NCBI RefSeq assembly: GCF_009177095.1
Contig: NZ_AP021861.1
Coordinates: 1,966,501 to 2,030,500 of the forward strand
DNA from: Lacipirellula parvula
GTDB lineage: Bacteria; Planctomycetota; Planctomycetia; Pirellulales; Lacipirellulaceae
Direction: 5' to 3'
Length of the DNA stretch: 64,000 bases
Part shown: positions 1 to 64,000 of the stretch, piece after piece
Layout: each line of letters begins with the position of its first letter
How positions within the stretch are numbered: position 1 is the stretch's first letter
The notes under the pieces: generated by a model
What the model was told of the DNA's origin: nothing
The model's database searches: none
Seen by the model: the letters and a program-made list of their open reading frames with translations, nothing else
Translations under genes and position numbers: made by a program

Positions 1-198
1 TTCCATCGCCACTTCCAAGAACTCCGCAATCTGATCGTCAGTGAATCCGCCGATCGAATCGAAGATCGATTCCTTCACCGTCTGCGCGTCGTACGCGCTC
101 ACTTGGGTGAGAATCTTCGCGATCTCTTCGGGCGAGTGGCCCCGCTCGGTGAGCCAGGCGATCAGTTCAGCGTGACGAGGATCTGGTGCGTTTTCCAT
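1..198 (-). CDS. hypothetical protein, N-terminal 66 residues only
   Basis: The reading frame begins with ATG at 198 and runs open to the window edge, so the C-terminus is missing. The 66 visible residues are soluble, acidic and mostly helical in character (start MENAPDPRHAELIAWL). They contain two similar short units, one around SPEEIAKIL and one around TDDQIAEFL, which suggests a small helical repeat. No signal peptide or membrane segment is visible. I do not recognise the family. The next gene on the same strand ends 35 bases upstream, so the two could share a transcript. Confidence 0.6.
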   Translation of the reverse strand, partial: MENAPDPRHAELIAWLTERGHSPEEIAKILTQVSAYDAQTVKESIFDSIGGFTDDQIAEFLEVAME

Positions 199-232
199 GG
201 GCCGTGACCTTAACGAGCGTTTAGGGGATTCC

Positions 233-796
233 CTACATTCTAGCTTGGCCGGAGGCTGCAGGGCTGGCAGGCGTTGTAGAGGCGGAATCCATCGCTTCCA
301 AACCAGCCAGAAACGCTGGCGACATTCCAGAGATCCAATAGAGTCCGTCATAATGCCGGACCACGCGCATCGGATGCGCGTAGATGATCAAGAGGGGCAT
401 GAGCATGCAAGAAATTACCAGACACGACACAGCCAGGACTAGAAACTCCCCACGGCCGGTCGCTACCGCGACGCCTGCCATCACAATCGACATGGGGAGT
501 ATGGAAATCAACAAACTTCTCCAGACGAGCCGCCGCCGCCGATACCGTCGCGAAAAACCGGCCTTGAACTTGCAACGCTGACGAACGAACGGCGCCGTGA
601 TCATGAAGAACGGCCCCATGAACATCAGCATGAGCAGCCAACGGGGAATATATGGCAGGTTCCAAACTTGGTATTCTGAAGACTCGACTGGTTCGTTGGT
701 GATAATGCACCGCTGCGGCAGCGCGGTTTGCGTCGGAATTACCACGCACGACCCGTCGACCCACGGCTGAAGCTGGGCCGCTTGAGGCTTGGCCAT
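233..796 (-). CDS. hypothetical membrane protein
   Basis: A 187-residue protein with no recognised catalytic motif. After a 45-residue N-terminal region carrying a short LPQRCIITN motif, which recalls cysteine-containing planctomycete membrane proteins, there are about three hydrophobic segments: roughly residues 50-72 (PRWLLMLMFMGPFF), 92-112 and 118-140. A basic loop (RRYRRRRL) separates the first two and should lie in the cytoplasm. It probably sits in the inner membrane. Start chosen at MAKPQ because no better upstream start exists before the divergent ispD. An overlapping antisense frame is rejected because this frame has the hydrophobic pattern of a real membrane protein. Confidence 0.65.
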   Translation of the reverse strand: MAKPQAAQLQPWVDGSCVVIPTQTALPQRCIITNEPVESSEYQVWNLPYIPRWLLMLMFMGPFFMITAPFVRQRCKFKAGFSRRYRRRRLVWRSLLISILPMSIVMAGVAVATGRGEFLVLAVSCLVISCMLMPLLIIYAHPMRVVRHYDGLYWISGMSPAFLAGLEAMDSASTTPASPAASGQARM

Positions 797-942
797 TGTG
801 CCCTCGCTGCAGCAAGAGGTTGGAAATCCAAGCAGCCGCGATTGGCGGCGTTTGGAAAGAGGATAATAGCAGTTGTTGAATCAGGTGCCAACGCCGCGTT
901 CCGCTTGGTGAGTCGCCGGTTCAGAGCCGAAGGTCAGTAAGC

Positions 943-1686
943 ATGCCCAAATTCGCCGTCATCCTTCCCGCCGCCGGTCGCAGCAGCCGCTTCCGCGATC
1001 CCCACTACAAAAAGCCGTTCGCCAACCTCGGCGGCCGCGCCGTTTGGCTCCACTCGGCCGAGCGATTTCTCAATCGCAAAGACGTGAAGCAGGTGATCAT
1101 CGTTGTTTCGGAGGAGGACCGCGAAGAGTTCGGCCGCAAGTTTGGCGCGAATCTCGCGATCATGGGCGTCGAGGTCTGCCTCGGCGGCGCCGAGCGGACC
1201 GACTCGATTCAGAATGCGCTCGCCAAGGTGAACGACGACATCGACTTTGTCGCGATCCATGACGCCGCGCGGCCCTGCACGGCAGATAAGCTTGTTGACC
1301 AAGTGTTCGCCGCCGCTGAACAACATGGCGCCGCGATCTTGGCGGTGCCGGTTGCCGCAACGCTCAAGCGGGCCGCGAAGGGCCAGCCGACGCTGATCGG
1401 CGAAACGGTCGACCGCGCCGGCCTGTGGGAAGCGCAAACGCCGCAAGTCTTCCGCCGCGAACTCATCAACAAAGCCTACGCCGCTCGCACCGCGGCTCTC
1501 ACTGACGACGCCCAACTCGTCGAGAAGCTGGGCGTCCCCGTGGCCCTCGTCGAGGGCTCGCCGATGAACCTGAAAATCACCACGAAGGACGACCTGCGGC
1601 TGGCCGAGCAAATCGTGAAGGTCCTCCCCAAAGCAAAGCCCGAAGGCTTTTCGCATCCCTTCGCCGGCGACGACCTCTGGCGGTAG
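943..1686 (+). CDS. ispD: 2-C-methyl-D-erythritol 4-phosphate cytidylyltransferase
   Basis: Third enzyme of the MEP pathway of isoprenoid synthesis: transfers CMP from CTP to methylerythritol 4-phosphate in the cytosol. The 247-residue length fits the family (about 230). Visible motifs are the nucleotide-binding LPAAGRSSRF at residues 8-17, GGAERTDSIQNAL at 81-93, HDAARP at 106-111, a WEAQTPQVF segment near 165, and the C-terminal NLKITTKDDL signature. The usual PKQF after the glycine-rich loop is replaced by a longer DPHYKKPF, so the N-terminal loop is slightly expanded. It appears monocistronic; a hairpin repeat follows 21 bases after the stop. The companion ispF is not in the window. Confidence 0.95.
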   Translation: MPKFAVILPAAGRSSRFRDPHYKKPFANLGGRAVWLHSAERFLNRKDVKQVIIVVSEEDREEFGRKFGANLAIMGVEVCLGGAERTDSIQNALAKVNDDIDFVAIHDAARPCTADKLVDQVFAAAEQHGAAILAVPVAATLKRAAKGQPTLIGETVDRAGLWEAQTPQVFRRELINKAYAARTAALTDDAQLVEKLGVPVALVEGSPMNLKITTKDDLRLAEQIVKVLPKAKPEGFSHPFAGDDLWR

Positions 1687-1707
1687 CCGCCACCAACACG
1701 GCCAATT

Positions 1708-1734
1708 TAGCCCCCGATTCTTCAAACCGGGGGC
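1708..1734. repeat. dispersed hairpin repeat, family A copy 1
   Basis: Imperfect palindrome with arms CCCCCG and CGGGGG around a TTCTTCAAA-type loop. The same element occurs at 4628 in inverted orientation and at 37456, each just downstream of a gene (ispD, glycerate kinase, ligA). It could act as a transcription terminator, but no T-tract follows and the recurrence points to a REP-like element. Confidence 0.75.
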
Positions 1735-1846
1735 GCCACCGCGTGCCCGCACCAGGAATCAGCGATTTCTGATTTCGGCCGCCTAACCTATGATGGTCGC
1801 TCCCCGTTGAACCAGCCATCAAACTACAAACTTACTGCTCGCTCCC

Positions 1847-3139
1847 ATGTCCTTCTTCGCAGATCTCCAGTGGCGCGGCCTGATCCACCAGACCACCGAC
1901 CCCGCGCTCGACGCCTGGCTCGCTGAAAAGCCCCGTACGCTGTACGCCGGCTTCGACCCCACCGCCGACAGCCTCCACGTCGGCCATTTGATGGGCGTGA
2001 TGATGCTCCGCCGCTTCCAGAAGGCGGGCCATCGGCCGATCGCCGTCATCGGCGGCGCCACGGGCATGATCGGCGATCCGAGCGGCAAGAGCGCCGAGCG
2101 CAATCTACTCAGCAAAGAACAGCTGCAGCTCAACATCGACGGCATGAAGCGCCAGATGGAGCAGTTCATCGACTTTGACGAAAGCCAGCCCCGCGCGCTG
2201 CTGGTGAATAATTTCGATTGGACTGGCCCCTGGAGCTACCTCGAGTTCCTCCGCGACATTGGCAAGAACTTCCCGGTCAACGTGATGCTCGCCAAGGATT
2301 CGGTGAAGAGCCGCATCGGCCGCGGCGAGGAGAGCGATCCGCAGGCCGGCATGAGCTACACCGAATTTAGCTACATGCTGCTGCAGGCGTACGACTTCGT
2401 CCACCTGCACGATCGCCACGGCTGCGAACTGCAGGCGGGCGGCAGCGACCAGTGGGGCAACATCACCGCCGGCATCGACCTCGCCCGGCGGATGCGCGGC
2501 GCCCAACTCCGCGGTTTCACCTGGCCGCTGCTCACGAAGAGCGACGGCGCCAAGATGGGCAAAACCGAGTCGGGCGCCGTCTGGCTCGACCCCGCGCGGA
2601 CCAGCCCCTACGCCTTCTACCAATACTGGTTCAACGTCGACGACGTCGACGCGGCGAACTGCCTCCGCCTGCTTACCGAGTTATCGCAGGCAGAGATCGA
2701 AGCCCTCGACGCTTCGCGCGCGGCCGATCCTGCCAAACGCGAAAGCCAACGTGCGCTGGCCGTGGAACTCACGCGACTCGTCCACGGCGACGCCGGCCTG
2801 AACGCCGCCAAGCAAGCGACCGACATTTTCTTCGGCGCGGAGATCGCCAATCTCACCGACCGAGAACTCGGCCAGATTTTTGCCGACGTCCCGAGCAAGG
2901 AACTTTCGGCAGCTGCGCTGCAAGGCGCCGGCCTGCCGCTGATCGACGCCCTCGTCGAAGCGGGCCTCGCCGGCAGCAAGGGCGACGCCCGTCGGACGAT
3001 CACGCAAGGGGGCGCCTACGTCAACAACCGCCGCGTTGAAGGCGTCGACGCGACGCTCACTCCGTCGAGCCTCGCCAGCGAAACGGTGGTGGTTCTCCGC
3101 AGCGGCAAGAAAAAATACGCGCTGCTCCGCTTCGCGTGA
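1847..3139 (+). CDS. tyrS: tyrosyl-tRNA synthetase
   Basis: Charges tRNA-Tyr with tyrosine; cytosolic class I aminoacyl-tRNA synthetase. At 430 residues it has the normal bacterial length. The Rossmann catalytic domain carries the HIGH-type motif HVGHL at 44-48, the tyrosine-pocket QAGGSDQWGN at 196-205 and the KMSKS-type loop KMGKT at 236-240. The C-terminal S4 RNA-binding domain occupies about 360-425 (DARRTITQGGAYVNN). Start ATG at 1847 gives the standard N-terminus MSFFADLQWRGL. The downstream glycerate kinase begins 13 bases after the stop, so the two are probably co-transcribed. Confidence 0.97.
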   Translation: MSFFADLQWRGLIHQTTDPALDAWLAEKPRTLYAGFDPTADSLHVGHLMGVMMLRRFQKAGHRPIAVIGGATGMIGDPSGKSAERNLLSKEQLQLNIDGMKRQMEQFIDFDESQPRALLVNNFDWTGPWSYLEFLRDIGKNFPVNVMLAKDSVKSRIGRGEESDPQAGMSYTEFSYMLLQAYDFVHLHDRHGCELQAGGSDQWGNITAGIDLARRMRGAQLRGFTWPLLTKSDGAKMGKTESGAVWLDPARTSPYAFYQYWFNVDDVDAANCLRLLTELSQAEIEALDASRAADPAKRESQRALAVELTRLVHGDAGLNAAKQATDIFFGAEIANLTDRELGQIFADVPSKELSAAALQGAGLPLIDALVEAGLAGSKGDARRTITQGGAYVNNRRVEGVDATLTPSSLASETVVVLRSGKKKYALLRFA

Positions 3140-3152
3140 TAAACTAACTCCG

Positions 3153-4556
3153 ATGCGACGCACCCCGGAACAGTTGCGCGCGGACGCGCTCCGAATTTGG
3201 CGAGCCGGCCTCGACGCCGTTCGCTCTCCGCAGCTCATCTTCGACGCCGTCGAAGTTGAGGGCTCGACGCTGCGGCTTGGCGAAGAGTTCATCGATCTCG
3301 ACGCGATTGACCGCATCGCCGTCGTCGGCGGCGGCAAAGCGGCGGCCGGCATGGCGGTCGCGCTCGAACAAGCCCTCGGCCCGCGGCTGCTGAAGGCGAA
3401 GCACGTCACCGGCATCGTCAACGTGCCGGCCGACTGCCTCCAGCCGACCGACGCGATCCGTCTCCACGCCGGCCGACCGGCGGGGCTCAACGAACCAACC
3501 GAAGCGGGCGTCGCCGGCGTTCGCGAGATGCTGCAGCTCGTCTCGCAGCTTGGCCCGCGCGATCTTTGCATCTGCCTCATTTCGGGCGGCGGCTCGGCGC
3601 TGCTGCCGGCGCCGATCGAAGGGTTCGCCCTCGCCGACAAAGCGCTCCTCACGCGCGAAATGTCGGCCCGCGGCGCCACGATCGAGCAAATGAACGCCGT
3701 CCGCCGCGCCCTCAGCAGCGTGAAGGGGGGCGGACTTGCCGCCGCGTGCAAGGCGGGCCGCCTGGTCGCGCTGGTGCTCTCCGACGTTCCCGGCGACGAC
3801 CTCGCCGCGATCTCGTCGGGCCCCACCATCCTCGGCCACTCGCAGCCGCAACCGGCGCTTGAGGTGATCGCGAACCTCTCGCTCGCGAATCTCGAAGCCG
3901 GAGCGCGAGCCCAAATGCTTCTGGAGCAGCGACTCGCCGCCGCAGCGACGTCGCCCAACAGCCAAAATCACGCCAACAACGATCCGACGGCAACCGTTGC
4001 CAACGACTTCGGCTGCCGCATCGAAAACCTCCTGATCGGCAACAACGCGACCGCCGTCGACGGCGCCGGCGTCGAGGCCGAACGGCTCGGCTACAGCCAC
4101 GCGATGCTCTCGGCCAACGCCCCCGAGGGGCTCGTGGAAGAGGTCGCCGCCGGGATCGTCGCGATGGCCCGCCGCATGCGCGACGAGCCAGGCCCCGATT
4201 GCCTCATCAGCGGCGGCGAACCGACGGTCCGCTTGGCGCCCGCCGCCGAGCGGGGCAGGGGAGGGCGAAATCAACAGCTCTGTCTCGCCGCTCTGGTTGA
4301 GGAACGCGACTGGCGGCGACTCTGCCTCGTGAGCGGCGGCACCGACGGCGAGGATGGCCCCACCAACGCCGCAGGGGCCTGCATCGACGAACTAATCGCT
4401 GCCGAGTTGCAACGCACCAAACTCGACCCGCGGTCGTACCTGGCCCGCAACGACGCGTACACGCTCTTCGACGCCGTGGGCGGCCTGCTCGTCACCGGCC
4501 CGACCCACACCAATGTCTGCGACCTTCGCGTCCTCACCGTCAGCGCAAAAAATTAG
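3153..4556 (+). CDS. glycerate 2-kinase (MOFRL/DUF4147 family)
   Basis: Phosphorylates D-glycerate to 2-phosphoglycerate, using ATP, feeding glycerate from serine or glyoxylate metabolism into glycolysis. The 467-residue protein has the two parts of the family: an N-terminal DUF4147 domain with VVGGGKAAAGM, LISGGGSAL and LSDVPGDDLAAISSGP, and a C-terminal MOFRL domain with CLISGGEPTVRL, GGRNQQL and LVSGGTDGEDGPTNAAGA. An upstream in-frame start exists inside tyrS, but ATG at 3153 matches the family start and follows tyrS by 13 bases. The TAG stop codon is the first three bases of a hairpin repeat. Confidence 0.92.
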   Translation: MRRTPEQLRADALRIWRAGLDAVRSPQLIFDAVEVEGSTLRLGEEFIDLDAIDRIAVVGGGKAAAGMAVALEQALGPRLLKAKHVTGIVNVPADCLQPTDAIRLHAGRPAGLNEPTEAGVAGVREMLQLVSQLGPRDLCICLISGGGSALLPAPIEGFALADKALLTREMSARGATIEQMNAVRRALSSVKGGGLAAACKAGRLVALVLSDVPGDDLAAISSGPTILGHSQPQPALEVIANLSLANLEAGARAQMLLEQRLAAAATSPNSQNHANNDPTATVANDFGCRIENLLIGNNATAVDGAGVEAERLGYSHAMLSANAPEGLVEEVAAGIVAMARRMRDEPGPDCLISGGEPTVRLAPAAERGRGGRNQQLCLAALVEERDWRRLCLVSGGTDGEDGPTNAAGACIDELIAAELQRTKLDPRSYLARNDAYTLFDAVGGLLVTGPTHTNVCDLRVLTVSAKN

Positions 4557-4655
4557 CCCCCGGCTCCGCCCGGGGGTCGGCTTCCCTTCCGGTAGACGTC
4601 GCTACCCTTTGCGTCAGCGCAAGAAAAAGCCCCCGGTTTGAAGAACCGGGGGCTA
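4554..4655. repeat. REPIN-like doublet: two hairpin repeats with spacer
   Basis: The first hairpin (4554-4576, arms CCCCCGG and CCGGGGG with loop CTCCG) includes the glycerate kinase stop codon. About 50 bases later comes a family-A hairpin (4628-4655). The spacer contains GGTAGACGTCG, which is close to GGTGGACGTCG in the spacer of the element at 61681, so the similarity extends beyond the stems. The remaining intergenic stretch up to 4729 shows nothing else. Confidence 0.75.
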
Positions 4656-4729
4656 ATGCGTTTCAAAATCAGAAGCGGCGGCGGTCAGGCCTTATCACTT
4701 ACTCACCTAAACACCTACTCACTCTTCTC

Positions 4730-6151
4730 TCAATCCCACCACCACTGATCAGCCGGCAAGCTGCTCAGATCAATCGAAGCCTTCGCCTTCGCGACGGCTC
4801 CGTCGGTGTCGGCGACGCGGTTCTCGGCGTCGACCGCCTTGTTCGCACGGATTTCGACGCCGCCGCCCACCGGCGTCATCAGCCGGCGGCCTTTCCACAT
4901 GCTGTTCACAGCCGTGGCGACTTGCGTCGGAGCGTTGTAGGTTTCGACCGCGTACGAACCTTCGTCGCCGATGGCGCCAAGGTCGACTTCCGCTTGGCCG
5001 TACAGATCTTGCTGTTGGATGAACGCCGCAGCGACGAGCAGGTCGACGCAGTTCCGCAGCTGGCCGTACACCGGGGCCCGTTCGGCCAGGGCGTTGTAGT
5101 TCTTGGTGAAGCTCGTGGTGAACTTCTTGCTCGCGCCGCTTTGGCGAGCCGTCCCCTCGCGACCGCCCGATTGGCTGACGACTTCGTCTTCGCCGACGAG
5201 CTTCACGCCCGAGCCGATGAATTCCGCCGCCAAGCCGTCGTTGGCCACCTTGATCCGCTGATAGTCCGGCACGAAGTACCAACGTTGCAGAGCATTGCGA
5301 GCCACGGTCGCCGGGTCGGCCATCGAGACGAAGCTGGCGATGTTCACCGGCGCTTCTTCCAGACCGATGCCGATCAGCTTCATCCGATAGTCGGCTTCCA
5401 CCAGCACCTGGGCGAAGTGGGTGTCGGCCGGCACGCCGCCGACGGTGATCACTTGCAGGCCGAGGCTGTTCCGCAGGTTCTCGACGATGAACTGCTCGTC
5501 GCCGGGGCCAATTTGTCGGCCCATTTCGTTGAGGAACTGCTGCATCCGCTGCAGACCTTCCGGGGTCGGGTCGATCGAGCAATAGACGAACGGGTTCTTC
5601 TTGCCGTTTGGAGCGAACGTCCGCAGCGCGACGGCCAGGTCTTCCAATTGAAGAATTGGCTGTCCCGAATTCCACCCGACGACGCGGCCGTCCGGCGTGT
5701 CGACCCAACCTTCAGCGGGGCCGGCGAGAACAATGTCCTTCGTTTCCGGGTAGTAGAAGACGTACTGCACGCGGGTGAGGCCCGCGAGGCTTTGCATCAC
5801 TTCATCCGGGCCTTGGCCCGCGGCCGTGGCTTGGTTCATCAGCTTGATCAACCGCGTGAGCGACACCTTCCGCAGCTTGCTCGGTGCAAAGACGTCGCCG
5901 CCAAGTTGGGCTTTCGCTTGCTCGACGCGGGTCTGCATCAGTTGGCCAGTGGGATCCCGCACTTCCACGCGCCGTAGCACGCCGTCGGCGTCGACGGCGA
6001 CGCCGGAGGTGTTGCTGGTGCCAATGGTGTTGCCAGTGCCGCCGCCGCTGCTTTGAGCGAAGACTTGCGTCGCTCCGGTGGCAACGAGGCAGCAAAGCGC
6101 GGCCACGGCGACGCGGTGCGAGAGACGAGCCACAGACAAGTGCGACAGCAT
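4730..6151 (-). CDS. secreted DUF1598-like protein
   Basis: A 473-residue exported protein of a family (DUF1598) I associate with planctomycetes; its function is unknown. Residues 1-33 form a signal peptide (hydrophobic VAVAALCCLVATG, cleavage near VFAQ). A Ser/Gly/Thr-rich linker follows to about 50, then one long conserved domain containing GVAVDADGVLRRVEV at about 50-64 and a stretch on annotated use of LEDLAVAL and NPFVYCSIDPTPEGL. The protein ends LPADQWWWD, an aromatic-acidic tail. It is divergent from the downstream lipoprotein gene, with a 659-base intergenic region between them. The family call is from memory of the sequence pattern. Confidence 0.7.
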   Translation of the reverse strand: MLSHLSVARLSHRVAVAALCCLVATGATQVFAQSSGGGTGNTIGTSNTSGVAVDADGVLRRVEVRDPTGQLMQTRVEQAKAQLGGDVFAPSKLRKVSLTRLIKLMNQATAAGQGPDEVMQSLAGLTRVQYVFYYPETKDIVLAGPAEGWVDTPDGRVVGWNSGQPILQLEDLAVALRTFAPNGKKNPFVYCSIDPTPEGLQRMQQFLNEMGRQIGPGDEQFIVENLRNSLGLQVITVGGVPADTHFAQVLVEADYRMKLIGIGLEEAPVNIASFVSMADPATVARNALQRWYFVPDYQRIKVANDGLAAEFIGSGVKLVGEDEVVSQSGGREGTARQSGASKKFTTSFTKNYNALAERAPVYGQLRNCVDLLVAAAFIQQQDLYGQAEVDLGAIGDEGSYAVETYNAPTQVATAVNSMWKGRRLMTPVGGGVEIRANKAVDAENRVADTDGAVAKAKASIDLSSLPADQWWWD

Positions 6152-6810
6152 GACGACCTCAACGGAATCTGAAAGTGTGTTCTAAGCGACCGCTGCGTTG
6201 CCGAAGGCACGCCGTTCTCAAAACGGCCTGCCGTCCGCGCTGTGGCGATCAATCTTCTCTGTTTGACGGGCCAGATCGATGGCTAGCCCAGGCGTTCCTA
6301 ACAGCCCGGCCCAGCCGTCGTTTCGGTTTGGCGAAACGGCGTAACCTGCGCAAGGGCCGATGCTTCTGATCTTAGTTGGGGTTCCGCAGGGAAGCAAGAA
6401 ACGGCCGTTTGCTTCGAGCTTTTCGCGGGACATTCGCAGCTTGGCGTGGGCCTAGGAGAAGAGCTTTTTTAACAACGAAACACACGAAATGACACGAAAA
6501 GCGTGGCGTGTGGACCTAGCGCTCGCTGTAAGCAGCGTTTGGGGGCTTTTCTTTCGTCCCTTTTCGTGTGTTTCGTGGCCAATCTCCCCGTATCGAAATG
6601 CTCGTCCAGCCGCTCGATGCCCGGAGAACCCGCAGAATCATCGCCAACCTGCTCGGACGTGGCGAAAAAGCAACACTGCCCGTTGGATTCTGGCATCACT
6701 CTCTTATCTAGGCGCTACATTTTACCAGCCGTGTCCCTGCGCGCCCGTTGTTCGCCCCTGGCATTTGCCAGCGAGCGACTGGCGTCTGTCCGGGCCGGAC
6801 ACTCCCCCAC
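6152..6810. other. 659-base intergenic region with one long palindromic repeat
   Basis: Lies between two divergent genes for exported proteins, so it should hold both promoters, though I see no convincing -35/-10 pair. Its middle (6474-6580) is an inverted repeat listed separately. Short open frames here have no protein-like composition. Confidence 0.6.
6474..6580. repeat. interrupted inverted repeat of ACGAAACACACGAAA type
   Basis: The left arm has AACGAAACACACGAAA followed by GACACGAAAA. About 70 bases later the right arm reads TTTTCGTGTGTTTCGT. The arms are themselves made of short ACGAAA-containing units. Such low-complexity palindromes are known to be dispersed through many bacterial genomes. 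This copy separates two divergent transcription units. Confidence 0.7.
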
Positions 6811-9222
6811 ATGCCCACCCTCCCCGCCTATCACCGCCGTTTGCTCGTGCTGCTGGCCTTGGCCTGCGCACTCGTCGACGCTGGCTGCGCGGGATTGCGC
6901 TGTCCCCGCTGTCCGCGGATCGATCCCTCGGGCGAACGCTGCCTTATCTGGCCGAAGGACGAAGCCGCCGTCGCGACCGTCCCCCCGCCGGCGACCGTCT
7001 TTCCCGCCGCCACCGCCTCGCTGCCCACAGTCCCCGGCAATACGACGGCGCCGCCGGTGCTCACCGATCCCGTCTTCCCGCAGCCTGAACTGCCGGCCGT
7101 GGCCAGCGCCGCCCCCGGCGTGCCGATCGCGCCCGTCTCAACGCAAGTCGCCACGGAGCCGCAAGATCGCCTGACGATCTCGCCCGAGCGGATGCTCGCA
7201 CCCGTCGGCAGCGAAGTCGTGCTGAAGGGCAACATCTGCACCACCGAAGGCTACACGCTCGCCGAGCAGAAAATCGAGTGGATGCTCGGCCGCAACGGCG
7301 TTGGCGAATTTGTTGAAGTCAGCGGCAAGGGCGCCTTCCACCCGTCGATCTACCCGTGGAACAAAGGTTCCAAAACGGATAATTACCTCGCCACCTCCTA
7401 CACGGCGAACGGCCCCCACTGCATCGATCGCGGCACGCCCGACCCCAGCGACGACGTCGGCATTTCGCGCGGCGACGCCTGGGTGAGCGTTACCTCCGCG
7501 AGCGAGGGAACCAGCCACGTTACCGCCTACACCGAGAGCGTCGACTCGTGGCCGCTCCGCAAACAGATGGCGACGATCTACTGGGTCGACGTCCAGTGGG
7601 TCTTCCCGCCGGCCGCCGTCACCAGCGGTGGGCGTGAAACGCTCACCACCGTCGTGAAACGCCAAACCGACGGGGCCCCGCTTGCCGGCTGGATTGTCCG
7701 TTATGAAGTCTCCGACGGCCTCACGACCGCGGCCGGCGCCGGGCAAGTCAGCGAAGTCGTCACCGACGCGCAAGGCATGGCCTCGGTGCAAGTCTCGCCG
7801 ACCGCCGCCGGCGCTGCGAGTTCGAAAATCGATATGCAACTCGTTCGCCCCGCCAACTTCGGCGGCGGCGACGCACCGCGGCTCGTCATCGGCAACAGTT
7901 CGACGATCGTCAACTGGTCAGGCGGCTCGACGTATCTGCCGCCGAGCGGTTCATCGCCGTTGACGCCCGTCACTCCCTCCACTCCGGTCGTCCCCGCGGG
8001 GCCGCCGATCACCACCATCCCCTCGACCCCGCCGCCCGCGACGACGACCCCGTCGCAACCCGCTGGGCCGCCGCGATTGGAGGTGACGCTGCAAGCTCCG
8101 CAGACCGCTCAGGTCGGCGGCAAGTGGGTCAGCACGGTCACTATTCGCAACGTCGGCGGATCGCCGGCGACGAACGTGGTGCTGACCGACCGCTTCGACG
8201 TCGGGCTCTATCACGTCACCGATCCGGCGTTGAACATGATTCGGAACGACCGCGTCGGCACGATCGCTCCCGGCGAATCGCGACAATTTCCAATCGAACT
8301 GCAAGTTTCCAAAGCCGGGTCGCTCTGCCAGGACGTCACGGCCGAATACACCGGCGGCAATCCGGCGAGTCAACGCGCTTGCGTCTCCGCCACCGCGCCC
8401 GCAGCGCCGTCGAACGCCTCCTTCCGCATCGACGTCGAAGCGCCGTCGCCCGTCGTTCAGGGCCAAAACTTGCCCGTCCGCATCACCATTCGCAACACGG
8501 GCGAGGTGGCTCTCTCCAATGTGCGGATGGTCGAAGAATATCCACTGGCCGCGATGATTCCCCAGCCGGCCGAGGCGGGCGTCCAGGTGATCAGCGGGCG
8601 CATCAGTCGCGACATCGGCATGCTGCCCGTCGGCGCCGTCAAGGAGTTCCGCGTCAACTGCGGCTTGAAGACGGCGACCCGCGCCACGATCTTCGCCCAG
8701 GGCGAAGCCTATACCGATACCGGCGCGAGAATCTCCACGGCCGATTCGGCCGACGTCGATATCACCGCCGCGACCGGCGCTCAACCCGGCGCCGGCGGGA
8801 CGCCCGGCGCGGCGAGCGGCGCCGCGACGCTGGCGATTGGCGTGCAACTCGGCACTGCTTCACCCCGCGCGGGGGGGCCGAGTTCGCTCCGCGTTGGCGC
8901 TCCCACCAACTGCGAGATCATGGTTCGCAACACTGGCTCGACGCCGCAGACGAATCTCGGCGTCCGCGTGTTCTTGCCTGCGCAACTGACTCCTAATCTG
9001 AACGCGATCTCAGGATCAAGCACGTCAGCCCAAATCGTCGATGGCGCCATTCAGTTCGCCACCATCCCGACGATCAATGCCGGCGAAGCGGTGCGGTTCG
9101 TTATTCCGGTGAATCCCACGGCCGCGGTAAACGCCACGGTCATCGCCGAAGCCATTAGCAGCGGCCAACAAGCCCCCGCCCAAAAGACGCAGACGATCGA
9201 AATCCTCGAAAACCGCTTCTAG
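6811..9222 (+). CDS. putative lipoprotein with DUF11/CARDB-like repeats
   Basis: An 803-residue exported protein. ATG at 6811 is preferred over an in-frame ATG at 6748 because it places the hydrophobic LLVLLALACALV directly after a short basic N-terminus; the cysteine of VDAGC could be lipidated, although aspartate at -3 is unusual for a lipobox. A Pro/Ala/Thr-rich stretch follows to about 115, then an Ig-like part with a Big_1-type segment (about 270-350), a Pro/Thr linker (about 375-420) and three DUF11/CARDB-like beta-sandwich repeats, each with an IRN(V/T)G or VRNTG motif, at about 425-530, 550-650 and 680-800. Likely a surface or periplasmic structural protein. The stop TAG merges with a CCCCGGGCTCC repeat fragment. 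Confidence 0.7.
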   Translation: MPTLPAYHRRLLVLLALACALVDAGCAGLRCPRCPRIDPSGERCLIWPKDEAAVATVPPPATVFPAATASLPTVPGNTTAPPVLTDPVFPQPELPAVASAAPGVPIAPVSTQVATEPQDRLTISPERMLAPVGSEVVLKGNICTTEGYTLAEQKIEWMLGRNGVGEFVEVSGKGAFHPSIYPWNKGSKTDNYLATSYTANGPHCIDRGTPDPSDDVGISRGDAWVSVTSASEGTSHVTAYTESVDSWPLRKQMATIYWVDVQWVFPPAAVTSGGRETLTTVVKRQTDGAPLAGWIVRYEVSDGLTTAAGAGQVSEVVTDAQGMASVQVSPTAAGAASSKIDMQLVRPANFGGGDAPRLVIGNSSTIVNWSGGSTYLPPSGSSPLTPVTPSTPVVPAGPPITTIPSTPPPATTTPSQPAGPPRLEVTLQAPQTAQVGGKWVSTVTIRNVGGSPATNVVLTDRFDVGLYHVTDPALNMIRNDRVGTIAPGESRQFPIELQVSKAGSLCQDVTAEYTGGNPASQRACVSATAPAAPSNASFRIDVEAPSPVVQGQNLPVRITIRNTGEVALSNVRMVEEYPLAAMIPQPAEAGVQVISGRISRDIGMLPVGAVKEFRVNCGLKTATRATIFAQGEAYTDTGARISTADSADVDITAATGAQPGAGGTPGAASGAATLAIGVQLGTASPRAGGPSSLRVGAPTNCEIMVRNTGSTPQTNLGVRVFLPAQLTPNLNAISGSSTSAQIVDGAIQFATIPTINAGEAVRFVIPVNPTAAVNATVIAEAISSGQQAPAQKTQTIEILENRF

Positions 9223-9471
9223 CCCCGGGCTCCTCGCGAGAAATGTTGTGGCCCCCTCCCCCTGGAGGGGAGGGCTGGGGAGGGGGGATGAACCCTGGTA
9301 CACGCTGCCGTCACCCCTCCCTAACCCAGTGCTTCGCACGGACTACCGCCTGTGCTCGGTCGACACTGGCGACCGTGCTCGTTGCTCCCCTCAAGGGGAG
9401 GAAACCTCAAGTTTTCGTTACATTGAGGCTCCGGTCCCTCACCGTCGACTCCCCCGCGCAACTCCCGTAGC
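9220..9471. repeat. intergenic GC-rich repeats (CCCTCCCC type)
   Basis: Starts with a repeat fragment (TAGCCCCGGGCTCC) that supplies the stop of the preceding gene. At about 9249-9292 a purine/pyrimidine-asymmetric palindrome has CCCTCCCCCTGGAGGGGAGG followed by GGGGAGGGGG; a related short CCCCTCAAGGGGAGG hairpin lies at about 9388-9402. A copy of the same type is at 39127. No gene is seen in this interval. Confidence 0.65.
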
Positions 9472-10524
9472 ATGGAGCCGATGCCCACCGACGACGCTTC
9501 GCTCGACCGCTACCGCCGCCAAATGCGCTTCGCCCCCCTCGGCGAAGCGGGCCAACGGCAATTGGCCCAGTCGCGGGCCCTCGTCTGTGGCTGCGGCGCC
9601 CTCGGCAGCGTCATCGCCGATCAACTGGTTCGCGCCGGCGTCGGCTTCGTGCGCATCGTCGATCGCGACTTCCTCGAACGCGACAACCTCCACCGCCAGG
9701 TACTGTTCGACGAACGCGACGTTGCCGAACAGCTCCCCAAAGCAGTCGCTGCGGCCCGTCGGCTCCGGCTGATCAACTCGGAGATCGAAATCGACGCCGT
9801 CGTCGCCGACGTTTCCGCGGCGAACATCGCCCAACTCGCGGATGGCGTCGACGTGATCGTCGACGGCACCGACAATTTTGAAATCCGCTACCTGCTCAAC
9901 GACTACGCTGTGGCGAACAACGTGCCGTGGGTCTTCGGCGGTTGCGTTGGCGCCGAAGGACAAACGCTTGCGATTCTGCCCGGCGAGACAGCTTGTCTGA
10001 GCTGCTTGCTCCCCGAACCGCCACCGGCGGAACTCCAACCGACCTGCGAAACGGCTGGCGTCATCGGCCCAATTGTCGCAACGATCGCTGCGCTCCAATC
10101 GGCCGAGGCGCTGAAGATCCTCAGCGGCCATCGCGAGGCAGTGAATCGGCGCCTCGCTGTCGTCGATCTCTGGAATAACCAACTCCGCTCAATCGGCATC
10201 TCACGAGCCACCGGCGACGCACCCTGTCGCACGTGCGTCGAGCGCGACTTCCCCTGGCTCGACGGCCGCCGCGGCGCCGCCGCCGTTGCGCTCTGCGGTC
10301 GCAACGCGGTGCAACTCGCGCCCACCGGCGGCGAGCCGACGTCGCTCGACCGCCTGGCGGCCAAACTTCAATCGGTCGGCAAAGTTTCCGCGAACCCGTA
10401 CCTACTGCGACTCGAAGTCGAACGCTACCGCATCACCGTCTTCGCCGACGGCCGCGTGATCGTCAGCGGCACCGACGACATCGCCGAAGCCCGCGTCGCC
10501 CACGCCCGCTACATCGGCGGCTGA
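9472..10524 (+). CDS. ThiF/MoeB/HesA-family E1-like adenylyltransferase
   Basis: Adenylates the C-terminal glycine of a small ubiquitin-like sulfur carrier (ThiS or MoaD type) in thiamine, molybdopterin or related sulfur-transfer pathways. The 350-residue protein has the nucleotide-binding GCGALGS at 40-46, RIVDRDFLERDNLHRQ at 61-76, DGTDN at 131-135, and a CxxC pair (CLSC 175-178 and CRTC 252-255) fitting the structural zinc site. Cys192 in TCETAGVIGP aligns with the active-site cysteine of ThiF. The last 90 residues are a variable extension, not a rhodanese domain. No carrier or other thi/moa gene is adjacent, so the exact pathway cannot be assigned. Confidence 0.88.
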   Translation: MEPMPTDDASLDRYRRQMRFAPLGEAGQRQLAQSRALVCGCGALGSVIADQLVRAGVGFVRIVDRDFLERDNLHRQVLFDERDVAEQLPKAVAAARRLRLINSEIEIDAVVADVSAANIAQLADGVDVIVDGTDNFEIRYLLNDYAVANNVPWVFGGCVGAEGQTLAILPGETACLSCLLPEPPPAELQPTCETAGVIGPIVATIAALQSAEALKILSGHREAVNRRLAVVDLWNNQLRSIGISRATGDAPCRTCVERDFPWLDGRRGAAAVALCGRNAVQLAPTGGEPTSLDRLAAKLQSVGKVSANPYLLRLEVERYRITVFADGRVIVSGTDDIAEARVAHARYIGG

Positions 10525-11313
10525 GGCTGATGGCACGCGCGGTGTGCCGTCGCGATGCCGCGGAACGCGTCAGCCAAAATAGCCAGTTTCGCGCTTGCTT
10601 TCGGCCACTAGATTTGCGAATGTGAACGGGTGTTCATTTGCTGCGATTGGGCATGGGAAATCTGGGGTAGAGGCTGCGTTCTCGAAACGCGAAAGATTTG
10701 TGGGAGGGGTCTCCGACCCCGAAGCCACGTTGCGCCATCGCCTCCGTTTGCGGTGGTGACCGATCTCGGCGTCGGAGACGCCTCCCACAACGAGGTTACG
10801 GAGGCATCAGCGAGGCTGGTTAAATCGCGACGCTACACCCTAGATGTCGCCTCAAATGCGACACGAAGCCGAGGCGACAATCACTCAAACTCAATAAGAG
10901 AAACAACTTAAAGCAGGTTTTATAATGTCGCCTAAAATCGCGCTTTGCTCCAACAGGCAACGCGACACGACATTAGCGACACCACTCGCCCCGCCTGGAT
11001 TGCCAAAGCCTCGGGGAGCAAACACGCAAGCCAACCTCCCTCAACCCACCGCCGCCGAATCCCCTTTTCGTCCCCATCCAGCCTCCACTTTCGTTCCGCC
11101 CCGCGTTAAACGCCCCGCCAGTTTCCCAGCTTCACGCTCGCCGGGCGTAGTCGGCAAAATCATCCCGTTCGGACTGAGCGCCGCCGCCCGTTCGGTCGAT
11201 TTGCTGTCCTGGGGTCGGCAATCCCGCCGCTGATCCTACGTCGGCGCCAGCGTTGTTTCGCGCAACCTGTCCGCGCCTCCTGACCCAGTCTGTCCGGAGC
11301 GAATGCATCACGA
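10525..11313. other. 789-base intergenic region with an inverted repeat pair
   Basis: Contains an inverted pair of hairpin elements: 10700-10720 (GTGGGAGG...GACCCC) and 10766-10789 (GGCGTCGGAGACGCCTCCCA), spaced by about 45 bases. A TATAAT box at 10921-10926 could be a -10 element, but no -35 is clear. A 102-codon open frame at 10925-11233 is Pro/Arg-rich without recognisable features and is not accepted as a gene. Confidence 0.6.
10700..10789. repeat. REPIN-like doublet, family E
   Basis: Two inverted copies of a GTGGGAGGCGTCTCCGACGCC-like element, the first diverged in its central bases. Each can form a stem from GTC/GAC-type arms. A possible fragment (GGAGGCGTCGGAGACG) lies just upstream of the gene at 29601. 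Confidence 0.65.
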
Positions 11314-12237
11314 ATGGCCACTGTCGAGAGTTCGTTCGCCACGAAACATCCCGCGGTTCACACTCCAGTCAAACTCGAGCGCAAGCTGGTCGGCCGTATC
11401 GGCCCCTGGCAGCTCGTGCGGCTGATCAACGAGAGTGAGCTGGCGCGTGTTTACGTCGCCCGTCCCGCCGATTCAGCCGACGACAAGTCGGCGGCTTACG
11501 TCGTGAAGGTGCTGCGTAAAGAGTGGTGGCGCGACGCCCATGCAATCGAAATGCAGCGCCGAGCCGCGTGGGTCGGACGCAAGGTCTCGCACCCGCACTT
11601 GTTGCCGGTGCTCTCGGCCGGCGTCGATCAACCGCCGTTCTACACGGTGAGCCCGAAGCTCGAAGGCCGCTCGCTCGCGAAGATTCTCGAGCAGCAGCGC
11701 CGCCTGCCGATGGCGATCACGTTGTGGATCGCGCGCCAAGTGGCTGAAGCGCTCGATGCGCTTCACACCACCGCTCGCATGATCCACTCCGACGTGAAGC
11801 CGGCGAACATCGTCGTCGCCCCCGACGGGCACGCGACGCTCGTCGACCTCGGCTTCGTCCACACGCCCGGCGAAAGCCGCCATTGGTCGTCACGTCCCGT
11901 CTACGGCACGCTGAACTACCTGGCGCCCGAGTCGCTGACGTCTTCGCTTTCTGCCTCGCCGCAGAGCGACGTCTACAGCCTCGGCGTGACGCTGTACGAA
12001 GTCCTCACCGGTTCACTGCCGTTCGTCGGCCGCGACGCGGAGGAACTGATCCGCAAACACCGCGAGACGAAGCCCGACTGCATCACGCTCCGCCGGCCTG
12101 ATGCCTCGAAGGCCGTCGCCTCGCTCGTGGCGCGGATGCTGGCGAAGGACCCGCTCCGCCGCCCCGAAAGCGCCGCCGAAGTGGCCGAGGAACTCGTACG
12201 GTTGGAGATCGATTCGTTCGCGGCGCGATCAGCGTAG
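11314..12237 (+). CDS. Ser/Thr protein kinase with degenerate ATP-loop
   Basis: A 307-residue soluble protein with a Hanks-type kinase domain. Present: the VAIK-type lysine K65 (YVVKVL), helix-C glutamate E79, catalytic loop HSDVKPAN at 158-165 (Asp160, Lys162, Asn165), the metal-binding DLG at 178-180 in place of DFG, and APE at 204-206 followed by DVYSLGVTLYEVLTG. Odd: the glycine-rich loop is LINESELARVYVAR, lacking every usual glycine, and the HRD arginine is Ser159, making it a non-RD kinase. Catalytic residues are intact, so activity is possible but nucleotide binding may be altered. No membrane segment or sensor domain follows. The stop TAG lies inside a repeat. Confidence 0.88.
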   Translation: MATVESSFATKHPAVHTPVKLERKLVGRIGPWQLVRLINESELARVYVARPADSADDKSAAYVVKVLRKEWWRDAHAIEMQRRAAWVGRKVSHPHLLPVLSAGVDQPPFYTVSPKLEGRSLAKILEQQRRLPMAITLWIARQVAEALDALHTTARMIHSDVKPANIVVAPDGHATLVDLGFVHTPGESRHWSSRPVYGTLNYLAPESLTSSLSASPQSDVYSLGVTLYEVLTGSLPFVGRDAEELIRKHRETKPDCITLRRPDASKAVASLVARMLAKDPLRRPESAAEVAEELVRLEIDSFAARSA

Positions 12238-12262
12238 GTCGGGCTTTCAGGCCGACAGCCCC
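12233..12262. repeat. dispersed hairpin repeat, family F copy 1
   Basis: GTAGGTCGGGCTTTCAGGCC-type hairpin (arms GTCGGGCTT / AGGCCGAC). Its TAG is the stop codon of the kinase gene. Two more copies, in inverted orientation to each other, flank the terminator downstream of rpoD (12947 and 13051). Confidence 0.75.
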
Positions 12263-12272
12263 GCCAAGCGAC

Positions 12273-12659
12273 TTACCAAACTCGCTGCACCCCATAACCG
12301 TCCAGCACCGCATCCGCTGAAAGAATCGGCAACGATTCGCACAGCGACTGGGCGACGAGCATGCGATCAAACGGATCGCCGTGCAGGTGGGGCAGCGTCG
12401 CTACGCGAGCCGCATGATCTGGTGCGATGGGGAGCAGCTTCAGATCGTTTGAGAAGAGTTCAAGTTCGAAGAACTGGTCGAGTGGTTGGGCGATCTTCAG
12501 TTTGCCCAGGCCAACTTTGATCGCGATCTCCCACAAGCTCGCCGGGCTAATGTAAAGATCAGTCTCAGGATGCAACCATTGAGCGCGAGCATCGGCGCTC
12601 AGTTTGCGGTCTTCGAGCACCGCCCACAGAAACGCATGGGTGTCGACGAGCAATCGCAC
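12273..12659 (-). CDS. vapC: PIN-domain toxin VapC
   Basis: Toxin of a type II toxin-antitoxin pair; VapC proteins are Mg-dependent RNases that cut tRNA or rRNA. The 128-residue protein has the PIN acidic set: Asp6 in LLVDTHAFLW, Glu44 in SLWEIAIK, and Asp95/Asp98 in HGDPFDRMLVAQ. The start is GTG at 12659, whose first base is the last base of the TAG stop of the antitoxin, indicating translational coupling. The sequence HAFLW...LWEIAIKVGLGKL places it in the VapC subgroup usually paired with Phd/YefM-like antitoxins. Its 3' end faces the converging kinase gene. Confidence 0.93.
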   Translation of the reverse strand: MRLLVDTHAFLWAVLEDRKLSADARAQWLHPETDLYISPASLWEIAIKVGLGKLKIAQPLDQFFELELFSNDLKLLPIAPDHAARVATLPHLHGDPFDRMLVAQSLCESLPILSADAVLDGYGVQRVW

Positions 12660-12886
12660 TACATGTACTCGGCGAAATCTTGGAGGTGATCGTCGTCTTC
12701 GGAGACGATCGTCAGAATTCCCTTGGCCGATCCTAGTCGCCGCTTAGGTTTTTCCTCCGCCGCTACGGGCGTCACCTTCGCCACCGGCTTGCCATCGGCG
12801 GTAACGACGATCTCATCTCCGGGCGCCAATTGCGTAATCAGCCCCGGTAGTTGAGACGCGATCTGTTCGATCGAAAGCGTAGTCAT
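12659..12886 (-). CDS. Phd/YefM-type antitoxin
   Basis: A 75-residue partner of the downstream VapC. Residues 1-40 fit the Phd/YefM fold (IEQIASQLPGLITQL, then GDEIVVTADGKPVAKV), which binds DNA and dimerises. The C-terminal part (EDDDHLQDFAEYM) is acidic and should be the toxin-wrapping tail. Its TAG stop shares one base with the GTG start of vapC. Phd-type antitoxins normally repress their own operon together with the toxin. Confidence 0.88.
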   Translation of the reverse strand: MTTLSIEQIASQLPGLITQLAPGDEIVVTADGKPVAKVTPVAAEEKPKRRLGSAKGILTIVSEDDDHLQDFAEYM

Positions 12887-12946
12887 CAGGCGTGCTCCAA
12901 GTGGAAAGCTCTCCGCTGGAGATTATACGACGGATCGGGCCGGCGA

Positions 12947-13074
12947 CGTAGGTCAGGCTTTCTAGCCTGACTCGCAGTGCGACCGACGAAGCCCCAAAAA
13001 AGCGGGACGAACCTTTGATTTGGTTCGCCCCGTTGTCAGGCACTAGGGCTGTCGGGCTGAAAGCCCGATCTACG
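12947..13074. repeat. inverted pair of family-F hairpins around the rpoD terminator
   Basis: Copy 12947-12972 (GTAGGTCAGGCTTTCTAGCC) and copy 13051-13074 (GTCGGGCTGAAAGCCCGATC) face each other. The second reaches into the rpoD gene: the rpoD TAG stop (13072-13070) is the TAG of the element read on the minus strand. Confidence 0.75.
12996..13032 (-). terminator. Rho-independent terminator downstream of rpoD
   Basis: Read on the minus strand: an 11-base stem (CGGGGCGAACC / GGTTCGTCCCG, one mismatch) with an 8-base loop, followed by TTTTTT. It sits about 40 bases after the rpoD stop and is oriented to end rpoD transcription before the toxin-antitoxin pair. Confidence 0.8.
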
Positions 13075-14668
13075 GCACGTCCACCGCGATCGGCTCGACG
13101 CCGTCGAGGAACCCGGTGAGGGCCCGTGAGCGATACGGGCTCTGCAGCTTGCGAACGGCCTTCGACTCGATCTGCCGCACCCGTTCGCGGGTGACGCTAA
13201 AGATCTTGCCGACTTCTTCGAGGGTGTACGTGTAGCCATCGGCTAGGCCGTAACGGAGGCGAAGGATTTCACGCTCGCGGTAGGTCAGCTCGGTCATCAC
13301 CTCTTCGAGGCGAGCCTTGAGCGCTTCCATGTGCGTGTCGTAGAGCGGGTCTTCGTCGCGCTTCTCTTCGAGGAACTCGCCGAAGTAGTTGTCTTCGTGA
13401 TCGCCCACCGGCTGGTCGAGCGACAACGGCTGGCGGGTCATCTTGTGGACGCAACGGGCGTCGTCGACCGACAGACCGGCCAGTTCCGCGATCTCTTCCG
13501 GATTCGGTTCGCGGCCGTAGAGCTGGACGAAGTCGGTCGTTACCGAACGGATCTTGCTCATCGTGTCGATCATGTGGACCGGCAGACGGATCGTGCGGCT
13601 TTGGTCAGCGATGGCCCGCGTGATTGCCTGGCGAATCCACCACGTGGCGTAGGTGCTGAACTTGAACCCGCGGGCATGTTCGAACTTGTCGACTGCTCGC
13701 ATCAGGCCCGTGTTGCCTTCTTGGATCAGGTCTAGGAAGCTCATGCCGCGGTTGCGATATCGCTTGGCGATCGAGACGACGAGCCGGAGGTTCGCGGCGG
13801 AGAGATCCCGCTTCGCTGCGTCGTAGGCGGCCTTGCGGCGGAGGGTCCGCGAGGCCAGACGACGCAGCGTAGCGGGCGTCTCTTGGGTGATCTTCATCAA
13901 GTAGCGGAGTTCTTGCCGCAGTTCGGCGACGTTCCCCTGGTGGAACGAGTGTTCGGCGTGCGAGAGCTGCGACTTGATCGTCCACATCCGATCGCTGATC
14001 TCGTGGAGCTGCGACATGAGCGGGGTGAGCCGCTGGATACGGAGGTTGAGCTCTTCGACCAGACGAATCACCTTATTGCGGCGGGCGATCATCCGGCGCC
14101 ACGAACTGTGCTTCTCGGCGACGGCGGTCTTGCGGCTCACCGCGCGGCGATAATCCCGCTGGTTGAGTGAGAGCAGTTCGCGAGCGGTGGCCAAGTTTGG
14201 GGCGATCCGCTTCAGGATCCGCTTCTTTTCGGCGGTGTTGGTCACCGAGATTTCGATCGTGCGGTCGAGCCGCAGCGTGCCGTCGGCGACCTTTTGCAGT
14301 AGGTCGACGGCTGCGTGCAACATGAAATCGCTGCACAGCATCGTGCGGCGGAAGCGGCGGCGGGTCGACTCGATCTGGATGGCGGCGGCGACTTCCTTGT
14401 CCCGATTGAGCATCGGGATTTCGCCCATCTGCATCAGGTACATCCGCACCGGATCGTCGATCGCGGCGTCGCCTTCGACTTCGGCCGATTCGAATTCATC
14501 TTCGTGGCCATCCGCATCATCTTCGAAGCCGGGGGCTTCCTCCGATTGCGGTTTGGGGCGCGAGGCGCGTCCGGCGGGAGCGACGGCCCCCTTCTTTCCC
14601 AGCGGCGAGGCGGTTCCGTTGACCTGAGCACTTGAGCGAGACTTCGTCGACACTGGGGGCTTCCTCAT
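13070..14668 (-). CDS. rpoD: RNA polymerase primary sigma factor (sigma-70)
   Basis: Promoter-recognition subunit of RNA polymerase. The 532-residue protein has an acidic, low-complexity N-terminus (to about 65) instead of a typical region 1.1. Region 1.2 follows ([16 protein letters not shown], about 71-86), then a non-conserved helical region (about 100-280). Region 2 has [17 protein letters not shown] and [19 protein letters not shown], with the -10 recognition stretch [17 protein letters not shown]. Region 3 has LPVHMIDT, and region 4 has the helix-turn-helix [21 protein letters not shown]. The motif set is that of a group 1 or close group 2 sigma factor; an acidic N-terminus and the long spacer favour RpoD. 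A terminator follows the stop. Confidence 0.93.
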
Positions 14669-14910
14669 GAAGTGACGCGGCTGTTGATGAGAGTGGATCC
14701 GACGAGATGCAGAGGTCGTGCCGCCGCTCGGTTGTCCGGCGGTTAGAAAAGGCGTAAAGTGTTTGCTGCGAGCGATTTTCGACGAGGCGGGAGACGTCGC
14801 GGCGAGTGCGGGAGGTCGCTCGACGATGCTGTTTCACCACGGAAGCGGCGTGGCGATGTTCCGGAATCTCAACGTAACCCTTCGTTCGGAATCTTACGCA
14901 CAATTGGCAT

Positions 14911-16203
14911 ATGCGGTTTGCAAGATTGCAATGCGACGGCGCCGGCGCACCGCTCGGGATTGAGGAACTAGCTGCCAGCGGGCAGCTCGATTTTCTGCAG
15001 CTCGACTACCCCCGCGCTCGTTGGGCGAAAGTCGAAGGCGCCGCCGAAGCGGCGTTACCGGAGTGCGCCATCGGATTTTGCGACGCCCTGCGGGCGGTTG
15101 TGAAACCGCTTTACCTCGACCCGCAATTGCATCTGTTCGCCTCGGCCGGTTGGGCCGATGCCTATGGCGCTGTCGAACGGGCGGCCCACCTGCTTGTCGA
15201 AGGGGGTTGCGGCGACGTTCCCGTCGCAGCGGTGCGAGGGAGCAACGTCGAGCCAATCCTGGAGATGCTGGAGGAGGAGGGCGTCGACCTCAGCAATGCC
15301 GAGACAGGGGCCCCCTGGCGGGAATTGAAGGCGCCGGTGCTGGCAGCCGACCTGCAACTTGGGGGCGGGCCGCTGTCGCTGGCCCTCGCCGAAGAGGCCC
15401 GCGTCATCGTGGCGGGGGCGTTTGATCCGACCGCCCCGCTCGTGGCCGCCGCCGTCCACCGCCATGACTGGAAGTGGCGAGATTGCGATCTCCTCGCCGC
15501 GGCCATCGCCGGTGCTCGCGCGGCGACGTGGATCGATTGGCAAGCCTACGCAGGGGAGGCGCCGGCGACTCAGCCATGGCGTCCGCAGGTGGTCGAGCTA
15601 GACAGTTCGGGTCGGCTGTTGTTGGAAACTCCTCACGGCAATGGCGACGCCGCCGCGCGGCTGCAGGAGTGGCTGCGGGCGGGCGACGGAAAGGCGGCTG
15701 ATGCGCTCCATCCCGACGTGCGCGAAGAGCGGGGCGCCCTGGAGTGCCGGCCTCTGAACCCCAAGCAGCTTGAGATCACCGGCGCCCAGGGAGCGGCGAG
15801 CGACGATTGCTGGGAGCTGGAAGTTCTCTACCAGACCGGCTTCGTGGTCGAAACCTTGGTCGAGTTCGCCGCCGAGTCCGATCCTCGCTGGCGGCAGCAC
15901 CTCGCGACGATGGCCCGGGCCAGCCTGCCCGCCAACCGCGATCTCGACGAGCATCTGACAATCGAGGAGCTCCACGGAAGCAGCGGCGGAGGATGGCTCC
16001 ACCTCGGCTTTCAATCGAAGTCCCGCCGCACGGCCCAGCAGTTTGCCGAACAGACGATGAAGCTCGTCGCGGCTCATCGCCCCCACGTCCGCCTCTCGGT
16101 GCGGCCCGAGGTTCACGTCCACTGCAGCTGCTGGCCGGTCCGCGTTCCTCGTGACGCGGTCGACATCGCCGTCGAAACCCGCGTTGCCCGCGAGTGGCTG
16201 TAG
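14911..16203 (+). CDS. AtuA-like (DUF1446) protein
   Basis: A 430-residue soluble protein that I align by eye with the AtuA/DUF1446 family, first described in acyclic terpene utilisation. Supporting segments: an N-terminal LAASGQLDFLQLDYPRA, resembling the G-DYL-DYLAE block; ARVIVAGAFDPTAPL followed by HDWKWRDCDLLAAAIAG, resembling the ADIVITGRVADPxL...HEFGW-DDxDxLA block; and LEITGAQG...LEVLYQTGFVVE near 285-315, resembling the VRVSGARG...VSVGYRDGFVGE block. The TGRV arginine is changed, so it is a divergent member. The last 80 residues (HVHCSCWPVRV) are unplaced. It precedes an enoyl-CoA-hydratase gene on the same strand, which fits a role in branched acyl-CoA breakdown, but this is an inference. 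Confidence 0.6.
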   Translation: MRFARLQCDGAGAPLGIEELAASGQLDFLQLDYPRARWAKVEGAAEAALPECAIGFCDALRAVVKPLYLDPQLHLFASAGWADAYGAVERAAHLLVEGGCGDVPVAAVRGSNVEPILEMLEEEGVDLSNAETGAPWRELKAPVLAADLQLGGGPLSLALAEEARVIVAGAFDPTAPLVAAAVHRHDWKWRDCDLLAAAIAGARAATWIDWQAYAGEAPATQPWRPQVVELDSSGRLLLETPHGNGDAAARLQEWLRAGDGKAADALHPDVREERGALECRPLNPKQLEITGAQGAASDDCWELEVLYQTGFVVETLVEFAAESDPRWRQHLATMARASLPANRDLDEHLTIEELHGSSGGGWLHLGFQSKSRRTAQQFAEQTMKLVAAHRPHVRLSVRPEVHVHCSCWPVRVPRDAVDIAVETRVAREWL

Positions 16204-16237
16204 GCCACTAGCTTACCTACGGAAAATCCCTCAACGT

Positions 16238-16335
16238 TAAAACCAGAATGACGAAATCCGAATGACGAATGAGAATACTGCAGAGAGGGCTATTCATTCG
16301 TCATTCGAGCTTCGTCATTCGTCATTCAAGATTCC
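16238..16335. repeat. heptad-repeat palindrome (GAATGAC units)
   Basis: Left arm built from 7-base units of the GAATGAC/GAAATCC type, right arm from complementary units of the GTCATTC type (ATTCGTC, ATTCGAG), with about 25 bases between. It lies between the AtuA-like gene and the hydratase start. It has the same construction, with a different heptad, as the elements at 27520 and inside lysS at 28175. Confidence 0.8.
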
Positions 16336-16338
16336 GCC

Positions 16339-17130
16339 ATGTACATGCCCAGCAATGCCATCGACGTGAAAGTGTTCGAGGGAGCGGGGACGATCATTCT
16401 CAATCGTCCCGACTACGGCAATGCGCTGATGCGGTCGATGGTGCAGCAACTCATCGAGGCGATCGACGACCTGTACCTGGAGAAGCGGGTACGGGCGATC
16501 ATCATCACCGGGGCAGGGGACAGCTTCTCCGCCGGCGCCGACGTGGGTGAGATGCAGGTGAGCCAGGACTCGGAAGCTCCCGAGGAAGATTGGGGCTCCG
16601 ACGCCGCTGATTTTCGCGACCTTGTCGTGCGGATGATGGAGATCACCAAGCCGATCATCGCCGCGGTGAACGGCCCTGCGGTCTCCGCAGGAGCGGCGCT
16701 CGTGGCGGCGGCCGACATCGTCGTCGCGAGCGAGCGGGCGACCATCGGCGTGTCTGACGCTCGTCACGGCATGGTAGCGGGCCTTGCCGCGCCGCTGATT
16801 GCGTTTCGCATCGGGGCAGGGCAGGCGGCGCGGATGATGCTCACTGGCGCCATGCTCGATGCGGCAGAGGCGTATCGCATTGGGTTGTTTCACGAACTCG
16901 CGCCGGATGATCTCGTCTGGGCGCGAGCAATGGAAGTCGCCAAGCAGTGCGCCGCCGGCGCGCCCGAGGCGATTCAACTTTCCAAGCGGCTCGTCAACGA
17001 GACGCTCGGCGAAGAGCTCGCGACGCAGCTCGCCTCCGGCGCCGTGATGGCCGCCACGGCTCGCACGACCGAAGCGGCGAGCGAAGGGATCAAGGCGCTG
17101 CTCGAAGGCCGCCCGCCGGAGTGGAAGTAG
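16339..17130 (+). CDS. enoyl-CoA hydratase/isomerase family protein
   Basis: A 263-residue crotonase-fold protein acting on an acyl-CoA thioester in the cytosol. The CoA-binding and oxyanion-hole motifs are present: ITGAGDSFSAGADV at about 55-68 and AAVNGPAVSAGAAL near 112. The two catalytic glutamates of classical enoyl-CoA hydratase are not conserved: the GGGCE glutamate aligns with Ala (SAGAA) and the PExxxG glutamate with Asp (SDARHG). It is therefore uncertain whether it hydrates, isomerises or does other crotonase chemistry. ATG at 16339 is used; a second ATG two codons later is also possible. It may form a unit with the upstream AtuA-like gene. Confidence 0.82.
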   Translation: MYMPSNAIDVKVFEGAGTIILNRPDYGNALMRSMVQQLIEAIDDLYLEKRVRAIIITGAGDSFSAGADVGEMQVSQDSEAPEEDWGSDAADFRDLVVRMMEITKPIIAAVNGPAVSAGAALVAAADIVVASERATIGVSDARHGMVAGLAAPLIAFRIGAGQAARMMLTGAMLDAAEAYRIGLFHELAPDDLVWARAMEVAKQCAAGAPEAIQLSKRLVNETLGEELATQLASGAVMAATARTTEAASEGIKALLEGRPPEWK

Positions 17131-17664
17131 CTGCCGCTCGGCTAGAAAAGAGAATTCGAAAACTTTTCCGGCTCGCGTTTGACTTCAGGAAAACTCGACC
17201 TAGATTTCAGTTGCCGGCGACGAGTTGCTGACGCTCGCCTGCGACGCCGCGATCGTCTGACCCTTCATGCGACGCGGCGCTGGACTTATCTCGCTACTTA
17301 TCCTGCCTCGTTTCCTTCCTCATCGTGTTGTCGCTGCGTGCGGGCGTTGGCCCTTCGCTGCGACCCAGCAAGTACCCTGTCAGCTTAGGCCGTCGGCGTG
17401 TGTGCGCGGTTCACCCCACGTATCGCTGCTGCGCACGCCGGCGGCCTGGCGCGTGTGAAACTCGTCATCGTCTCATTCGTTTGTCGGCATCTTGAGTGGA
17501 GCGAAGAATCTAGAGCTCATGGCGCATCGCCCGCGCCGGTTGCAACCCGGGCCTGACCTGGGGGACGCGGGACGTATGTTGGCCGATGAGGCTCAGTCGG
17601 CTCGGCGTCGTTGGCGCTCGAGCCGGAAATGCGGACGGGGTTGGCTTCGCGCCGGCCGTCGTCG

Positions 17665-17699
17665 CTCTAGATCCTTCGCTGCGTTCAGGGTGGTGACAG
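17665..17699. repeat. dispersed repeat of TCTAGATCCTTCGCTGCG type
   Basis: Matches from memory a motif scattered through many unrelated bacterial genomes (reverse strand: CACCCTGAACGCAGCGAAGG). Only one copy is visible in this window. Confidence 0.5.
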
Positions 17700-17714
17700 C
17701 CGCCGAATGGCGCA

Positions 17715-17745
17715 ACAAAGCCGCGACCGCCGGTCGCGGCTTTGT
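17715..17745. terminator. perfect 14-bp hairpin between convergent genes
   Basis: ACAAAGCCGCGACC and its exact reverse complement separated by the loop GCC. With AAA at the base on one side and TTT on the other, it could end transcription from both sides. The T-tract is only three bases, so it could also be a REP-type element. Confidence 0.5.
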
Positions 17746-17916
17746 GGAAATTCGCGAAACCCCAACGGGGAAAGTCCGAGACCTGCAGCGTTTGGCGCCC
17801 TCCAACGTGTGGCCGGACTTTTCCTTCCACCTGCCTGAGGCGCGGCGGCTCGTAGCGTGTGCTGCGGCCGCCGCCTCAGGCCCCTTCTACCGGCGAGCCG
17901 AGTCGTTTGACTTGGT

Positions 17917-19650
17917 TCAGTCTACTTCCGCGTTCCCTGCCGAGGAGTTGTCGACAAATGTATCTTGATAAAGCGGCATATACCGGTAGTAGACTTCGAG
18001 CGTCATCGTGGCCAGCGCGGTGGAATAGAGCCGGCCCCCTGCTGAACTGTGCGGTTCTGAAAAGTACCAGCTCCCTTTCTCGTGCCCCGCCGTGGCCTGG
18101 GTGCTGATGAGGTGCTCGCGCATCCGCGGGTTCCACCGCTTCCAGTTCGCACCGCCGACATGGTGGAGCACCTGCGATGCGTAGTAATTGAAGTAGGCGT
18201 CTTTCGTGCTCGGCGTCACTTGGCCGAGCCGCGCGACGCTCGCCCGCAACGGGCGGTAGTCCTTTTTCCAGCCGCCAATCATGCGGCAGAGCAGGCCGAT
18301 GGGCGTTGAGGCGGTGCGTCGGTTCGGCGAATCGCCCTGAACGTACAGGTAGTTCATGCCGTCGTCGTACTGCACGCTATCGAGATAGCTGCCGATGCGC
18401 TCCCAGATGTTCGACGGGAGTTCGATGTCAGTGAGGCTCGCGCTTTTGAGGGCCGCGATCTGCCAGCCGCTCACCGTCGTGTCGCCGGCCATCGGTGCTT
18501 CAAAGTTCGGCGTGTAGCGCCAGCCGCCGTCGTTGTATTGGGCTTCGAGAATGAACTGGATGGCGAGGATGGCCGACTTGCGCAGCTCGCGGTCGTGGGT
18601 CATCGCGTAGGCCTCGGTGAGCGCAAGCGTGGCGATGCCTTGCGAGTACATATTATCGCCATCGCGCAGATCGCCGCCGTGCGTGGTGACGGTCATCTGC
18701 TCCTGCAGGAAGTAGAGGCCGTGGCCAACGACTTCTTTGTACGGCCCTTCCTTATGCGTGTACCCCGCGCCGAGGAACGTGAGCAGGGCGAGTCCCGTCG
18801 CCGCCGTCTTCGAACGGTTCGATCCTGAATCGCCGCATTGGCCGCCGCAATTCGGATTCGCTTGCAGATCGAACCGCCAGCCGCCGTCGGACCACTGATG
18901 CTTCTTCATCCAAACAAGGGCCGCTTCGACGGCTTCTTCGCTGCGAACCGTGCCGCCGCCGGCAAGCGCGGCAGCGCGGCGATTCTCCAACTTGCGGCCT
19001 TCCAGTCCGCCTCCGCGCGAGGCCGACGGGCCTAGCAGCGCATCGAGCGGCAGGCCCGTACCAAATCCTGAATCGCTCGATGACGTTGCCGCGGTGACGC
19101 CGCTACCAACATTCGCCGCAACGGCGCCCTCGGAGGGGAGGTCGCCAATCGGGCCGCCGAGTTGCGGTGCAATGTCTTCGCCAATGGGCGAGCCGATCAT
19201 GTCGCTTACTTCGCCCGGGAGCGAGATTTCGTCGCCGAGTTCGAACGGCCCGAGCGATGGAACGAGTTCGTCGGTGGGGGCGATCGGCAGTTCGCCGACG
19301 CCGACTTCCATCGGCTCCACCGACAGCGGGCCCGACGGTTCGTCGTCGAACAGCTCTCGGGCTCGCTGTGAGGAGAGGATCGCGATCGACAAGGTGGCGA
19401 ACAGGACGCCATGGACGACGGCGCTCGAAACCCACGCGCCGGCGCCCGATTCTTCGAGCCAGGCGCCGATGCGGTCGACCAGTCCGAGCGGCTCGCTGAG
19501 CGGGACGGCGGGGGAGGGGGGCTCCACCAGCGGTTCCGCCACGGCGGCAATTTTGTCGGCTGGCGAGTCTAAAACGGGGCCATCAAGCGGCGCTGGAAGG
19601 TCCGGCGGCTCGACGTGAGGAGGCGGCGTATGGTCCAGCGGGGAGGACAA
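17917..19650 (-). CDS. membrane-anchored squalene-cyclase-like repeat protein
   Basis: A 577-residue protein. Residues 1-85 are Pro/Glu-rich and cytoplasmic in character. One transmembrane segment (WVSSAVVHGVLFATLSIAIL) lies at about 88-108, followed by a low-complexity Gly/Pro/Ser linker to about 235. The C-terminal 320 residues form an alpha/alpha barrel of the prenyltransferase / squalene-oxidase repeat type, shown by QW-like units such as HQWSDGGWRF near 250 and QYNDGGWRYTP near 380. The DxDD-type catalytic aspartate motif of real cyclases is not seen. Probably a non-catalytic binding or scaffolding domain outside the cytoplasmic membrane, as found in many planctomycete proteins. Confidence 0.82.
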   Translation of the reverse strand: MSSPLDHTPPPHVEPPDLPAPLDGPVLDSPADKIAAVAEPLVEPPSPAVPLSEPLGLVDRIGAWLEESGAGAWVSSAVVHGVLFATLSIAILSSQRARELFDDEPSGPLSVEPMEVGVGELPIAPTDELVPSLGPFELGDEISLPGEVSDMIGSPIGEDIAPQLGGPIGDLPSEGAVAANVGSGVTAATSSSDSGFGTGLPLDALLGPSASRGGGLEGRKLENRRAAALAGGGTVRSEEAVEAALVWMKKHQWSDGGWRFDLQANPNCGGQCGDSGSNRSKTAATGLALLTFLGAGYTHKEGPYKEVVGHGLYFLQEQMTVTTHGGDLRDGDNMYSQGIATLALTEAYAMTHDRELRKSAILAIQFILEAQYNDGGWRYTPNFEAPMAGDTTVSGWQIAALKSASLTDIELPSNIWERIGSYLDSVQYDDGMNYLYVQGDSPNRRTASTPIGLLCRMIGGWKKDYRPLRASVARLGQVTPSTKDAYFNYYASQVLHHVGGANWKRWNPRMREHLISTQATAGHEKGSWYFSEPHSSAGGRLYSTALATMTLEVYYRYMPLYQDTFVDNSSAGNAEVD

Positions 19651-19898
19651 GCCCGTCTGTTCCGATCTTGGCTGCTAGGGGCTGAACTCGTCAATTATAC
19701 CGCCACGGCGTCGTTTTCTGCGTCCGAACGCTCCAGTTCCTCTGCTTTCCGGTTACCGCGAGGATGTTGGAGTCCCCACTGGCGTAATGCCGAAAAAGTC
19801 CATAAAATGCCGGGCTACCTATACCGTCCGGGCCGCAGCCGACAAACCGGCGCCCCGGAACCCCCGAGTTTTATCGCGTTTCGATAGTTAGGTGACGT

Positions 19899-20072
19899 AT
19901 GGCGAAGACCGGCAAGCGGAAGAAGAAAGTGGAAACCGTGTTCCTCGTGTGCGAGGAGACCGGCGATTACAACTACACGCTCCGCCGGAAGACGGGCGGC
20001 GAAAAGCTGAAGCTCAGCAAGTTCTGCCCTCGTTTGCGCAAGCACACGATTCACGTTGAGAAGAAGAAGTAA
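19899..20072 (+). CDS. rpmG: 50S ribosomal protein L33
   Basis: A 57-residue, strongly basic protein (MAKTGKRKKK start). The stretch LVCEETGDYNYTLRRKT, then KLKLSKFCPRLRKHTIHVE, is the L33 signature. Only single cysteines (Cys18, Cys43) remain where zinc-binding versions have two CxxC pairs, so it probably does not bind zinc. ATG at 19899 is preceded by GTTAGGTGACGT, which contains AGGTG as a plausible ribosome-binding site. It lies alone between a minus-strand gene and recJ. Confidence 0.95.
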   Translation: MAKTGKRKKKVETVFLVCEETGDYNYTLRRKTGGEKLKLSKFCPRLRKHTIHVEKKK

Positions 20073-20187
20073 GCTTCTTTTTCCGTTTCTTTAGGGGGCG
20101 GCGGGAGTTCTGCGCGCCGCTCCGGCGGGTCGTTGACCCGCGGCTGATTGGGGTTCACCCCGCGGCTGAGCAGGCGGAGCCTCGTCC

Positions 20188-21936
20188 ATGCCCAAACATT
20201 GGCGCCTTGCCCCGCATGATCCGGCACGCATCGCCGATTTGGAGCGAGCGGCCGGGGTGCCGTCGCTGGTCGCCCACTTGCTGCTTTCCCGCGGGATTCA
20301 TGACCCGGCGGACGTGCGGCAGTTTCTCGACCCGAAGCTCACCGGGCTGCGCGATCCTGAACTGCTCCCCGGGGCCGCGGCGGCGGCCGATCTGCTCTAT
20401 CAGGCCTACCGGGCCAAGCGGCGGATCACCGTTTACGGCGACTACGACGCCGACGGGATGACCGCGACGGCAATTCTTGTCCGCTGCTTGCGGATGCTCG
20501 ACGCGCAGGTCGATTTCTACGTCCCGCACCGGATCGACGAGGGATACGGGGTTAACTCCGAAGCGATCGCGAAGCTGGCCGAGCAAGGGGCTGACGTCGT
20601 CGTTACCGTCGACTGCGGCATTTGCAGCGTCGCGGAAGCACGACTGGCGAAGGAACTCGGGCTCACGCTGATCGTCACCGACCACCATCAGATGGACGCC
20701 GAGTTGCCCGATGCGGCGGCGTTGGTCCATCCGGCGCTGCCGGGGAGCGAGTACCCGTTCAAGGGGCTCTGCGGAGCCGCGGTGGCGTTCAAGCTGGCGT
20801 GGGCCCTCTGCCAACGCGTGGCGGAGAACAAACGGGTCAACGAGCGGATGCGGCAGTTCTTGCTGCAGGCGGTCGGGCTGGCCGCGATTGGGACCGTGGC
20901 CGACGTCGTACCGCTCATCGACGAGAATCGCATCCTCGTGCGACATGGGTTGCAAAGCCTTACGGCGTACCCCACCATCGGCATGTCGGCCCTCATGCGG
21001 CAGATCAAGCTGCACGAGAAGCATGCCCTCGAGTGCGAGGATCTTGGCTTTTCGATTGGTCCGCGATTGAATGCGGCCGGGCGGATGGGGCAAGCGGAGC
21101 TGGGCATCGAACTCCTCACCACCGAGAGCGAGGTGCGGGCCGAGAAGCTGGCCAAGTACATCGACGAGCTGAATCTCGAACGCCAAACGCTCGAACGAAG
21201 TATCTTGCGGGCGGCCGATAAGCAGGCCCGCGAACGCTTCGACCCCAGCCGCGATTCGGCGCTCGTGCTGGCCGACCATGATTGGCATCCGGGCATTATC
21301 GGGATCGTCGCCGGTCGCGTGGCCGATAAGTTCCATATGCCGGCGATCGTGATCGCGCTCGATAAGCTTGGCGTCAAGCCGGGCGTCGGCTCGGCGCGGA
21401 GCGTGCCGGGGTTCAACCTTCACGCCGCGCTGGCGGAGTGCAGCGAACTGCTGGAGAGCCACGGCGGGCATGCGGCGGCTGCCGGCCTTCGCGTCACCGA
21501 GGCGAATCTGCCGGCCTTCCGGCGGAAGTTCTGCGACGTGGTGGCCCGTGAGTTGGGCGAAGGCTCTCGGCTCGCGGAGCTGTTCGTCGATGTCGAGACG
21601 ACCTTTAGCTGTCTCACCCAGCGAACCGTCGAGCAGATCGAGAAGTTGGCTCCGTTCGGCCACGGCAACCTGCGGCCGGTGCTGTGTGCTAGCGAGGTGC
21701 GGCTCACGGAGCGCCCGAAGCGAATGGGCGGCGCAGGGCGGCACCTGTCGATGACGTTCGATCAGGCGGGGATCAAGTTGCGGGCCGTCGCGTTCGGCGG
21801 CGGCGACTGGGAAGACGAACTCGCAGCGATCAACGGCGAGATGTCGATCGCGTTTCGCCCCGTCATCAACCGCTACCGCGGCCGGGCATCGGTCGAGATT
21901 CATCTTGCCGATTGGCGTCTCGATAGCGCGCAATAG
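20188..21936 (+). CDS. recJ: single-stranded-DNA exonuclease RecJ
   Basis: 5'-3' exonuclease for single-stranded DNA in recombination and mismatch repair. The 582 residues match the family. The DHH phosphoesterase core has VYGDYDADG at 82-90, VDCG at 141-144 and the DHH triad at 165-167 (VTDHHQ). The linker motif GPRLNAAGRMG lies near 293, and the DHHA1 domain has SRDSALVLADHDWHPGIIGIVAGR and SARSVPGFNLH...GGHAAAAGL. A C-terminal OB domain covers about 455-580. A 592-codon open frame on the opposite strand is a composition artefact. The 115 bases after L33 do not suggest a shared operon. Confidence 0.95.
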   Translation: MPKHWRLAPHDPARIADLERAAGVPSLVAHLLLSRGIHDPADVRQFLDPKLTGLRDPELLPGAAAAADLLYQAYRAKRRITVYGDYDADGMTATAILVRCLRMLDAQVDFYVPHRIDEGYGVNSEAIAKLAEQGADVVVTVDCGICSVAEARLAKELGLTLIVTDHHQMDAELPDAAALVHPALPGSEYPFKGLCGAAVAFKLAWALCQRVAENKRVNERMRQFLLQAVGLAAIGTVADVVPLIDENRILVRHGLQSLTAYPTIGMSALMRQIKLHEKHALECEDLGFSIGPRLNAAGRMGQAELGIELLTTESEVRAEKLAKYIDELNLERQTLERSILRAADKQARERFDPSRDSALVLADHDWHPGIIGIVAGRVADKFHMPAIVIALDKLGVKPGVGSARSVPGFNLHAALAECSELLESHGGHAAAAGLRVTEANLPAFRRKFCDVVARELGEGSRLAELFVDVETTFSCLTQRTVEQIEKLAPFGHGNLRPVLCASEVRLTERPKRMGGAGRHLSMTFDQAGIKLRAVAFGGGDWEDELAAINGEMSIAFRPVINRYRGRASVEIHLADWRLDSAQ

Positions 21937-22116
21937 ACCTGCAACTGGCAGCGATCTGAACCGCGGCGCATGCTAGCAGCGCCCACAAGCGGCAATCCGC
22001 ATTGGCCTGCGTGACAAACATCGATCGGCGTTTACGCCGTCTGCACGCTTTCGTATGCTCCCCGCCGTCCAGTTTGATTGTTCGGGGCTGCGCGCCCCAC
22101 GAAAGGGAGTTCCGCC

Positions 22117-22914
22117 ATGGTTCGGCAATTCTTCAGCCTGCTGTTCATTGTCGCCGCTTCGTGTTCGCTGCTGCGGGAATCGCAGTGCGTCTCGGCTCAA
22201 GAATTCCGGATTGAAACCGAGATCTACGTTGGCGACGCCACCGAACCGGCAAGCCACACGGTGACGCTCTTCGAAAAGTCGGCTGTTTACGAGTTCGTCG
22301 ACAGCCCGCAGCAAGTGATCGTCTACCGCCAGGGCCCGGAAGGGAAGTCGGGGCAGTTCATTCTGCTCGACGTCGTTCGCGAATGCCGCACCGACGTCGA
22401 GGCCGATCGGGTGTCGAAGCTGATGGTGAAAATGACCGAATGGGCGTCGGAGCACAAAGACCCGTTGCTCAAATTTTCCGCGAAGCCGAGTTTCGATGAA
22501 ACATTCGATAGCGACACCGGCGCGCTGACGCTGGCGAACAAAGAGTGGACCTACCGCACCGCGACGATCAAGGCGCAAGACGCCGCTAGTTTGAAGCGTT
22601 ACCGCGAGTTTACCGACCGCTACGCTGAACTTTCGTCGATGATGTACAACTCGCCGCCGCCAGGTCCGCGGTTGGCCCTCAATTCGTCGCTGGCGAAGCA
22701 CGGCGTCGTGCCGGTCGAGATTCAACGCTCGCTAGGCGGCGACGACAAGAACGCCGTGCGGGCGACGCACCTCTTCTCGTGGCGACTGTCGCGCGAAGAT
22801 CGCACGCGCCTCGACGAAGCCCAGGCCCATTTGGCGAACTTCAAGAAGGTCGACAACGAGCAGTTTATTGCGGCTCGGACGGGGAAAGATGTGGTTCGCG
22901 GGCAGTCGAAGTAG
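22117..22914 (+). CDS. secreted hypothetical protein
   Basis: A 265-residue protein exported by a signal peptide (MVRQFFSLLFIVAASCSLL, with likely cleavage after VSA near residue 28). ATG at 22117 is chosen over 22078 because it follows GAAAGGGAG at a good distance and gives a normal signal sequence. The mature part (EFRIETEIYVGD, then VTLFEKSAVYEFVDSP, QVIVYR) looks like a compact beta-rich domain followed by a helical C-terminal part. I do not recognise a family or catalytic motif. It stands alone and may be periplasmic. Confidence 0.7.
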   Translation: MVRQFFSLLFIVAASCSLLRESQCVSAQEFRIETEIYVGDATEPASHTVTLFEKSAVYEFVDSPQQVIVYRQGPEGKSGQFILLDVVRECRTDVEADRVSKLMVKMTEWASEHKDPLLKFSAKPSFDETFDSDTGALTLANKEWTYRTATIKAQDAASLKRYREFTDRYAELSSMMYNSPPPGPRLALNSSLAKHGVVPVEIQRSLGGDDKNAVRATHLFSWRLSREDRTRLDEAQAHLANFKKVDNEQFIAARTGKDVVRGQSK

Positions 22915-22954
22915 TCTTCCCAGACGAAGTGTTTGACGTGCGGAATTGGGCTCA

Positions 22955-22963
22955 TGCTATAAT
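22955..22963 (+). promoter_or_regulatory. extended -10 promoter (TGCTATAAT)
   Basis: Perfect TATAAT at 22958-22963 with an upstream TG, forming an extended -10. A TTGACG lies at 22932-22937 but the 20-base spacer is longer than usual. The predicted transcript start falls at about 22970, the A of the antitoxin ATG, which implies a leaderless mRNA. The same TGCTATAATTC occurs at 34632. Confidence 0.6.
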
Positions 22964-22969
22964 TCACGC

Positions 22970-23233
22970 ATGACCATTCAACTCACCTCTGAACAACGGG
23001 CTGTCGTCGATTCACAGACGCCAGGTCGCCCCGTACGCGTAGAAGACAGCGAATCGGGGCGCGTTTATTGGCTGGTGTCGTCGGATGACGTTCACTCGCT
23101 GTGGACGACTCACGTGAGCGACGCCGTTGAAGCCGGGATGCAAGCGATTGCTCAAGGCCAAGCAGTTGATTGGAACCCTGAGGCCATGAAAGCCTTGGCA
23201 CGGCGCACCGCGGCGGGCGGTGAGGCTCTATGA
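22970..23233 (+). CDS. putative antitoxin of a ParE-type pair
   Basis: An 87-residue protein whose stop overlaps the toxin start by four bases (ATGA at 23230-23233). I do not recognise it as a standard ParD, RelB or Phd protein; its sequence is mixed polar (RVEDSESGRVYWLVSSDDV) and then helical (AVEAGMQAIAQGQAVDW). The antitoxin role is inferred from gene order and coupling alone. Start at 22970 rather than 22946 because the -10 box would lie inside the coding region otherwise. Confidence 0.65.
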   Translation: MTIQLTSEQRAVVDSQTPGRPVRVEDSESGRVYWLVSSDDVHSLWTTHVSDAVEAGMQAIAQGQAVDWNPEAMKALARRTAAGGEAL

Positions 23234-23520
23234 GCCTCCGGCATCGTCTATCTTCTCTTGCCGAGCAAGACGTCGCTCAAATCGTCGAGTATTTGGCAAA
23301 GGCGAATCTAGACGCCGCGTTGGCGTTTATCGACCAGTTGTCAGAGCGATTCCGGTTGCTTGAGGCGTATCCAGAGAGCGGCGAACGCTATTCGGATCCG
23401 CAACGCGGGCTGAGACGAACATCGCTCGACAACTACGTCGTTATCTATCAAACGCTAGACGACGCGATCTTGATCGTTCGCGTCGTCCATGGTGCGCGAG
23501 ACTTGCATGAGCTTCTCTAG
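23230..23520 (+). CDS. parE: ParE/RelE-type toxin
   Basis: A 96-residue protein of the ParE/RelE toxin superfamily. Family features visible: LAEQDVAQIVEYLA at 10-23, the helical hairpin AALAFIDQLSERFRLLEAYPESGERY, and the terminal strand segment YVVIYQTLDDAILIVRVVHGARDLHELL with the conserved VVHGARD. ParE members poison DNA gyrase, while RelE members cut mRNA on ribosomes; the VRVVHGARD pattern favours ParE. Translationally coupled to the preceding small gene. Confidence 0.88.
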   Translation: MSLRHRLSSLAEQDVAQIVEYLAKANLDAALAFIDQLSERFRLLEAYPESGERYSDPQRGLRRTSLDNYVVIYQTLDDAILIVRVVHGARDLHELL

Positions 23521-23566
23521 CTGGGCGGCGTATGACCCATGCTCGAATCTCACGTACCTCAATCTT

Positions 23567-23761
23567 TCAACGCAATTGGGTAACAGCAAATCTTCGTAAG
23601 CGGTCGAAAGCATCCTCCGCGGATATTTCTCCGGATGCCATTCCTTCTTCAATAAGCAGGCGAAGTTGTTGGTGTCGTGCGACTTCGCCCGCATACCGCG
23701 GCTCCTCCCCCGCAGGCGCTTTCGGCATCTCGTCAGGCGGAGGTTGCGGAATCGAACCCAT
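23567..23761 (-). CDS. small ParD-like orphan reading frame
   Basis: A 64-residue frame starting 8 bases after the ilvE stop on the same strand. Its C-terminal half (LRLLIEEGMASGEISAEDAFDRLRRFA) resembles the ParD/CopG antitoxin tail motif with its L-EG-xSG pattern. The N-terminal half is proline-rich. It runs toward the ParE gene from the opposite strand and may be an antitoxin remnant or a small regulator. The length and weak similarity leave this uncertain. Confidence 0.35.
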   Translation of the reverse strand: MGSIPQPPPDEMPKAPAGEEPRYAGEVARHQQLRLLIEEGMASGEISAEDAFDRLRRFAVTQLR

Positions 23762-23769
23762 AATTGCGT

Positions 23770-24627
23770 CTACGCCCGCACTAGCTTGTGGAACGCCTCG
23801 GTCAGCTGCTTCGTGATCGGCCCCGGCTTGCCGCTGCCGATGACGCGGTCGTCGACCTTCACCGCCGGGATGATTTCCGCGGCCGTGCCGGTGAGGAAGC
23901 ATTCATCGGCGACGTAAACGTCGTGCTTGGTGATCGCCGACTCGGAGGTGACGATGCCCGCTTCGGAGGCGAGCTCCAGCACGGCGTTGCGGGTGACGCC
24001 TTCGAGAATGCCAGCGTCGAGCGGCGGCGTGTAGAGTTTGCCTTGCTTCACCAGAAAGATGTTGTCGCCCGTGCACTCGGCGACTTCGCCCTTGTGGTTG
24101 AGCATCAGCGCTTCGACGCAGCCTGCCTTCAAGCCCTCGATCTTGGCGAGGATGTTGTTCAGGTAATTGAGCGACTTGATCCGCGGGCTGAGCGCCGCCG
24201 GATGGTTGCGGATGACGCTCGAGGTGATCAGTTCGAGGCCGTTCTCGTAGAACTCCTTTGGGTAAAGGCTGATCGAGTCGGCGATGATGATGATTTGCGG
24301 ATTGCTACAGCGATTGGGGTCGAGCCCCAACGTGCCGCTGCCGCGGGTGATGACGGCGCGAATGTAGCCGTCTTTGATGCCGTTGGCAGCGACGGTGTCG
24401 TCGATCGCCTTGGCCATGTCAGGCTGCGACATCGGGATGCTCAGCCGGATGGCGAGCGCCGATTCGAACAGTCGGCGGACATGCTCGTTGAGCTGGAAGA
24501 CCTTGCCGTTGTAGGCCCGTAGGCCTTCGAAGACGCCGTCGCCGTACAGAAGCCCGTGATCAAAGACGCTGACCGTCGCCTGCTCGGCGGGGAGGAGTTT
24601 GCCGTTGATGTAGACCTGTCGTGACAT
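23770..24627 (-). CDS. ilvE: branched-chain amino-acid aminotransferase
   Basis: PLP-dependent class IV aminotransferase, last step of valine, leucine and isoleucine synthesis. The 285-residue form begins MSRQVYINGKL; an in-frame ATG at 24681 would add 18 unconserved residues. Motifs: FDHGLLYGDGVFEGLRAYNG at 22-41, the PLP lysine K151 in PRIKSLNYLNNIL, EVAECTGDNIFLVKQG and ILEGVTRNAVLELA, then the C-terminal LTGTAAEIIPAV. D-amino-acid transaminase is a close alternative, but the NYLNNILAKIEG block favours IlvE. It lies alone, 226 bases downstream of lolD on the same strand. Confidence 0.9.
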   Translation of the reverse strand: MSRQVYINGKLLPAEQATVSVFDHGLLYGDGVFEGLRAYNGKVFQLNEHVRRLFESALAIRLSIPMSQPDMAKAIDDTVAANGIKDGYIRAVITRGSGTLGLDPNRCSNPQIIIIADSISLYPKEFYENGLELITSSVIRNHPAALSPRIKSLNYLNNILAKIEGLKAGCVEALMLNHKGEVAECTGDNIFLVKQGKLYTPPLDAGILEGVTRNAVLELASEAGIVTSESAITKHDVYVADECFLTGTAAEIIPAVKVDDRVIGSGKPGPITKQLTEAFHKLVRA

Positions 24628-24818
24628 CGTTGCTTTCGTGGGAGCGTTCGGGTTGTATTGAGCGACGGACGACATGGGCACGGCCTCTACGTGGAACGTG
24701 GAACGATTTCCCGTAAAGAGGGGCTGCCAATGTCGCAGGTTCGGCCGGCAGGGACGAAACCATCAACGCCGCCGGATTGGCCGATGGAACACCGCGCTAA
24801 TAGCGTCGGCGTCAGGTT

Positions 24819-24843
24819 CGTCCACCGGTGGAGCCGGTGGCTT
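24819..24843. repeat. dispersed hairpin repeat, family C single copy
   Basis: CGTCCACCGGTGGAGCCGGT-type hairpin (arms CCACCGG / CCGGTGG). It sits 10 bases after the lolD stop and is nearly identical to the right-hand copy of the doublet at 30412-30492. Confidence 0.75.
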
Positions 24844-24852
24844 GAATCGGCC

Positions 24853-25707
24853 CTAGCCGGCGATTCGGCCTTCGACGAGCTTCACCGTGCGGTCCGCTTG
24901 CCCGGCGATCCAGGGGTCGTGCGTCACCATGACTATAGTGAGCTTTTCCCGGGCATTCAACTCGGCGAGGGTCTTCATCACTGCTTCGCCGGTGGAGCGG
25001 TCGAGGTTGCCGGTCGGTTCGTCCGCGAGCAGGACTTTGGGCTTCAGCAGCAGGGCCCGGGCGATGGCGGCCCGCTGCATTTCGCCGCCGGAAAGTTCGC
25101 GTGGCTTGTGCTTGGCTCGGTGCCCGAGGCCGACGAGTTCCAGCAGTTCAAACGCCCGTCGACGGTACGAACTCCGCCGCATCCAATAGCTGAGCGTCGA
25201 CTCGGCAATGAACGCCGGCGCCAGGATGTTTTCGAGCGTCGTGAGCTCCGGCAGCAGGTGGTAGAACTGGAAGATCATGCCGAAGTGGCGGTTGCGAAGC
25301 ATGTCGCGCGACGCGGCCGGCAGGTTGTCGATGCGATGTCCCTCGAAGTGGACTTCGCCGCCGTCGGGTTGGTCGAGCGTGCCGAGCAAGTGGAGCAGGG
25401 TGCTTTTGCCGCAGCCGCTTTGGCCGACGATCGCAAGGGACTCGCCCTCGTGGATGTCGAGATCGATCCCCCGCAGCACCGGGATGCCGATGGCCCCTTT
25501 GCGGTAGCTCTTGAACAAGTTGCGGCAGCCCATGTGAATGGCGTTCGACACGGGCGTCAGCACCGGCGCGACAGGCGTCTGTAGATGCCGCTGCAGGTCG
25601 GCGAGCGTTCGCGAGTCGGCGTGGGGCGTCGGACGCGGCGCGTCGGCGGCTCGCCGCGGCGTGATCATCGGAGCGCCTGTCTGCGATTCGTAGTTCGGGC
25701 GGCTCAT
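24853..25707 (-). CDS. lolD: ABC transporter ATPase, LolD type
   Basis: ATPase of a MacB/LolCDE-class exporter, probably extracting lipoproteins from the inner membrane. The 284 residues include an unusual 55-residue Pro/Arg/Thr-rich N-terminal extension; a start at 25533 (MGCRNLFKSY) would give the normal 226-residue length. Walker A GQSGCGKST at 95-103, Q-loop FQFYHLLPEL, signature LSGGE at 205-209, Walker B VLLADEP at 225-231 and switch histidine VTHD are all present. The tandem permease gene lies upstream on the same strand, separated by a repeat-bearing 224-base gap. Confidence 0.92.
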   Translation of the reverse strand: MSRPNYESQTGAPMITPRRAADAPRPTPHADSRTLADLQRHLQTPVAPVLTPVSNAIHMGCRNLFKSYRKGAIGIPVLRGIDLDIHEGESLAIVGQSGCGKSTLLHLLGTLDQPDGGEVHFEGHRIDNLPAASRDMLRNRHFGMIFQFYHLLPELTTLENILAPAFIAESTLSYWMRRSSYRRRAFELLELVGLGHRAKHKPRELSGGEMQRAAIARALLLKPKVLLADEPTGNLDRSTGEAVMKTLAELNAREKLTIVMVTHDPWIAGQADRTVKLVEGRIAG

Positions 25708-25765
25708 GGCGAATAGTCCGTGGTCAGTTGTCAGTGGTCCGTTGCTGCAAATGCTTTTCGACCGG

Positions 25766-25915
25766 GTGCCACTGGCGTGTCGCCAGTGGGAAGTGCCGCA
25801 ACGTGATGATTGCTGTTTGGTTTACAAGGGGCCTGAAAATTAAGGCTGCCTGCTGCCTGCAATGGATTGCTAGTTAGTACCCGCTTCAGCACTAGCGACA
25901 CGCCAGTGGCACCTA
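25766..25915. repeat. widely spaced inverted repeat pair, family D
   Basis: Copy 25766-25790 (GTGCCACTGGCGTGTCGCCA) and inverted copy 25892-25915 (CGACACGCCAGTGGCAC), about 100 bases apart, lie between the LolC/E-type permease and lolD. Each copy can fold by itself (CCACTGGCG / CGCCAGTGG in the first). Confidence 0.75.
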
Positions 25916-25931
25916 GATGCCAATTTCTCAA

Positions 25932-27503
25932 TTACTCGTACCTTAGCGCACGCACCGGGTGAAGCGTCGCGGCACGACGGGCGGGCAAGACGCTCGCCAA
26001 CACGGCGATGCCGACGGCGCCACAGGCGATCCAGGCGACGGTGAACGGTTCGACTATCGTCGGGATTTTGTAGAAGTAGTAGACCGATGGATCGAACACC
26101 GGTTGCCCGGTGATCTTGCCGAGCAGATCGGCGATCTCGTTGATGTTCGCGACGAAGAGCAGCCCCATGACGGTGCCGACGCCGGCGCCGACGATGCCGA
26201 GACTCAGGCCGTACGATAGGAAGATTCCCATGACGCCCCAGCCCGAGGCGCCGAGCGACTTGAGAATGCCGATGTCGCGGGTCTTCTCGACGACGATCAT
26301 GAAGAAGATCGCCAGAATGCCGAAGCCGGCCACGGCGATGATCATGAACAGCAGCACGTTGAGCACGGCCGTTTCCATTTGCACGGCGGCGAGCAGGGCG
26401 CCTTGCTCGTCGCGCCAGGTGCTCACCTGGTAGAACTGCATCGGGAACGCGGCCTGAATCTTGTCGCGAATCTCTTCGGCGTTGACGCCGGGCTTGAGCT
26501 TGATTTGGATCGTCGTGAACTTGCCGGCGCCCGTTTTGGGGTCGATCATGCCGCGATCTTTTTGGAGCGCCTTCAGTGGGACGAACGCAAAGTTGGCGTC
26601 GTACTCGCTCATCTTGCTTTCATAAAAATCGACGACGGTGTACTCCTGGCCGACGATTTCCGGCGGCATCACCGCGAGCGGGAACGCCACCTTCACGTCG
26701 TCGCCCGGCAGACCGAGGTAGTGGTCGACGCCGTCGGGGGTGCGGAAACCGCAGATGCCGATGCCGAGGACGATACCAGTATGCTGTTCGGTGGCGGGGT
26801 CGAAGTCGCGACCTTCCGTTTCGCCTGCCTCGGCGGCCGCCATTGCGAATGGATCAGCCATCGCTGGTTCCGCGGCCTTATCCGGAGCGGTTGGGGCCGC
26901 GGTCGGTTCGCTTTTCGCTTTGATTTCATCGAGCCGCTTCTGATCCGCGGCCCGTTGCTTGGCGAGCATCGACTTGTACGAGCGATACTGCCAACCGGCG
27001 TCGCGCATCACTTCGCGCGGCTTCGCGTCGGCCGGATCGACCTGGTGATCGAGCACGTCGTAGCCGCCGTCACGCAGATCGAACGACAGTTGCTTGCGGT
27101 TCTCAGGGTGCTGCAGGAAGTCGCCGAATTGGCTCACCGACGCGTAGCTCGTCTCGTCGATGCCGATCAGCGTCACTTGCCGCGGCAACGTTTCGCCGCC
27201 GACGGTAAGGTAGAGCAGCGACGGTACGTGGACTGTCGGCGACATGCCGGCAATCGTGTCGCCCGCGGCGGTGCGAATCTGCGCCATATGGGAGTCGGCG
27301 TCGAACACGCCGTCGAGGCTGCGGGTGCGGAAGATGAGGTCGCCCAACATGCCGTTGAGCCGGCCCTGCATCTCGTGCGTGAACCCCGCCATGACGCTGT
27401 TGACGACGATCATCGTCGCCACGCCGAGCGTGACGCTGACAATGCAGAGGAGCGCGATGTAGCGGGTGCGCAGGTAACGCCAGCAGAGGAGGAGTTTGTA
27501 CAT
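25932..27503 (-). CDS. ABC transporter permease, LolC/LolE family
   Basis: Membrane partner of the LolD-type ATPase. The 523-residue protein has the FtsX/LolC topology: one transmembrane helix near residues 14-38 (ALLCIVSVTLGVATMIVVNSVMAGF), a large periplasmic MacB_PCD domain (about 40-375), and three C-terminal helices at about 385-410, 430-460 and 485-510, with the conserved EKTRDIGILKSLGAS coupling motif between them and the LPARRAATLHPVRALRYE tail. The periplasmic domain carries an extra Ala/Pro/Asp-rich stretch (about 190-235). The single permease suggests a homodimer instead of the LolC/LolE pair. Start is 98 bases after lysS. Confidence 0.92.
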   Translation of the reverse strand: MYKLLLCWRYLRTRYIALLCIVSVTLGVATMIVVNSVMAGFTHEMQGRLNGMLGDLIFRTRSLDGVFDADSHMAQIRTAAGDTIAGMSPTVHVPSLLYLTVGGETLPRQVTLIGIDETSYASVSQFGDFLQHPENRKQLSFDLRDGGYDVLDHQVDPADAKPREVMRDAGWQYRSYKSMLAKQRAADQKRLDEIKAKSEPTAAPTAPDKAAEPAMADPFAMAAAEAGETEGRDFDPATEQHTGIVLGIGICGFRTPDGVDHYLGLPGDDVKVAFPLAVMPPEIVGQEYTVVDFYESKMSEYDANFAFVPLKALQKDRGMIDPKTGAGKFTTIQIKLKPGVNAEEIRDKIQAAFPMQFYQVSTWRDEQGALLAAVQMETAVLNVLLFMIIAVAGFGILAIFFMIVVEKTRDIGILKSLGASGWGVMGIFLSYGLSLGIVGAGVGTVMGLLFVANINEIADLLGKITGQPVFDPSVYYFYKIPTIVEPFTVAWIACGAVGIAVLASVLPARRAATLHPVRALRYE

Positions 27504-27519
27504 GGTCCCATCCTTGGGT

Positions 27520-27598
27520 TAGTTGCGAGCGGCGAGTCGCGAGTTTCGAGTTGGAAGATAAAACTCCTCGCAACCCGTGACTCGCAACTCGCAACCAT
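27520..27598. repeat. heptad-repeat palindrome (AGTTGCG units) between lysS and the permease
   Basis: Left arm AGTTGCG-AGCGGCG-AGTCGCG-AGTTTCG, right arm built from CTCGCAA units, separated by about 20 bases. It uses the same heptad as the element inserted in lysS at 28175. It fills the intergenic space before the permease gene. Confidence 0.85.
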
Positions 27599-27601
27599 CC
27601 G

Positions 27602-29296
27602 TTATTTTTCAGGCCGCAGCACGGGGAACAAAATGACGTCGCGAATCGACTGCGTCCCGGTCAGCAGCATCACTAAGCGGTCGATGCCGATGCCCAGGCC
27701 GCCCGCCGGCGGCATGCCGTGGCGTAGGGCGCGGATAAAATCGGTGTCCATCTTCGCCATCGAGTCTTCTTCGCTCATCCCCGCGAGTTGGCTGCGGAAC
27801 AACTCTTCCTGCAGGTCGGGGTCGTTTAGTTCGGTGTAGGCGTTGGCGATCTCCATCCCGCCGATGAACAGCTCGAACCGTTCGGCGACGGTCGGATCGC
27901 TCGCCTTCCGCTTCGTCAGCGGGCAGATGCTCGCGGGGTAGTCGATCACGAAGATCGGGCCCTCAAGGGCGTCTTCGACTTTCTCCTCAAAAACGTCGTT
28001 CTTGATGACATCGGGATGCCGGCCGGCGGTTTCGATGCCGAGCTTCTTCGCGAGTGCGGCCACGGCAGCCGAGTCCGTCGGATCAACACCGGCATGCTGC
28101 TTGAACAACTCCGCGTAGGTCGCTCGCTTGAATGGCGGCTTGAAATCGACCGTCTTGCCGGCCCAAGAAAGCTGGTAGTTGCGAGTTGCGAGTTGCGAGT
28201 TGCGAGAAACAGAATTCCCGCCTTCAGCATTTTCTCGTAACTCGCGACTCGAATCTCGCGACTCATTGATGGCGTGGATCGCTTCGCAGATGCACTCTTC
28301 GGTGAGATCCATCATCGAACGGTAATCGCCGTACGCCTGATAGACCTCGAGCATCGTGAACTCGGGGTTGTGCTTGGGGCTAATCCCCTCATTGCGATAG
28401 ACGCGCCCAAGTTCGTAGACCCGTTCCACGCCGCCAACCAACAGCCGCTTGAGGTGGAGTTCCAGCGCGATCCGCATAAACAGATCGAGATCGAGCGTGT
28501 TGTGATGCGTCGTGAACGGTCGGGCTGCGGCGCCGCCGGCAATCGTGTGGAGCGTCGGGCCTTCGACTTCGACGAAGCCACGATCGCCGAGCGTCTTGCG
28601 AATCGACGACACAATCCGCGTCCGATCGAGGAAGCGGTCGAGGACGCCCTCGTTGTAGGTCAGGTCGAGGTATCGCTGCCGGGTGCGCAGTTCGGCGTCT
28701 TGCAGGCCGCTATGCTTTTCTGGCGGAGTTTCGATCGACTTCGTCAAGATATGGAGCCGGTCGGCGAATATCGAAAGTTCGCCCGTCTTCGTCCGGCGGA
28801 GCGTGCCGTCGACGCCGATGATATCGCCGAGGTCGAAGCATTGAGCCAAGTCCCAGCTATCGCCGACCTGATCGCGGCCGATAAACAGCTGCACCTGGCC
28901 GGTCATGTCGCGAATGTCGATGAACAGCAGTTTTCCTTTGTCGCGCGACAAGATGATTCTGCCCGCCGCACGCACTTGCGGGCCGACGATTTCGCCGGCG
29001 CCTTGCTCGGCGAGCCAAGGGCGGAACGCGGCGCGTTCTTCTTCCGTCTCCAGCGACGGCAGCGTGATGTTGGCGCCATCCGCCTTGCGGTAGAGGATCT
29101 CGTTCGTGCGGGCGCGGATCTCGCCGATCAGTTGGCGATCGTCGAAGCGCGTGCCCCACGGATCGTGGCCGAGTTCGATGATGCGGGCGAGCTTAGCGCG
29201 GCGCGCGGCTTCCAAAAACGATTGGTCGCGCGAGGGATCGGTTGCGTCGTCGGCGGGAGTCTGTTGGTCGGTCATCGATTGCGGGGCAGGCATCAT
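27602..29296 (-). CDS. lysS: lysyl-tRNA synthetase (class II) with an in-frame repeat insertion
   Basis: Charges tRNA-Lys. The 564-residue protein has an N-terminal OB-fold anticodon domain (about 105-190) and a class II catalytic domain with motif 2 [15 protein letters not shown] near 299-313 and motif 3 [16 protein letters not shown] near the C-terminus. It is longer than the usual 490-510, partly from an N-terminal extension (about 50 residues) and partly from an insertion at residues 345-374. That insertion is encoded by a heptad-repeat palindrome (28175-28264) and reads as the low-complexity [12 protein letters not shown]. It lies between the helix ending CEAIHAIN and the strand [12 protein letters not shown], a loop in homologues. 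The frame is preserved over 90 bases. Confidence 0.93.
28175..28264. repeat. heptad-repeat palindrome inside lysS coding sequence
   Basis: Four tandem AGTTGCG heptads at the left end (28176-28203), a 30-base centre, and a right arm with CTCGCGACTCGAATCTCGCG. The length of 90 bases equals 30 codons and keeps the lysS frame open. The same heptads form the intergenic element at 27520. Confidence 0.85.
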
Positions 29297-29600
29297 GGCT
29301 GGAGCCGCAACAGCTCGAAAATGAGCCGCGCGGAGGGTGGAAATTTCGCTAAGGTCAAGAGTGGAAAGATTTTAGTGAAGATAGGCAAGGGGTCAACGCC
29401 ACTCACCCACCGCGAAGGATGCTAGCAGGCGAGAATGACGGCGAGCGTCATTCGCCGGCACGATCGATTCGTCCCGCTTGAACGGCTCTAGCAGGTTCTG
29501 CCCGCCGAAAGCGAACCACGATCAAAATTGACCCTTTCGCCCCCATAACCTACGATTTCAGGCCCCCGAATCACCGGGAGGCGTCGGAGACGCTGCCGCC
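29297..29600. other. 304-base divergent intergenic region
   Basis: Lies between lysS and the divergent membrane-protein gene. Holds a small hairpin near 29430-29456 (GAATGACG / CGTCATTC) and, just before the ATG of the next gene, GGAGGCGTCGGAGACG, which resembles a family-E repeat end. No gene or clear promoter seen. Confidence 0.5.
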
Positions 29601-30392
29601 ATGATTGCTGACACGCCCCCCCAAACTTCCCGCCCCCCGTCGCTTGCGCTGTCGATTATCGGCAGCGTGCTAGCAGTGCTTCTCGTCGTGGCCGGAGCCC
29701 TGTACTGGGCTGCCCAGGCGGTCGATCCATTTTATGCGGCGGCGACCCAAGCAAAGCCGGCTGAGTTGAAAGAAGCAGGCGAGCAACTTGAGAATCGCGT
29801 CGCCGATCTCACGGACCAGGCCGAGACGACCGGCCGTTGGGAATCGGTCTTTAGCGATGAGGAAGTGAACGGCTGGCTGGCGACCGTGCTCCGCGAAAAA
29901 TACCCGACGCTGCTGCCGCCCGAGGTGGTCGACCCGCGCGTTTCGTTCGTGAACGGGAAGTGCCTGCTCGGCTACCGCTACCAAGGCGACAAGGTGCGGG
30001 CGATGGTCACCATCGAAGGCGAAGCGTTCATGGCGAGCGACGACGTCGCCGGTCTACGGCTCCGCAAAGCACGCCTCGGCTTCTTGCCGCTACCGCTGTC
30101 GAAAGTGGTCGACCACATCAACGACGGCGCCAAGCAGCTCAAGATTCCCGTGAAGTGGGTAGAGCAAGAGGGCGACCCCGTGATGCTCGTCGGCGTCACC
30201 AATGCGCTCTCGACCGATGAAGAAGTGCGACGGTTGGACGCGATTGACCTTCGCGACGGGCAGCTGGTGTTGGCGGGTTCGATCGAGCCGCGCCCAACGC
30301 TCGCGCCGGCCAAGTCGAGCAGCATAGGCGACCGCGCGCGAGCGGCGGTTAACGCGGCGGCGTCTGCTGCTGCAGCGGCAGCCGTGCAATAG
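29601..30392 (+). CDS. membrane-anchored hypothetical protein
   Basis: A 263-residue protein with one N-terminal membrane segment at about 15-37 (LALSIIGSVLAVLLVVAGALYW). The rest is probably extracytoplasmic: a short helical region with VADLTDQAETTGRWESVFSDEEVNGWLAT at about 70-98, then a beta-rich domain, and an Ala-rich tail (AAASAAAAAAV). The FSDEEVNGWL motif recurs in planctomycete proteins of unknown role. I cannot assign a family. It converges on the phosphoesterase gene, with a doublet repeat in between. Confidence 0.65.
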   Translation: MIADTPPQTSRPPSLALSIIGSVLAVLLVVAGALYWAAQAVDPFYAAATQAKPAELKEAGEQLENRVADLTDQAETTGRWESVFSDEEVNGWLATVLREKYPTLLPPEVVDPRVSFVNGKCLLGYRYQGDKVRAMVTIEGEAFMASDDVAGLRLRKARLGFLPLPLSKVVDHINDGAKQLKIPVKWVEQEGDPVMLVGVTNALSTDEEVRRLDAIDLRDGQLVLAGSIEPRPTLAPAKSSSIGDRARAAVNAAASAAAAAAVQ

Positions 30393-30411
30393 GGGCTGCA
30401 AGCATCGCATT

Positions 30412-30492
30412 AAAAGCCACCGGCTCCGCCGGTGGACGCGGTGAATGAATGTCTGCCGTTGCTTCGTCCACCGGCGGAGCCGGTGGCTTTTA
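30412..30492. repeat. REPIN-like doublet, family C
   Basis: AAAAGCCACCGGCTCCGCCG hairpin at 30412-30437 and its inverted copy at 30465-30492 (CCGGCGGAGCCGGTGGCTTT), separated by 27 bases. Its right end overlaps the last bases of the minus-strand gene. Because it lies between convergent genes and has AAAA/TTTT at its ends, it may act as a bidirectional terminator. Confidence 0.8.
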
Positions 30493-30825
30493 TTTCGGTA
30501 GCTCAACGATGCCGTGACATCGACTGCCTTTAAGCCGAACGCTCAAACTCGCGGCGTCCTCTGAAGCGACTTCATACTCGCCTTGATCGACGCGGGTCAC
30601 CGTCCCACGCCCACCGCTGACGGGGCCTTCGTAGTTGAGATACGCGATGCGGTGATCGGCGATGCGCGTGGCTTCGATCGTTGCGGCATCGCCGCCCCAG
30701 GCGACCGGTAGCTGCAGCAAGTTCCAGGTGAGCAGCACGCCGTCGCGTTCGAGCATGAGATCCCAGTGACTTGGCTTGCCGAGCGCTGGCGGGCATTCGT
30801 GATAGAGCAGCACGAAACGAGGCAT
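30490..30825 (-). CDS. LigD-type 3'-phosphoesterase domain protein
   Basis: A 111-residue stand-alone version of the phosphoesterase domain found in LigD, which trims 3'-phosphates or ribonucleotides from DNA ends during end joining. The pattern MPRFVLLYHECPP, then HWDLMLERDGVLLTW at about 18-32 and YEGPVSGGRGTVTRVDQGEYEV at about 65-86, fits the family. The His-Asp pair of the HWDL motif is visible; I cannot confirm the remaining active-site residues. An upstream ATG at 30939 would overlap the preceding gene by more than 100 bases. Its start is 4 bases after the upstream gene, so it is in the uvrA cluster. Confidence 0.8.
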   Translation of the reverse strand: MPRFVLLYHECPPALGKPSHWDLMLERDGVLLTWNLLQLPVAWGGDAATIEATRIADHRIAYLNYEGPVSGGRGTVTRVDQGEYEVASEDAASLSVRLKGSRCHGIVELPK

Positions 30826-30829
30826 GGAG

Positions 30830-31705
30830 TTACTCGGCGCCTCGCACGTGGCCGGCGAAATAACCGGCGAGGTTGAACTCGGGCGCCAACTCTGCCTGCA
30901 GCCGATCGCATGCCGCTCGGGCTTCGGCGAAGCTGGCAAATTCAGGCGATCGCCGCACCGCGATGACCGGTTTTCCTAATGCGACAAGCGCGGCGGGCGG
31001 GCGTTCGCCGGCGGCGAGATCGGCGACGATCAGTTGAGCACCTGCCGAATTTACGGCGTCTTGCCACTGCTGCGACGGAAGAACGACCCCGGTCAAGAAT
31101 GCGTTTTCGTCCGTTCGGTCGTGAACGCCCGCAGCGTGCAGTAGCGCCGCCACCGCTGGTTCCCAAGAGAGCCGTTGCCGCAGTTGTTGAATGTCGCCAG
31201 CGAAGCTCGATGCATCAACCAGTACGGTCGCGCCCCAACGCGACGCGGCCGACAGGTCGAGAATCTCTTTCGCAGCAGTAGCTATGATCGCTGACTCAGC
31301 TTCGTGCGCCTCGCGGACCGTCTGTTCGTTCAGGGCTGTAGCGACGGCGCCGCGCAGCACGATGCGTTCGCCACCTAGACGAAGGTTCACGGCATGGGCC
31401 GATAGCCGTTGCAATCCCAGCGTGTGGACGACGCCGTCGTTCGTGGCGCCGGCACCAACGCGACGCAACTCGTACAAAAACGGCATCGCCGCCGACCAGT
31501 AGCAAGGCTCTGTGACGAGGAACTCGATCCGTTTATCAGCCGTGAGCTTGCCGCGAAACGTCGACGCCAGCGTGCGGCCGTGCTCGCAGCGAGGTCCATA
31601 GAGTTCCCATTCACCGGCCAAGTCGACGACGCCGTCGCCAACGAGCGACAGCCGCACGCTCGACTCGGTGGCGGACGCAAGTTGGACCGAGACGCCCTCA
31701 ATCAT
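30830..31705 (-). CDS. hypothetical protein in uvrA operon, faint GH2-like pattern
   Basis: A 291-residue soluble protein whose start overlaps the uvrA stop by 8 bases (ATGATTGA at 31705-31698) and which is followed after 4 bases by the phosphoesterase gene. A beta-rich N-terminal part contains VDLAGEWELYGP and EPCYWSAAMPFLYEL, then LRLGGERIVLRGAV. This order recalls the sandwich-to-barrel junction of GH2 glycosidases, but the catalytic glutamates are not present. A Rossmann-like or barrel C-terminal half (GATVLVDASS, AQLIVADLAAGE, GKPVIAVR) follows. Function unknown; the operon suggests but does not prove a link to DNA repair. Confidence 0.6.
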   Translation of the reverse strand: MIEGVSVQLASATESSVRLSLVGDGVVDLAGEWELYGPRCEHGRTLASTFRGKLTADKRIEFLVTEPCYWSAAMPFLYELRRVGAGATNDGVVHTLGLQRLSAHAVNLRLGGERIVLRGAVATALNEQTVREAHEAESAIIATAAKEILDLSAASRWGATVLVDASSFAGDIQQLRQRLSWEPAVAALLHAAGVHDRTDENAFLTGVVLPSQQWQDAVNSAGAQLIVADLAAGERPPAALVALGKPVIAVRRSPEFASFAEARAACDRLQAELAPEFNLAGYFAGHVRGAE

Positions 31706-34538
31706 CGCTATCCGTCGCGACGCGCGCCAGCTCCTCGGCAAGGTATTGGCCGGTCACCGACGCCGGGTTGCGGGCGACTTCCTCCGGCGTCCCGACCGCG
31801 ACGATTTGGCCACCCATCTCCGCCGGACCGGGGCCGAGATCGATGATGTAGTCCGCCGCCCGCATCATCTGGAGGTTGTGCTCGACGACGATCAGCGAGT
31901 GCCCCATCGCGACGAGCGATTCAAAGCATTCGATCAACTGCATCACGTCGGAGAAGTGGAGCCCCGTCGTCGGCTCGTCGAGCACGAACAGCGTCCGCCC
32001 CTTGCGAGCGGCCGACACGTAGTTAGCGAGTTTCAACCGTTGCGATTCGCCGCCGCTAAGCGTGTTCGCCGGCTGGCCGAGCCGCAGGTAGTCGAGGCCG
32101 ACGTCGATGAGGCACTTCAGCCGGGCCAGTACCTTCTTGTGACCGCGGAAGAAATTAAATGCCTCGCGGACGGATAGGTTCAGCACGTCGGCGATGCTGA
32201 GGCCGCGGTACTTCACTTCGAGCACTTCGCGGCGATAGCGGGCGCCATGGCACTCGGGGCACTTGATGTAGACGTCGGCCATGAACCGCATGTCGATCTG
32301 CTTGTAGCCGTCGCCTTGGCACGCCTCGCAGCGGCCCTCCTCGGCGTTGAAGCTGAAGTGCCCCGCCTTGAAAGAACGGGCCTTCGCCTCGGTTGTTTCT
32401 GCAAAGAGCGTGCGAATCGGATCGAACGCTTTCACGTAGGTGACGGGGTTTGAGCGCGGCGTGCGGCCGATGGGACTTTGGTCGACGCGGAGCGCGTCTT
32501 CGACCTGGCCGGCGCCGATGAGGTCGTCGAAATCGGCCGGACGATCGCTTTCCATCCGCAACTTCTGGGCGACGGCGGGGAACAACGTCTGCTGGACGAG
32601 CGTGCTCTTCCCTGCGCCGCTAACGCCGGTCACGACGCAGAGCAGCCCGAGTGGGAACTCCGCAGTGACGTTTTGCAGGTTGTTGCCGCGAGCGCCAACA
32701 AGTTTCAGCCAGCCATGAGTGGTGGGGCGGCGGGTCTTCTTTTCCGTGCCGATACGCCGGCCGGCAATCCACTCGCCGGTGCGGCTTTCAGGATCGTCGA
32801 GCATCGCGACCGGCGAGCCCTGAAAAATGACTTTGCCGCCGAACTCGCCGGCGCCGGGGCCCATTTCGACCACGTGCTCAGCCGCTTGGATGAGCGATGG
32901 TTCATGCTCGACGAGCGCCACCGTGTTGCCGCGTTCCCGCAGGCTGCGCACAGCTTCGACCAGCCGCGGTAGATCTGCGGGGTGCAGGCCGGCCGATGGT
33001 TCGTCGAGGACGTAAAGCATGCCGGTGAGGTTTGAACCGAGCGCCGCCGTGAGCGAGACTCGCTGCGCTTCGCCGCCGCTAAGGGTGCGAAGGGAACGAT
33101 CAATCGCGAGATGCCCGACGCCGACGCGCTCCAGGTAGCCAAGCCGCGCGGTCACCTGATCGACCAGCAACTGGCCAACTTGCCGTTGCCAGTCGGTGAG
33201 CATCAATCCGCGGAGCCACGCGAGCGCTTCGCTCACCCGCATCGCCATCGCCTCAGCGATGTTCCAGCCGGCAATCCGCACGGCGAGCGCTTCCGGCTTC
33301 AGCCGTGCGCCACCGCAGGTGGGGCAGGGGTAGTAGCTACGCCAGCGACTGAGGAAGACGCGGATGTGCATCTTGTACTTGCGCCGCTCCAGCCAGCTGA
33401 AAAAGCCATTGAGGCCGCCGAACTTTTTTTCCGGCACGCCCTCTCGAATGAGTCGCAGATGCTCGTCGTTCAATTCGCGGAACGGCACGTCGACTGGAAT
33501 GCCATGCTTCGGGGCGAGGGCGAGCAACTCGTCGAGTTCATGCGAATAGGCGGGCGTATTCCAGGGGGCGATGGCGCCGTCGCGTAGCGATTTCTCGGCG
33601 TCGGGAACCACGCGCTGCATGTCGACGTCGATGATGTTGCCGAACCCCTCGCACGCCTTGCAGGCGCCGAGCGGGTTGTTGTAGTTCAGCAGTTGCGGCT
33701 CGACGTCGGGATATTGGATGTTGCAGCGTTCGCAACGCAGGACGTTGCTGTAGCGGCGCTTGGTCCAGGTGCGATCATCGATGCTCAGGAGTTGTACGGG
33801 GTCGCCAGTCTCGATCCACGCTATCGCCGCCCCGCGGCCTGCCTCGAGCGCATTTTCCAACGAGTCGCGCAGTCGCGTTCCATCTCCTGCCTGCACCGTC
33901 ACGCGGTCGATGACGACTTCAAGCTCCTTCAACTCGCTCAGCCGCGCGGCCAGTTCGGGAGTGATCTCTTCAGTCTTCCCCGCCAAGATGCAGCGGCGGT
34001 AGCCGAGCGCCGCCAAATCAGCCAGCCATTCCTCGGCGTTGCGTTCCTTGCCGCGGAGCGATTTGAAGCCGAGCATCAGCCGCGTGCCGGCCGGCAGGCT
34101 TAGGAGTTCGTTCGCTGCCGACTCGGCCGAGTCGCGCTCTACCCGTTCGCCGCAGTCGTAGCAAATCACCTCGCCGAGTCGGGCGAACAACAGCTGCAAG
34201 TGCTCGTTCACTTGCGTCGCGCTGCCGACAGTCGCCCGGCTCGAGCGGCTCACATGCTTCCGCGTGACGGCGACGGAGGGAGGAATTCCCTCGATGCTCT
34301 CGGCGGCCGGTTTGTCGAGTTGTTCGAGAAACTGCCGCGTGTATGTCGAAAAGCTTTCGACGTACCGTCGTTGCCCCTCGGTGTAGAGCGTGTCGAGCGC
34401 CAGGCTCGTCTTGCCGCTGCCGCTCACGCCGCAAAAGGCGATCAGCCGCCGGTGTGGGAGATCAAGATCGACCTCTTTGAGATTATGGACCGCCACCCCG
34501 CGCAGTCGAATCATCGGCGGCGAACCATTGGCATCCAC
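31698..34538 (-). CDS. uvrA: excinuclease ABC subunit A
   Basis: DNA-damage-recognition ATPase of nucleotide excision repair. The 946-residue length is normal. Two ABC modules are present: Walker A GVSGSGKTS near residues 37-45 and GVSGAGKST near 638, signatures LSGGEAQR and LSGGESQR, and Walker B LYVLDEPSAGLH and LFVLDEPTTGLH. Two zinc sites are visible: CERCN...CKACEGFG near 275-305 and CEACQGDGY...CPECHGARY near 735-765. No UvrB or UvrC gene is adjacent. The gene heads a minus-strand cluster overlapped by an unknown gene and a LigD-type phosphoesterase. Confidence 0.96.
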   Translation of the reverse strand: MDANGSPPMIRLRGVAVHNLKEVDLDLPHRRLIAFCGVSGSGKTSLALDTLYTEGQRRYVESFSTYTRQFLEQLDKPAAESIEGIPPSVAVTRKHVSRSSRATVGSATQVNEHLQLLFARLGEVICYDCGERVERDSAESAANELLSLPAGTRLMLGFKSLRGKERNAEEWLADLAALGYRRCILAGKTEEITPELAARLSELKELEVVIDRVTVQAGDGTRLRDSLENALEAGRGAAIAWIETGDPVQLLSIDDRTWTKRRYSNVLRCERCNIQYPDVEPQLLNYNNPLGACKACEGFGNIIDVDMQRVVPDAEKSLRDGAIAPWNTPAYSHELDELLALAPKHGIPVDVPFRELNDEHLRLIREGVPEKKFGGLNGFFSWLERRKYKMHIRVFLSRWRSYYPCPTCGGARLKPEALAVRIAGWNIAEAMAMRVSEALAWLRGLMLTDWQRQVGQLLVDQVTARLGYLERVGVGHLAIDRSLRTLSGGEAQRVSLTAALGSNLTGMLYVLDEPSAGLHPADLPRLVEAVRSLRERGNTVALVEHEPSLIQAAEHVVEMGPGAGEFGGKVIFQGSPVAMLDDPESRTGEWIAGRRIGTEKKTRRPTTHGWLKLVGARGNNLQNVTAEFPLGLLCVVTGVSGAGKSTLVQQTLFPAVAQKLRMESDRPADFDDLIGAGQVEDALRVDQSPIGRTPRSNPVTYVKAFDPIRTLFAETTEAKARSFKAGHFSFNAEEGRCEACQGDGYKQIDMRFMADVYIKCPECHGARYRREVLEVKYRGLSIADVLNLSVREAFNFFRGHKKVLARLKCLIDVGLDYLRLGQPANTLSGGESQRLKLANYVSAARKGRTLFVLDEPTTGLHFSDVMQLIECFESLVAMGHSLIVVEHNLQMMRAADYIIDLGPGPAEMGGQIVAVGTPEEVARNPASVTGQYLAEELARVATDSDD

Positions 34539-34631
34539 GCGGTCGGTCCTTTCCCTGTGGTCGTCGGCAAGCTCTGGGCAAACCGCTCAGTGTACCGCGC
34601 CAGTCGGGGGAGACGCCACCGGGGCGGAGAT

Positions 34632-34640
34632 TGCTATAAT
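34632..34640 (+). promoter_or_regulatory. extended -10 promoter (TGCTATAAT)
   Basis: Perfect TATAAT at 34635-34640 with a TG two bases upstream, predicting a start near 34647 and a 35-base leader before the ATG at 34682. No -35 match is evident. The flanking TGCTATAATTC is the same as at 22955. Confidence 0.55.
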
Positions 34641-34681
34641 TCGCGGACGCCCTCAGCCTGGCTCCTTCGTCAAGTCACTCG

Positions 34682-34978
34682 ATGCCCGCCAAACGCAAGC
34701 GAATCAATCCGTTTTACGCCCTGCTCGTTCCCGCGGGATTCGTCTTCGCGGTGACGGCGTTCGCGTACGGGTACATGGCGTTCCAAGCGGTGAACGCCGT
34801 CCGCTCGCAGGCGAACGCCCACGCTGGGCACCCGCTGTATCGCTGGCTGCGGGCCTATGGCGACGAGGCGATGTTGATCCAGCTGGCGATTTTGGCCGCG
34901 CTGACGATCGCCGCTCTCGCGACCGACCGCTATTGGGATCCCGTCGAGAAAACTGAACCGAAACCTCCTGCCACGTGA
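34682..34978 (+). CDS. small two-helix membrane protein
   Basis: A 98-residue protein with a basic start (MPAKRKR) and two transmembrane segments at about 11-37 and 62-82, joined by a polar loop with HPLYRWLRAYGDEA. The short C-terminus (VEKTEPKPP) is polar. No family recognised. It precedes the cupin gene by 7 bases, so the two are very probably in one transcript driven by the promoter at 34632. Confidence 0.7.
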   Translation: MPAKRKRINPFYALLVPAGFVFAVTAFAYGYMAFQAVNAVRSQANAHAGHPLYRWLRAYGDEAMLIQLAILAALTIAALATDRYWDPVEKTEPKPPAT

Positions 34979-34985
34979 GCCGATC

Positions 34986-35372
34986 ATGCGCATCAAACGC
35001 AACACGGAAGTCCCGCTCAACGACGTCACCATGGAAGGCGCCGCCGGCTGCAAAGTGCGCTGGCTCGTCGGCGAGGCCGACTCGGCGCCGAATTTCGCCA
35101 TGCGGCAGTTCGAACTTGAGCCGGGCGGCCACACGCCGCGGCATTTCCATCCTTACGAGCACGAGATCTTCGTGCTGGAAGGGGAGGGGAGCATCTTCGA
35201 CGGCCAGCAGGAACAGCCGCTACGCCCCGGCGACGTCGTGCTTGTGTCGCCGGACGACGTGCATCAATTTCGCAATGTCGGCGGCACGCCGTTCAAGATG
35301 CTGTGTCTCATTCCGAACTCCGCGGCGGACAAGAAAGTGACCGTGGTGCCTGAGTGCGGCATCGAGCGTTAA
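34986..35372 (+). CDS. cupin domain protein
   Basis: A 128-residue single-domain cupin. The metal-binding motif 1 reads GGHTPRHFHPYEHEIFVLEG at about 47-66 with His-His-Glu ligands, and motif 2 reads PGDVVLVSPDDVHQFRN near 81-97 with the fourth-ligand histidine. Such small cupins are metal-binding enzymes or sensors with varied substrates; nothing here fixes a substrate. It lies 7 bases after the membrane-protein gene and 60 bases before ligA. Confidence 0.9.
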   Translation: MRIKRNTEVPLNDVTMEGAAGCKVRWLVGEADSAPNFAMRQFELEPGGHTPRHFHPYEHEIFVLEGEGSIFDGQQEQPLRPGDVVLVSPDDVHQFRNVGGTPFKMLCLIPNSAADKKVTVVPECGIER

Positions 35373-37448
<2,076 letters not shown>

Positions 37449-37455
37449 CGATTTT

Positions 37456-37485
37456 TAGCCCCCGGTTCTTCAAACCGGGGCTCTA
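37456..37485. repeat. dispersed hairpin repeat, family A copy 3
   Basis: TAGCCCCCGGTTCTTCAAAC followed by CGGGGCTCTA; same orientation as the copy at 1708. Sits directly after ligA and could end its transcription. Confidence 0.75.
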
Positions 37486-37519
37486 ACGGCGTCCCACTCT
37501 CATCACCCCAATCAACGCC

Positions 37520-38041
37520 ATGACGCCCCCCGCCAATCCCGCCGGCGAGTACGTCGCCGAACCCCAACCCACCGACGCCCGTCGCGCGGAACTGATTGCG
37601 ATCATCGAGCAAGCGCCGCAGCAATTGAGTCGGGCCGTCGCGGGGCTCAGTGACGAGCAACTCAACGCGAAGTACCTCAACTGGTCGATCCGCCAAATCG
37701 TCCAACACATCGCCGATAGCCACGCCCATAGCTACATCCGCTGCAAGTGGACGCTCACCGAGGAGCAGCCGCTCATCAAAGCGTATGACGAGAACCTTTG
37801 GTCGGCGCTTCCCGATGCTCGCGAGGGCAATATCGCCGCCCCGCTGGCGATGCTCGCCGGCGTTCACCAATGTTGGGTGCAAATACTGCGAGCAATGACG
37901 CCCGCCGATTTCGCTCGCAGTTTTAACCACCCCGAGACGGGCAAGGCGGTCGTCCTGAACGACGCGCTGAGCTACTACGCCTGGCATGGCCAGCATCACA
38001 CGGCGCAGATCAGCTGGCTACGCGAGCAGCATGGCTGGTGA
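37520..38041 (+). CDS. DinB/YfiT-family putative metal-dependent hydrolase
   Basis: A 173-residue four-helix-bundle protein of the DinB superfamily, closest in pattern to YfiT (LNWSIRQIVQHIADSHAHSYIR). The three histidine metal ligands are visible: His63 (VQHIADSH), His156 and His160 (WHGQHHTAQI). Relatives transfer bacillithiol or hydrolyse unknown thiol substrates; the exact reaction cannot be read from the sequence. It follows ligA by 71 bases and converges with the LacI-type gene. Confidence 0.85.
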   Translation: MTPPANPAGEYVAEPQPTDARRAELIAIIEQAPQQLSRAVAGLSDEQLNAKYLNWSIRQIVQHIADSHAHSYIRCKWTLTEEQPLIKAYDENLWSALPDAREGNIAAPLAMLAGVHQCWVQILRAMTPADFARSFNHPETGKAVVLNDALSYYAWHGQHHTAQISWLREQHGW

Positions 38042-38061
38042 GACGAGCGTGACCTGGAGCA

Positions 38062-39123
38062 CTACTCCGCCACGCGCCCCGTAGATTTCCGCACAATAAG
38101 GTCCGCTCCGACGCGGATCGTCGTCGGTGGGCTGTCGAACATCTCGCCATCGAGCCGGTCCAGGATCAATTGCGCGGCTCGGCGGCCGATCTCGCGCGGC
38201 CGTTGCCGCATCGTGGTGAGAGCCGGCCGCAGCGTGGCGGCAAAGTCGAGATCAGCGAAGCCGATGATCGACAAGTCGCGGGGAATCTCCAGCCCCAGTT
38301 CCGCGGCCGCTTCGTACAGGTAGAGCGCTTCGTGATCGGTGACCGCAAAGACGGCCGTAGGCCGCGGCGTTTGCGACAGGATCTCGCGGGCCACCTCGAG
38401 GCCGTCGGTGCCCCAGGGGTTGAGCCGGCGGCTCGTCACCTCGACGCCGCACAATTCCTCGACGGCTTGCTCAAAGCATTCGCGCCGACGCACTGCCCAT
38501 GCTTGCCACGCCGCTTCGCGCGACGAGAGGCAGGCGATTCGTTTGTGCCCCAGGCTGATGAGATGTTCGGCCACTGCCCGCGCGCTCGCCGCTTCGTCAG
38601 TTTCGATCGAGTCGGCGATCTGGTCTTCAGAATATTCGTGGTCGATCACCGCTACGGGAACTTTGCGTTCCAGCAACTCGCGGAAGTGGTCATAGTAAGC
38701 AACCGCGAACGACGGCCACAGAATGAGGCCGTCGACGCGACGATCGAGCAACCGGCTGATTTGCTTAAAGCCTTCGTCTTCGTCTTTTTCGAAGTGGGGC
38801 ATCTCCTGGCAATCGCCAACCCAGACCGTGATCGGCAGGTAGTCGGCTTGCGCAAGCACTAGATGAATGCCGGCGAGCACGTCGACCCAGAACGAATCGA
38901 ACGGCGGAATCATCACGCCAATCGTGCGGGTGCGGCCGGTTTGCATGCCGCTGACGAGCAGATTACGCCGCCAGCCAAGTTCTCGCGCCGCTTCGAGGAC
39001 GCGATCGCACGTTTCTTCGCCGAAGCGTTGCCGCTCGCCGCGCAGAATGCGCGACGCGGCGCTGAGCGAGACATTGGCCTTCGCCGCCACATCCTTCAAA
39101 CGCGGAACTTGCGAACTAGCCAT
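38062..39123 (-). CDS. LacI-family transcriptional regulator
   Basis: A 353-residue DNA-binding repressor. The N-terminal helix-turn-helix is canonical (LKDVAAKANVSLSAASRILRGE at about 9-30), with a hinge helix and a periplasmic-binding-protein-like sensor domain (TIGVMIPPF, DGLILWPS, VAVIDHEYS, GHKRIACLSS, PTAVFAVTDHEALYLYEAAAELGL, LSIIGFADLDFAATLRPALTTMRQ). The sugar is unknown; because the divergent neighbour is a GH130 mannoside phosphorylase, a mannose-containing ligand is the natural inference. The operator should lie in the 418-base region between them. Confidence 0.92.
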   Translation of the reverse strand: MASSQVPRLKDVAAKANVSLSAASRILRGERQRFGEETCDRVLEAARELGWRRNLLVSGMQTGRTRTIGVMIPPFDSFWVDVLAGIHLVLAQADYLPITVWVGDCQEMPHFEKDEDEGFKQISRLLDRRVDGLILWPSFAVAYYDHFRELLERKVPVAVIDHEYSEDQIADSIETDEAASARAVAEHLISLGHKRIACLSSREAAWQAWAVRRRECFEQAVEELCGVEVTSRRLNPWGTDGLEVAREILSQTPRPTAVFAVTDHEALYLYEAAAELGLEIPRDLSIIGFADLDFAATLRPALTTMRQRPREIGRRAAQLILDRLDGEMFDSPPTTIRVGADLIVRKSTGRVAE

Positions 39124-39541
39124 ATCTCATTCCCCTCCCTCGCAGGAGGGGCCAGGGGAGGGATTCCCGACCCGACTTTCAACTCGCGCGATCTGAACTG
39201 GCGAGCGGCTGCGATCGCAACCGCAGCTTGCCAACAAGCCGCAGTCGCACAACTACTTGCCAATTTTTGCCGGCAGAGCGACACCGCCAGCCTCTATTAT
39301 CTCGACCGCAGGCGCTAGCAGCAATCGCCAGTTTCCGTCGCTTCCGAATTTTCCGCTGTTAAACTAGTTGAACGATTCCGACCCCGTAGCTAAAGTTTAG
39401 ATTGGCGGCGACGAAGCCGCTGCGCGCCTCCCGCCCGGCAAGTGGGGCATCGCGAACGGGGCTCCTCCACGGGTTCCGACGCTGTTGCCGAGGACTGGGG
39501 CACGCCACCGGACTCTTCATCTTCCACAGGACTTTCCTCGG
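39124..39541. promoter_or_regulatory. 418-base divergent region, candidate regulatory region of the mannoside genes
   Basis: Lies between lacI-type and GH130 genes. It begins with a CCCTCCC / GGGGAGGG palindromic repeat at 39127-39162 of the same type as that at 9249. A LacI operator is a palindrome of about 14-18 bases with central CG; I could not pick one with confidence. AGGA at 39524 precedes the chosen GH130 ATG. Confidence 0.45.
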
Positions 39542-40609
39542 ATGGCCGACCAATTCTCTCCCGTCAACGCTGGCGGAACCGCCTTGGCTGCTCACAAGGG
39601 GCAGGCAACCAATCGCGGTAAGCTGGCAGCCGCGCCCGCCATGCCCTGGCAAGAGCGACCGGCCGGATCGAAAGACGTCGTCTGGCGCCATTCCGCAAAT
39701 CCTGTGATCGGCCGCCGCCCGCTGCCCGATGTGCTGGGCATCTACAACAGCGCTGTCATTCCGTTTGGCGACGGCTTCGCCGCAGTGTTTCGCCTGGAAG
39801 ACCGCACCCGATTCCCGCGGCTGCACATGGGCTGGAGCGACGACGGCCTACAGTGGCACATCGAGCCGACGCCGATCGTGTTCAAGAATCGCCCTGGCGA
39901 CGGCGACGAGGTCTCCGACTACGCCTACGACCCGCGCGTCGTGAAGATCGAAGACAAGTACTACATCACCTGGTGCGGCGGGACGAACGGCCCGACGATC
40001 AGCGTCGCCACGACGACCGACTTCCAAGAATTCACGCGGCTCGACAACGCCTTCCTGCCCCACAACCGCAACGGCGTGTTGTTCCCACGGCGGATCGACG
40101 GCAAGTATTTCATGCTGAGCCGTCCGAGCGACAACGGCCATACGCCGTTCGGCGACATCTACATTAGCCAAAGCCCGGATATGATCCACTGGGGCAAACA
40201 CCGCAAGGTGATGGGCCGCGGCGGTGATGAGCACGGTCTTTGGTGGGAGCGGACGAAGATCGGCGCCGGCCCCGTGCCGATCGAGATTGAAGACGGCTGG
40301 TTGATGATCTATCACGGCGTGATGGATACTTGCAACGGTTTCGTCTATCACATGGGCGCCGCGATTCTCGATCGCGACGAGCCGTGGAAGGTCGCCTACC
40401 GCTGTAGCAACATCCTGCTGGCGCCGGAGGCCGACTACGAAGTTTTCGGTCATGTGCCGAACGTCGTGTTCCCAGTGGCGGCGCTCTGCGATCAGGAGCA
40501 AGATCGGCTGGCCGTTTACTACGGCGCCGCCGATACCGTGACTTGCCTCTGCTACTCGCGGTTGAGCGAGTTGATCAGCTACATTAAGGAAAACTCGCTG
40601 GTCTTCTAG
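39542..40609 (+). CDS. GH130 family mannoside phosphorylase or hydrolase
   Basis: A 355-residue cytoplasmic five-bladed beta-propeller enzyme. GH130 proteins mostly phosphorolyse beta-1,4-mannosidic bonds, releasing mannose 1-phosphate. Visible features: FRLEDRTRFPRLHMGWSDDG, the general-acid region with Asp130 (YAYDPRVVKIEDKYYITW), RIDGKYFMLSRPS, and KIGAGPVPIEIEDGWLMIYHGV, which fits phosphorolytic subfamilies. No signal peptide in the chosen frame (ATG 39542; an alternative ATG at 39641 is also reasonable). The neighbours are a symporter downstream and a LacI regulator upstream. Confidence 0.88.
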   Translation: MADQFSPVNAGGTALAAHKGQATNRGKLAAAPAMPWQERPAGSKDVVWRHSANPVIGRRPLPDVLGIYNSAVIPFGDGFAAVFRLEDRTRFPRLHMGWSDDGLQWHIEPTPIVFKNRPGDGDEVSDYAYDPRVVKIEDKYYITWCGGTNGPTISVATTTDFQEFTRLDNAFLPHNRNGVLFPRRIDGKYFMLSRPSDNGHTPFGDIYISQSPDMIHWGKHRKVMGRGGDEHGLWWERTKIGAGPVPIEIEDGWLMIYHGVMDTCNGFVYHMGAAILDRDEPWKVAYRCSNILLAPEADYEVFGHVPNVVFPVAALCDQEQDRLAVYYGAADTVTCLCYSRLSELISYIKENSLVF

Positions 40610-40616
40610 TCGCAGC

Positions 40617-40702
40617 CCCGGCCTCTGCGCGGGGGGTAAGTCTGAGGTACGCTGTACGTTTTGCAGGGGTGACGCGACCCTCGGGCGGAGCCCGGGGCCA
40701 GT
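40617..40702. repeat. REPIN-like doublet of CCCCGG hairpins
   Basis: Hairpin 40617-40645 (CAGCCCCGGCCTCTGCGCGG) and inverted hairpin near 40679-40702 (CTCGGGCGGAGCCCGGGGCC) with a 35-base spacer. It separates GH130 from the symporter and covers the apparent upstream extension of the symporter reading frame. Confidence 0.7.
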
Positions 40703-40743
40703 GGAATTTCTCTTCGTTCGATCTCATCCGCGGGGCCGGGACT

Positions 40744-42657
40744 GTGCGCCTGCATCTGCTCGATATCTCCATCCTGCTCGGCTACTTCGTCGCCACGATT
40801 CTGATCGGGCTGTGGGTTTCGCGGCGCGGCAGCAAAGATCTCGACTCGTACTTCCTGGGCGGGAAATCGTTGCCCTGGTACGTGCTCGGCGTGTCGGACG
40901 CCTCGGGGATGTTCGATATCAGCGGCACGATGGTGATGGTCTTCTGGCTGTTCGTCTACGGCCTGAAAAGCATCTGGCTGCCGTTCGTGTGGCCGGTGTT
41001 CAATCAGGTCTTCCTGATGATGTTCCTCAGCGCCTGGCTCAGACGCTCGAACGTTCTTACCGGCGCCGAGTGGATTGAGTTTCGTTTCGGTCGCGGCTTA
41101 GGCGCCAACCTGGCTCACCTGAGCGTCGTGCTGTTCGCCGTGCTGAACGTCATCGGCATGCTCGCTTACGCGTTCAAAGGGATCGGCAAGTTTGCCGAAC
41201 GGATGTTGCCGTGGGACTTGCAGTCCACGCTCGCCGGCTGGGCGCCGTCGCTTTTGTCGACTGACCCCGCAGCGCTGCTCAACAACGAAAATCTCTACGC
41301 CCTCGTCATTCTGCTGCTCACGTCGCTTTACGCGATCAAGGGCGGCATGGTCAGCGTCGTCATCACCGAGGTGATGCAATTTTTCGTCCTGACGATCACC
41401 TCCGTCATCATCGGCATCACGGCGATCTACAAAGTTTCGCCGGAGATGATTCAAAAGGCCGTGCCCGAGGGCTGGTTGAGCCCGTTCTTCGGCTGGGAAC
41501 TGGGCCTCGATTGGAGCGGCCTACTGCAGCAGGCGAACGAGGTCATTGAGCAGGACGGGAATGAGTTGTTCGCCATCGCGTTCGGCCTGATGTTTTTCAA
41601 AGGCGTGCTCGCCAGTCTCGCGGGGCCGGCGCCCAACTACGACATGCAGCGGATCCTCGCCACGCGAACGCCGCGCGAGGCCTGCCTCATGAACGGCATG
41701 GTCAACCTCGTGCTCTACTTTCCGCGGTACATGATGATTACCGGCATCACGGTGCTGGCGGTTGCTTTCTCAATGGAAGAAATGCGATCGTTGAAGGCGG
41801 ACCAGTTTGAAGAGTTGCTGCCGATTGTGCTGACGCGGCACATCCCGGTTGGCGTCGTTGGCTTGCTGCTCGCGGGGCTGATAGCGGCGTTCATGTCGAA
41901 CTTCGCCGCCACGCTGAACGCCGCGCCGGCGTACATCGTGAACGACGTCTACAAGCGATTCATGAATCCCGATTGCACGCCACGCCGTGCGGTGACGCTG
42001 AGCCGCTTTGCGTCGATGGCCGTCCTGGCGATCGGCATCGGGTTCGGGCTGTTCACGACGCGCATCACCGACGTGATGATGTGGATCGTCGGCGCCCTCT
42101 ACACGGGCTACGTGATGGCCAACGTCCTGAAGTGGTATTGGTGGCGGTTCAACGGCTACGGCTACTTTTGGGGGATGGTGAGCGGCATCGGCGCCGCGAT
42201 GCTCGCGTCAAAAATCGCGAAGCTAGATGGCGTGGAGGCGTGGTTCGTCGAGCATATCGGCAACATGAACTCGCTTTACCTCATTCCGCCGATCTTGTTG
42301 GCTTCCGCGATTGGTTGCCTAGCGGGAACGCTGCTCACGCCGCCGGAAGACGAAGAGACGTTGCTCAACTTTTATGTGAAGACGCGACCATGGGGGGCGT
42401 GGGGGCCGATTCGCGAGCGGGCGATGGCGACGATTCCTGGCTTCGAGCCGAACCACGACTTTCGCATCAACATGTTCAACGTCGCGATCGGCATCGTCTG
42501 GCAGCTCTGCCTGACGGCGCTGCCGATCTACGTCGTGTTGCAGCAATGGAACTGGGCGATTCCCGTCGCGACGACGCTCGCGGTGACGAGCTTAACGCTC
42601 AAGTTCACCTGGTTCGACCGTCTGGAACACGATCCGCCGGCGGTTTGCACCGCCTAG
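40744..42657 (+). CDS. sodium:solute symporter (SSS family)
   Basis: A 637-residue inner-membrane transporter that imports a solute, likely a sugar, with sodium. About 13-14 hydrophobic segments are spread over the length. Family marks: DSYFLGGKSLPWYVLGVSD near the N-terminus, followed by the Na-binding region ASGMFDISGTMVM, then AEWIEFRFGRGLGANL and GLIAAFMSNFAATLNAAPAYIVNDVYKRF. GTG at 40744 (start RLHLLDISILLGYF) is chosen because the longer frame from 40669 runs through a repeat. The C-terminal hydrophilic part has LLTPPEDEETLLNFYVKTRPWG. Downstream of GH130, so it fits uptake of the phosphorylase substrate. Confidence 0.9.
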   Translation: MRLHLLDISILLGYFVATILIGLWVSRRGSKDLDSYFLGGKSLPWYVLGVSDASGMFDISGTMVMVFWLFVYGLKSIWLPFVWPVFNQVFLMMFLSAWLRRSNVLTGAEWIEFRFGRGLGANLAHLSVVLFAVLNVIGMLAYAFKGIGKFAERMLPWDLQSTLAGWAPSLLSTDPAALLNNENLYALVILLLTSLYAIKGGMVSVVITEVMQFFVLTITSVIIGITAIYKVSPEMIQKAVPEGWLSPFFGWELGLDWSGLLQQANEVIEQDGNELFAIAFGLMFFKGVLASLAGPAPNYDMQRILATRTPREACLMNGMVNLVLYFPRYMMITGITVLAVAFSMEEMRSLKADQFEELLPIVLTRHIPVGVVGLLLAGLIAAFMSNFAATLNAAPAYIVNDVYKRFMNPDCTPRRAVTLSRFASMAVLAIGIGFGLFTTRITDVMMWIVGALYTGYVMANVLKWYWWRFNGYGYFWGMVSGIGAAMLASKIAKLDGVEAWFVEHIGNMNSLYLIPPILLASAIGCLAGTLLTPPEDEETLLNFYVKTRPWGAWGPIRERAMATIPGFEPNHDFRINMFNVAIGIVWQLCLTALPIYVVLQQWNWAIPVATTLAVTSLTLKFTWFDRLEHDPPAVCTA

Positions 42658-42680
42658 CGTGCAGGCCGCTCGGAGATGGC

Positions 42681-42902
42681 CTAACACGCTTGGCGATGCT
42701 GAATCCGTTCGACAGGCGGCGCCATCGTCGACGCCGCTTCCAGCTTCTCTCGCACGTCGGCTTCCACCGACGCCTCCATTCCCAGCAAACGTAGCGCTGC
42801 GGCATGCTGCCCCGCAGCCGCCAACGTACGGGCTAGGAACCGGAGATCTTGTACGGCCCGCGCCACGGCGGCAGCGACTTCAGGAGCAAGAGGCTGGGGC
42901 AT
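42681..42902 (-). CDS. small hypothetical helical protein
   Basis: A 73-residue Ala/Arg-rich frame (MPQPLAPEVAAAVARAVQDL) with heptad-like spacing of Leu and Ala, compatible with a short helical protein or coiled coil. It faces the symporter and ends 23 bases from its stop. No family is known to me and a codon-composition artefact cannot be excluded. The sequence on to 43050 has no other gene. Confidence 0.35.
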   Translation of the reverse strand: MPQPLAPEVAAAVARAVQDLRFLARTLAAAGQHAAALRLLGMEASVEADVREKLEAASTMAPPVERIQHRQAC

Positions 42903-43050
42903 GGCGCGGGTTCCTCGGGCACTATTGATTCGACTCTCGTCGGAGAGCTAATTCTCGTGACTAGTTCGCTGGTCACTTCGGCTCTCCATCAGCATTTACG
43001 AGTCAATCATCCTCTTGGATATTACAAACTGGAAAGACCTGGCTACGGGT

Positions 43051-43091
43051 TAACGCGAAAACCCTCGGAGCGACCGCAGTCGCCCCGAGGG
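43051..43091 (-). terminator. Rho-independent terminator after the chemoreceptor
   Basis: Read on the minus strand: CCCTCGG outer stem (7 bp), a two-base bulge on each side, a CGAC/GTCG inner stem and a CGCA-type tetraloop, followed by TTTTCGCG. Lies about 38 bases after the chemoreceptor stop. Confidence 0.7.
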
Positions 43092-43128
43092 CCGTTTGCT
43101 TCAGCAGTAGGTTTCTAGGCTGTTAAGC

Positions 43129-44715
43129 TCAGAATTCCTCGAACCCGTCGTGACCGGCGCCGGCGCCGACCAGTTCGAGTTCCTCGACGCGGCGGCTCGC
43201 TGGCTTCGCGGCAGTCCGCTTGGCCGGCTTGCTCGGCGTCGAGTAGGCCTGAGCCGTCGCCTGCGGGGCATGGCTCGACTTCTTTGCCGTCTGCTTCGCT
43301 TCGCGGTTCAGGTTGAACTGAGCCACGACCGACTGCAGCTGCTCGGCTTGGCCGGAGAGGGCCACGGCCGTGCCGCTCATCTCTTCGGTTTGCGAAGCGT
43401 TCGACTGCGTCACCTGGTCCATCTGAGCGACCGCCTTGTTGATCTGCTCGATGCCGACCGTTTGCTCACGGCTGGCAGCGGCAATCTCGGCGACGATGTC
43501 GGTCACGCGCTTCACGCTCGTGACGATCATGCCCAAGGTCTCGCCCGACTTGTTGACGAGTTCCGAACCGGTCTCAACCTTTTGCACCGAGTCTTCGATG
43601 AGACCCTTGATCTCGCGAGCGGCAGTCGCACTACGTTGAGCCAAGTTGCGAACTTCACCGGCGACGACCGCGAAGCCACGACCTTGTTCGCCGGCACGAG
43701 CGGCTTCGACCGCGGCGTTCAAGGCGAGCAGGTTCGTTTGGAACGCGATCTCGTCGATCGTCGTGATGATGTCGGCGATCTTACGGCTCGAGCGGTTGAT
43801 CTCGCCCATCGCGTCGACTGCTTGGGCCACCACGGCGCCACCCTTTTCGGCCGTTTCACGCGAGCTGTTCGCCAGCTGGTTGGCTTGATCGGCGTTGTCG
43901 GCGTTTTGACGAACCGTCGCGGTGATCTCTTCCAGCGACGAGGCGGTTTCCTCGAGGCTCGAAGCCGATTGCTGGGCGCCCGAGCTCAGCTGCTCGCTTG
44001 CGGCGGCCAGTTGCTGCGAGGCGGAGGCGACGCTGTTCGAAATGTCGTCGACCTCGACGACCGCACGGGTGAACCAACGCGAGATCCATGCCGCCATACC
44101 GAGGCCGAGCAGGACGTTGATGCCGAGGACTGACAGCGTGACCAAGCGGCCGGTCGAGTAAGCGACCAGTGCCGTGGCAGCTTCAGCGTTGCACCCGGTG
44201 CGGTTGATTTCCAACTCTTTGCCGATCGAAGCGCTCAACGCTTCGCGCGACTCAAAGAGCGGACCCAACAAAATTTTGTTCGCTTCATCGCGTTTGTCTT
44301 CGTCGACCAGCTTGATTAGCGCGTCGGTCTGGGCGAAGTAGGTGTTCATCTTGCCCTTGAGCTCGTCGAGCACCTGCTTCTCTTCGGGAGACGCGCAGAG
44401 CTTCACCAACGCATCGTAGTTGGCTTGGATCTTCGTCGTGAAATCTGCAAGCGATTTCTTGCACGCAGCGCGATCTTCCGGAGTGGTGACCGTGTACAGC
44501 TTGTAGGTCTGCACGCGGTGATCCGAGGCGTTCGTATTCATGACGTTCGTTTCAGCACGAGCGGGAATCCAGTTGTCGTTCAGTTCGACGACGCTGGAAT
44601 TCAACGAAGCCATTTTCATGATGGCGATCGTGCCCATGATGCCCATCAGCAACAGCAGAGACATGAACGCGGCGAACAACTTCGCTCCAACGCTCAAACG
44701 AGTAAACCAAGCCAT
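43129..44715 (-). CDS. methyl-accepting chemotaxis protein
   Basis: A 528-residue transmembrane chemoreceptor. TM1 lies at 11-33 and TM2 at about 191-210. The periplasmic part between has the helical character of a 4HB_MCP domain. The signalling hairpin tip has the conserved [20 protein letters not shown] at 320-339, then [22 protein letters not shown]. The Ala/Lys/Pro-rich tail ends in GFEEF, which resembles the CheR-tethering pentapeptide (NWETF/GWEEF type). Methylation helices flank the tip. The adjacent CheW gene is transcribed in the same direction, 84 bases upstream. No CheA, CheR or CheB gene is in the window. Confidence 0.93.
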
Positions 44716-44799
44716 AGTAAATTCTCCCCCACGACGCCGGTTTAGGCGTCTTGAAAATAGATAGGAACAAGTCGTAGAAAGATCTCAACGGCAGGACGA

Positions 44800-45294
44800 C
44801 TAGGCCGCCGTCGTTTCGGCTTCGATCAGCGCTTCGACGCCGACCAACCGTCCAGTATCGAGCAGCATGACGATCCGCTCGCCCAACTTCCCCATGCCGG
44901 TGATGCAGGACGAATCACCGGAAGTCGCTAGTTCCGGCGGATCGGCGATCGAATCGTTCGGAATGTTGAGCACGTCCGACACGGTGTCGACGACGAGACC
45001 CACCACCCGATTGCCGACGTTCACTACGATGATGCAGGTGAACTGGTCGTATTCCTTCTCGGTCATCGCGAACCGAGCGCGAAGATCGATGATCGGCACT
45101 ACCGTGCCGCGGAGATTCATCACGCCGCGCACGAACGACGGAGCGTTCGGAATCGGCGTGATCTTCGAAAATCCTTTGATCTCCTGCACGCGAAGAATCT
45201 CGATTCCGTATTCTTCGTTCTGCAGGGTGAACGTCAGGAACTGGCCGTTCTCCGACGCCTTGTCTCCTCCCCCACTGTCTAGTTCTTGTCGCAT
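44800..45294 (-). CDS. cheW: chemotaxis coupling protein CheW
   Basis: Links chemoreceptors to the CheA kinase in the cytoplasm. The 164-residue protein has the CheW fold signatures LTFTLQNEEYGIEILRVQEIKG, then NAPSFVRGVMNLRGTVVPIIDLR near 48-70, and RVVGLVVDTVSDVLNI near 96-111. A 20-residue N-terminal Gly/Asp-rich tail precedes the domain. Probably co-transcribed with the chemoreceptor that follows it. Confidence 0.95.
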   Translation of the reverse strand: MRQELDSGGGDKASENGQFLTFTLQNEEYGIEILRVQEIKGFSKITPIPNAPSFVRGVMNLRGTVVPIIDLRARFAMTEKEYDQFTCIIVVNVGNRVVGLVVDTVSDVLNIPNDSIADPPELATSGDSSCITGMGKLGERIVMLLDTGRLVGVEALIEAETTAA

Positions 45295-45655
45295 TTCACC
45301 ATTCCCCTGGTTGACCGGAGTCGACGTTGTCGCGTTCGACGTCCGTACAATTGGCGAAACCGAATTCGCCCTGCTACGGACTACCCGTTCGACTCTACGG
45401 CAGTCCGCAAAGACTAGGTTGCGTCTGCATGAAGCAGGTCAAATCCGCCGTGCGGAGATGTGCGTCTTTAGGACTCTCGCTTTAGCTGCGGGACGTTGCC
45501 CCAGCGGCTGGCGGAAGGCCACGTGCAGAACTCGCAAAACCCGTGGAGCGAGGAGGCGACGTAGCCCGCAAGGCGGGTTTGTGCATTGCGAGTTGAGAGG
45601 CAACGCCGCGTGCTAAGGGGCCGCATGCTGAAGGAACGTTGTGAGCGCTTTCGGC
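45295..45655. other. 361-base intergenic region
   Basis: Lies upstream of cheW and downstream of the SLOG gene, all on the minus strand. A small CCCGC AAGG CGGG-type hairpin is present near 45568. No gene and no convincing promoter or riboswitch were found. Confidence 0.45.
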
Positions 45656-46258
45656 TTAGGAGCGGCGCTGCAGCAGAGTCCGGACGATGCGCCCCACGGC
45701 TGCCGCCGTAGAGGTGTACAGAACGTCGCGCTCGCCCAGGAGACGCCAATCGTCTGGTGCGGCTTCAGGCAACGGCTCGAGTAACGGATAAATATCGCCG
45801 GCGGCGCCGCCGCTTCGACCTACGGGAATCAACGCCGCGCCGTGCGCGGTGGCGACGGCTGCTTCGTGCTCCGTTCCCGGCCCTCCTTCGATCACCAAGT
45901 AGATCTGCGCCGCGCGCCCGAGGACTTCGCGACGCTGGTTGAAATCTTCGCCGGCTCCGAGCGTCGTGCCAGACCTTTGGAGTAACGTGCCGTGCGGAAG
46001 CAGATGGTAGAGATTCACGGGCAGCCCATTTGCTTTTCGAGCCGTCTCGTACGCTTCGGCGAATGTTTGCCCCACGCCATTCATGCCGCCGGTCAGGGCG
46101 ACCAATGGTTCGATCGCGGCCAGTTCGCCCGCGATTGCCTCGCACAGCGCAGGGCTGCCGGCATCCCAGAACTCCGTGCTGCCGATGACCGCGAGCCGCG
46201 GACCTGCGGCGAGACGTACGAGGGCTCGTTCAAGCTCTGATTCAATGCGAGGGTTCAC
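45656..46258 (-). CDS. SLOG-fold (TIGR00725-like) nucleotide-binding protein
   Basis: A 200-residue Rossmann-like protein. Supporting motifs: RLAVIGSTEF near 21-30, VALTGGMNGVGQTFAEAY near 52-69, and a PGTEHE-type motif (IEGGPGTEHEAAVA near 123-136), which is the SLOG/LOG-family phosphate-binding loop. Relatives include lysine decarboxylase-like proteins (LOG, cytokinin-activating) and sensors of nucleotide ligands in defence systems; this single-domain version has no fused effector. It sits between cheW and the GH5 gene, oriented with cheW, and its role in the locus is not evident. Confidence 0.75.
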   Translation of the reverse strand: MNPRIESELERALVRLAAGPRLAVIGSTEFWDAGSPALCEAIAGELAAIEPLVALTGGMNGVGQTFAEAYETARKANGLPVNLYHLLPHGTLLQRSGTTLGAGEDFNQRREVLGRAAQIYLVIEGGPGTEHEAAVATAHGAALIPVGRSGGAAGDIYPLLEPLPEAAPDDWRLLGERDVLYTSTAAAVGRIVRTLLQRRS

Positions 46259-46516
46259 GGCGGCGCTCCCGAGAAAATCGAGAAGTTGTTAGCGACCGGT
46301 ATCGAACTTCCGAGCGAAAATCGAAGCCTTCAGGCTCCGGCTCGGTGGTTTCTTCTCGGTTTTCTTGCTGAAAAGGGCAGCCTGCTTCGGTACGATTGCA
46401 ATCTGCTGCACGTCTTGATTTAACAAAAATTTTCTGACGGCAGCAGAACTCATCAGCGACCTCAGCATTCAGCGTCGCCGACCAGGCAAGCGACCACTCC
46501 AGCGGCATTCAACACC

Positions 46517-48421
46517 ATGCGATTTGCATTCGTCGCGAGCGCGACCTTTCTGACGATCTCGCTGCTGGCGGGAGCAGCGAGCGCTGAACTGAGCGGCTTT
46601 ATCACAGCTCGCGGCGACCAACTTTTTGACGGCGACAAGTCATTCCGATTCATCTCGTTCAACATACCGAATTTGCAGCTGATTGAGGACAACTTCGCGC
46701 CTGACGCCGAAACGGCCTGGGCGTGGCCGAACGAGTTTGAATTAAACGACGCCCTCGCCTCGGTGCGGCAACTGGGCGGAACGGTCGTGCGAACCTACGT
46801 CTTGAGCGTCCGCCGCGACGGTTCAGACATGGGCGATCATGTCTACCTCCGCGGGCCCGGTGAATTCAACGAGGAAGCATTCAAGTCGCTTGACCGCGCC
46901 CTCGAAGCGGCGAATCGTCACGGCGTGCGGCTGATCATCCCGCTCGTTGATAATTGGAAGTGGCAGGGAGGCATTGCCGAGTACGCCGCCTTTCGCGGGT
47001 TGCCTCCTGAAGCATTTTGGACCGACGAGCAAGTGATCGCCGATTTCGAAGCGACGATCCGGCACGTTCTCACCCGCATCAACTCCCGCACCGGCGTCGC
47101 ATACCGCGATGATCCGGCGATTCTCGGTTGGGAAACCGGCAATGAACTCGACGCCCCACCCGAGTGGACGGCGCGGATCGCGAAGTTCATCAAGTCGCTC
47201 GATCGCAACCATCTCGTTATCGACGGAGATTCGCTCCACGGCGTCCCCGAAGAATCGCTCGCCGATCCCAACATCGACGTCGTCACGACGCACCATTATC
47301 CGAACGTCGGCAACGGCGACTACGTCCTGCCGATTCGCGCCGCACGGGAGCAGGCGCGCGGCCGTAAGGCATACTTTGTCGGGGAGTTCGGTTTTATTCC
47401 AGCAGACAAAATCGCGCCTGTTTACGACGAGATCATCGCGAACGGCGCGAGCGGGGCCTTGCTCTGGAGCTTGCGGTTTCACCATCGAGACGGCGGATAC
47501 TATTGGCATTTCGAACCGTTAGGGGAGGGGATATATAAGGCTTATCACTGGCCTGGCTCGCCGACGGGCGATGACTACGACGAACGCGAAGTACTACGAC
47601 TGACGCGAGCAAAAGCGTTCGAGATCCGCGGCCTGCCGATCCCTCCGTTTGAAGCGCCGGAGGCTCCGGTGCTTTTGCCGATCGTCGACGTCGCGGCGAT
47701 CTCGTGGCGCGGCAGCGCTGGAGCTGCGACTAACGTCGTTGAACGTGCGACTAACTCAGCAGGTCCATGGACGCGTATCGCTGAGAGAGTGGACGATACT
47801 GCGGTGCAATACCGGCCGCTGTTTAGCGACGCCTCGGCTTCGCCGGGCCAGAACTACTATTACCGAGTGATCGCCAAGGGAAGCGGCGGCGAATCGCCGC
47901 CGTCAAACGTCGTTGGGCCCGTGGCCGTCAATCAGCGCACGCTTGTCGATGAAGCGCGCGACCTCAAGCTCATTGCGAAAGTCGACGGCGAGGTTGTTCC
48001 GGTGAGCGCCGACGCGCGGCGGCGCCGCGAAGACTGCTCGCGACTAAAGCTCGCGCCCGGCAGTCGCGTGACGTATCGAGTCGATGCGCCAATTAGTTCT
48101 TGGCAGGCGGAGTTCTTCTTGTTGGGCGCCGATGCGACCGCAACTCCGGTAGCGGCGGAATGGTCTGTCGATGGCGTGGAATTCAAGACGCTTCAAGCCG
48201 CCGCCGAACTTCGCGGGATAGGGCCGGCCGACGCCGATTACGGCTACTTACCGCGGCTTGAACTCTCTGTAGCGGCGATGCCTGCCGGAGCGAGATTCTT
48301 ACGCTTGGCCGCCGAGGCGGAGGTGGAGCTTGCTTGGCTGCAAATCCGTTATGGGAAGCGTGCTGAGCCAGCGATCGGGCCTGCCCAAACGTCCGCGGTA
48401 AAAAAACACGGTCGTCGGTAA
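46517..48421 (+). CDS. secreted GH5-type mannanase-like glycoside hydrolase
   Basis: A 634-residue secreted enzyme predicted to cut beta-1,4-mannan or a related glucan. Signal peptide residues 1-23 (cleavage near ASAE). Clan GH-A catalytic barrel at about 25-385: GRxY-type substrate residues (VRTYVLSV), acid/base Glu210 in GWETGNELDAPPEW, catalytic-site histidine TTHHYP near 258, and nucleophile Glu290 in YFVGEFGFI. A fibronectin-III-like module follows at about 390-470 and a beta-sandwich C-terminal module at about 480-625. The family (GH5, mannanase-type) is inferred from these motifs. It has no PEP-CTERM tail, so it is probably released. Confidence 0.82.
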   Translation: MRFAFVASATFLTISLLAGAASAELSGFITARGDQLFDGDKSFRFISFNIPNLQLIEDNFAPDAETAWAWPNEFELNDALASVRQLGGTVVRTYVLSVRRDGSDMGDHVYLRGPGEFNEEAFKSLDRALEAANRHGVRLIIPLVDNWKWQGGIAEYAAFRGLPPEAFWTDEQVIADFEATIRHVLTRINSRTGVAYRDDPAILGWETGNELDAPPEWTARIAKFIKSLDRNHLVIDGDSLHGVPEESLADPNIDVVTTHHYPNVGNGDYVLPIRAAREQARGRKAYFVGEFGFIPADKIAPVYDEIIANGASGALLWSLRFHHRDGGYYWHFEPLGEGIYKAYHWPGSPTGDDYDEREVLRLTRAKAFEIRGLPIPPFEAPEAPVLLPIVDVAAISWRGSAGAATNVVERATNSAGPWTRIAERVDDTAVQYRPLFSDASASPGQNYYYRVIAKGSGGESPPSNVVGPVAVNQRTLVDEARDLKLIAKVDGEVVPVSADARRRREDCSRLKLAPGSRVTYRVDAPISSWQAEFFLLGADATATPVAAEWSVDGVEFKTLQAAAELRGIGPADADYGYLPRLELSVAAMPAGARFLRLAAEAEVELAWLQIRYGKRAEPAIGPAQTSAVKKHGRR

Positions 48422-48786
48422 AATCTGGTAGACACGCCGCGACGAAGGCGGTAATATGCCGGCGTTCAACTATTTGAGCTAATTTCCTTGCGAACTGCTC
48501 AAGTATTTGAACGACCCAGGCACCTCTTCACTATTCGAACGTTACGGCAGGCAGCCCTTCGCTCGATCCCTTAAGTCGTGGTCGGTAGCTGCTGGCAAAT
48601 CTGCCGGCAGCGGTTAGCGAAGCTCGCAGCTTTCAGCGCGTTCGACGTCCCTTTTCGATTTGTATCGCGTCTTCGTCCGTGGACGGCGTTTCCGACGATC
48701 GTCGCTGCAAGCGTCGTTCTCGCGCGCCGTCGCTCATCGTGATCCCGCTTCTTGTGAGCTCTTTTCAATTTAGAGGGAGAAGTCTA
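48422..48786. other. 365-base upstream region of the PEP-CTERM operon
   Basis: Holds the likely promoter and leader of the following PEP-CTERM genes. A clear GAGGGAGAAG ribosome-binding site lies at 48772-48781. No sharp promoter and no structured RNA could be identified. Confidence 0.5.
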
Positions 48787-49533
48787 ATGCAATTGATTCC
48801 TCGTTGGACCTTGATCGCCGCACTGGCGGTCGCGTTGTTGCCGGCCGGAACATCGCTGGCTGGCAGTGCGCAGCTTTACTCGTGGGAAGCTGGCCTCGAA
48901 GGTTGGACCGCCGCGAACGCGACGCTCGCCAACTCGCCGACGCTCGGCGTGACCGACGGCGCCCAGTCGCTGTTGCTCGATAATCTCACCTCCGGCTTCA
49001 AAAACGACGTCGGCGTCGCGACGGTCGGTTCCGGCCCGGCGTTTGCGAGCTGGTCGCAAGCCGCCACGGCCTTTGCCGGCGGTGCGACCGATGTGAAGCT
49101 TGAATTCGATTTCAGCTGGGACAACACGAACGCGACGACTGACGGCTTTGCCCAGCTCGGCATGTTCCTCAACAGCACCACCGGCGGCTACACGCAGTAC
49201 GGCACCGGCGCGTTCATTCAAGGCAATTTGCTGAGCACGTTTCCGATCCTTGGCGCGCAGGCGACGATCGATGGCGTCACGCTCACTTCGATTGGCCAAA
49301 ATCGCGTCCACGTGGCCGTGCCGTTCGTTTCGGTGGGCGTCGGGCCCGGTTCGTTCTTCCAAATCGGTTTCAAGTCGAACGGCGGTTGGGGAGGCACGAC
49401 CGACTGGGCGATCGACAACATGAAGGTGACCAGCGCCGCGATTGGCGTCCCTGAGCCGAGCTCGGTACTGATTGCCGGGCTCGCGGCAACTGGCGTGGCC
49501 ACGGTGGTTCGTCGTCGTCGCCAGATCGCTTAA
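48787..49533 (+). CDS. PEP-CTERM secreted protein
   Basis: A 248-residue exported protein. Signal peptide at 1-26 (LIAALAVALLPAGTSLAG), a mature beta-rich domain of about 190 residues (LYSWEAGLEGWTA, VKLEFDFSWDNT, FFQIGFKSNGG), like a jelly-roll carbohydrate-binding fold, and a C-terminal PEP-CTERM sorting tail: VPEPSS, a hydrophobic helix VLIAGLAATGVATVV and RRRR. Exosortase should remove the tail and hand the protein to the cell envelope. ATG at 48787 follows a good ribosome-binding site. First gene of a cluster with the GH26 enzyme. Confidence 0.88.
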   Translation: MQLIPRWTLIAALAVALLPAGTSLAGSAQLYSWEAGLEGWTAANATLANSPTLGVTDGAQSLLLDNLTSGFKNDVGVATVGSGPAFASWSQAATAFAGGATDVKLEFDFSWDNTNATTDGFAQLGMFLNSTTGGYTQYGTGAFIQGNLLSTFPILGAQATIDGVTLTSIGQNRVHVAVPFVSVGVGPGSFFQIGFKSNGGWGGTTDWAIDNMKVTSAAIGVPEPSSVLIAGLAATGVATVVRRRRQIA

Positions 49534-49668
49534 CGAAGCCCTTGCTCTGAACAAGGCTTCTAAAACATCGCGCCGGTTGGCTCGTTTTCTTGGGCCAACC
49601 GGCGAATAAAAACTTTTCTCGAACGCAGGTTGCTCGAAACTCACGCAACGACGTAAGGAACGTTCACC

Positions 49669-51234
49669 ATGAAGAAAATGCGAACGCTGTTTCTGGCAGC
49701 TGCAGCTCCCTGCCTCCTTCCCGCCGCGACGCATGGAGCAACCGTGTTCCATCAACTAGCGGACTTCGAGAGCGGCGTTCCCGCCTTCTTCGCTCCGCAG
49801 AACGGCGCGATTCTTACGCAGTCGACGATCGGTGCGACGCACGGGACTTCGAGCCTGAGCGTTCAATTCACGGATACGCGTACGACCGATACCCGGCCGG
49901 ACCAGCACATTTACATGGCGATCGACGCGACGAACAACAATTTCGCCAAGTGGCAGGAGGCGGCGACGTTGCAGGTTACGACCAACCGCCAGTTCGCGCT
50001 TGCTTACGACATGTACCTCGATTTCGACGGCGGCTCGATTCCCGCCGGCGCCGACCTCTTTGCCTCCGACCTGCGCTACAACCAAGACCCCGATCCAGGC
50101 GCGGCCGTGCCGATTCCCGGCTTTCAGGATACCGGGGGCGAGTATGGTCTGCCGACGCGCTACAGCAGCGGGTTTCCGACCTCCGACCGGTTGATGCCGA
50201 TCGTGATTCCGTTCGACAAGGCCGACAATCCACGCAGCTTCTTTGTGAATCCGAATCCCAGCAACAGCTTTTATCAGCTTCAGCTGGGGCACAAGTACGG
50301 CCCGGTTGGTCTCGGCAGCTCGGCCAAGGTCTACTACGACAACTTCCGCATCCTCGAGTACAACACGCCGCAAACTAATGTCCTGTTTTCGTGGGAGACG
50401 CCCGATAACCCAGGCACGCCTGAGAACGAACAACTCGAAGGCTGGGGCTTGGGGGCAAGCGGCGCGCCCGGCCACAACCGCTCGATCACCGCGGTCGGCG
50501 CCACCGACGGCGCCTCGGCACTTCGCATCGGCACCGGACTCAACGGTTTCACTTGGGGGAGCCAGGTCACTTTCGGCAACCAGACGCAGGTGACGCAACT
50601 CGCCGATTCATTTAAGAAGGCGATCCGCGTCGAGGCCGACGTTACCTTCACCGGCGGCGGCGCCTCGACGACCTACTTCAGCTTCTTCATGCATATCTCC
50701 GGCGCCGGTCACTTCTATCAGTCGCCTGCCTCGCAGTTCAACGACATCCAGAACCTGGGCGTCGGCGAATCGAAGACGATCACGATTCAATTCAGCATGG
50801 ACGATTTCCGTGATGCGAACGGGACGCTGCGGCAGATCGGGCTCGATGGCGCCACCTCGCTCGCGGTCGGCATCGGCACGAACGAAGGCGCCCTCAACAA
50901 CGTGAACATTTCGGTCGACAAGCTGCGCGTCATCAGCGAGCAGGCGGTAGCCGTCGAGACGGGCGACTTCAACGACGACGGCATCGTCAACGGCGCCGAC
51001 TTTTTGATTTGGCAACGCGGTTTCGGCGCCGGCAGCGGGGCGTCGCTCGGGCAGGGCGACGGCAACGGCGACGGCGCCGTCAACAATCTCGACTTGGCGA
51101 TTTGGAAGGCCCAGTACGGTTCGCCCGGTTCGACGGTGACGGCTGCCGCCGTGCCGGAACCAGCGACGGCGCTGCTCGGAGCCGTTGCTATGCTCGGCGG
51201 CGCTGCATTGCGTGGCAAGACGCGGCGTTCGTAA
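49669..51234 (+). CDS. PEP-CTERM protein with two sandwich modules and a dockerin-like repeat
   Basis: A 521-residue exported protein without visible catalytic residues. Signal peptide 1-24 (cleavage near ATHGA). Two beta-sandwich modules: about 25-235 (FHQLADFESGVPAFF) and 240-420 (VLFSWETPDNPG, FGNQTQ), resembling carbohydrate-binding modules. At 432-484 lie two Ca-binding loops (GDFNDDGIVNGADFLIW, then GDGNGDGAVNNLDLAIW) like a type I dockerin. The PEP-CTERM tail starts at VPEPAT (495) and ends AALRGKTRRS. The same dockerin-like plus PEP-CTERM cassette ends the GH26 protein. Confidence 0.87.
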   Translation: MKKMRTLFLAAAAPCLLPAATHGATVFHQLADFESGVPAFFAPQNGAILTQSTIGATHGTSSLSVQFTDTRTTDTRPDQHIYMAIDATNNNFAKWQEAATLQVTTNRQFALAYDMYLDFDGGSIPAGADLFASDLRYNQDPDPGAAVPIPGFQDTGGEYGLPTRYSSGFPTSDRLMPIVIPFDKADNPRSFFVNPNPSNSFYQLQLGHKYGPVGLGSSAKVYYDNFRILEYNTPQTNVLFSWETPDNPGTPENEQLEGWGLGASGAPGHNRSITAVGATDGASALRIGTGLNGFTWGSQVTFGNQTQVTQLADSFKKAIRVEADVTFTGGGASTTYFSFFMHISGAGHFYQSPASQFNDIQNLGVGESKTITIQFSMDDFRDANGTLRQIGLDGATSLAVGIGTNEGALNNVNISVDKLRVISEQAVAVETGDFNDDGIVNGADFLIWQRGFGAGSGASLGQGDGNGDGAVNNLDLAIWKAQYGSPGSTVTAAAVPEPATALLGAVAMLGGAALRGKTRRS

Positions 51235-51317
51235 CGGAACAGCTTGCGGGGCGGCGAACGCGCACCGCAATGCTCGTCTGGATAATCTCAGCAGGAACGT
51301 GAGAGAGGGGAGGCCAC

Positions 51318-52418
51318 GTGGCGTTAAGCATTCAACTTGAACACCGCTCGCCGCGGCGGCGCGGATTCACGCTTGTCGAGTTGTTGGTAGTCATCGCGAT
51401 CATCGGCGTGCTCGTCGCGCTATTGCTGCCGGCGGTGCAGGCGGCGCGCGAAGCGGCGCGGCGCAGCCAATGTACGAACAACCTCCGCAACGTGGGGTTG
51501 GCCGTGTTGAATTACGCCGACGTCCGCGGCCGGATGCCCGCGGCGGCGACGTTTCTGCCGAAGGGGGAACTCAGTGCGAATCCCGCCCGCGACAACGGGC
51601 TGATGTTTAACTGGGCAATCGACATTCTGCCGTACATGGAACAGCAGGGGCTGCACAAGTCGTTCATCATTGATCCGGCGAACGACATCAAGCTGTTCAG
51701 CGACGAAAACAAGCTCGCCCGCGGTACCGAGATTCCCATCATGCTTTGCCCGAGCGACGGCGGGCAGGGGCAGCCGTTTCAAGGTTCGGGAGGAAACTGG
51801 GCCCGCGGCAACTACGGGCTGAACGCGATGCAGTGGTATCCCAATGCGTTCATGTGGCCCAACATGCAAACCGACCCCTTCTTCGACTTCAACATTGGCA
51901 TGGCCGGCTTCAGCAACGGCGTCATCAATCAAGGTCAGAAACTCGCCCAAATTACTGACGGTACGAGCAATACGATCATGCTCGCTGAGATGCGCGTCGG
52001 CCTTGGCGCCAGCGATCGTCGCGGCACGTGGGCGATGGGACTCTGCGCCTCAAACTACCACTGCCGACACGCTGGCTTCCCGCCGAACGCTTGCGGCGGC
52101 GCCGAAGACGACACGCAGGGCGTCGCCGACATCATCAAAGAGGTTGGCGAAGGAACGCTCAAAATGGAGTGCATGCTTCCCGACGCCAGCGTGCCGGATA
52201 GCGGCCAGTCGGTTGTTCGCAGTCGGCACCCAGGCGGCGCCCACGTTGCGATGGCTGACGGCAGCGCTCGCTTCATCAGCGACTTCATCGAGTATGTGCA
52301 GGTGAGCCTTGGCCCCAAGTTCGACGACACGGAGAACAAAACTTCCGAAAGCAAGTTCGTTGCTTGGCAACGGTTGAACGTCTCCCGCGATGGGATGACC
52401 GTGGGAGCAGCACAGTAA
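51318..52418 (+). CDS. DUF1559 prepilin-like protein
   Basis: A 366-residue pseudopilin-type protein very common in planctomycetes. The prepilin motif is RRGFTLVELLVVIAIIGVLVAL at about 14-35: a basic leader, processing before FTLVE with the conserved Glu at +5, then a hydrophobic helix. The C-terminal domain carries the family HPGGAHVAMADGSARFISD motif near 305-320. Its pilin-type helix probably places it in the envelope after cleavage by prepilin peptidase. It is 84 bases after the PEP-CTERM gene and 4 bases before the lipoprotein gene. Function is unknown. Confidence 0.92.
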   Translation: MALSIQLEHRSPRRRGFTLVELLVVIAIIGVLVALLLPAVQAAREAARRSQCTNNLRNVGLAVLNYADVRGRMPAAATFLPKGELSANPARDNGLMFNWAIDILPYMEQQGLHKSFIIDPANDIKLFSDENKLARGTEIPIMLCPSDGGQGQPFQGSGGNWARGNYGLNAMQWYPNAFMWPNMQTDPFFDFNIGMAGFSNGVINQGQKLAQITDGTSNTIMLAEMRVGLGASDRRGTWAMGLCASNYHCRHAGFPPNACGGAEDDTQGVADIIKEVGEGTLKMECMLPDASVPDSGQSVVRSRHPGGAHVAMADGSARFISDFIEYVQVSLGPKFDDTENKTSESKFVAWQRLNVSRDGMTVGAAQ

Positions 52419-52422
52419 CGGC

Positions 52423-52851
52423 ATGACACGCATGATTTCCAGGGACGCTTGGTGGGCGCTAGCATTGACCGCGCTAATCGGCTGCGGGTCGGCTAGCCCG
52501 TTCGACTATCAGCCTGCGTCGGGAAAAGTCACCTACGACGACGGCACGCCGATTTCGCCGAGCGGCTTCACCATTTACTTCTCGCCGCAAGTCGCCGCCA
52601 TCAACGCCGAGACCCATCCACGCGTGGCGAAGGCGATGGTCGACGCCAGCGGCAACTTTACCGAAACGACCAGCCATAAGTTCGGCGACGGATTGATTCC
52701 GGCCAAGCACAAGGTATTCCTCGATCTTAAACCGGCGAAAGGAGCGAAACCGTTAGTCGCCGCCGCGTACACTGACGTCGAGACGACGCCTCTGGAGGTC
52801 GACTCAACGGCCACCGATTTCTTAGAGATCAAAATCCCTCGCCCGCAGTAA
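52423..52851 (+). CDS. small lipoprotein downstream of the DUF1559 gene
   Basis: A 142-residue exported protein. The signal WALALTALIGC has a perfect lipobox (LIGC, Cys21), so it is predicted to be membrane-anchored by lipid. The mature domain (DYQPASGKVTYDDGTPISPSGFTIYFSP) has the Ig-like fold of the carboxypeptidase-regulatory-like type typical of planctomycete lipoproteins next to DUF1559 genes. It starts 4 bases after the DUF1559 stop and ends 30 bases before the GH26 gene, so it belongs to the same transcript. Confidence 0.85.
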   Translation: MTRMISRDAWWALALTALIGCGSASPFDYQPASGKVTYDDGTPISPSGFTIYFSPQVAAINAETHPRVAKAMVDASGNFTETTSHKFGDGLIPAKHKVFLDLKPAKGAKPLVAAAYTDVETTPLEVDSTATDFLEIKIPRPQ

Positions 52852-52881
52852 CTCTACCCACCCAGATCGAGCAGCGTCGAC

Positions 52882-54597
52882 GTGCGAACAGCGAACATCA
52901 TTGCCGGAGCGTTGGCGTTGGCGTTAGTGACCTGCCTCTCCGGCCGTCTCGACGCGCAGAACTATCGCTACGAGGCGGAATCGTCGCAGCGAACCGGCGT
53001 GCAGATGGTTAGCAGCATTCCAGGCTATTCGGGAACCGGTTACGTCACGGGCTTCGACAACACGTCTGACAAGGTGACGTGGCAGGTCGACGTGCCGAAC
53101 GGCCTCTACGAGATGTGGGTCGGCTACCGCTCGCAGTATGGCCAGAAGGGCTACGACTTCCATGTCGACGGCGAAGCCGGGAGCGGCATGTTCGATCAGT
53201 CGAACGTCTTCAAGGCCGATCGCGCCGGCCTGTTCAACCTCCAGAACCCGACGAACACGTTTTCTATTGAGTATGGCTGGGGCTACTACGATCTCGACTA
53301 CGTCGAGTTCCGGCCGTTCACGCCGCCGACGCTCGCGCCCGTCTCGCCGCAACTAGTCGACGAACAGGCAAACGCGCGGACCAAGTTTTTGATGAATTAT
53401 CTCACCGATATCTACGGCGAAAAAACGCTCTCCGGCCAACAGCACGAGGTGAGCCAGAACCTGTCGTTCCCGGGGCAGAGCTATCTCACCAAGTCAGGCG
53501 GCCTCGTCCCCGCGATCCGCGGCTCGGACTTCATCGAATACTCGCCGTCACGCCTGCAGTTTGGTTCGAACCCGCGCAACGAAACTGAGCAGACGATTGC
53601 TTGGGCTCAGCAAACGGGCGGCGTCGTTTCGATGATGTGGCATTGGAACGCGCCGGCCAACCTCATTAATCAATCGGGCGGCAAAGAATGGTGGCGCGGG
53701 TTCTACACCGATGCGACAACATTCAATCTACCGGGCGCGTTAGCAAATCCTGCCGGCAACGACTACCAGCTATTGCTCCGCGACATCGACGCGATCGCCG
53801 TTGAGTTGCAGAAGTTCGAAGACGCTGGCGTCCCGGTCATTTGGCGGCCCCTGCACGAAGCGCAGGGAGGCTGGTTCTGGTGGGGCGCTCACGGGCCGGA
53901 CACATTCAAGCAGCTTTGGAACCTCACCTACGATCGGCTCACTGAGTATCACGGCCTCCACAACCTGATTTGGGAATTTACTTCGTCGTCTGCGGAGGGA
54001 AACTTTCGCGACTGGTATCCCGGCGACGACGTCGTCGACATGATCGGTCTCGACATCTACACCGATCCCTCGGCGAGCATGAGCGGCCAGTGGTACGACC
54101 TTGTCCAAGAGTACAACGGCCGCAAGCTCATCGCCCTCTCGGAGACCGGCACGTTGCCGAACCCTGACGTGATGGACCAGTGGGGCATCGATTGGAGTTA
54201 CTTCTCCCCCTGGAGCGGATCATTCGTCAATGCATTCACGGCTCAACAACTTCAAGCAACGCTCGGACACGAAGACGTCATCACGCTCAACGAACTACCG
54301 ATGATGCCGTGGAATGCCGCTGCTCCGCAGAATGGCGATTTCAACGACGACGGCATCGTCGATGGCGCCGACTTGCTGCTCTGGCAGCGTGAGTTTGGGT
54401 CAAGTGGCGTGCTATCAGCCGACGGCAACGGCGATGGGGCCGTCGACGCCGACGACTTAGCAATTTGGCGCCAACAGTTCGGCCAGTCGGCCGGCGGGGC
54501 AGGGGGACAAGCGACTGTCCCCGAGCCGGCGACTGCCGTGTTGGGCGGCGTTTTCGGTGTTGCGTTTGGCTTTTGCAGCCGCCGATCGAGACGCTAG
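52882..54597 (+). CDS. secreted GH26 beta-mannanase with CBM, dockerin-like repeat and PEP-CTERM tail
   Basis: A 571-residue extracellular enzyme predicted to cut beta-1,4-mannan. Signal peptide 1-25 (GTG start at 52882). N-terminal CBM6/CBM35-like module at about 26-146 (YRYEAESSQRTG, VTWQVDVPNGLYEMWVGY). The GH26 barrel at about 155-480 has acid/base Glu326 in WRPLHEAQGGWFWW and nucleophile Glu421 in ALSETGTLP. The dockerin-like repeat at 485-535 (GDFNDDGIVDGADLLLW, DGNGDGAVDADDLAIW) precedes the PEP-CTERM tail at 547-571 (VPEPAT...FCSRRSRR). Last gene of the cluster that begins at 48787. The clear catalytic pair makes the mannanase assignment strong. Confidence 0.92.
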   Translation: MRTANIIAGALALALVTCLSGRLDAQNYRYEAESSQRTGVQMVSSIPGYSGTGYVTGFDNTSDKVTWQVDVPNGLYEMWVGYRSQYGQKGYDFHVDGEAGSGMFDQSNVFKADRAGLFNLQNPTNTFSIEYGWGYYDLDYVEFRPFTPPTLAPVSPQLVDEQANARTKFLMNYLTDIYGEKTLSGQQHEVSQNLSFPGQSYLTKSGGLVPAIRGSDFIEYSPSRLQFGSNPRNETEQTIAWAQQTGGVVSMMWHWNAPANLINQSGGKEWWRGFYTDATTFNLPGALANPAGNDYQLLLRDIDAIAVELQKFEDAGVPVIWRPLHEAQGGWFWWGAHGPDTFKQLWNLTYDRLTEYHGLHNLIWEFTSSSAEGNFRDWYPGDDVVDMIGLDIYTDPSASMSGQWYDLVQEYNGRKLIALSETGTLPNPDVMDQWGIDWSYFSPWSGSFVNAFTAQQLQATLGHEDVITLNELPMMPWNAAAPQNGDFNDDGIVDGADLLLWQREFGSSGVLSADGNGDGAVDADDLAIWRQQFGQSAGGAGGQATVPEPATAVLGGVFGVAFGFCSRRSRR

Positions 54598-54755
54598 CAA
54601 CCGGCAGCGTTGGCCGCACTTATAAGTCGCGCCGCCCTCGCGCCAAGTCGATCTTGACCCATCCGCCGAACTGGGCCACATTCGCACGATCTTGCGCCGG
54701 CCGGAGTGCCGCGCTCCCCCCGCATACTTGCTTTAAAGCTCAATGGAGTGACGTG

Positions 54756-55355
54756 ATGAAGCGAGACCTCGACCTGGCCCGGCAACTCTTGCTGGAAATT
54801 GAAAACCGCGGCGCCGATTGCTCGGTGAGCGTCCTGCGCAGCGGACCGAACCACGAAGCGGAAGAACGGATCCGTTACCACCTGCGTCTGCTGATCGATG
54901 CCGGCCTGCTAAAGGAAGTCGACCGCACTGCGGGCGGCGTGCCGTGCGTCCGCCTGACCGACGCTGGTCACGAAACGATCGAACTCACCCGCAGCGAATC
55001 GCGTTGGCGCGATGCGAAGTTCGCCTGCCAAGAACGAACCGGCGGCCTATCGATGGGCGTCATTCGCGACATCCTCGCGCATTGGTCGCTCGATGCGCCC
55101 CGCTATCGATCCCGCCGCCGCTACGCAGTCGAAGGTCCGGCGCTCGTCGAAGGTCGCTACCGCGGCCGCCGTTCGCCCTACCGCTTCGAGCCGTTCATTG
55201 AGAACGAAGTCAGCGCTATCCTTGATGACGACGTCCGCTATGTTCGCGTCCGTCCGAGCCGCGCGAACGGTTGGCGGTACGAGCCGCTCGAGAGCGATTC
55301 GGTGCGCAGCGCCGAGTTCGGCGTCGACGCGACGCTGCCTGATTACTTGCTGTAG
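54756..55355 (+). CDS. DUF2513-like protein
   Basis: A 199-residue soluble protein. The first 75 residues look like a winged-helix DNA-binding or phage-type module (MKRDLDLARQLLLEIEN, EERIRYHLRLLIDAGLLKEVD, VRLTDAGHETIEL), the usual form of DUF2513. The C-terminal half is basic (RSRRRYAVEG, RYRGRRSPYRFEPFI) and without motifs. The start at 54756 is chosen because the longer frame upstream is unconserved sequence. DUF2513 proteins often occur in prophages, but no phage genes are seen here. A strong hairpin follows. Confidence 0.75.
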   Translation: MKRDLDLARQLLLEIENRGADCSVSVLRSGPNHEAEERIRYHLRLLIDAGLLKEVDRTAGGVPCVRLTDAGHETIELTRSESRWRDAKFACQERTGGLSMGVIRDILAHWSLDAPRYRSRRRYAVEGPALVEGRYRGRRSPYRFEPFIENEVSAILDDDVRYVRVRPSRANGWRYEPLESDSVRSAEFGVDATLPDYLL

Positions 55356-55945
55356 CGTTTGCCGTTTCAGATAGCTTTTAGCGTTTCTCACAACCTCAAG
55401 CCGTCGCCTCTCCAAGCGAGAGGCGACGGCTTGTCGCATTTTGCGGCGCTGGCGGCATGGCAAGACTCTCAACGCCCGAGGCGAATCGTCGGCAGCCGCA
55501 GCGGAGCGTTGGCAATTGCAGAATGGATTCCTAGACAAAATGGGTGGAGTCTGAGCGGACGCTTTGTCGCAGAATTGGCTGATTCGTCGTCTTAGAATCC
55601 GGCGTAGACCCTCGCGGTAATTACCACGGGTCCGCTGCTTGTGCCATTCGCGGCAAACCGGCTAGATTCCCTCGCCTCGTGCATCTGCTGGCAGACGGTT
55701 TGCCGTACTGATTCCTGGCGGACTTTGGAGCCGGCTGCTCTGCTAATTATTCGCCATGGCTTGGGGACGTTGGCGGCTCCCCCACAGTCATTTCCGCTGG
55801 TAGCGATTATGCCGGCTGTCGACCTGTGGTTGGCCGTTTTCTGACTCGTTCATCCAAAACTCTATGTTCCGAACGCTCGTATTCATTTTGTACTAAAGAG
55901 GCAGTTTTTCGGTTCCGCCACCGTTGATTCACACCCTGAACCTGT
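55356..55945. other. 590-base intergenic region
   Basis: Contains the hairpin at 55397-55433. The rest has short open frames without protein-like composition. It precedes the methyltransferase gene; no clear promoter is seen. Confidence 0.5.
55397..55433 (+). terminator. perfect 16-bp hairpin after the DUF2513 gene
   Basis: CAAGCCGTCGCCTCTC and its exact complement around a 5-base loop (CAAGC), 42 bases after the stop. The T-rich tract is weak (ATTTT six bases later), so it is either a terminator or a repeat element. Confidence 0.55.
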
Positions 55946-57001
55946 ATGCTCATCAAGTTAGCCGAGCGACGGATGCTCCCAGATTCCGTCATTCGGGCCG
56001 GTATTCGCAAAGTTCTCGAACGGCGTCTCGCCCGCGAACGCGCCGCTATCCCAGCCGATCATTCCGGTCGCTTGCAACTCCTGCGCGAGCGGTTCGCCTC
56101 TGGGCCGATTGCCGAAGGCGTCGAGGTTGCTCTCGCTCAGCAGTACGAAGCTCCCGCGTCGCTATTTCTGACGATGCTCGGGCCATGGCTAAAATACAGC
56201 GCAGGCCTTTGGGAGAACCCCGATAGCACGCTCCTCGAATCGGAAGAGGCGATGCTTGCTCTCACCTGCAAGCGAGCCGAGATTGCCGACGGGCAACGAA
56301 TCCTTGATCTCGGTTGCGGCTGGGGAGCGTTGACGTTCTGGATGGCGGAGCGGTATCCCAACGCCGACGTCGTCGCCATTTCCAATTCGCGTACGCAGCA
56401 CAAGTTCATCACCGAGCAGGCGCTCGCCCGCGGGCTGATGAACGTGCGGCATGTGCGGATGAACATCGCGGACTTCGATCGAGAGCCGCCTGCCGAGCAG
56501 ACGGAGCCGGACGCTGAATGGCAGTTTGATCGCATCGTGTCGATCGAGATGTTCGAACACATGCGCAACGTCGAAAGCCTGCTCACGCGGCTCGCAGGCT
56601 GGCTCCGGCCCGACGGCAAGCTGTTTTTGCACGCCTTCTGCCACCGCGAGCTGTTCTACCGCTTCAACCTTGACGGCCAATACGATTGGATGGCCCGCCA
56701 CTTCTTCACCGGCGGCGCCATGCCCTCGGCTGATTTGTTCGAACACATTCACGGCCCTCTGCAACTGCAGCAGAAATGGGAAGTCGCCGGCCAACACTAC
56801 GCCCGCACATGGCGCGCCTGGTTGGGCAATCTCGACGCGAATCGCGAGGAGATCATCAGGGAGTTCGAACAAACGCAACCGCCAGTCGACGCTCGTCGAC
56901 AGTTCCAACGCTGGCGGATGTTCCTCATGGCCGGCGGAGAAATCTTCACGTACGGCGATGGCAGCGAGTGGTTCGTTATGCACGCGCTGCTCTCGAAATA
57001 G
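55946..57001 (+). CDS. cyclopropane-fatty-acid synthase-like SAM methyltransferase
   Basis: A 351-residue soluble methyltransferase. After an N-terminal helical region (1-80), the substrate motif KYSAGLWEN at 83-91 matches the CFA-synthase-type YSCGYW, followed by the SAM-binding LDLGCGWG at 120-127, IVSIEMFEHM, and the C-terminal helix region with RTWRAWLGNLDAN and FQRWRMFLMAGGEIF. Relatives methylate unsaturated lipid acyl chains or other hydrophobic substrates (also tuberculostearic and mycolic-type acids). No desaturase or reductase is adjacent, so the substrate is open. It is convergent with the amidase gene. Confidence 0.88.
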   Translation: MLIKLAERRMLPDSVIRAGIRKVLERRLARERAAIPADHSGRLQLLRERFASGPIAEGVEVALAQQYEAPASLFLTMLGPWLKYSAGLWENPDSTLLESEEAMLALTCKRAEIADGQRILDLGCGWGALTFWMAERYPNADVVAISNSRTQHKFITEQALARGLMNVRHVRMNIADFDREPPAEQTEPDAEWQFDRIVSIEMFEHMRNVESLLTRLAGWLRPDGKLFLHAFCHRELFYRFNLDGQYDWMARHFFTGGAMPSADLFEHIHGPLQLQQKWEVAGQHYARTWRAWLGNLDANREEIIREFEQTQPPVDARRQFQRWRMFLMAGGEIFTYGDGSEWFVMHALLSK

Positions 57002-57071
57002 CGGCGCGCTCCGGTCGCCGCGGTCGCGACCGGAGCGTTCTAAATGCCGTGTTTTCCGCTCGGCGGAATCG

Positions 57072-58163
57072 CTAACTATTCCGCACGCGCACGGCGTCGG
57101 CGATCACGTAGCCCGTGCCGGAAGTCCAGCGGCTGACGCCGACGACGTTGTAATCGCCCGCGGCGAGGTTAAACGTGCCGATGTTTCGCCACGAACCGCC
57201 GTTGGTCGTTTGGTTGACGGCCACCGTCTGATTGCCGCTGGAAGTGGCGACGATGTACGGCGTCGACGTGTTGTAGCCCGGGTCCGCCGGATACCAGACG
57301 TCGACCATGTAGTTGCCGGCGCTGGGAATATTTACCTTGAACCACGCCGTATCGCTGGCGAGGACAGGATTTGCGTAGCGGTAGTCCGCCCCGTTCTTCT
57401 GGCTCGACCAACTCGACGTGAGCCAGTTGGCGCTCGCAGTGAAACGTCCGGCAGTCGCGTTGTCGACTACCGTGCTATAGTTTCCGCCCGCGAGCACAGC
57501 CGCCACATCCGAGCGTAGCCCCGGCAGCATGCCGTAGAGAATGTTCCCCGGGCAGGCGGTCGCCATGAAGTCGCGGTGGCCGAAAATTTGCGTTGCCGGT
57601 AGGCCGTATTGGTCGCAAATGTATGCGCACAAATTAACGAGCTTGTCGTAGAGCGCGGTCGGCGGCGTCGCCGTCGTGTAGAGCCCTTCGTTCTCGATGC
57701 CGATGGCCTCGTTGTTGACGTTGCCCGCGCCGACATGGGCGCCGCGGACGAAACTGGTGCCGAGATTCAACCGCTCGAGACTGCGATGGCGGCCTTCCAT
57801 CGCATAGCCGCCGCGGCTCACGGTAAACTGTTGCCCGGTATCGATCCAGCCGTTGCTATCCATGTGATAGTTCTGAATTGAACGCGCGAGCGAGTAGGCG
57901 GCGGCTTGCGTCGTGGCGGTCGTGTTCGAGGTCGCGGTGTGGTGAATGACGATGTACGACGGCTTGTAGCTCAGCACGCTGACCGCTGAACTCGCTGCGC
58001 GGGCGCCCCATGCGCTCGTACTGGCAATGCTGGGGTTTGGAACGGCCGCCAGCGCGGGCGTCGCCCGCAGCAGTTCCATGCCGCCGACCGCCGCCGCCGT
58101 GCCGAGCGTTACGGCGCCGCGCATCATGTCGCGACGGCTCATCGAACGATTGCACATACACAT
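57072..58163 (-). CDS. Tat-exported PGRP-type N-acetylmuramoyl-L-alanine amidase
   Basis: A 363-residue exported amidase that cuts peptidoglycan between muramic acid and L-alanine. Its N-terminus carries a twin-arginine signal (SRRDMM at 9-14, then GAVTLGTAAAVGG). The PGRP/amidase_2 domain at about 45-215 shows IVIHHTATS (His74/His75), IFGHRDFMATACPG with His196 and Cys204 spaced as in T7 lysozyme, the three zinc ligands. The C-terminal module at about 235-363 (VVDNATAGRFT, YNVVGVSRWTSGTGYVIADAVRV) matches the golvesin-C type carbohydrate-binding fold, which is frequent in actinobacteria. The start may be ATG 58163. Confidence 0.9.
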   Translation of the reverse strand: MCMCNRSMSRRDMMRGAVTLGTAAAVGGMELLRATPALAAVPNPSIASTSAWGARAASSAVSVLSYKPSYIVIHHTATSNTTATTQAAAYSLARSIQNYHMDSNGWIDTGQQFTVSRGGYAMEGRHRSLERLNLGTSFVRGAHVGAGNVNNEAIGIENEGLYTTATPPTALYDKLVNLCAYICDQYGLPATQIFGHRDFMATACPGNILYGMLPGLRSDVAAVLAGGNYSTVVDNATAGRFTASANWLTSSWSSQKNGADYRYANPVLASDTAWFKVNIPSAGNYMVDVWYPADPGYNTSTPYIVATSSGNQTVAVNQTTNGGSWRNIGTFNLAAGDYNVVGVSRWTSGTGYVIADAVRVRNS

Positions 58164-58832
58164 AGAGAACTCCTTTCAAGAGGCGAGAAAGAATGGAGAC
58201 CGGTTCGCCGCCCAGCGAGAACGAGAGAATGGCCTGGGAGGAGCGCAAGAAGCATGCTCCAAACCGCGGTCGCGAACGAGCGTTCGCACCAACGCCTGAA
58301 ACGGCGATAAGAAAAGCGCAGAGTACCGCACACGCAACTCATGTGAATCCTCGGATCGCAGTGAGTCGACGAAGCTCGGTGTCGCGAGACAGGCTAGCGA
58401 GTTACGCGGGCGCAGTTCAACATGTTCTTGCGCAAAATGCTCTCGATAATCCGAATTGCCCGCTGCTGCATAGCCACGGCGAAGTGAATATCGATGCGGA
58501 GAGAAGTTTTCTAAATTATCCAATAGTCGAGATAGCTCTTTCGGGAACGGCGGAATGCGTGGCAGCTTCGCTGAACCGCCAAGGACGCTAAGAGCGCCAA
58601 GGAAGAGAATGTGGGAACCGCCGATGAACGCCGATAGACGCAGATGAAAAGTCAGTTGTGTTCACCCGCGTTTCTCAGCGGTTCAGCATTTTCCGGGGCG
58701 TCCGTCGTGCTTGTCGCGTCGTCGTGGCTAGTCCCCCGGAAGGCATTTCTTGCTTTCACGCCTCCAAGTCGGGTAAAACGGCGGCGAGCGAGCACAATCT
58801 CATCCCGCAGTCTCCCACCGGCGGTGTCATCG
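58164..58832. other. 669-base intergenic region with a dispersed repeat
   Basis: Contains a low-complexity repeat at 58572-58651 (listed). A Ser/Gly-rich short open frame exists but overlaps the repeat. No promoter was identified with confidence. Confidence 0.5.
58572..58651. repeat. dispersed repeat with CGCCAAGG and CGCCGATG units
   Basis: Two blocks: AACCGCCAAGGACGCTAAGA-type (about 58573-58610) and CCGCCGATGAACGCCGATAG-type (about 58618-58650). Both resemble well-known low-complexity repeats that recur in many bacterial genomes, also seen as spurious short protein predictions. Confidence 0.55.
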
Positions 58833-59651
58833 ATGCGTATTTCAACTTGCCTTCGTCTTTGCCGTTCCTTCGCGTTCGCCGCGCTGCTTGCCTCAGCATG
58901 GCCGTCTGCCCTCCCGGCGGCCGAGACGGCCCCGCAGCAGGGCGACGATCAGCGCGACTTCTCGGCAGAGGCGGCGGCTCGCCACGCCGATCGGTTTGAA
59001 GCTCTCCGCGACCCTGAACTGCGCAGGCATTACCTAGACCAAGCGGAAAGCCGCCGCTGGAGCGATTTGGAACGCAGGACGCGAGTTGAATCGAAGCTCA
59101 CTCCCGGAAGCGGCGAGCTTCCGCCGGAAATCCGCCAGCTGCAAAAATCACTCGGCGGGCCGCAGGTCGATCAGTTCCCTGCGCTCCGTTCAGACGGCTT
59201 TGGCGCCCCGTCGTCGCCGTCGCGGAATGACCGTAGCCCGCGGGGCTCGCAGCGGGACGTCATCCGCGCCCTCCGCGACGCTGCCACGCAGCTCGACGCG
59301 ACCGCCAACCGTTTGGAGCAGCTCGATCTCTACCGCCAAGCCGATGGCCTCCGCCATCAGGCCCAGCAGCTCCGCATCGACGCCCGCGGCTTCGGCGGCG
59401 ATCCGCAGACGACGCCAACGCCCTCGACGCCGACTCCCAGCTCTTGGGAGCAGTGGCCGACTTCGCCCGCACCGGCGCCCGTCCCACAGCCAGTACTGCT
59501 GCCCGACGCCGTCCCCCAGCCTACCCTCAACACGATTCCCACGCCGGCGCCAACGGCAGACCCGCGCATTCCGGACGACCAACCCAAGCCGCAACCCCTG
59601 AACGACTCCCCCGCAAGCTCGCCAATCGCTGAGCCGGAGCTTGAGGATTAA
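58833..59651 (+). CDS. secreted proline-rich hypothetical protein
   Basis: A 272-residue exported protein. The signal peptide is 1-28 (MRISTCLRLCRSFAFAALLAS, cleavage near LPAAE). A charged helical part follows (EAAARHADRFEALRDPELRRHYLDQAESRR), then a second helical stretch (DVIRALRDAATQLDATANRLEQLD) and, from about 195, a Pro/Thr/Ala-rich unstructured tail (TPTPSTPTPSSWEQWP, PAPAPVPQP). ATG at 58833 gives the best signal peptide; the frame from 58644 runs into the repeat. No family recognised. Confidence 0.7.
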   Translation: MRISTCLRLCRSFAFAALLASAWPSALPAAETAPQQGDDQRDFSAEAAARHADRFEALRDPELRRHYLDQAESRRWSDLERRTRVESKLTPGSGELPPEIRQLQKSLGGPQVDQFPALRSDGFGAPSSPSRNDRSPRGSQRDVIRALRDAATQLDATANRLEQLDLYRQADGLRHQAQQLRIDARGFGGDPQTTPTPSTPTPSSWEQWPTSPAPAPVPQPVLLPDAVPQPTLNTIPTPAPTADPRIPDDQPKPQPLNDSPASSPIAEPELED

Positions 59652-59940
59652 CCGCTCCAGGGGCCGTGGCATGGAGTCTCCCTCGGATTGGTCGCTTAAG
59701 CGACCAGTCCTGCAGCGCGCGACGACTTCAACCGTTCCACGCCTTCGCACGCCGTTCGGCATTGATTGACTTTCCAATCCCGCCCCACTAGCCTAAAAGG
59801 TTACAGGCGGGATGGTTACGCGCTCTCGGCGATCGCTGGGGACGCGCACTCCGCCCGCTCTTCGGGTCGATTCGCGGCCGTCGCGGCCGCACCGATCCTG
59901 TCGATTCGCTTCCGGAACACGCAGCAGAGAAGAAGCCGCC

Positions 59941-61650
59941 ATGGCCGATCGATTCGGGGATTTTCTCATTAAGAAGGGGATCATCGGTCCCGAACAGCTC
60001 CAAGAAGCCGAGACGGTCGCCAAGTCGCGCCGGCTGAAGCTGCAAGACGCCATCGTGCAGCTCGGCTACGCCAATGGCGAGCAAATCGCCAAGTCGCTGG
60101 CGAAGCTCCACGGCTACGAATACTACGACCTCAACAACGTGCCGATTCCCCCCGCGGTGGTTGAACTCGTGCCCGAATCGGTCGCCCGCGAAAACGCCGT
60201 CATCCCGTTCTCCGAAGAAAATGGCGCCCTGAAGGTGCTCGTCAGCGATCCGCAAGACTTCGAAACCTTCGACAAGCTGCAGTTCATTCTCAATCGCAAG
60301 ATCGAGATCGGCGTCTCCACGAAGGAAAGCATTCTCGAAGCCATTAACCGCAACTACGGCCAAGTCGACGGCGAATCCGCTGACTCGATGTTGCAGGAAT
60401 TCACCGACACGGCCATCGACTTCACCGAAACTGAAGACGATACGGCCAGTGATTCCGACGACGTGGTCGACGAAACCAGCGCCCCGATCGTCCGGCTCGT
60501 CCAGCTGATGATCGGCGAAGCGGTCCAATTGCGGGCCTCAGACATTCACGTCGAACCGTTCGAAGACCGCGTCCGCATCCGCTACCGGATCGACGGCATG
60601 CTGGTCGAACGCGACAGCCCGCCGCGGCGTCTGCTCGGCGCCCTGCTGAGCCGTATCAAAATTCTCGCCAAGATGGACATCGCCGAACGCCGACGCTGCC
60701 AGGACGGCCGGATCAAGATCACGGCCGGCGGCAAGGAACTCGATCTCCGCGTCAGCATGTTGCCGACCAACCATGGCCAGTCGTGCGTGATGCGGCTGCT
60801 CGATAAGGACAACATCAAAGTCGGCGTCCGGCAGCTTGGTCTTTCCGAGAAAGACTTCAAGACGTTCAAGAATCTCATCCGCCGTCCCAACGGCATTTTG
60901 CTCGTCACCGGCCCGACCGGTTCGGGCAAGACGACCACCCTCTACGCGGCGATGAACGAGCTCAATCGCCCCGATCGCAAGATCATCACCGCCGAGGATC
61001 CGGTCGAGTACTACCTCCCAGGCGTTAATCAGGTAGAGGTTCGCCACAACATCGGCCTCGACTTCGCCAAGATCATCAAAGCGATGTTGCGGCAGGCCCC
61101 CAACGTCATTCTCGTCGGCGAAATGCGCGACCACGAGACGGCGTCGATGGGCATTCAAGCGTCGCTCACGGGCCACTTGGTGTTCAGTACGCTCCATACG
61201 AACGATGCTCCCGGCGCCATTACCCGTATGGTCGACATCGGCGTCCCGGCCTATTTGGTGGCTGGCAGCGTCGTCGGCGTCATGGCCCAGCGGCTTGTCC
61301 GCGTTAACTGTGCCAAGTGCAAGCAGCCGTTCACTCCCTCGCAGGCCCAGCTCGACATTGCGGGAATCACGCCCGAACAGGTGGCGGGCGCTACCTTCAT
61401 GAAGGGCGTTGGTTGCTCCCATTGCGGTAAGAGCGGCTACCGCGGCCGGATTGGCATTTACGAGCTGATGACGATGACCTCAAAAGTCCGGGAACTTTCG
61501 TTCCAGGGCGCCTCGACGCTTGAAATCCGCAAGGCGGCCGTCAAGCAGGGGATGACCACCCTCTACGACGACGGCATCCTGAAGACCCTCCAAGGGATCA
61601 CGACGCTGGAGGAAGTCTTCCGCGTCTCGAAACGCGAGCAGACGACCTAG
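59941..61650 (+). CDS. type II secretion / type IV pilus assembly ATPase (GspE/PilB)
   Basis: A 569-residue hexameric motor ATPase that powers pilus extension or type II secretion. The N-terminal MshEN/T2SSE domain is at about 1-130 (FGDFLIKKGIIGPEQLQEAE). The ATPase core has Walker A GPTGSGKT at 324-331, Asp-box LDLRVSMLPTNHGQS, Walker B NVILVGEMRDHETA and His-box LTGHLVFSTLHTNDA. A zinc tetracysteine lies near the C-terminus (CAKCKQPF...GCSHCGKSGYRGR). ATG at 59941 is taken; upstream codons are not protein-like. First of three adjacent motor ATPase genes. Confidence 0.92.
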   Translation: MADRFGDFLIKKGIIGPEQLQEAETVAKSRRLKLQDAIVQLGYANGEQIAKSLAKLHGYEYYDLNNVPIPPAVVELVPESVARENAVIPFSEENGALKVLVSDPQDFETFDKLQFILNRKIEIGVSTKESILEAINRNYGQVDGESADSMLQEFTDTAIDFTETEDDTASDSDDVVDETSAPIVRLVQLMIGEAVQLRASDIHVEPFEDRVRIRYRIDGMLVERDSPPRRLLGALLSRIKILAKMDIAERRRCQDGRIKITAGGKELDLRVSMLPTNHGQSCVMRLLDKDNIKVGVRQLGLSEKDFKTFKNLIRRPNGILLVTGPTGSGKTTTLYAAMNELNRPDRKIITAEDPVEYYLPGVNQVEVRHNIGLDFAKIIKAMLRQAPNVILVGEMRDHETASMGIQASLTGHLVFSTLHTNDAPGAITRMVDIGVPAYLVAGSVVGVMAQRLVRVNCAKCKQPFTPSQAQLDIAGITPEQVAGATFMKGVGCSHCGKSGYRGRIGIYELMTMTSKVRELSFQGASTLEIRKAAVKQGMTTLYDDGILKTLQGITTLEEVFRVSKREQTT

Positions 61651-61680
61651 TCGTTGGCGGAGGGTTCGCCGCAACACCTC

Positions 61681-61769
61681 TAGCCCCGGGTTCCGCCCGG
61701 GGGTGGGCCTCTATTACGGTGGACGTCGTCCCTCGCAATGTCACCCCCGGGCGGAGCCCAGGGCTAATG
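61681..61769. repeat. REPIN-like doublet, CCCCGGG family
   Basis: Hairpin 61681-61702 (TAGCCCCGGGTTCCGCCCGG) and inverted hairpin 61744-61769 (ACCCCCGGGCGGAGCCCAGG), with a spacer including GGTGGACGTCG shared with the doublet at 4554. Confidence 0.8.
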
Positions 61770-61866
61770 CGCCGCTGCAACCTGCGCGGCGGCTGAAGGG
61801 CGGCATTCCACCGGATTAAACGGCCTTTCCCAGGCTTCGCCAAACGGCATTATCCTCTTGAAACTC

Positions 61867-61895
61867 TTGAGTTTACCACTTTCCCCCGACATAAT
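61867..61895 (+). promoter_or_regulatory. candidate sigma-70 promoter upstream of pilT
   Basis: TTGAGT and CATAAT separated by 17 bases, each one or two changes from consensus. Predicted start near 61902, giving a leader of about 180 bases before pilT. Confidence 0.4.
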
Positions 61896-62081
61896 GCCTA
61901 GGTAGGCGCAGAGCAATTTTGAGGGGGTGGATCGAGGAGCGTGGAGACCCGTTCGGCCGGAACAGCCGACGCGGGACGCCTCTCTTGCCTGGGCCGTCAG
62001 ACTTGTCACGGGAAGAGGCTTCCCGGATGGCGCTGCTTGCCTCTCGGCAACTCGCCGCGCGATCGTTACGGGAAAGAACAT

Positions 62082-63188
62082 ATGGGTACGATTCTCATCG
62101 ACAAGCTCCTCTCTGCTCAAGTCAAGCAGGGGGCGAGCGATCTTCACATCTCCGTCGGGCAGCCGCCCGTGCTGCGGCTCCACGGTCATATGCAGAAGCT
62201 CAAGACGAAGGTGCTTGAGCCCGCCGACACGATCGCGTTGATGAAGTCCATCACGCCCGATCGTTGCCAACAAGAATTCCAAGAAACCGGCAGCGCCGAC
62301 TTCGGCTTCGCATTCGGCGATCAGGCCCGTTTCCGCGTCTCGATTTTCCGCCAAAAGGGCAACGTCTCGATGGTTCTCCGGCAGATTCCGGTGAACCTGA
62401 TGTCGATGGATCAATTGGGCCTCCCCCCAATTTTCAAAGACCTCATTCTGCGGCCGCGCGGTCTGCTGCTCGTCACCGGGCCAACCGGTTCGGGCAAGTC
62501 GACCTCGCTCGCGGCGATGGTCGATCACCTCAACTCGACGGTCGACCATCACATCATCACGATCGAAGACCCGATCGAATTTTATCACAACCACAAGAAG
62601 TCGACGGTCAACCAGCGCGAAGTAGGCGTCGACGTCACGTCGTTCGCTGAAGCGATTCGTCGCGCATTGCGGCAGGATCCCGACGTCATTCTCGTCGGTG
62701 AATTACGCGACTTGGAAACGATTGAAGCCGCCATCACCGCGGCCGAAACAGGCCACGTCGTGTTCGGCACGCTCCATACGTCGAGCGCTGCCGGCACGAT
62801 CAACCGCGTCATCGACGTGTTCCCCAGCCATCAGCAAGATCAGATCCGCACGCAGCTCGCGACGGCGATCATCGGCATTCTCGCCCAGCAGCTCGTCCCC
62901 CGCATCGGCGGCGGCCGCGCGGCGGCGTTCGAGACGCTGGTCGTTACCCCGGGCATTGCCAACCTGATCCGCGAGAACAAGATTTTCCGCATTACCTCGG
63001 CCATTCAAACCGGCTCGAAGTACGGCATGCAGCTCCTCGACGATCACCTTTTCCAGCACTGGCGGAATGAAGTCGCCACGAAGGAAGACGTAATGATGAA
63101 GTCGAACAGCCCCGACGATTTGGCCAAGCGGATCGCCGCGGCCGAGCGTGGGATCTTCGACGAACCGCAAGCGAACGATCCCGGCTAG
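62082..63188 (+). CDS. pilT: type IV pilus twitching motility ATPase PilT
   Basis: A 368-residue hexameric ATPase that retracts type IV pili. N-terminal PAS-like domain (LLSAQVKQGASDLHISVGQPP). Core motifs: Walker A GPTGSGKST near 129-137, Asp-box ITIEDPIEFYH, Walker B DVILVGELRDLETI and His-box GHVVFGTLHTSSA. The PilT-specific AIRRALRQDPD and FETLVVTPGIANLIREN sequences are present. ATG at 62082 follows GGGAAAGAAC, a plausible ribosome-binding site. The long extended frame from 61941 is not conserved. It lies between two GspE/PilB-type genes. Confidence 0.93.
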   Translation: MGTILIDKLLSAQVKQGASDLHISVGQPPVLRLHGHMQKLKTKVLEPADTIALMKSITPDRCQQEFQETGSADFGFAFGDQARFRVSIFRQKGNVSMVLRQIPVNLMSMDQLGLPPIFKDLILRPRGLLLVTGPTGSGKSTSLAAMVDHLNSTVDHHIITIEDPIEFYHNHKKSTVNQREVGVDVTSFAEAIRRALRQDPDVILVGELRDLETIEAAITAAETGHVVFGTLHTSSAAGTINRVIDVFPSHQQDQIRTQLATAIIGILAQQLVPRIGGGRAAAFETLVVTPGIANLIRENKIFRITSAIQTGSKYGMQLLDDHLFQHWRNEVATKEDVMMKSNSPDDLAKRIAAAERGIFDEPQANDPG

Positions 63189-63210
63189 TAGTCTCGACGA
63201 AGAGAAGAAG

Positions 63211-63316
63211 ATTTCACGCAAAGGCGCGAAGGCGCAAAGGAAATGCAAAAAAAACGCACAGGTTCGGCGCACTGATCAATGGTTTTCTTTGCGCCTTCGC
63301 GCCTTTGCGAGAAATT
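63211..63316. repeat. palindrome of CGCAAAGG octads between pilT and the next ATPase gene
   Basis: Left arm CGCAAAGGCGCGAAGGCGCA, right arm TTTGCGCCTTCGCGCCTTTG, about 60 bases apart, with 8-base unit spacing. This is a repeat type widespread in many bacterial phyla. It separates two genes of the same set. Confidence 0.75.
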
Positions 63317-63360
63317 TCCTTAGTTCATCCTTATTCAATTAGCATCCTGACGCGCAAGCC

Positions 63361-64000
63361 ATGGCCCAACGCCGCATCGGACAAATCCTGGTCGACCTCG
63401 GTTACGTCTCCGACGACCAGCTCGAATTGCTGCTCGAAGAGCAACATCAGCGCACCGGCCAATTGCTGGGCCAGGTCGCGCAGGACATGGGTCTGATCAA
63501 CGACGATCAGCTCGCCCAGGCCCTCGCCGAACAGCTCCACCTCCGCGTCGTCACCGTCACGGATCTCACCATCGATCCCAAAGTGATCTCCATGGTCACC
63601 GAGCCGATGGCGCAGATGTATCGCATCATTCCCACCGAGTTCGACGGTAACACGCTCACCGTCGCCATGTGCGACCCGCAGAACCTCGGCGTTCAGGACG
63701 AGCTGCGCACCTTCCTCGGCTACAACATCCGCGTCGTCGTCGCCACCGAGCCGGGCATCATCAAATCCCTCGAACGCTACTACGGCGAAAGCACCGAAAG
63801 CGTCGAGTCGATCGTCACCGCGATGGAGGACGACGCCGAACTGGCCGCCGCCGCCGCGAAGGTTGCCGGCAACTCGGTCGACCTCACCAGCGTCGAAGCC
63901 CTCGCCGACAGCGCTCCGGTCCGCAAGCTGCTCAACATGGTGCTGCTGCTCGCGATCAAGGACCACGCGAGCGACTTGCACTTCGAGCCGTTCGAAGACG
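63361..64000 (+). CDS. GspE/PilB-type ATPase, N-terminal part
   Basis: Open to the window edge; the first 213 residues are visible. They match the N-terminal domain of GspE/PilB: RIGQILVDLGYVSDDQLELLL, then LAQALAEQLHLRVVTVTDL, a second half with RIIPTEFDGNTLTVAMCDPQNLG, and the end VRKLLNMVLLLAIKDHASDLHFEPFED, the start of the ATPase core. The ATP-binding motifs lie beyond the window. ATG at 63361 has no strong ribosome-binding site. It is the second such ATPase near PilT and may be the pilus extension motor PilB. Confidence 0.88.
   Translation, partial: MAQRRIGQILVDLGYVSDDQLELLLEEQHQRTGQLLGQVAQDMGLINDDQLAQALAEQLHLRVVTVTDLTIDPKVISMVTEPMAQMYRIIPTEFDGNTLTVAMCDPQNLGVQDELRTFLGYNIRVVVATEPGIIKSLERYYGESTESVESIVTAMEDDAELAAAAAKVAGNSVDLTSVEALADSAPVRKLLNMVLLLAIKDHASDLHFEPFED

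Follow-up and report, generated by a model that had tools for sequence, protein, structure and literature searches.

A dockerin and PEP-CTERM cassette as a putative surface address for secreted proteins of Lacipirellula parvula

The stretch of Lacipirellula parvula DNA analysed here (64,000 nucleotides, positions 1,966,501 to 2,030,500 of NZ_AP021861.1; hereafter the window) encodes a mannanase whose tail joins two modules of different reputation, a dockerin and a PEP-CTERM signal. The first-pass annotation of this DNA proposed that the two act together, as a calcium-binding spacer and a sorting signal, to display mannan-binding and mannan-cutting proteins on the surface. To our knowledge, dockerins outside cellulosomes have no settled function, and the question raised by this locus is what a dockerin does directly in front of a PEP-CTERM tail.

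The mannanase described in that annotation as ending in a dockerin-like repeat and a PEP-CTERM tail was borne out by Pfam and by sequence as a CBM35-GH26-dockerin-PEP-CTERM protein, with the last two modules occupying its final ~90 residues (Table 1). Its nearest named relative is a protein of Lacipirellula limnantheis I41 (82% identity), and among solved structures the GH26 mannanase 3zm8 comes closest (E 5.5e-103). The alignment to 3zm8 covers CBM35 and GH26 (residues 29–472) and ends before the dockerin and PEP-CTERM. In it, RPLHEA and LSETG of the Lacipirellula protein face RPLHEA and AAEVG of 3zm8, motifs that we take to hold the catalytic Glu pair of GH26, and Pfam and the 3zm8 alignment place both in the GH26 domain. 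Dockerin_1 was matched at residues 485–528 (E 1e-6; 29.2 bits against a cut-off of 22.9). The structure model of the cassette reached a pLDDT of 91–95 over blocks 11–60, the dockerin, with helices at 23–32 and 51–60, and was of low confidence over the PEP-CTERM helix; two predicted calcium-loop-helix repeats with the dockerin fold, together with the passed Pfam cut-off, point to a type I dockerin. The second of these loops, previously given as GDGNGDGAV, reads ADGNGDGAVDADD instead. Among solved structures, the dockerin 2y3n was the best match of the window dockerin both by sequence (E 3e-6) and by fold (Foldseek E 3e-4; VIA Z 9.0, rmsd 1.5, 55 residues aligned). The dockerin identity goes beyond chance, since solved dockerins top both comparisons and the cassette recurs more than 100 times in the genome.

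The PEP-CTERM match of the GH26 protein (residues 545–568) scored 15.2 bits, under the Pfam cut-off of 20.7, as did that of the protein at 49669 (residues 494–519, 17.1 bits), and the NCBIfam model TIGR02595 had no match in either protein at E ≤ 1. By sequence, both carry the full form, namely VPEP, a hydrophobic stretch and an Arg-rich end at the stop codon. With a Dockerin_1 match at residues 432–480 (E 1.2e-7; 32.2 bits against 22.9), the 49669 protein ends in the same cassette as the GH26 protein, as had been claimed. A mannan-binding role for it is not supported: what bears on it is the gene neighbourhood and a single SGBP match that is weak, at 19.7 bits under the Pfam cut-off of 26.4. 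The Pfam scan found no enzyme domain in 49669–51234, and its structure model, built from six sequences, had a mean pLDDT of 46.7.

Table 1 Features of the window that bear on the cassette (positions within the window)
Feature	Position	Strand	Basis
LacI-family regulator	38062..39123	-	family match
GH130 beta-1,4-mannooligosaccharide phosphorylase	39485..40609	+	E 1.7e-70
Sodium:solute symporter	40669..42657	+	family match
GH5-type glycoside hydrolase	46517..48421	+	PF00150 E 3.6e-7
PEP-CTERM protein lacking a dockerin; related to the N-terminal region of the proteins like 49669 in L255 and L262	48679..49533	+	Pfam, comparison
Secreted protein without enzyme domain, same dockerin-PEP-CTERM cassette	49669..51234	+	ORF and Pfam
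49669 dockerin, WQR unit first, WKA unit second	50962..51108	+	Pfam and unit pattern
49669 PEP-CTERM	51148..51225	+	Pfam 17.1 bits, below cut-off
DUF1559 prepilin-like protein, syntenic with GH26	51318..52418	+	Pfam, synteny
Small protein, LIGCGS start, syntenic	52423..52851	+	ORF, synteny; no Pfam match
CBM35-GH26 beta-mannanase with dockerin and PEP-CTERM tail (571 aa, GTG start)	52882..54597	+	Pfam and 3zm8 alignment
CBM35 domain, residues 29-145	52966..53316	+	Pfam E 2.1e-22
GH26 catalytic domain, residues 159-457	53356..54252	+	Pfam E 3.3e-74; 3zm8 alignment
GH26-protein dockerin, two calcium loops and two helices	54334..54468	+	Pfam, structure model, sequence and fold matches
GH26-protein dockerin unit 1, WQR type, DFNDDGIVDGADLLLWQR	54337..54390	+	own unit pattern
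GH26-protein dockerin unit 2, partner type, DGNGDGAVDADDLAIWRQ	54421..54474	+	own unit pattern
GH26-protein PEP-CTERM: VPEPAT, hydrophobic stretch, Arg-rich end	54514..54585	+	Pfam 15.2 bits, below cut-off

From its gene content, the region 38062–54597 plausibly reads as a cluster for mannan use, made up of a LacI regulator, GH130, a symporter, GH5, two secreted non-enzyme proteins, a DUF1559 protein, a small lipoprotein-like protein and GH26. The LIGCGS start of the small protein is presumably lipobox-like. Synteny is partly kept in other genera: of eight related loci, six have the DUF1559 and small-protein genes just upstream of GH26 (in L254 and L255 a further cassette gene lies between them and GH26), and four have a GH5 gene near GH26. 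Elsewhere in the window, on the reverse strand at 57072–58163, lies a protein with Amidase_2 and Golvesin_C domains and, by eye, a twin-Arg-like start.

The cassette extends far beyond this cluster. The genome, one contig (C1) of 6.92 Mb, held 379 dockerin candidates, 150 of which were scored; the 150 matches fell into 142 frames by stop codon, and two of these frames form one ORF, giving 141 dockerin ORFs, a lower bound, with further cassette matches outside the scored 150 (for example at C1:4191785 and C1:5288491). When PEP-CTERM, LExR and unit types were assigned by our own sequence patterns, a PEP-CTERM form ended 115 of the 141. The cargo was scanned in 60 PEP-CTERM ORFs, drawn at random from the 87 of up to 720 aa among the 110 with a full upstream frame; at E ≤ 0.001, Pfam found Dockerin_1 in 53 of them and PEP-CTERM in 19. 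Proteases, GH16, GH18, GH25, GH26, cytochrome peroxidase, lipases and an endonuclease were present, each in one or two of the 60. Because this cargo is diverse and unrelated, the cassette is a general tag and is not specific for mannan, and the display idea loses its mannan device to a genome-wide tag.

Of the dockerin ORFs, 26 lack PEP-CTERM, and most of these encode long proteins bearing an LExR extracellular signal. A basic N-terminus with LExR was found in 22 of the 26 by a strict pattern and in three more by eye, and in none of the 115 PEP-CTERM dockerin ORFs. Planc_extracel was the best Pfam match in all five LExR N-termini scanned, above the cut-off in two. By eye, most LExR dockerin proteins (for example C1:5409194, C1:2181466 and C1:5664020) have an acidic or Ala-rich tail of 76–183 residues, near the end of which a D-x-AFA or AAGDF-like motif recurs, possibly a separate sorting signal.

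The sorting half of the display idea fared better. One exosortase match was found in the genome (C1:390624-391388, E 9.9e-56), scoring 121.7 bits against a TIGR02602 cut-off of 105.55 and containing ACSGLR, NVIRI and VHHW, which we take to be the catalytic motifs of exosortase. As had been suggested for a search, it lies among polysaccharide genes: the exosortase (L174:9556-10515) is flanked by an AAA_31/ParA-type P-loop ATPase gene (L174:6964-9273) and, on the other side, by a Poly_export gene (Wza-type, PF02563; L174:11248-12303). An exosortase gene, tails of PEP/hydrophobic/basic form and polysaccharide genes nearby point to a PEP-CTERM/exosortase system, and exosortase sorting of the cassette proteins is likely from these sequences. 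With the exosortase present and the dockerins mostly joined to PEP-CTERM, neither of the two findings named beforehand as speaking against the display idea, a genome lacking exosortase or a repeat mostly without PEP-CTERM and with cohesins, was obtained.

Whether the dockerin itself carries information was judged from its two units, numbered from the first calcium ligand, D1. A typical dockerin of this genome has one fixed unit, with G10, F13, L14, W16, Q17 and R18 in its helix, and one partner unit, with L13, W16 and K/R17; we take positions 10, 11, 17 and 18 to be the classical cohesin-recognition positions of dockerins. After 14 of the 150 matches that were off the two-unit pattern had been dropped, exactly one Q17 unit (WQ helix) was present in 111 of the 128 dockerin ORFs with two recognisable units, against a mean of 64.0 when partners were shuffled (sd 5.7, maximum 89 in 20,000 trials), a figure that is no strict probability because paralogs are not independent. 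Among the 17 exceptions, six had two Q17 units and 11 had none, and no WQR/WQR pair occurred among the 128. The order of the units is free: of the 111, 59 begin with the Q unit and 52 end with it. Position 2 tracks the place, being F in the first unit and A in the second, and positions 10, 13, 14, 17 and 18 track the unit type, not the place. At these five code positions, unit-to-unit identity was 0.10 over 136 dockerins of this genome, compared with 0.30 for shuffled partners (lowest of 2,000, 0.213) and 0.42 for 21 dockerins of other planctomycete families, where eight of 29 loci gave no pair. The rule is obeyed by 19 of the 22 non-PEP-CTERM ORFs with two units (Q unit first in 17). The code is thus common to two classes whose export signals differ.

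In L216 (genome G142), a protein from outside the family Lacipirellulaceae, a dockerin with near-identical repeats, DLIDLSTLAT and DLIDLSILAT, is joined to PEP-CTERM, and the dockerin and PEP-CTERM combination therefore exists there without the anti-symmetric code.

These observations bear on two simpler accounts of the dockerin. It might do no more than act as a calcium-stabilised spacer, leaving the exosortase site within reach or distancing the cargo from the membrane, as the calcium-loop residues conserved among the 128 dockerins and the fairly constant distance from dockerin match to PEP motif (median 16 residues, range 6–88, in 113 measured frames) would allow. A spacer, however, needs no pair of WQR and partner helices in either order, and by itself fails to explain an anti-symmetric, order-free helix code, which is kept even by dockerins that have no PEP-CTERM behind them. 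PEP-CTERM tails also exist without dockerins: at least 150 matches exceeded the cut-off (150 scored of 326 candidates), and the 30 strongest loci had dockerin units near the tail in nine, none in 19 (one of which, L045, was read at an untypical tail) and could not be read in two; the window itself contains such a protein at 48679–49533. We consider the spacer account rather unlikely. The other account is that the cassettes bind each other, WQR helix to partner helix, and build up a lattice of surface proteins that needs no cohesin. Such pairing would call for the pattern seen here, one helix of each type per dockerin regardless of order, and the lack of a general cohesin fits this account, yet the partner helix, with an entropy of 3.2 bits at position 18, is more variable than a mutual interface suggests, making this unlikely. 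Alternatively, the role of the fixed helix could lie in how the two helices pack together, with no partner involved.

An ordinary cohesin would be the expected partner, and the search for one did not come back quite empty. The sole cohesin-bearing ORF, C1:6326604-6338621 (L175:605-12622, reverse strand; 4005 aa), is mostly beta-helix and has two cohesin-like stretches, one match above the cut-off and one below. Its start is of LEER type, and the dockerin at its C-terminus contains a WQR unit. By eye, a further dockerin-like stretch lies between the two cohesin-like ones. That the cassettes dock on this giant ORF in the usual cohesin-dockerin manner is very improbable: the two stretches face at least 141 dockerin ORFs, the whole-ORF hmmscan did not list the cohesin, and in the family a cohesin match at E ≤ 0.01 was found in only eight of 43 genomes (four of the 28 of good quality), against a cassette in all 24 of the genomes searched for it. 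No cellulosome-type scaffoldin with several cohesins was found in the genome by PF00963, a search that more divergent cohesins could escape. Cohesin as the general partner was rejected on its distribution in this genome and the family. Exosortase was present in 42 of the 43 family genomes and in all 28 good-quality ones.

A survey of 195 genomes of the phylum found cohesin matches in 33, exosortase in 89 and dockerins in 92, the dockerin matches being scored for at most 31 per genome and tallied by hand from the listed rows. Of 40 genomes with at least 12 dockerin matches, 24 had exosortase and 16 did not; cohesin was matched in seven of the former and 14 of the latter. This suggests that exosortase and cohesin are two alternative ways to hold dockerin proteins, which is only a lead because 12 of the 16 exosortase-free genomes belong to one family.

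The shared code might also reflect descent without function, the cassette having spread by duplication and the code being a frozen accident of the ancestral copy. Phe codons at the fixed position (79 TTC to 28 TTT, 0.74 TTC) were close to the background of 0.78 to 0.22, and the fixed Leu and Arg residues were spread over many synonymous codons, near the background of the same genes; some departure was seen for Q17 (CAG 0.63 against 0.52) and D12 (GAC 0.77 against 0.64). The median nucleotide identity between Q units was 0.70. Because synonymous codons are near background, the copies look old and their fixed residues look kept by selection, and recent duplication was rejected as the cause of the shared code; the codons speak against conversion as well. 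A family-restricted cassette with genus-wise motifs is also expected under descent alone, but the codon spread and the divergence of the Q units speak against it, as does the orthologous GH26 tail, which differs in code along with its genome; we regard descent alone as quite improbable.

The genus-wise difference was read from the family. All 24 family genomes, our own included, gave a match to the cassette region, and none of 15 genomes from the order's other families did. Two further single-contig genomes of the family, G216 and G209, from each of which 35 loci were taken, have AADYTVWRD as the fixed unit. Exactly one WRD unit was found in 24 of 34 unit pairs in G216 and 26 of 32 in G209, none in ten and six pairs, respectively, and WRD in both units in none. 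Thirty further loci were picked through matches to a GH26 query and are hence biased; 29 gave a pair (L235 gave none), with WQ(R) in g1, g145, g147, g149, g152 and g156, WRD in g144, g146 and g155, and WRS/WRN in g154. WRD in both units was seen in two G213 cassettes (L353, L354) and in the GH26 protein of G204 (L227). Across ten genomes, our own included, the tail of the orthologous GH26 protein follows the motif of the genome it is in, with WQ forms in g1 and g149 and WR/WRD forms in g154, g153 and g148; the fixed unit takes either place. In L250 and L251, the positional orthologs of the 49669 protein show the two units in reverse order compared with the window.

Outside the family, the CBM35-GH26 core is followed by other tails. 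In the eight of 14 such GH26 loci that were scanned with Pfam, the core ends in Por_Secre_tail (T9SS) in proteins of KSB1, Cyclobacteriaceae and Hymenobacter (L257, L258 and L259, the last at 26.4 bits, just under the cut-off of 27), in SLH domains in Paenibacillus (L263) and in a sub-threshold dockerin in Oscillospiraceae (L266). Pfam named no tail family in L256, L260 and L265; L256, a Phycisphaerae MAG, has repeats and a PEP-CTERM-like end by eye. This exchange of tails supports the view that the cassette would be the lineage's own surface address.

We therefore propose, with a probability of roughly 0.5, that the cassette is a two-step surface address in which exosortase sorting is followed by docking of the dockerin on a shared partner. 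From known exosortase biology, the protein would first be exported by Sec and retained in the membrane by its PEP-CTERM helix, which exosortase would then cut off, handing the protein to the envelope or exopolysaccharide. Left at the C-terminal end or very close to it, the dockerin would then dock on a partner common to more than 100 cargoes, two of them the GH26 mannanase and the 49669 protein. This partner would read a helix that is fixed, in this genus as DGADFLxWQR, together with a variable one (xxADLxxWK/R), and either unit order would work because a dockerin is nearly two-fold symmetric. The putative partner would be no recognisable cohesin, and its code would change between genera with the dockerins following. 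We infer cleavage, location and the existence and nature of the partner from these patterns; no partner of the dockerins was found in this analysis, and we favour viewing the dockerin as a module that recognises a putative shared partner other than a detectable cohesin. A wider reading is possible, with the odds somewhat against it: that the Lacipirellulaceae have a cohesin-free dockerin system in which more than 100 secreted proteins per genome, brought out by exosortase or the LExR route, would be held by one putative surface partner that reads a two-helix, order-free code, partner and clients changing the code together between genera. With one dominant code per genome, more than 100 candidate clients, a code that differs naturally from one related genus to another, and an exosortase, the family is a clean test case. 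If found, the partner would offer surface display a new binding pair and account for the arrangement of secreted enzymes in these planctomycetes.

In the literature searched, which excluded subscription papers and preprints, we found no report of a dockerin with PEP-CTERM, in planctomycetes or elsewhere; dockerin and exosortase both occur in PMC5244752, on methane-oxidising archaea, and are treated apart in the portion of that paper cited here. The NCBIfam family NF041540 (GC-type dockerin domain-anchored proteins) also treats the dockerin as an anchor in its name, and the two window dockerins match it weakly (21.5 and 14.8 bits), below its cut-off of 29. The nearest published idea is the cohesin-based 'planctosome' of freshwater Nemodlikiaceae (PMC6461901), which likewise concerns planctomycete dockerins outside cellulose degradation and differs in being built on cohesins and peptidases, PEP-CTERM going unmentioned in the cited part of the text. 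The dockerin of Bacteroides (Pseudobacteroides) cellulosolvens, DocCel48 (2y3n), resembles those described here in its two calcium loops, paired helices and more than 100 carriers per genome. According to the section of PMC8063739 that deals with it, that organism combines more than 200 components bearing dockerins with 78 cohesins, and its dockerin is symmetric and dual-binding, whereas Lacipirellula has two cohesin-like stretches, anti-symmetric repeats and a PEP-CTERM behind the dockerin. The likeness to the PEP-CTERM/exosortase system of Haft et al. (2006) lies in the PEP motif, hydrophobic stretch, basic end, exosortase homolog and polysaccharide genes, and that system was already known from Planctomycetes (PMC1569441). 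By the figures quoted from that source, PEP-CTERM proteins number a median of eight per genome and 65 in Verrucomicrobium spinosum; against these stand at least 150 PEP-CTERM matches in Lacipirellula and a dockerin directly before the PEP-CTERM in 115 of 141 dockerin ORFs.
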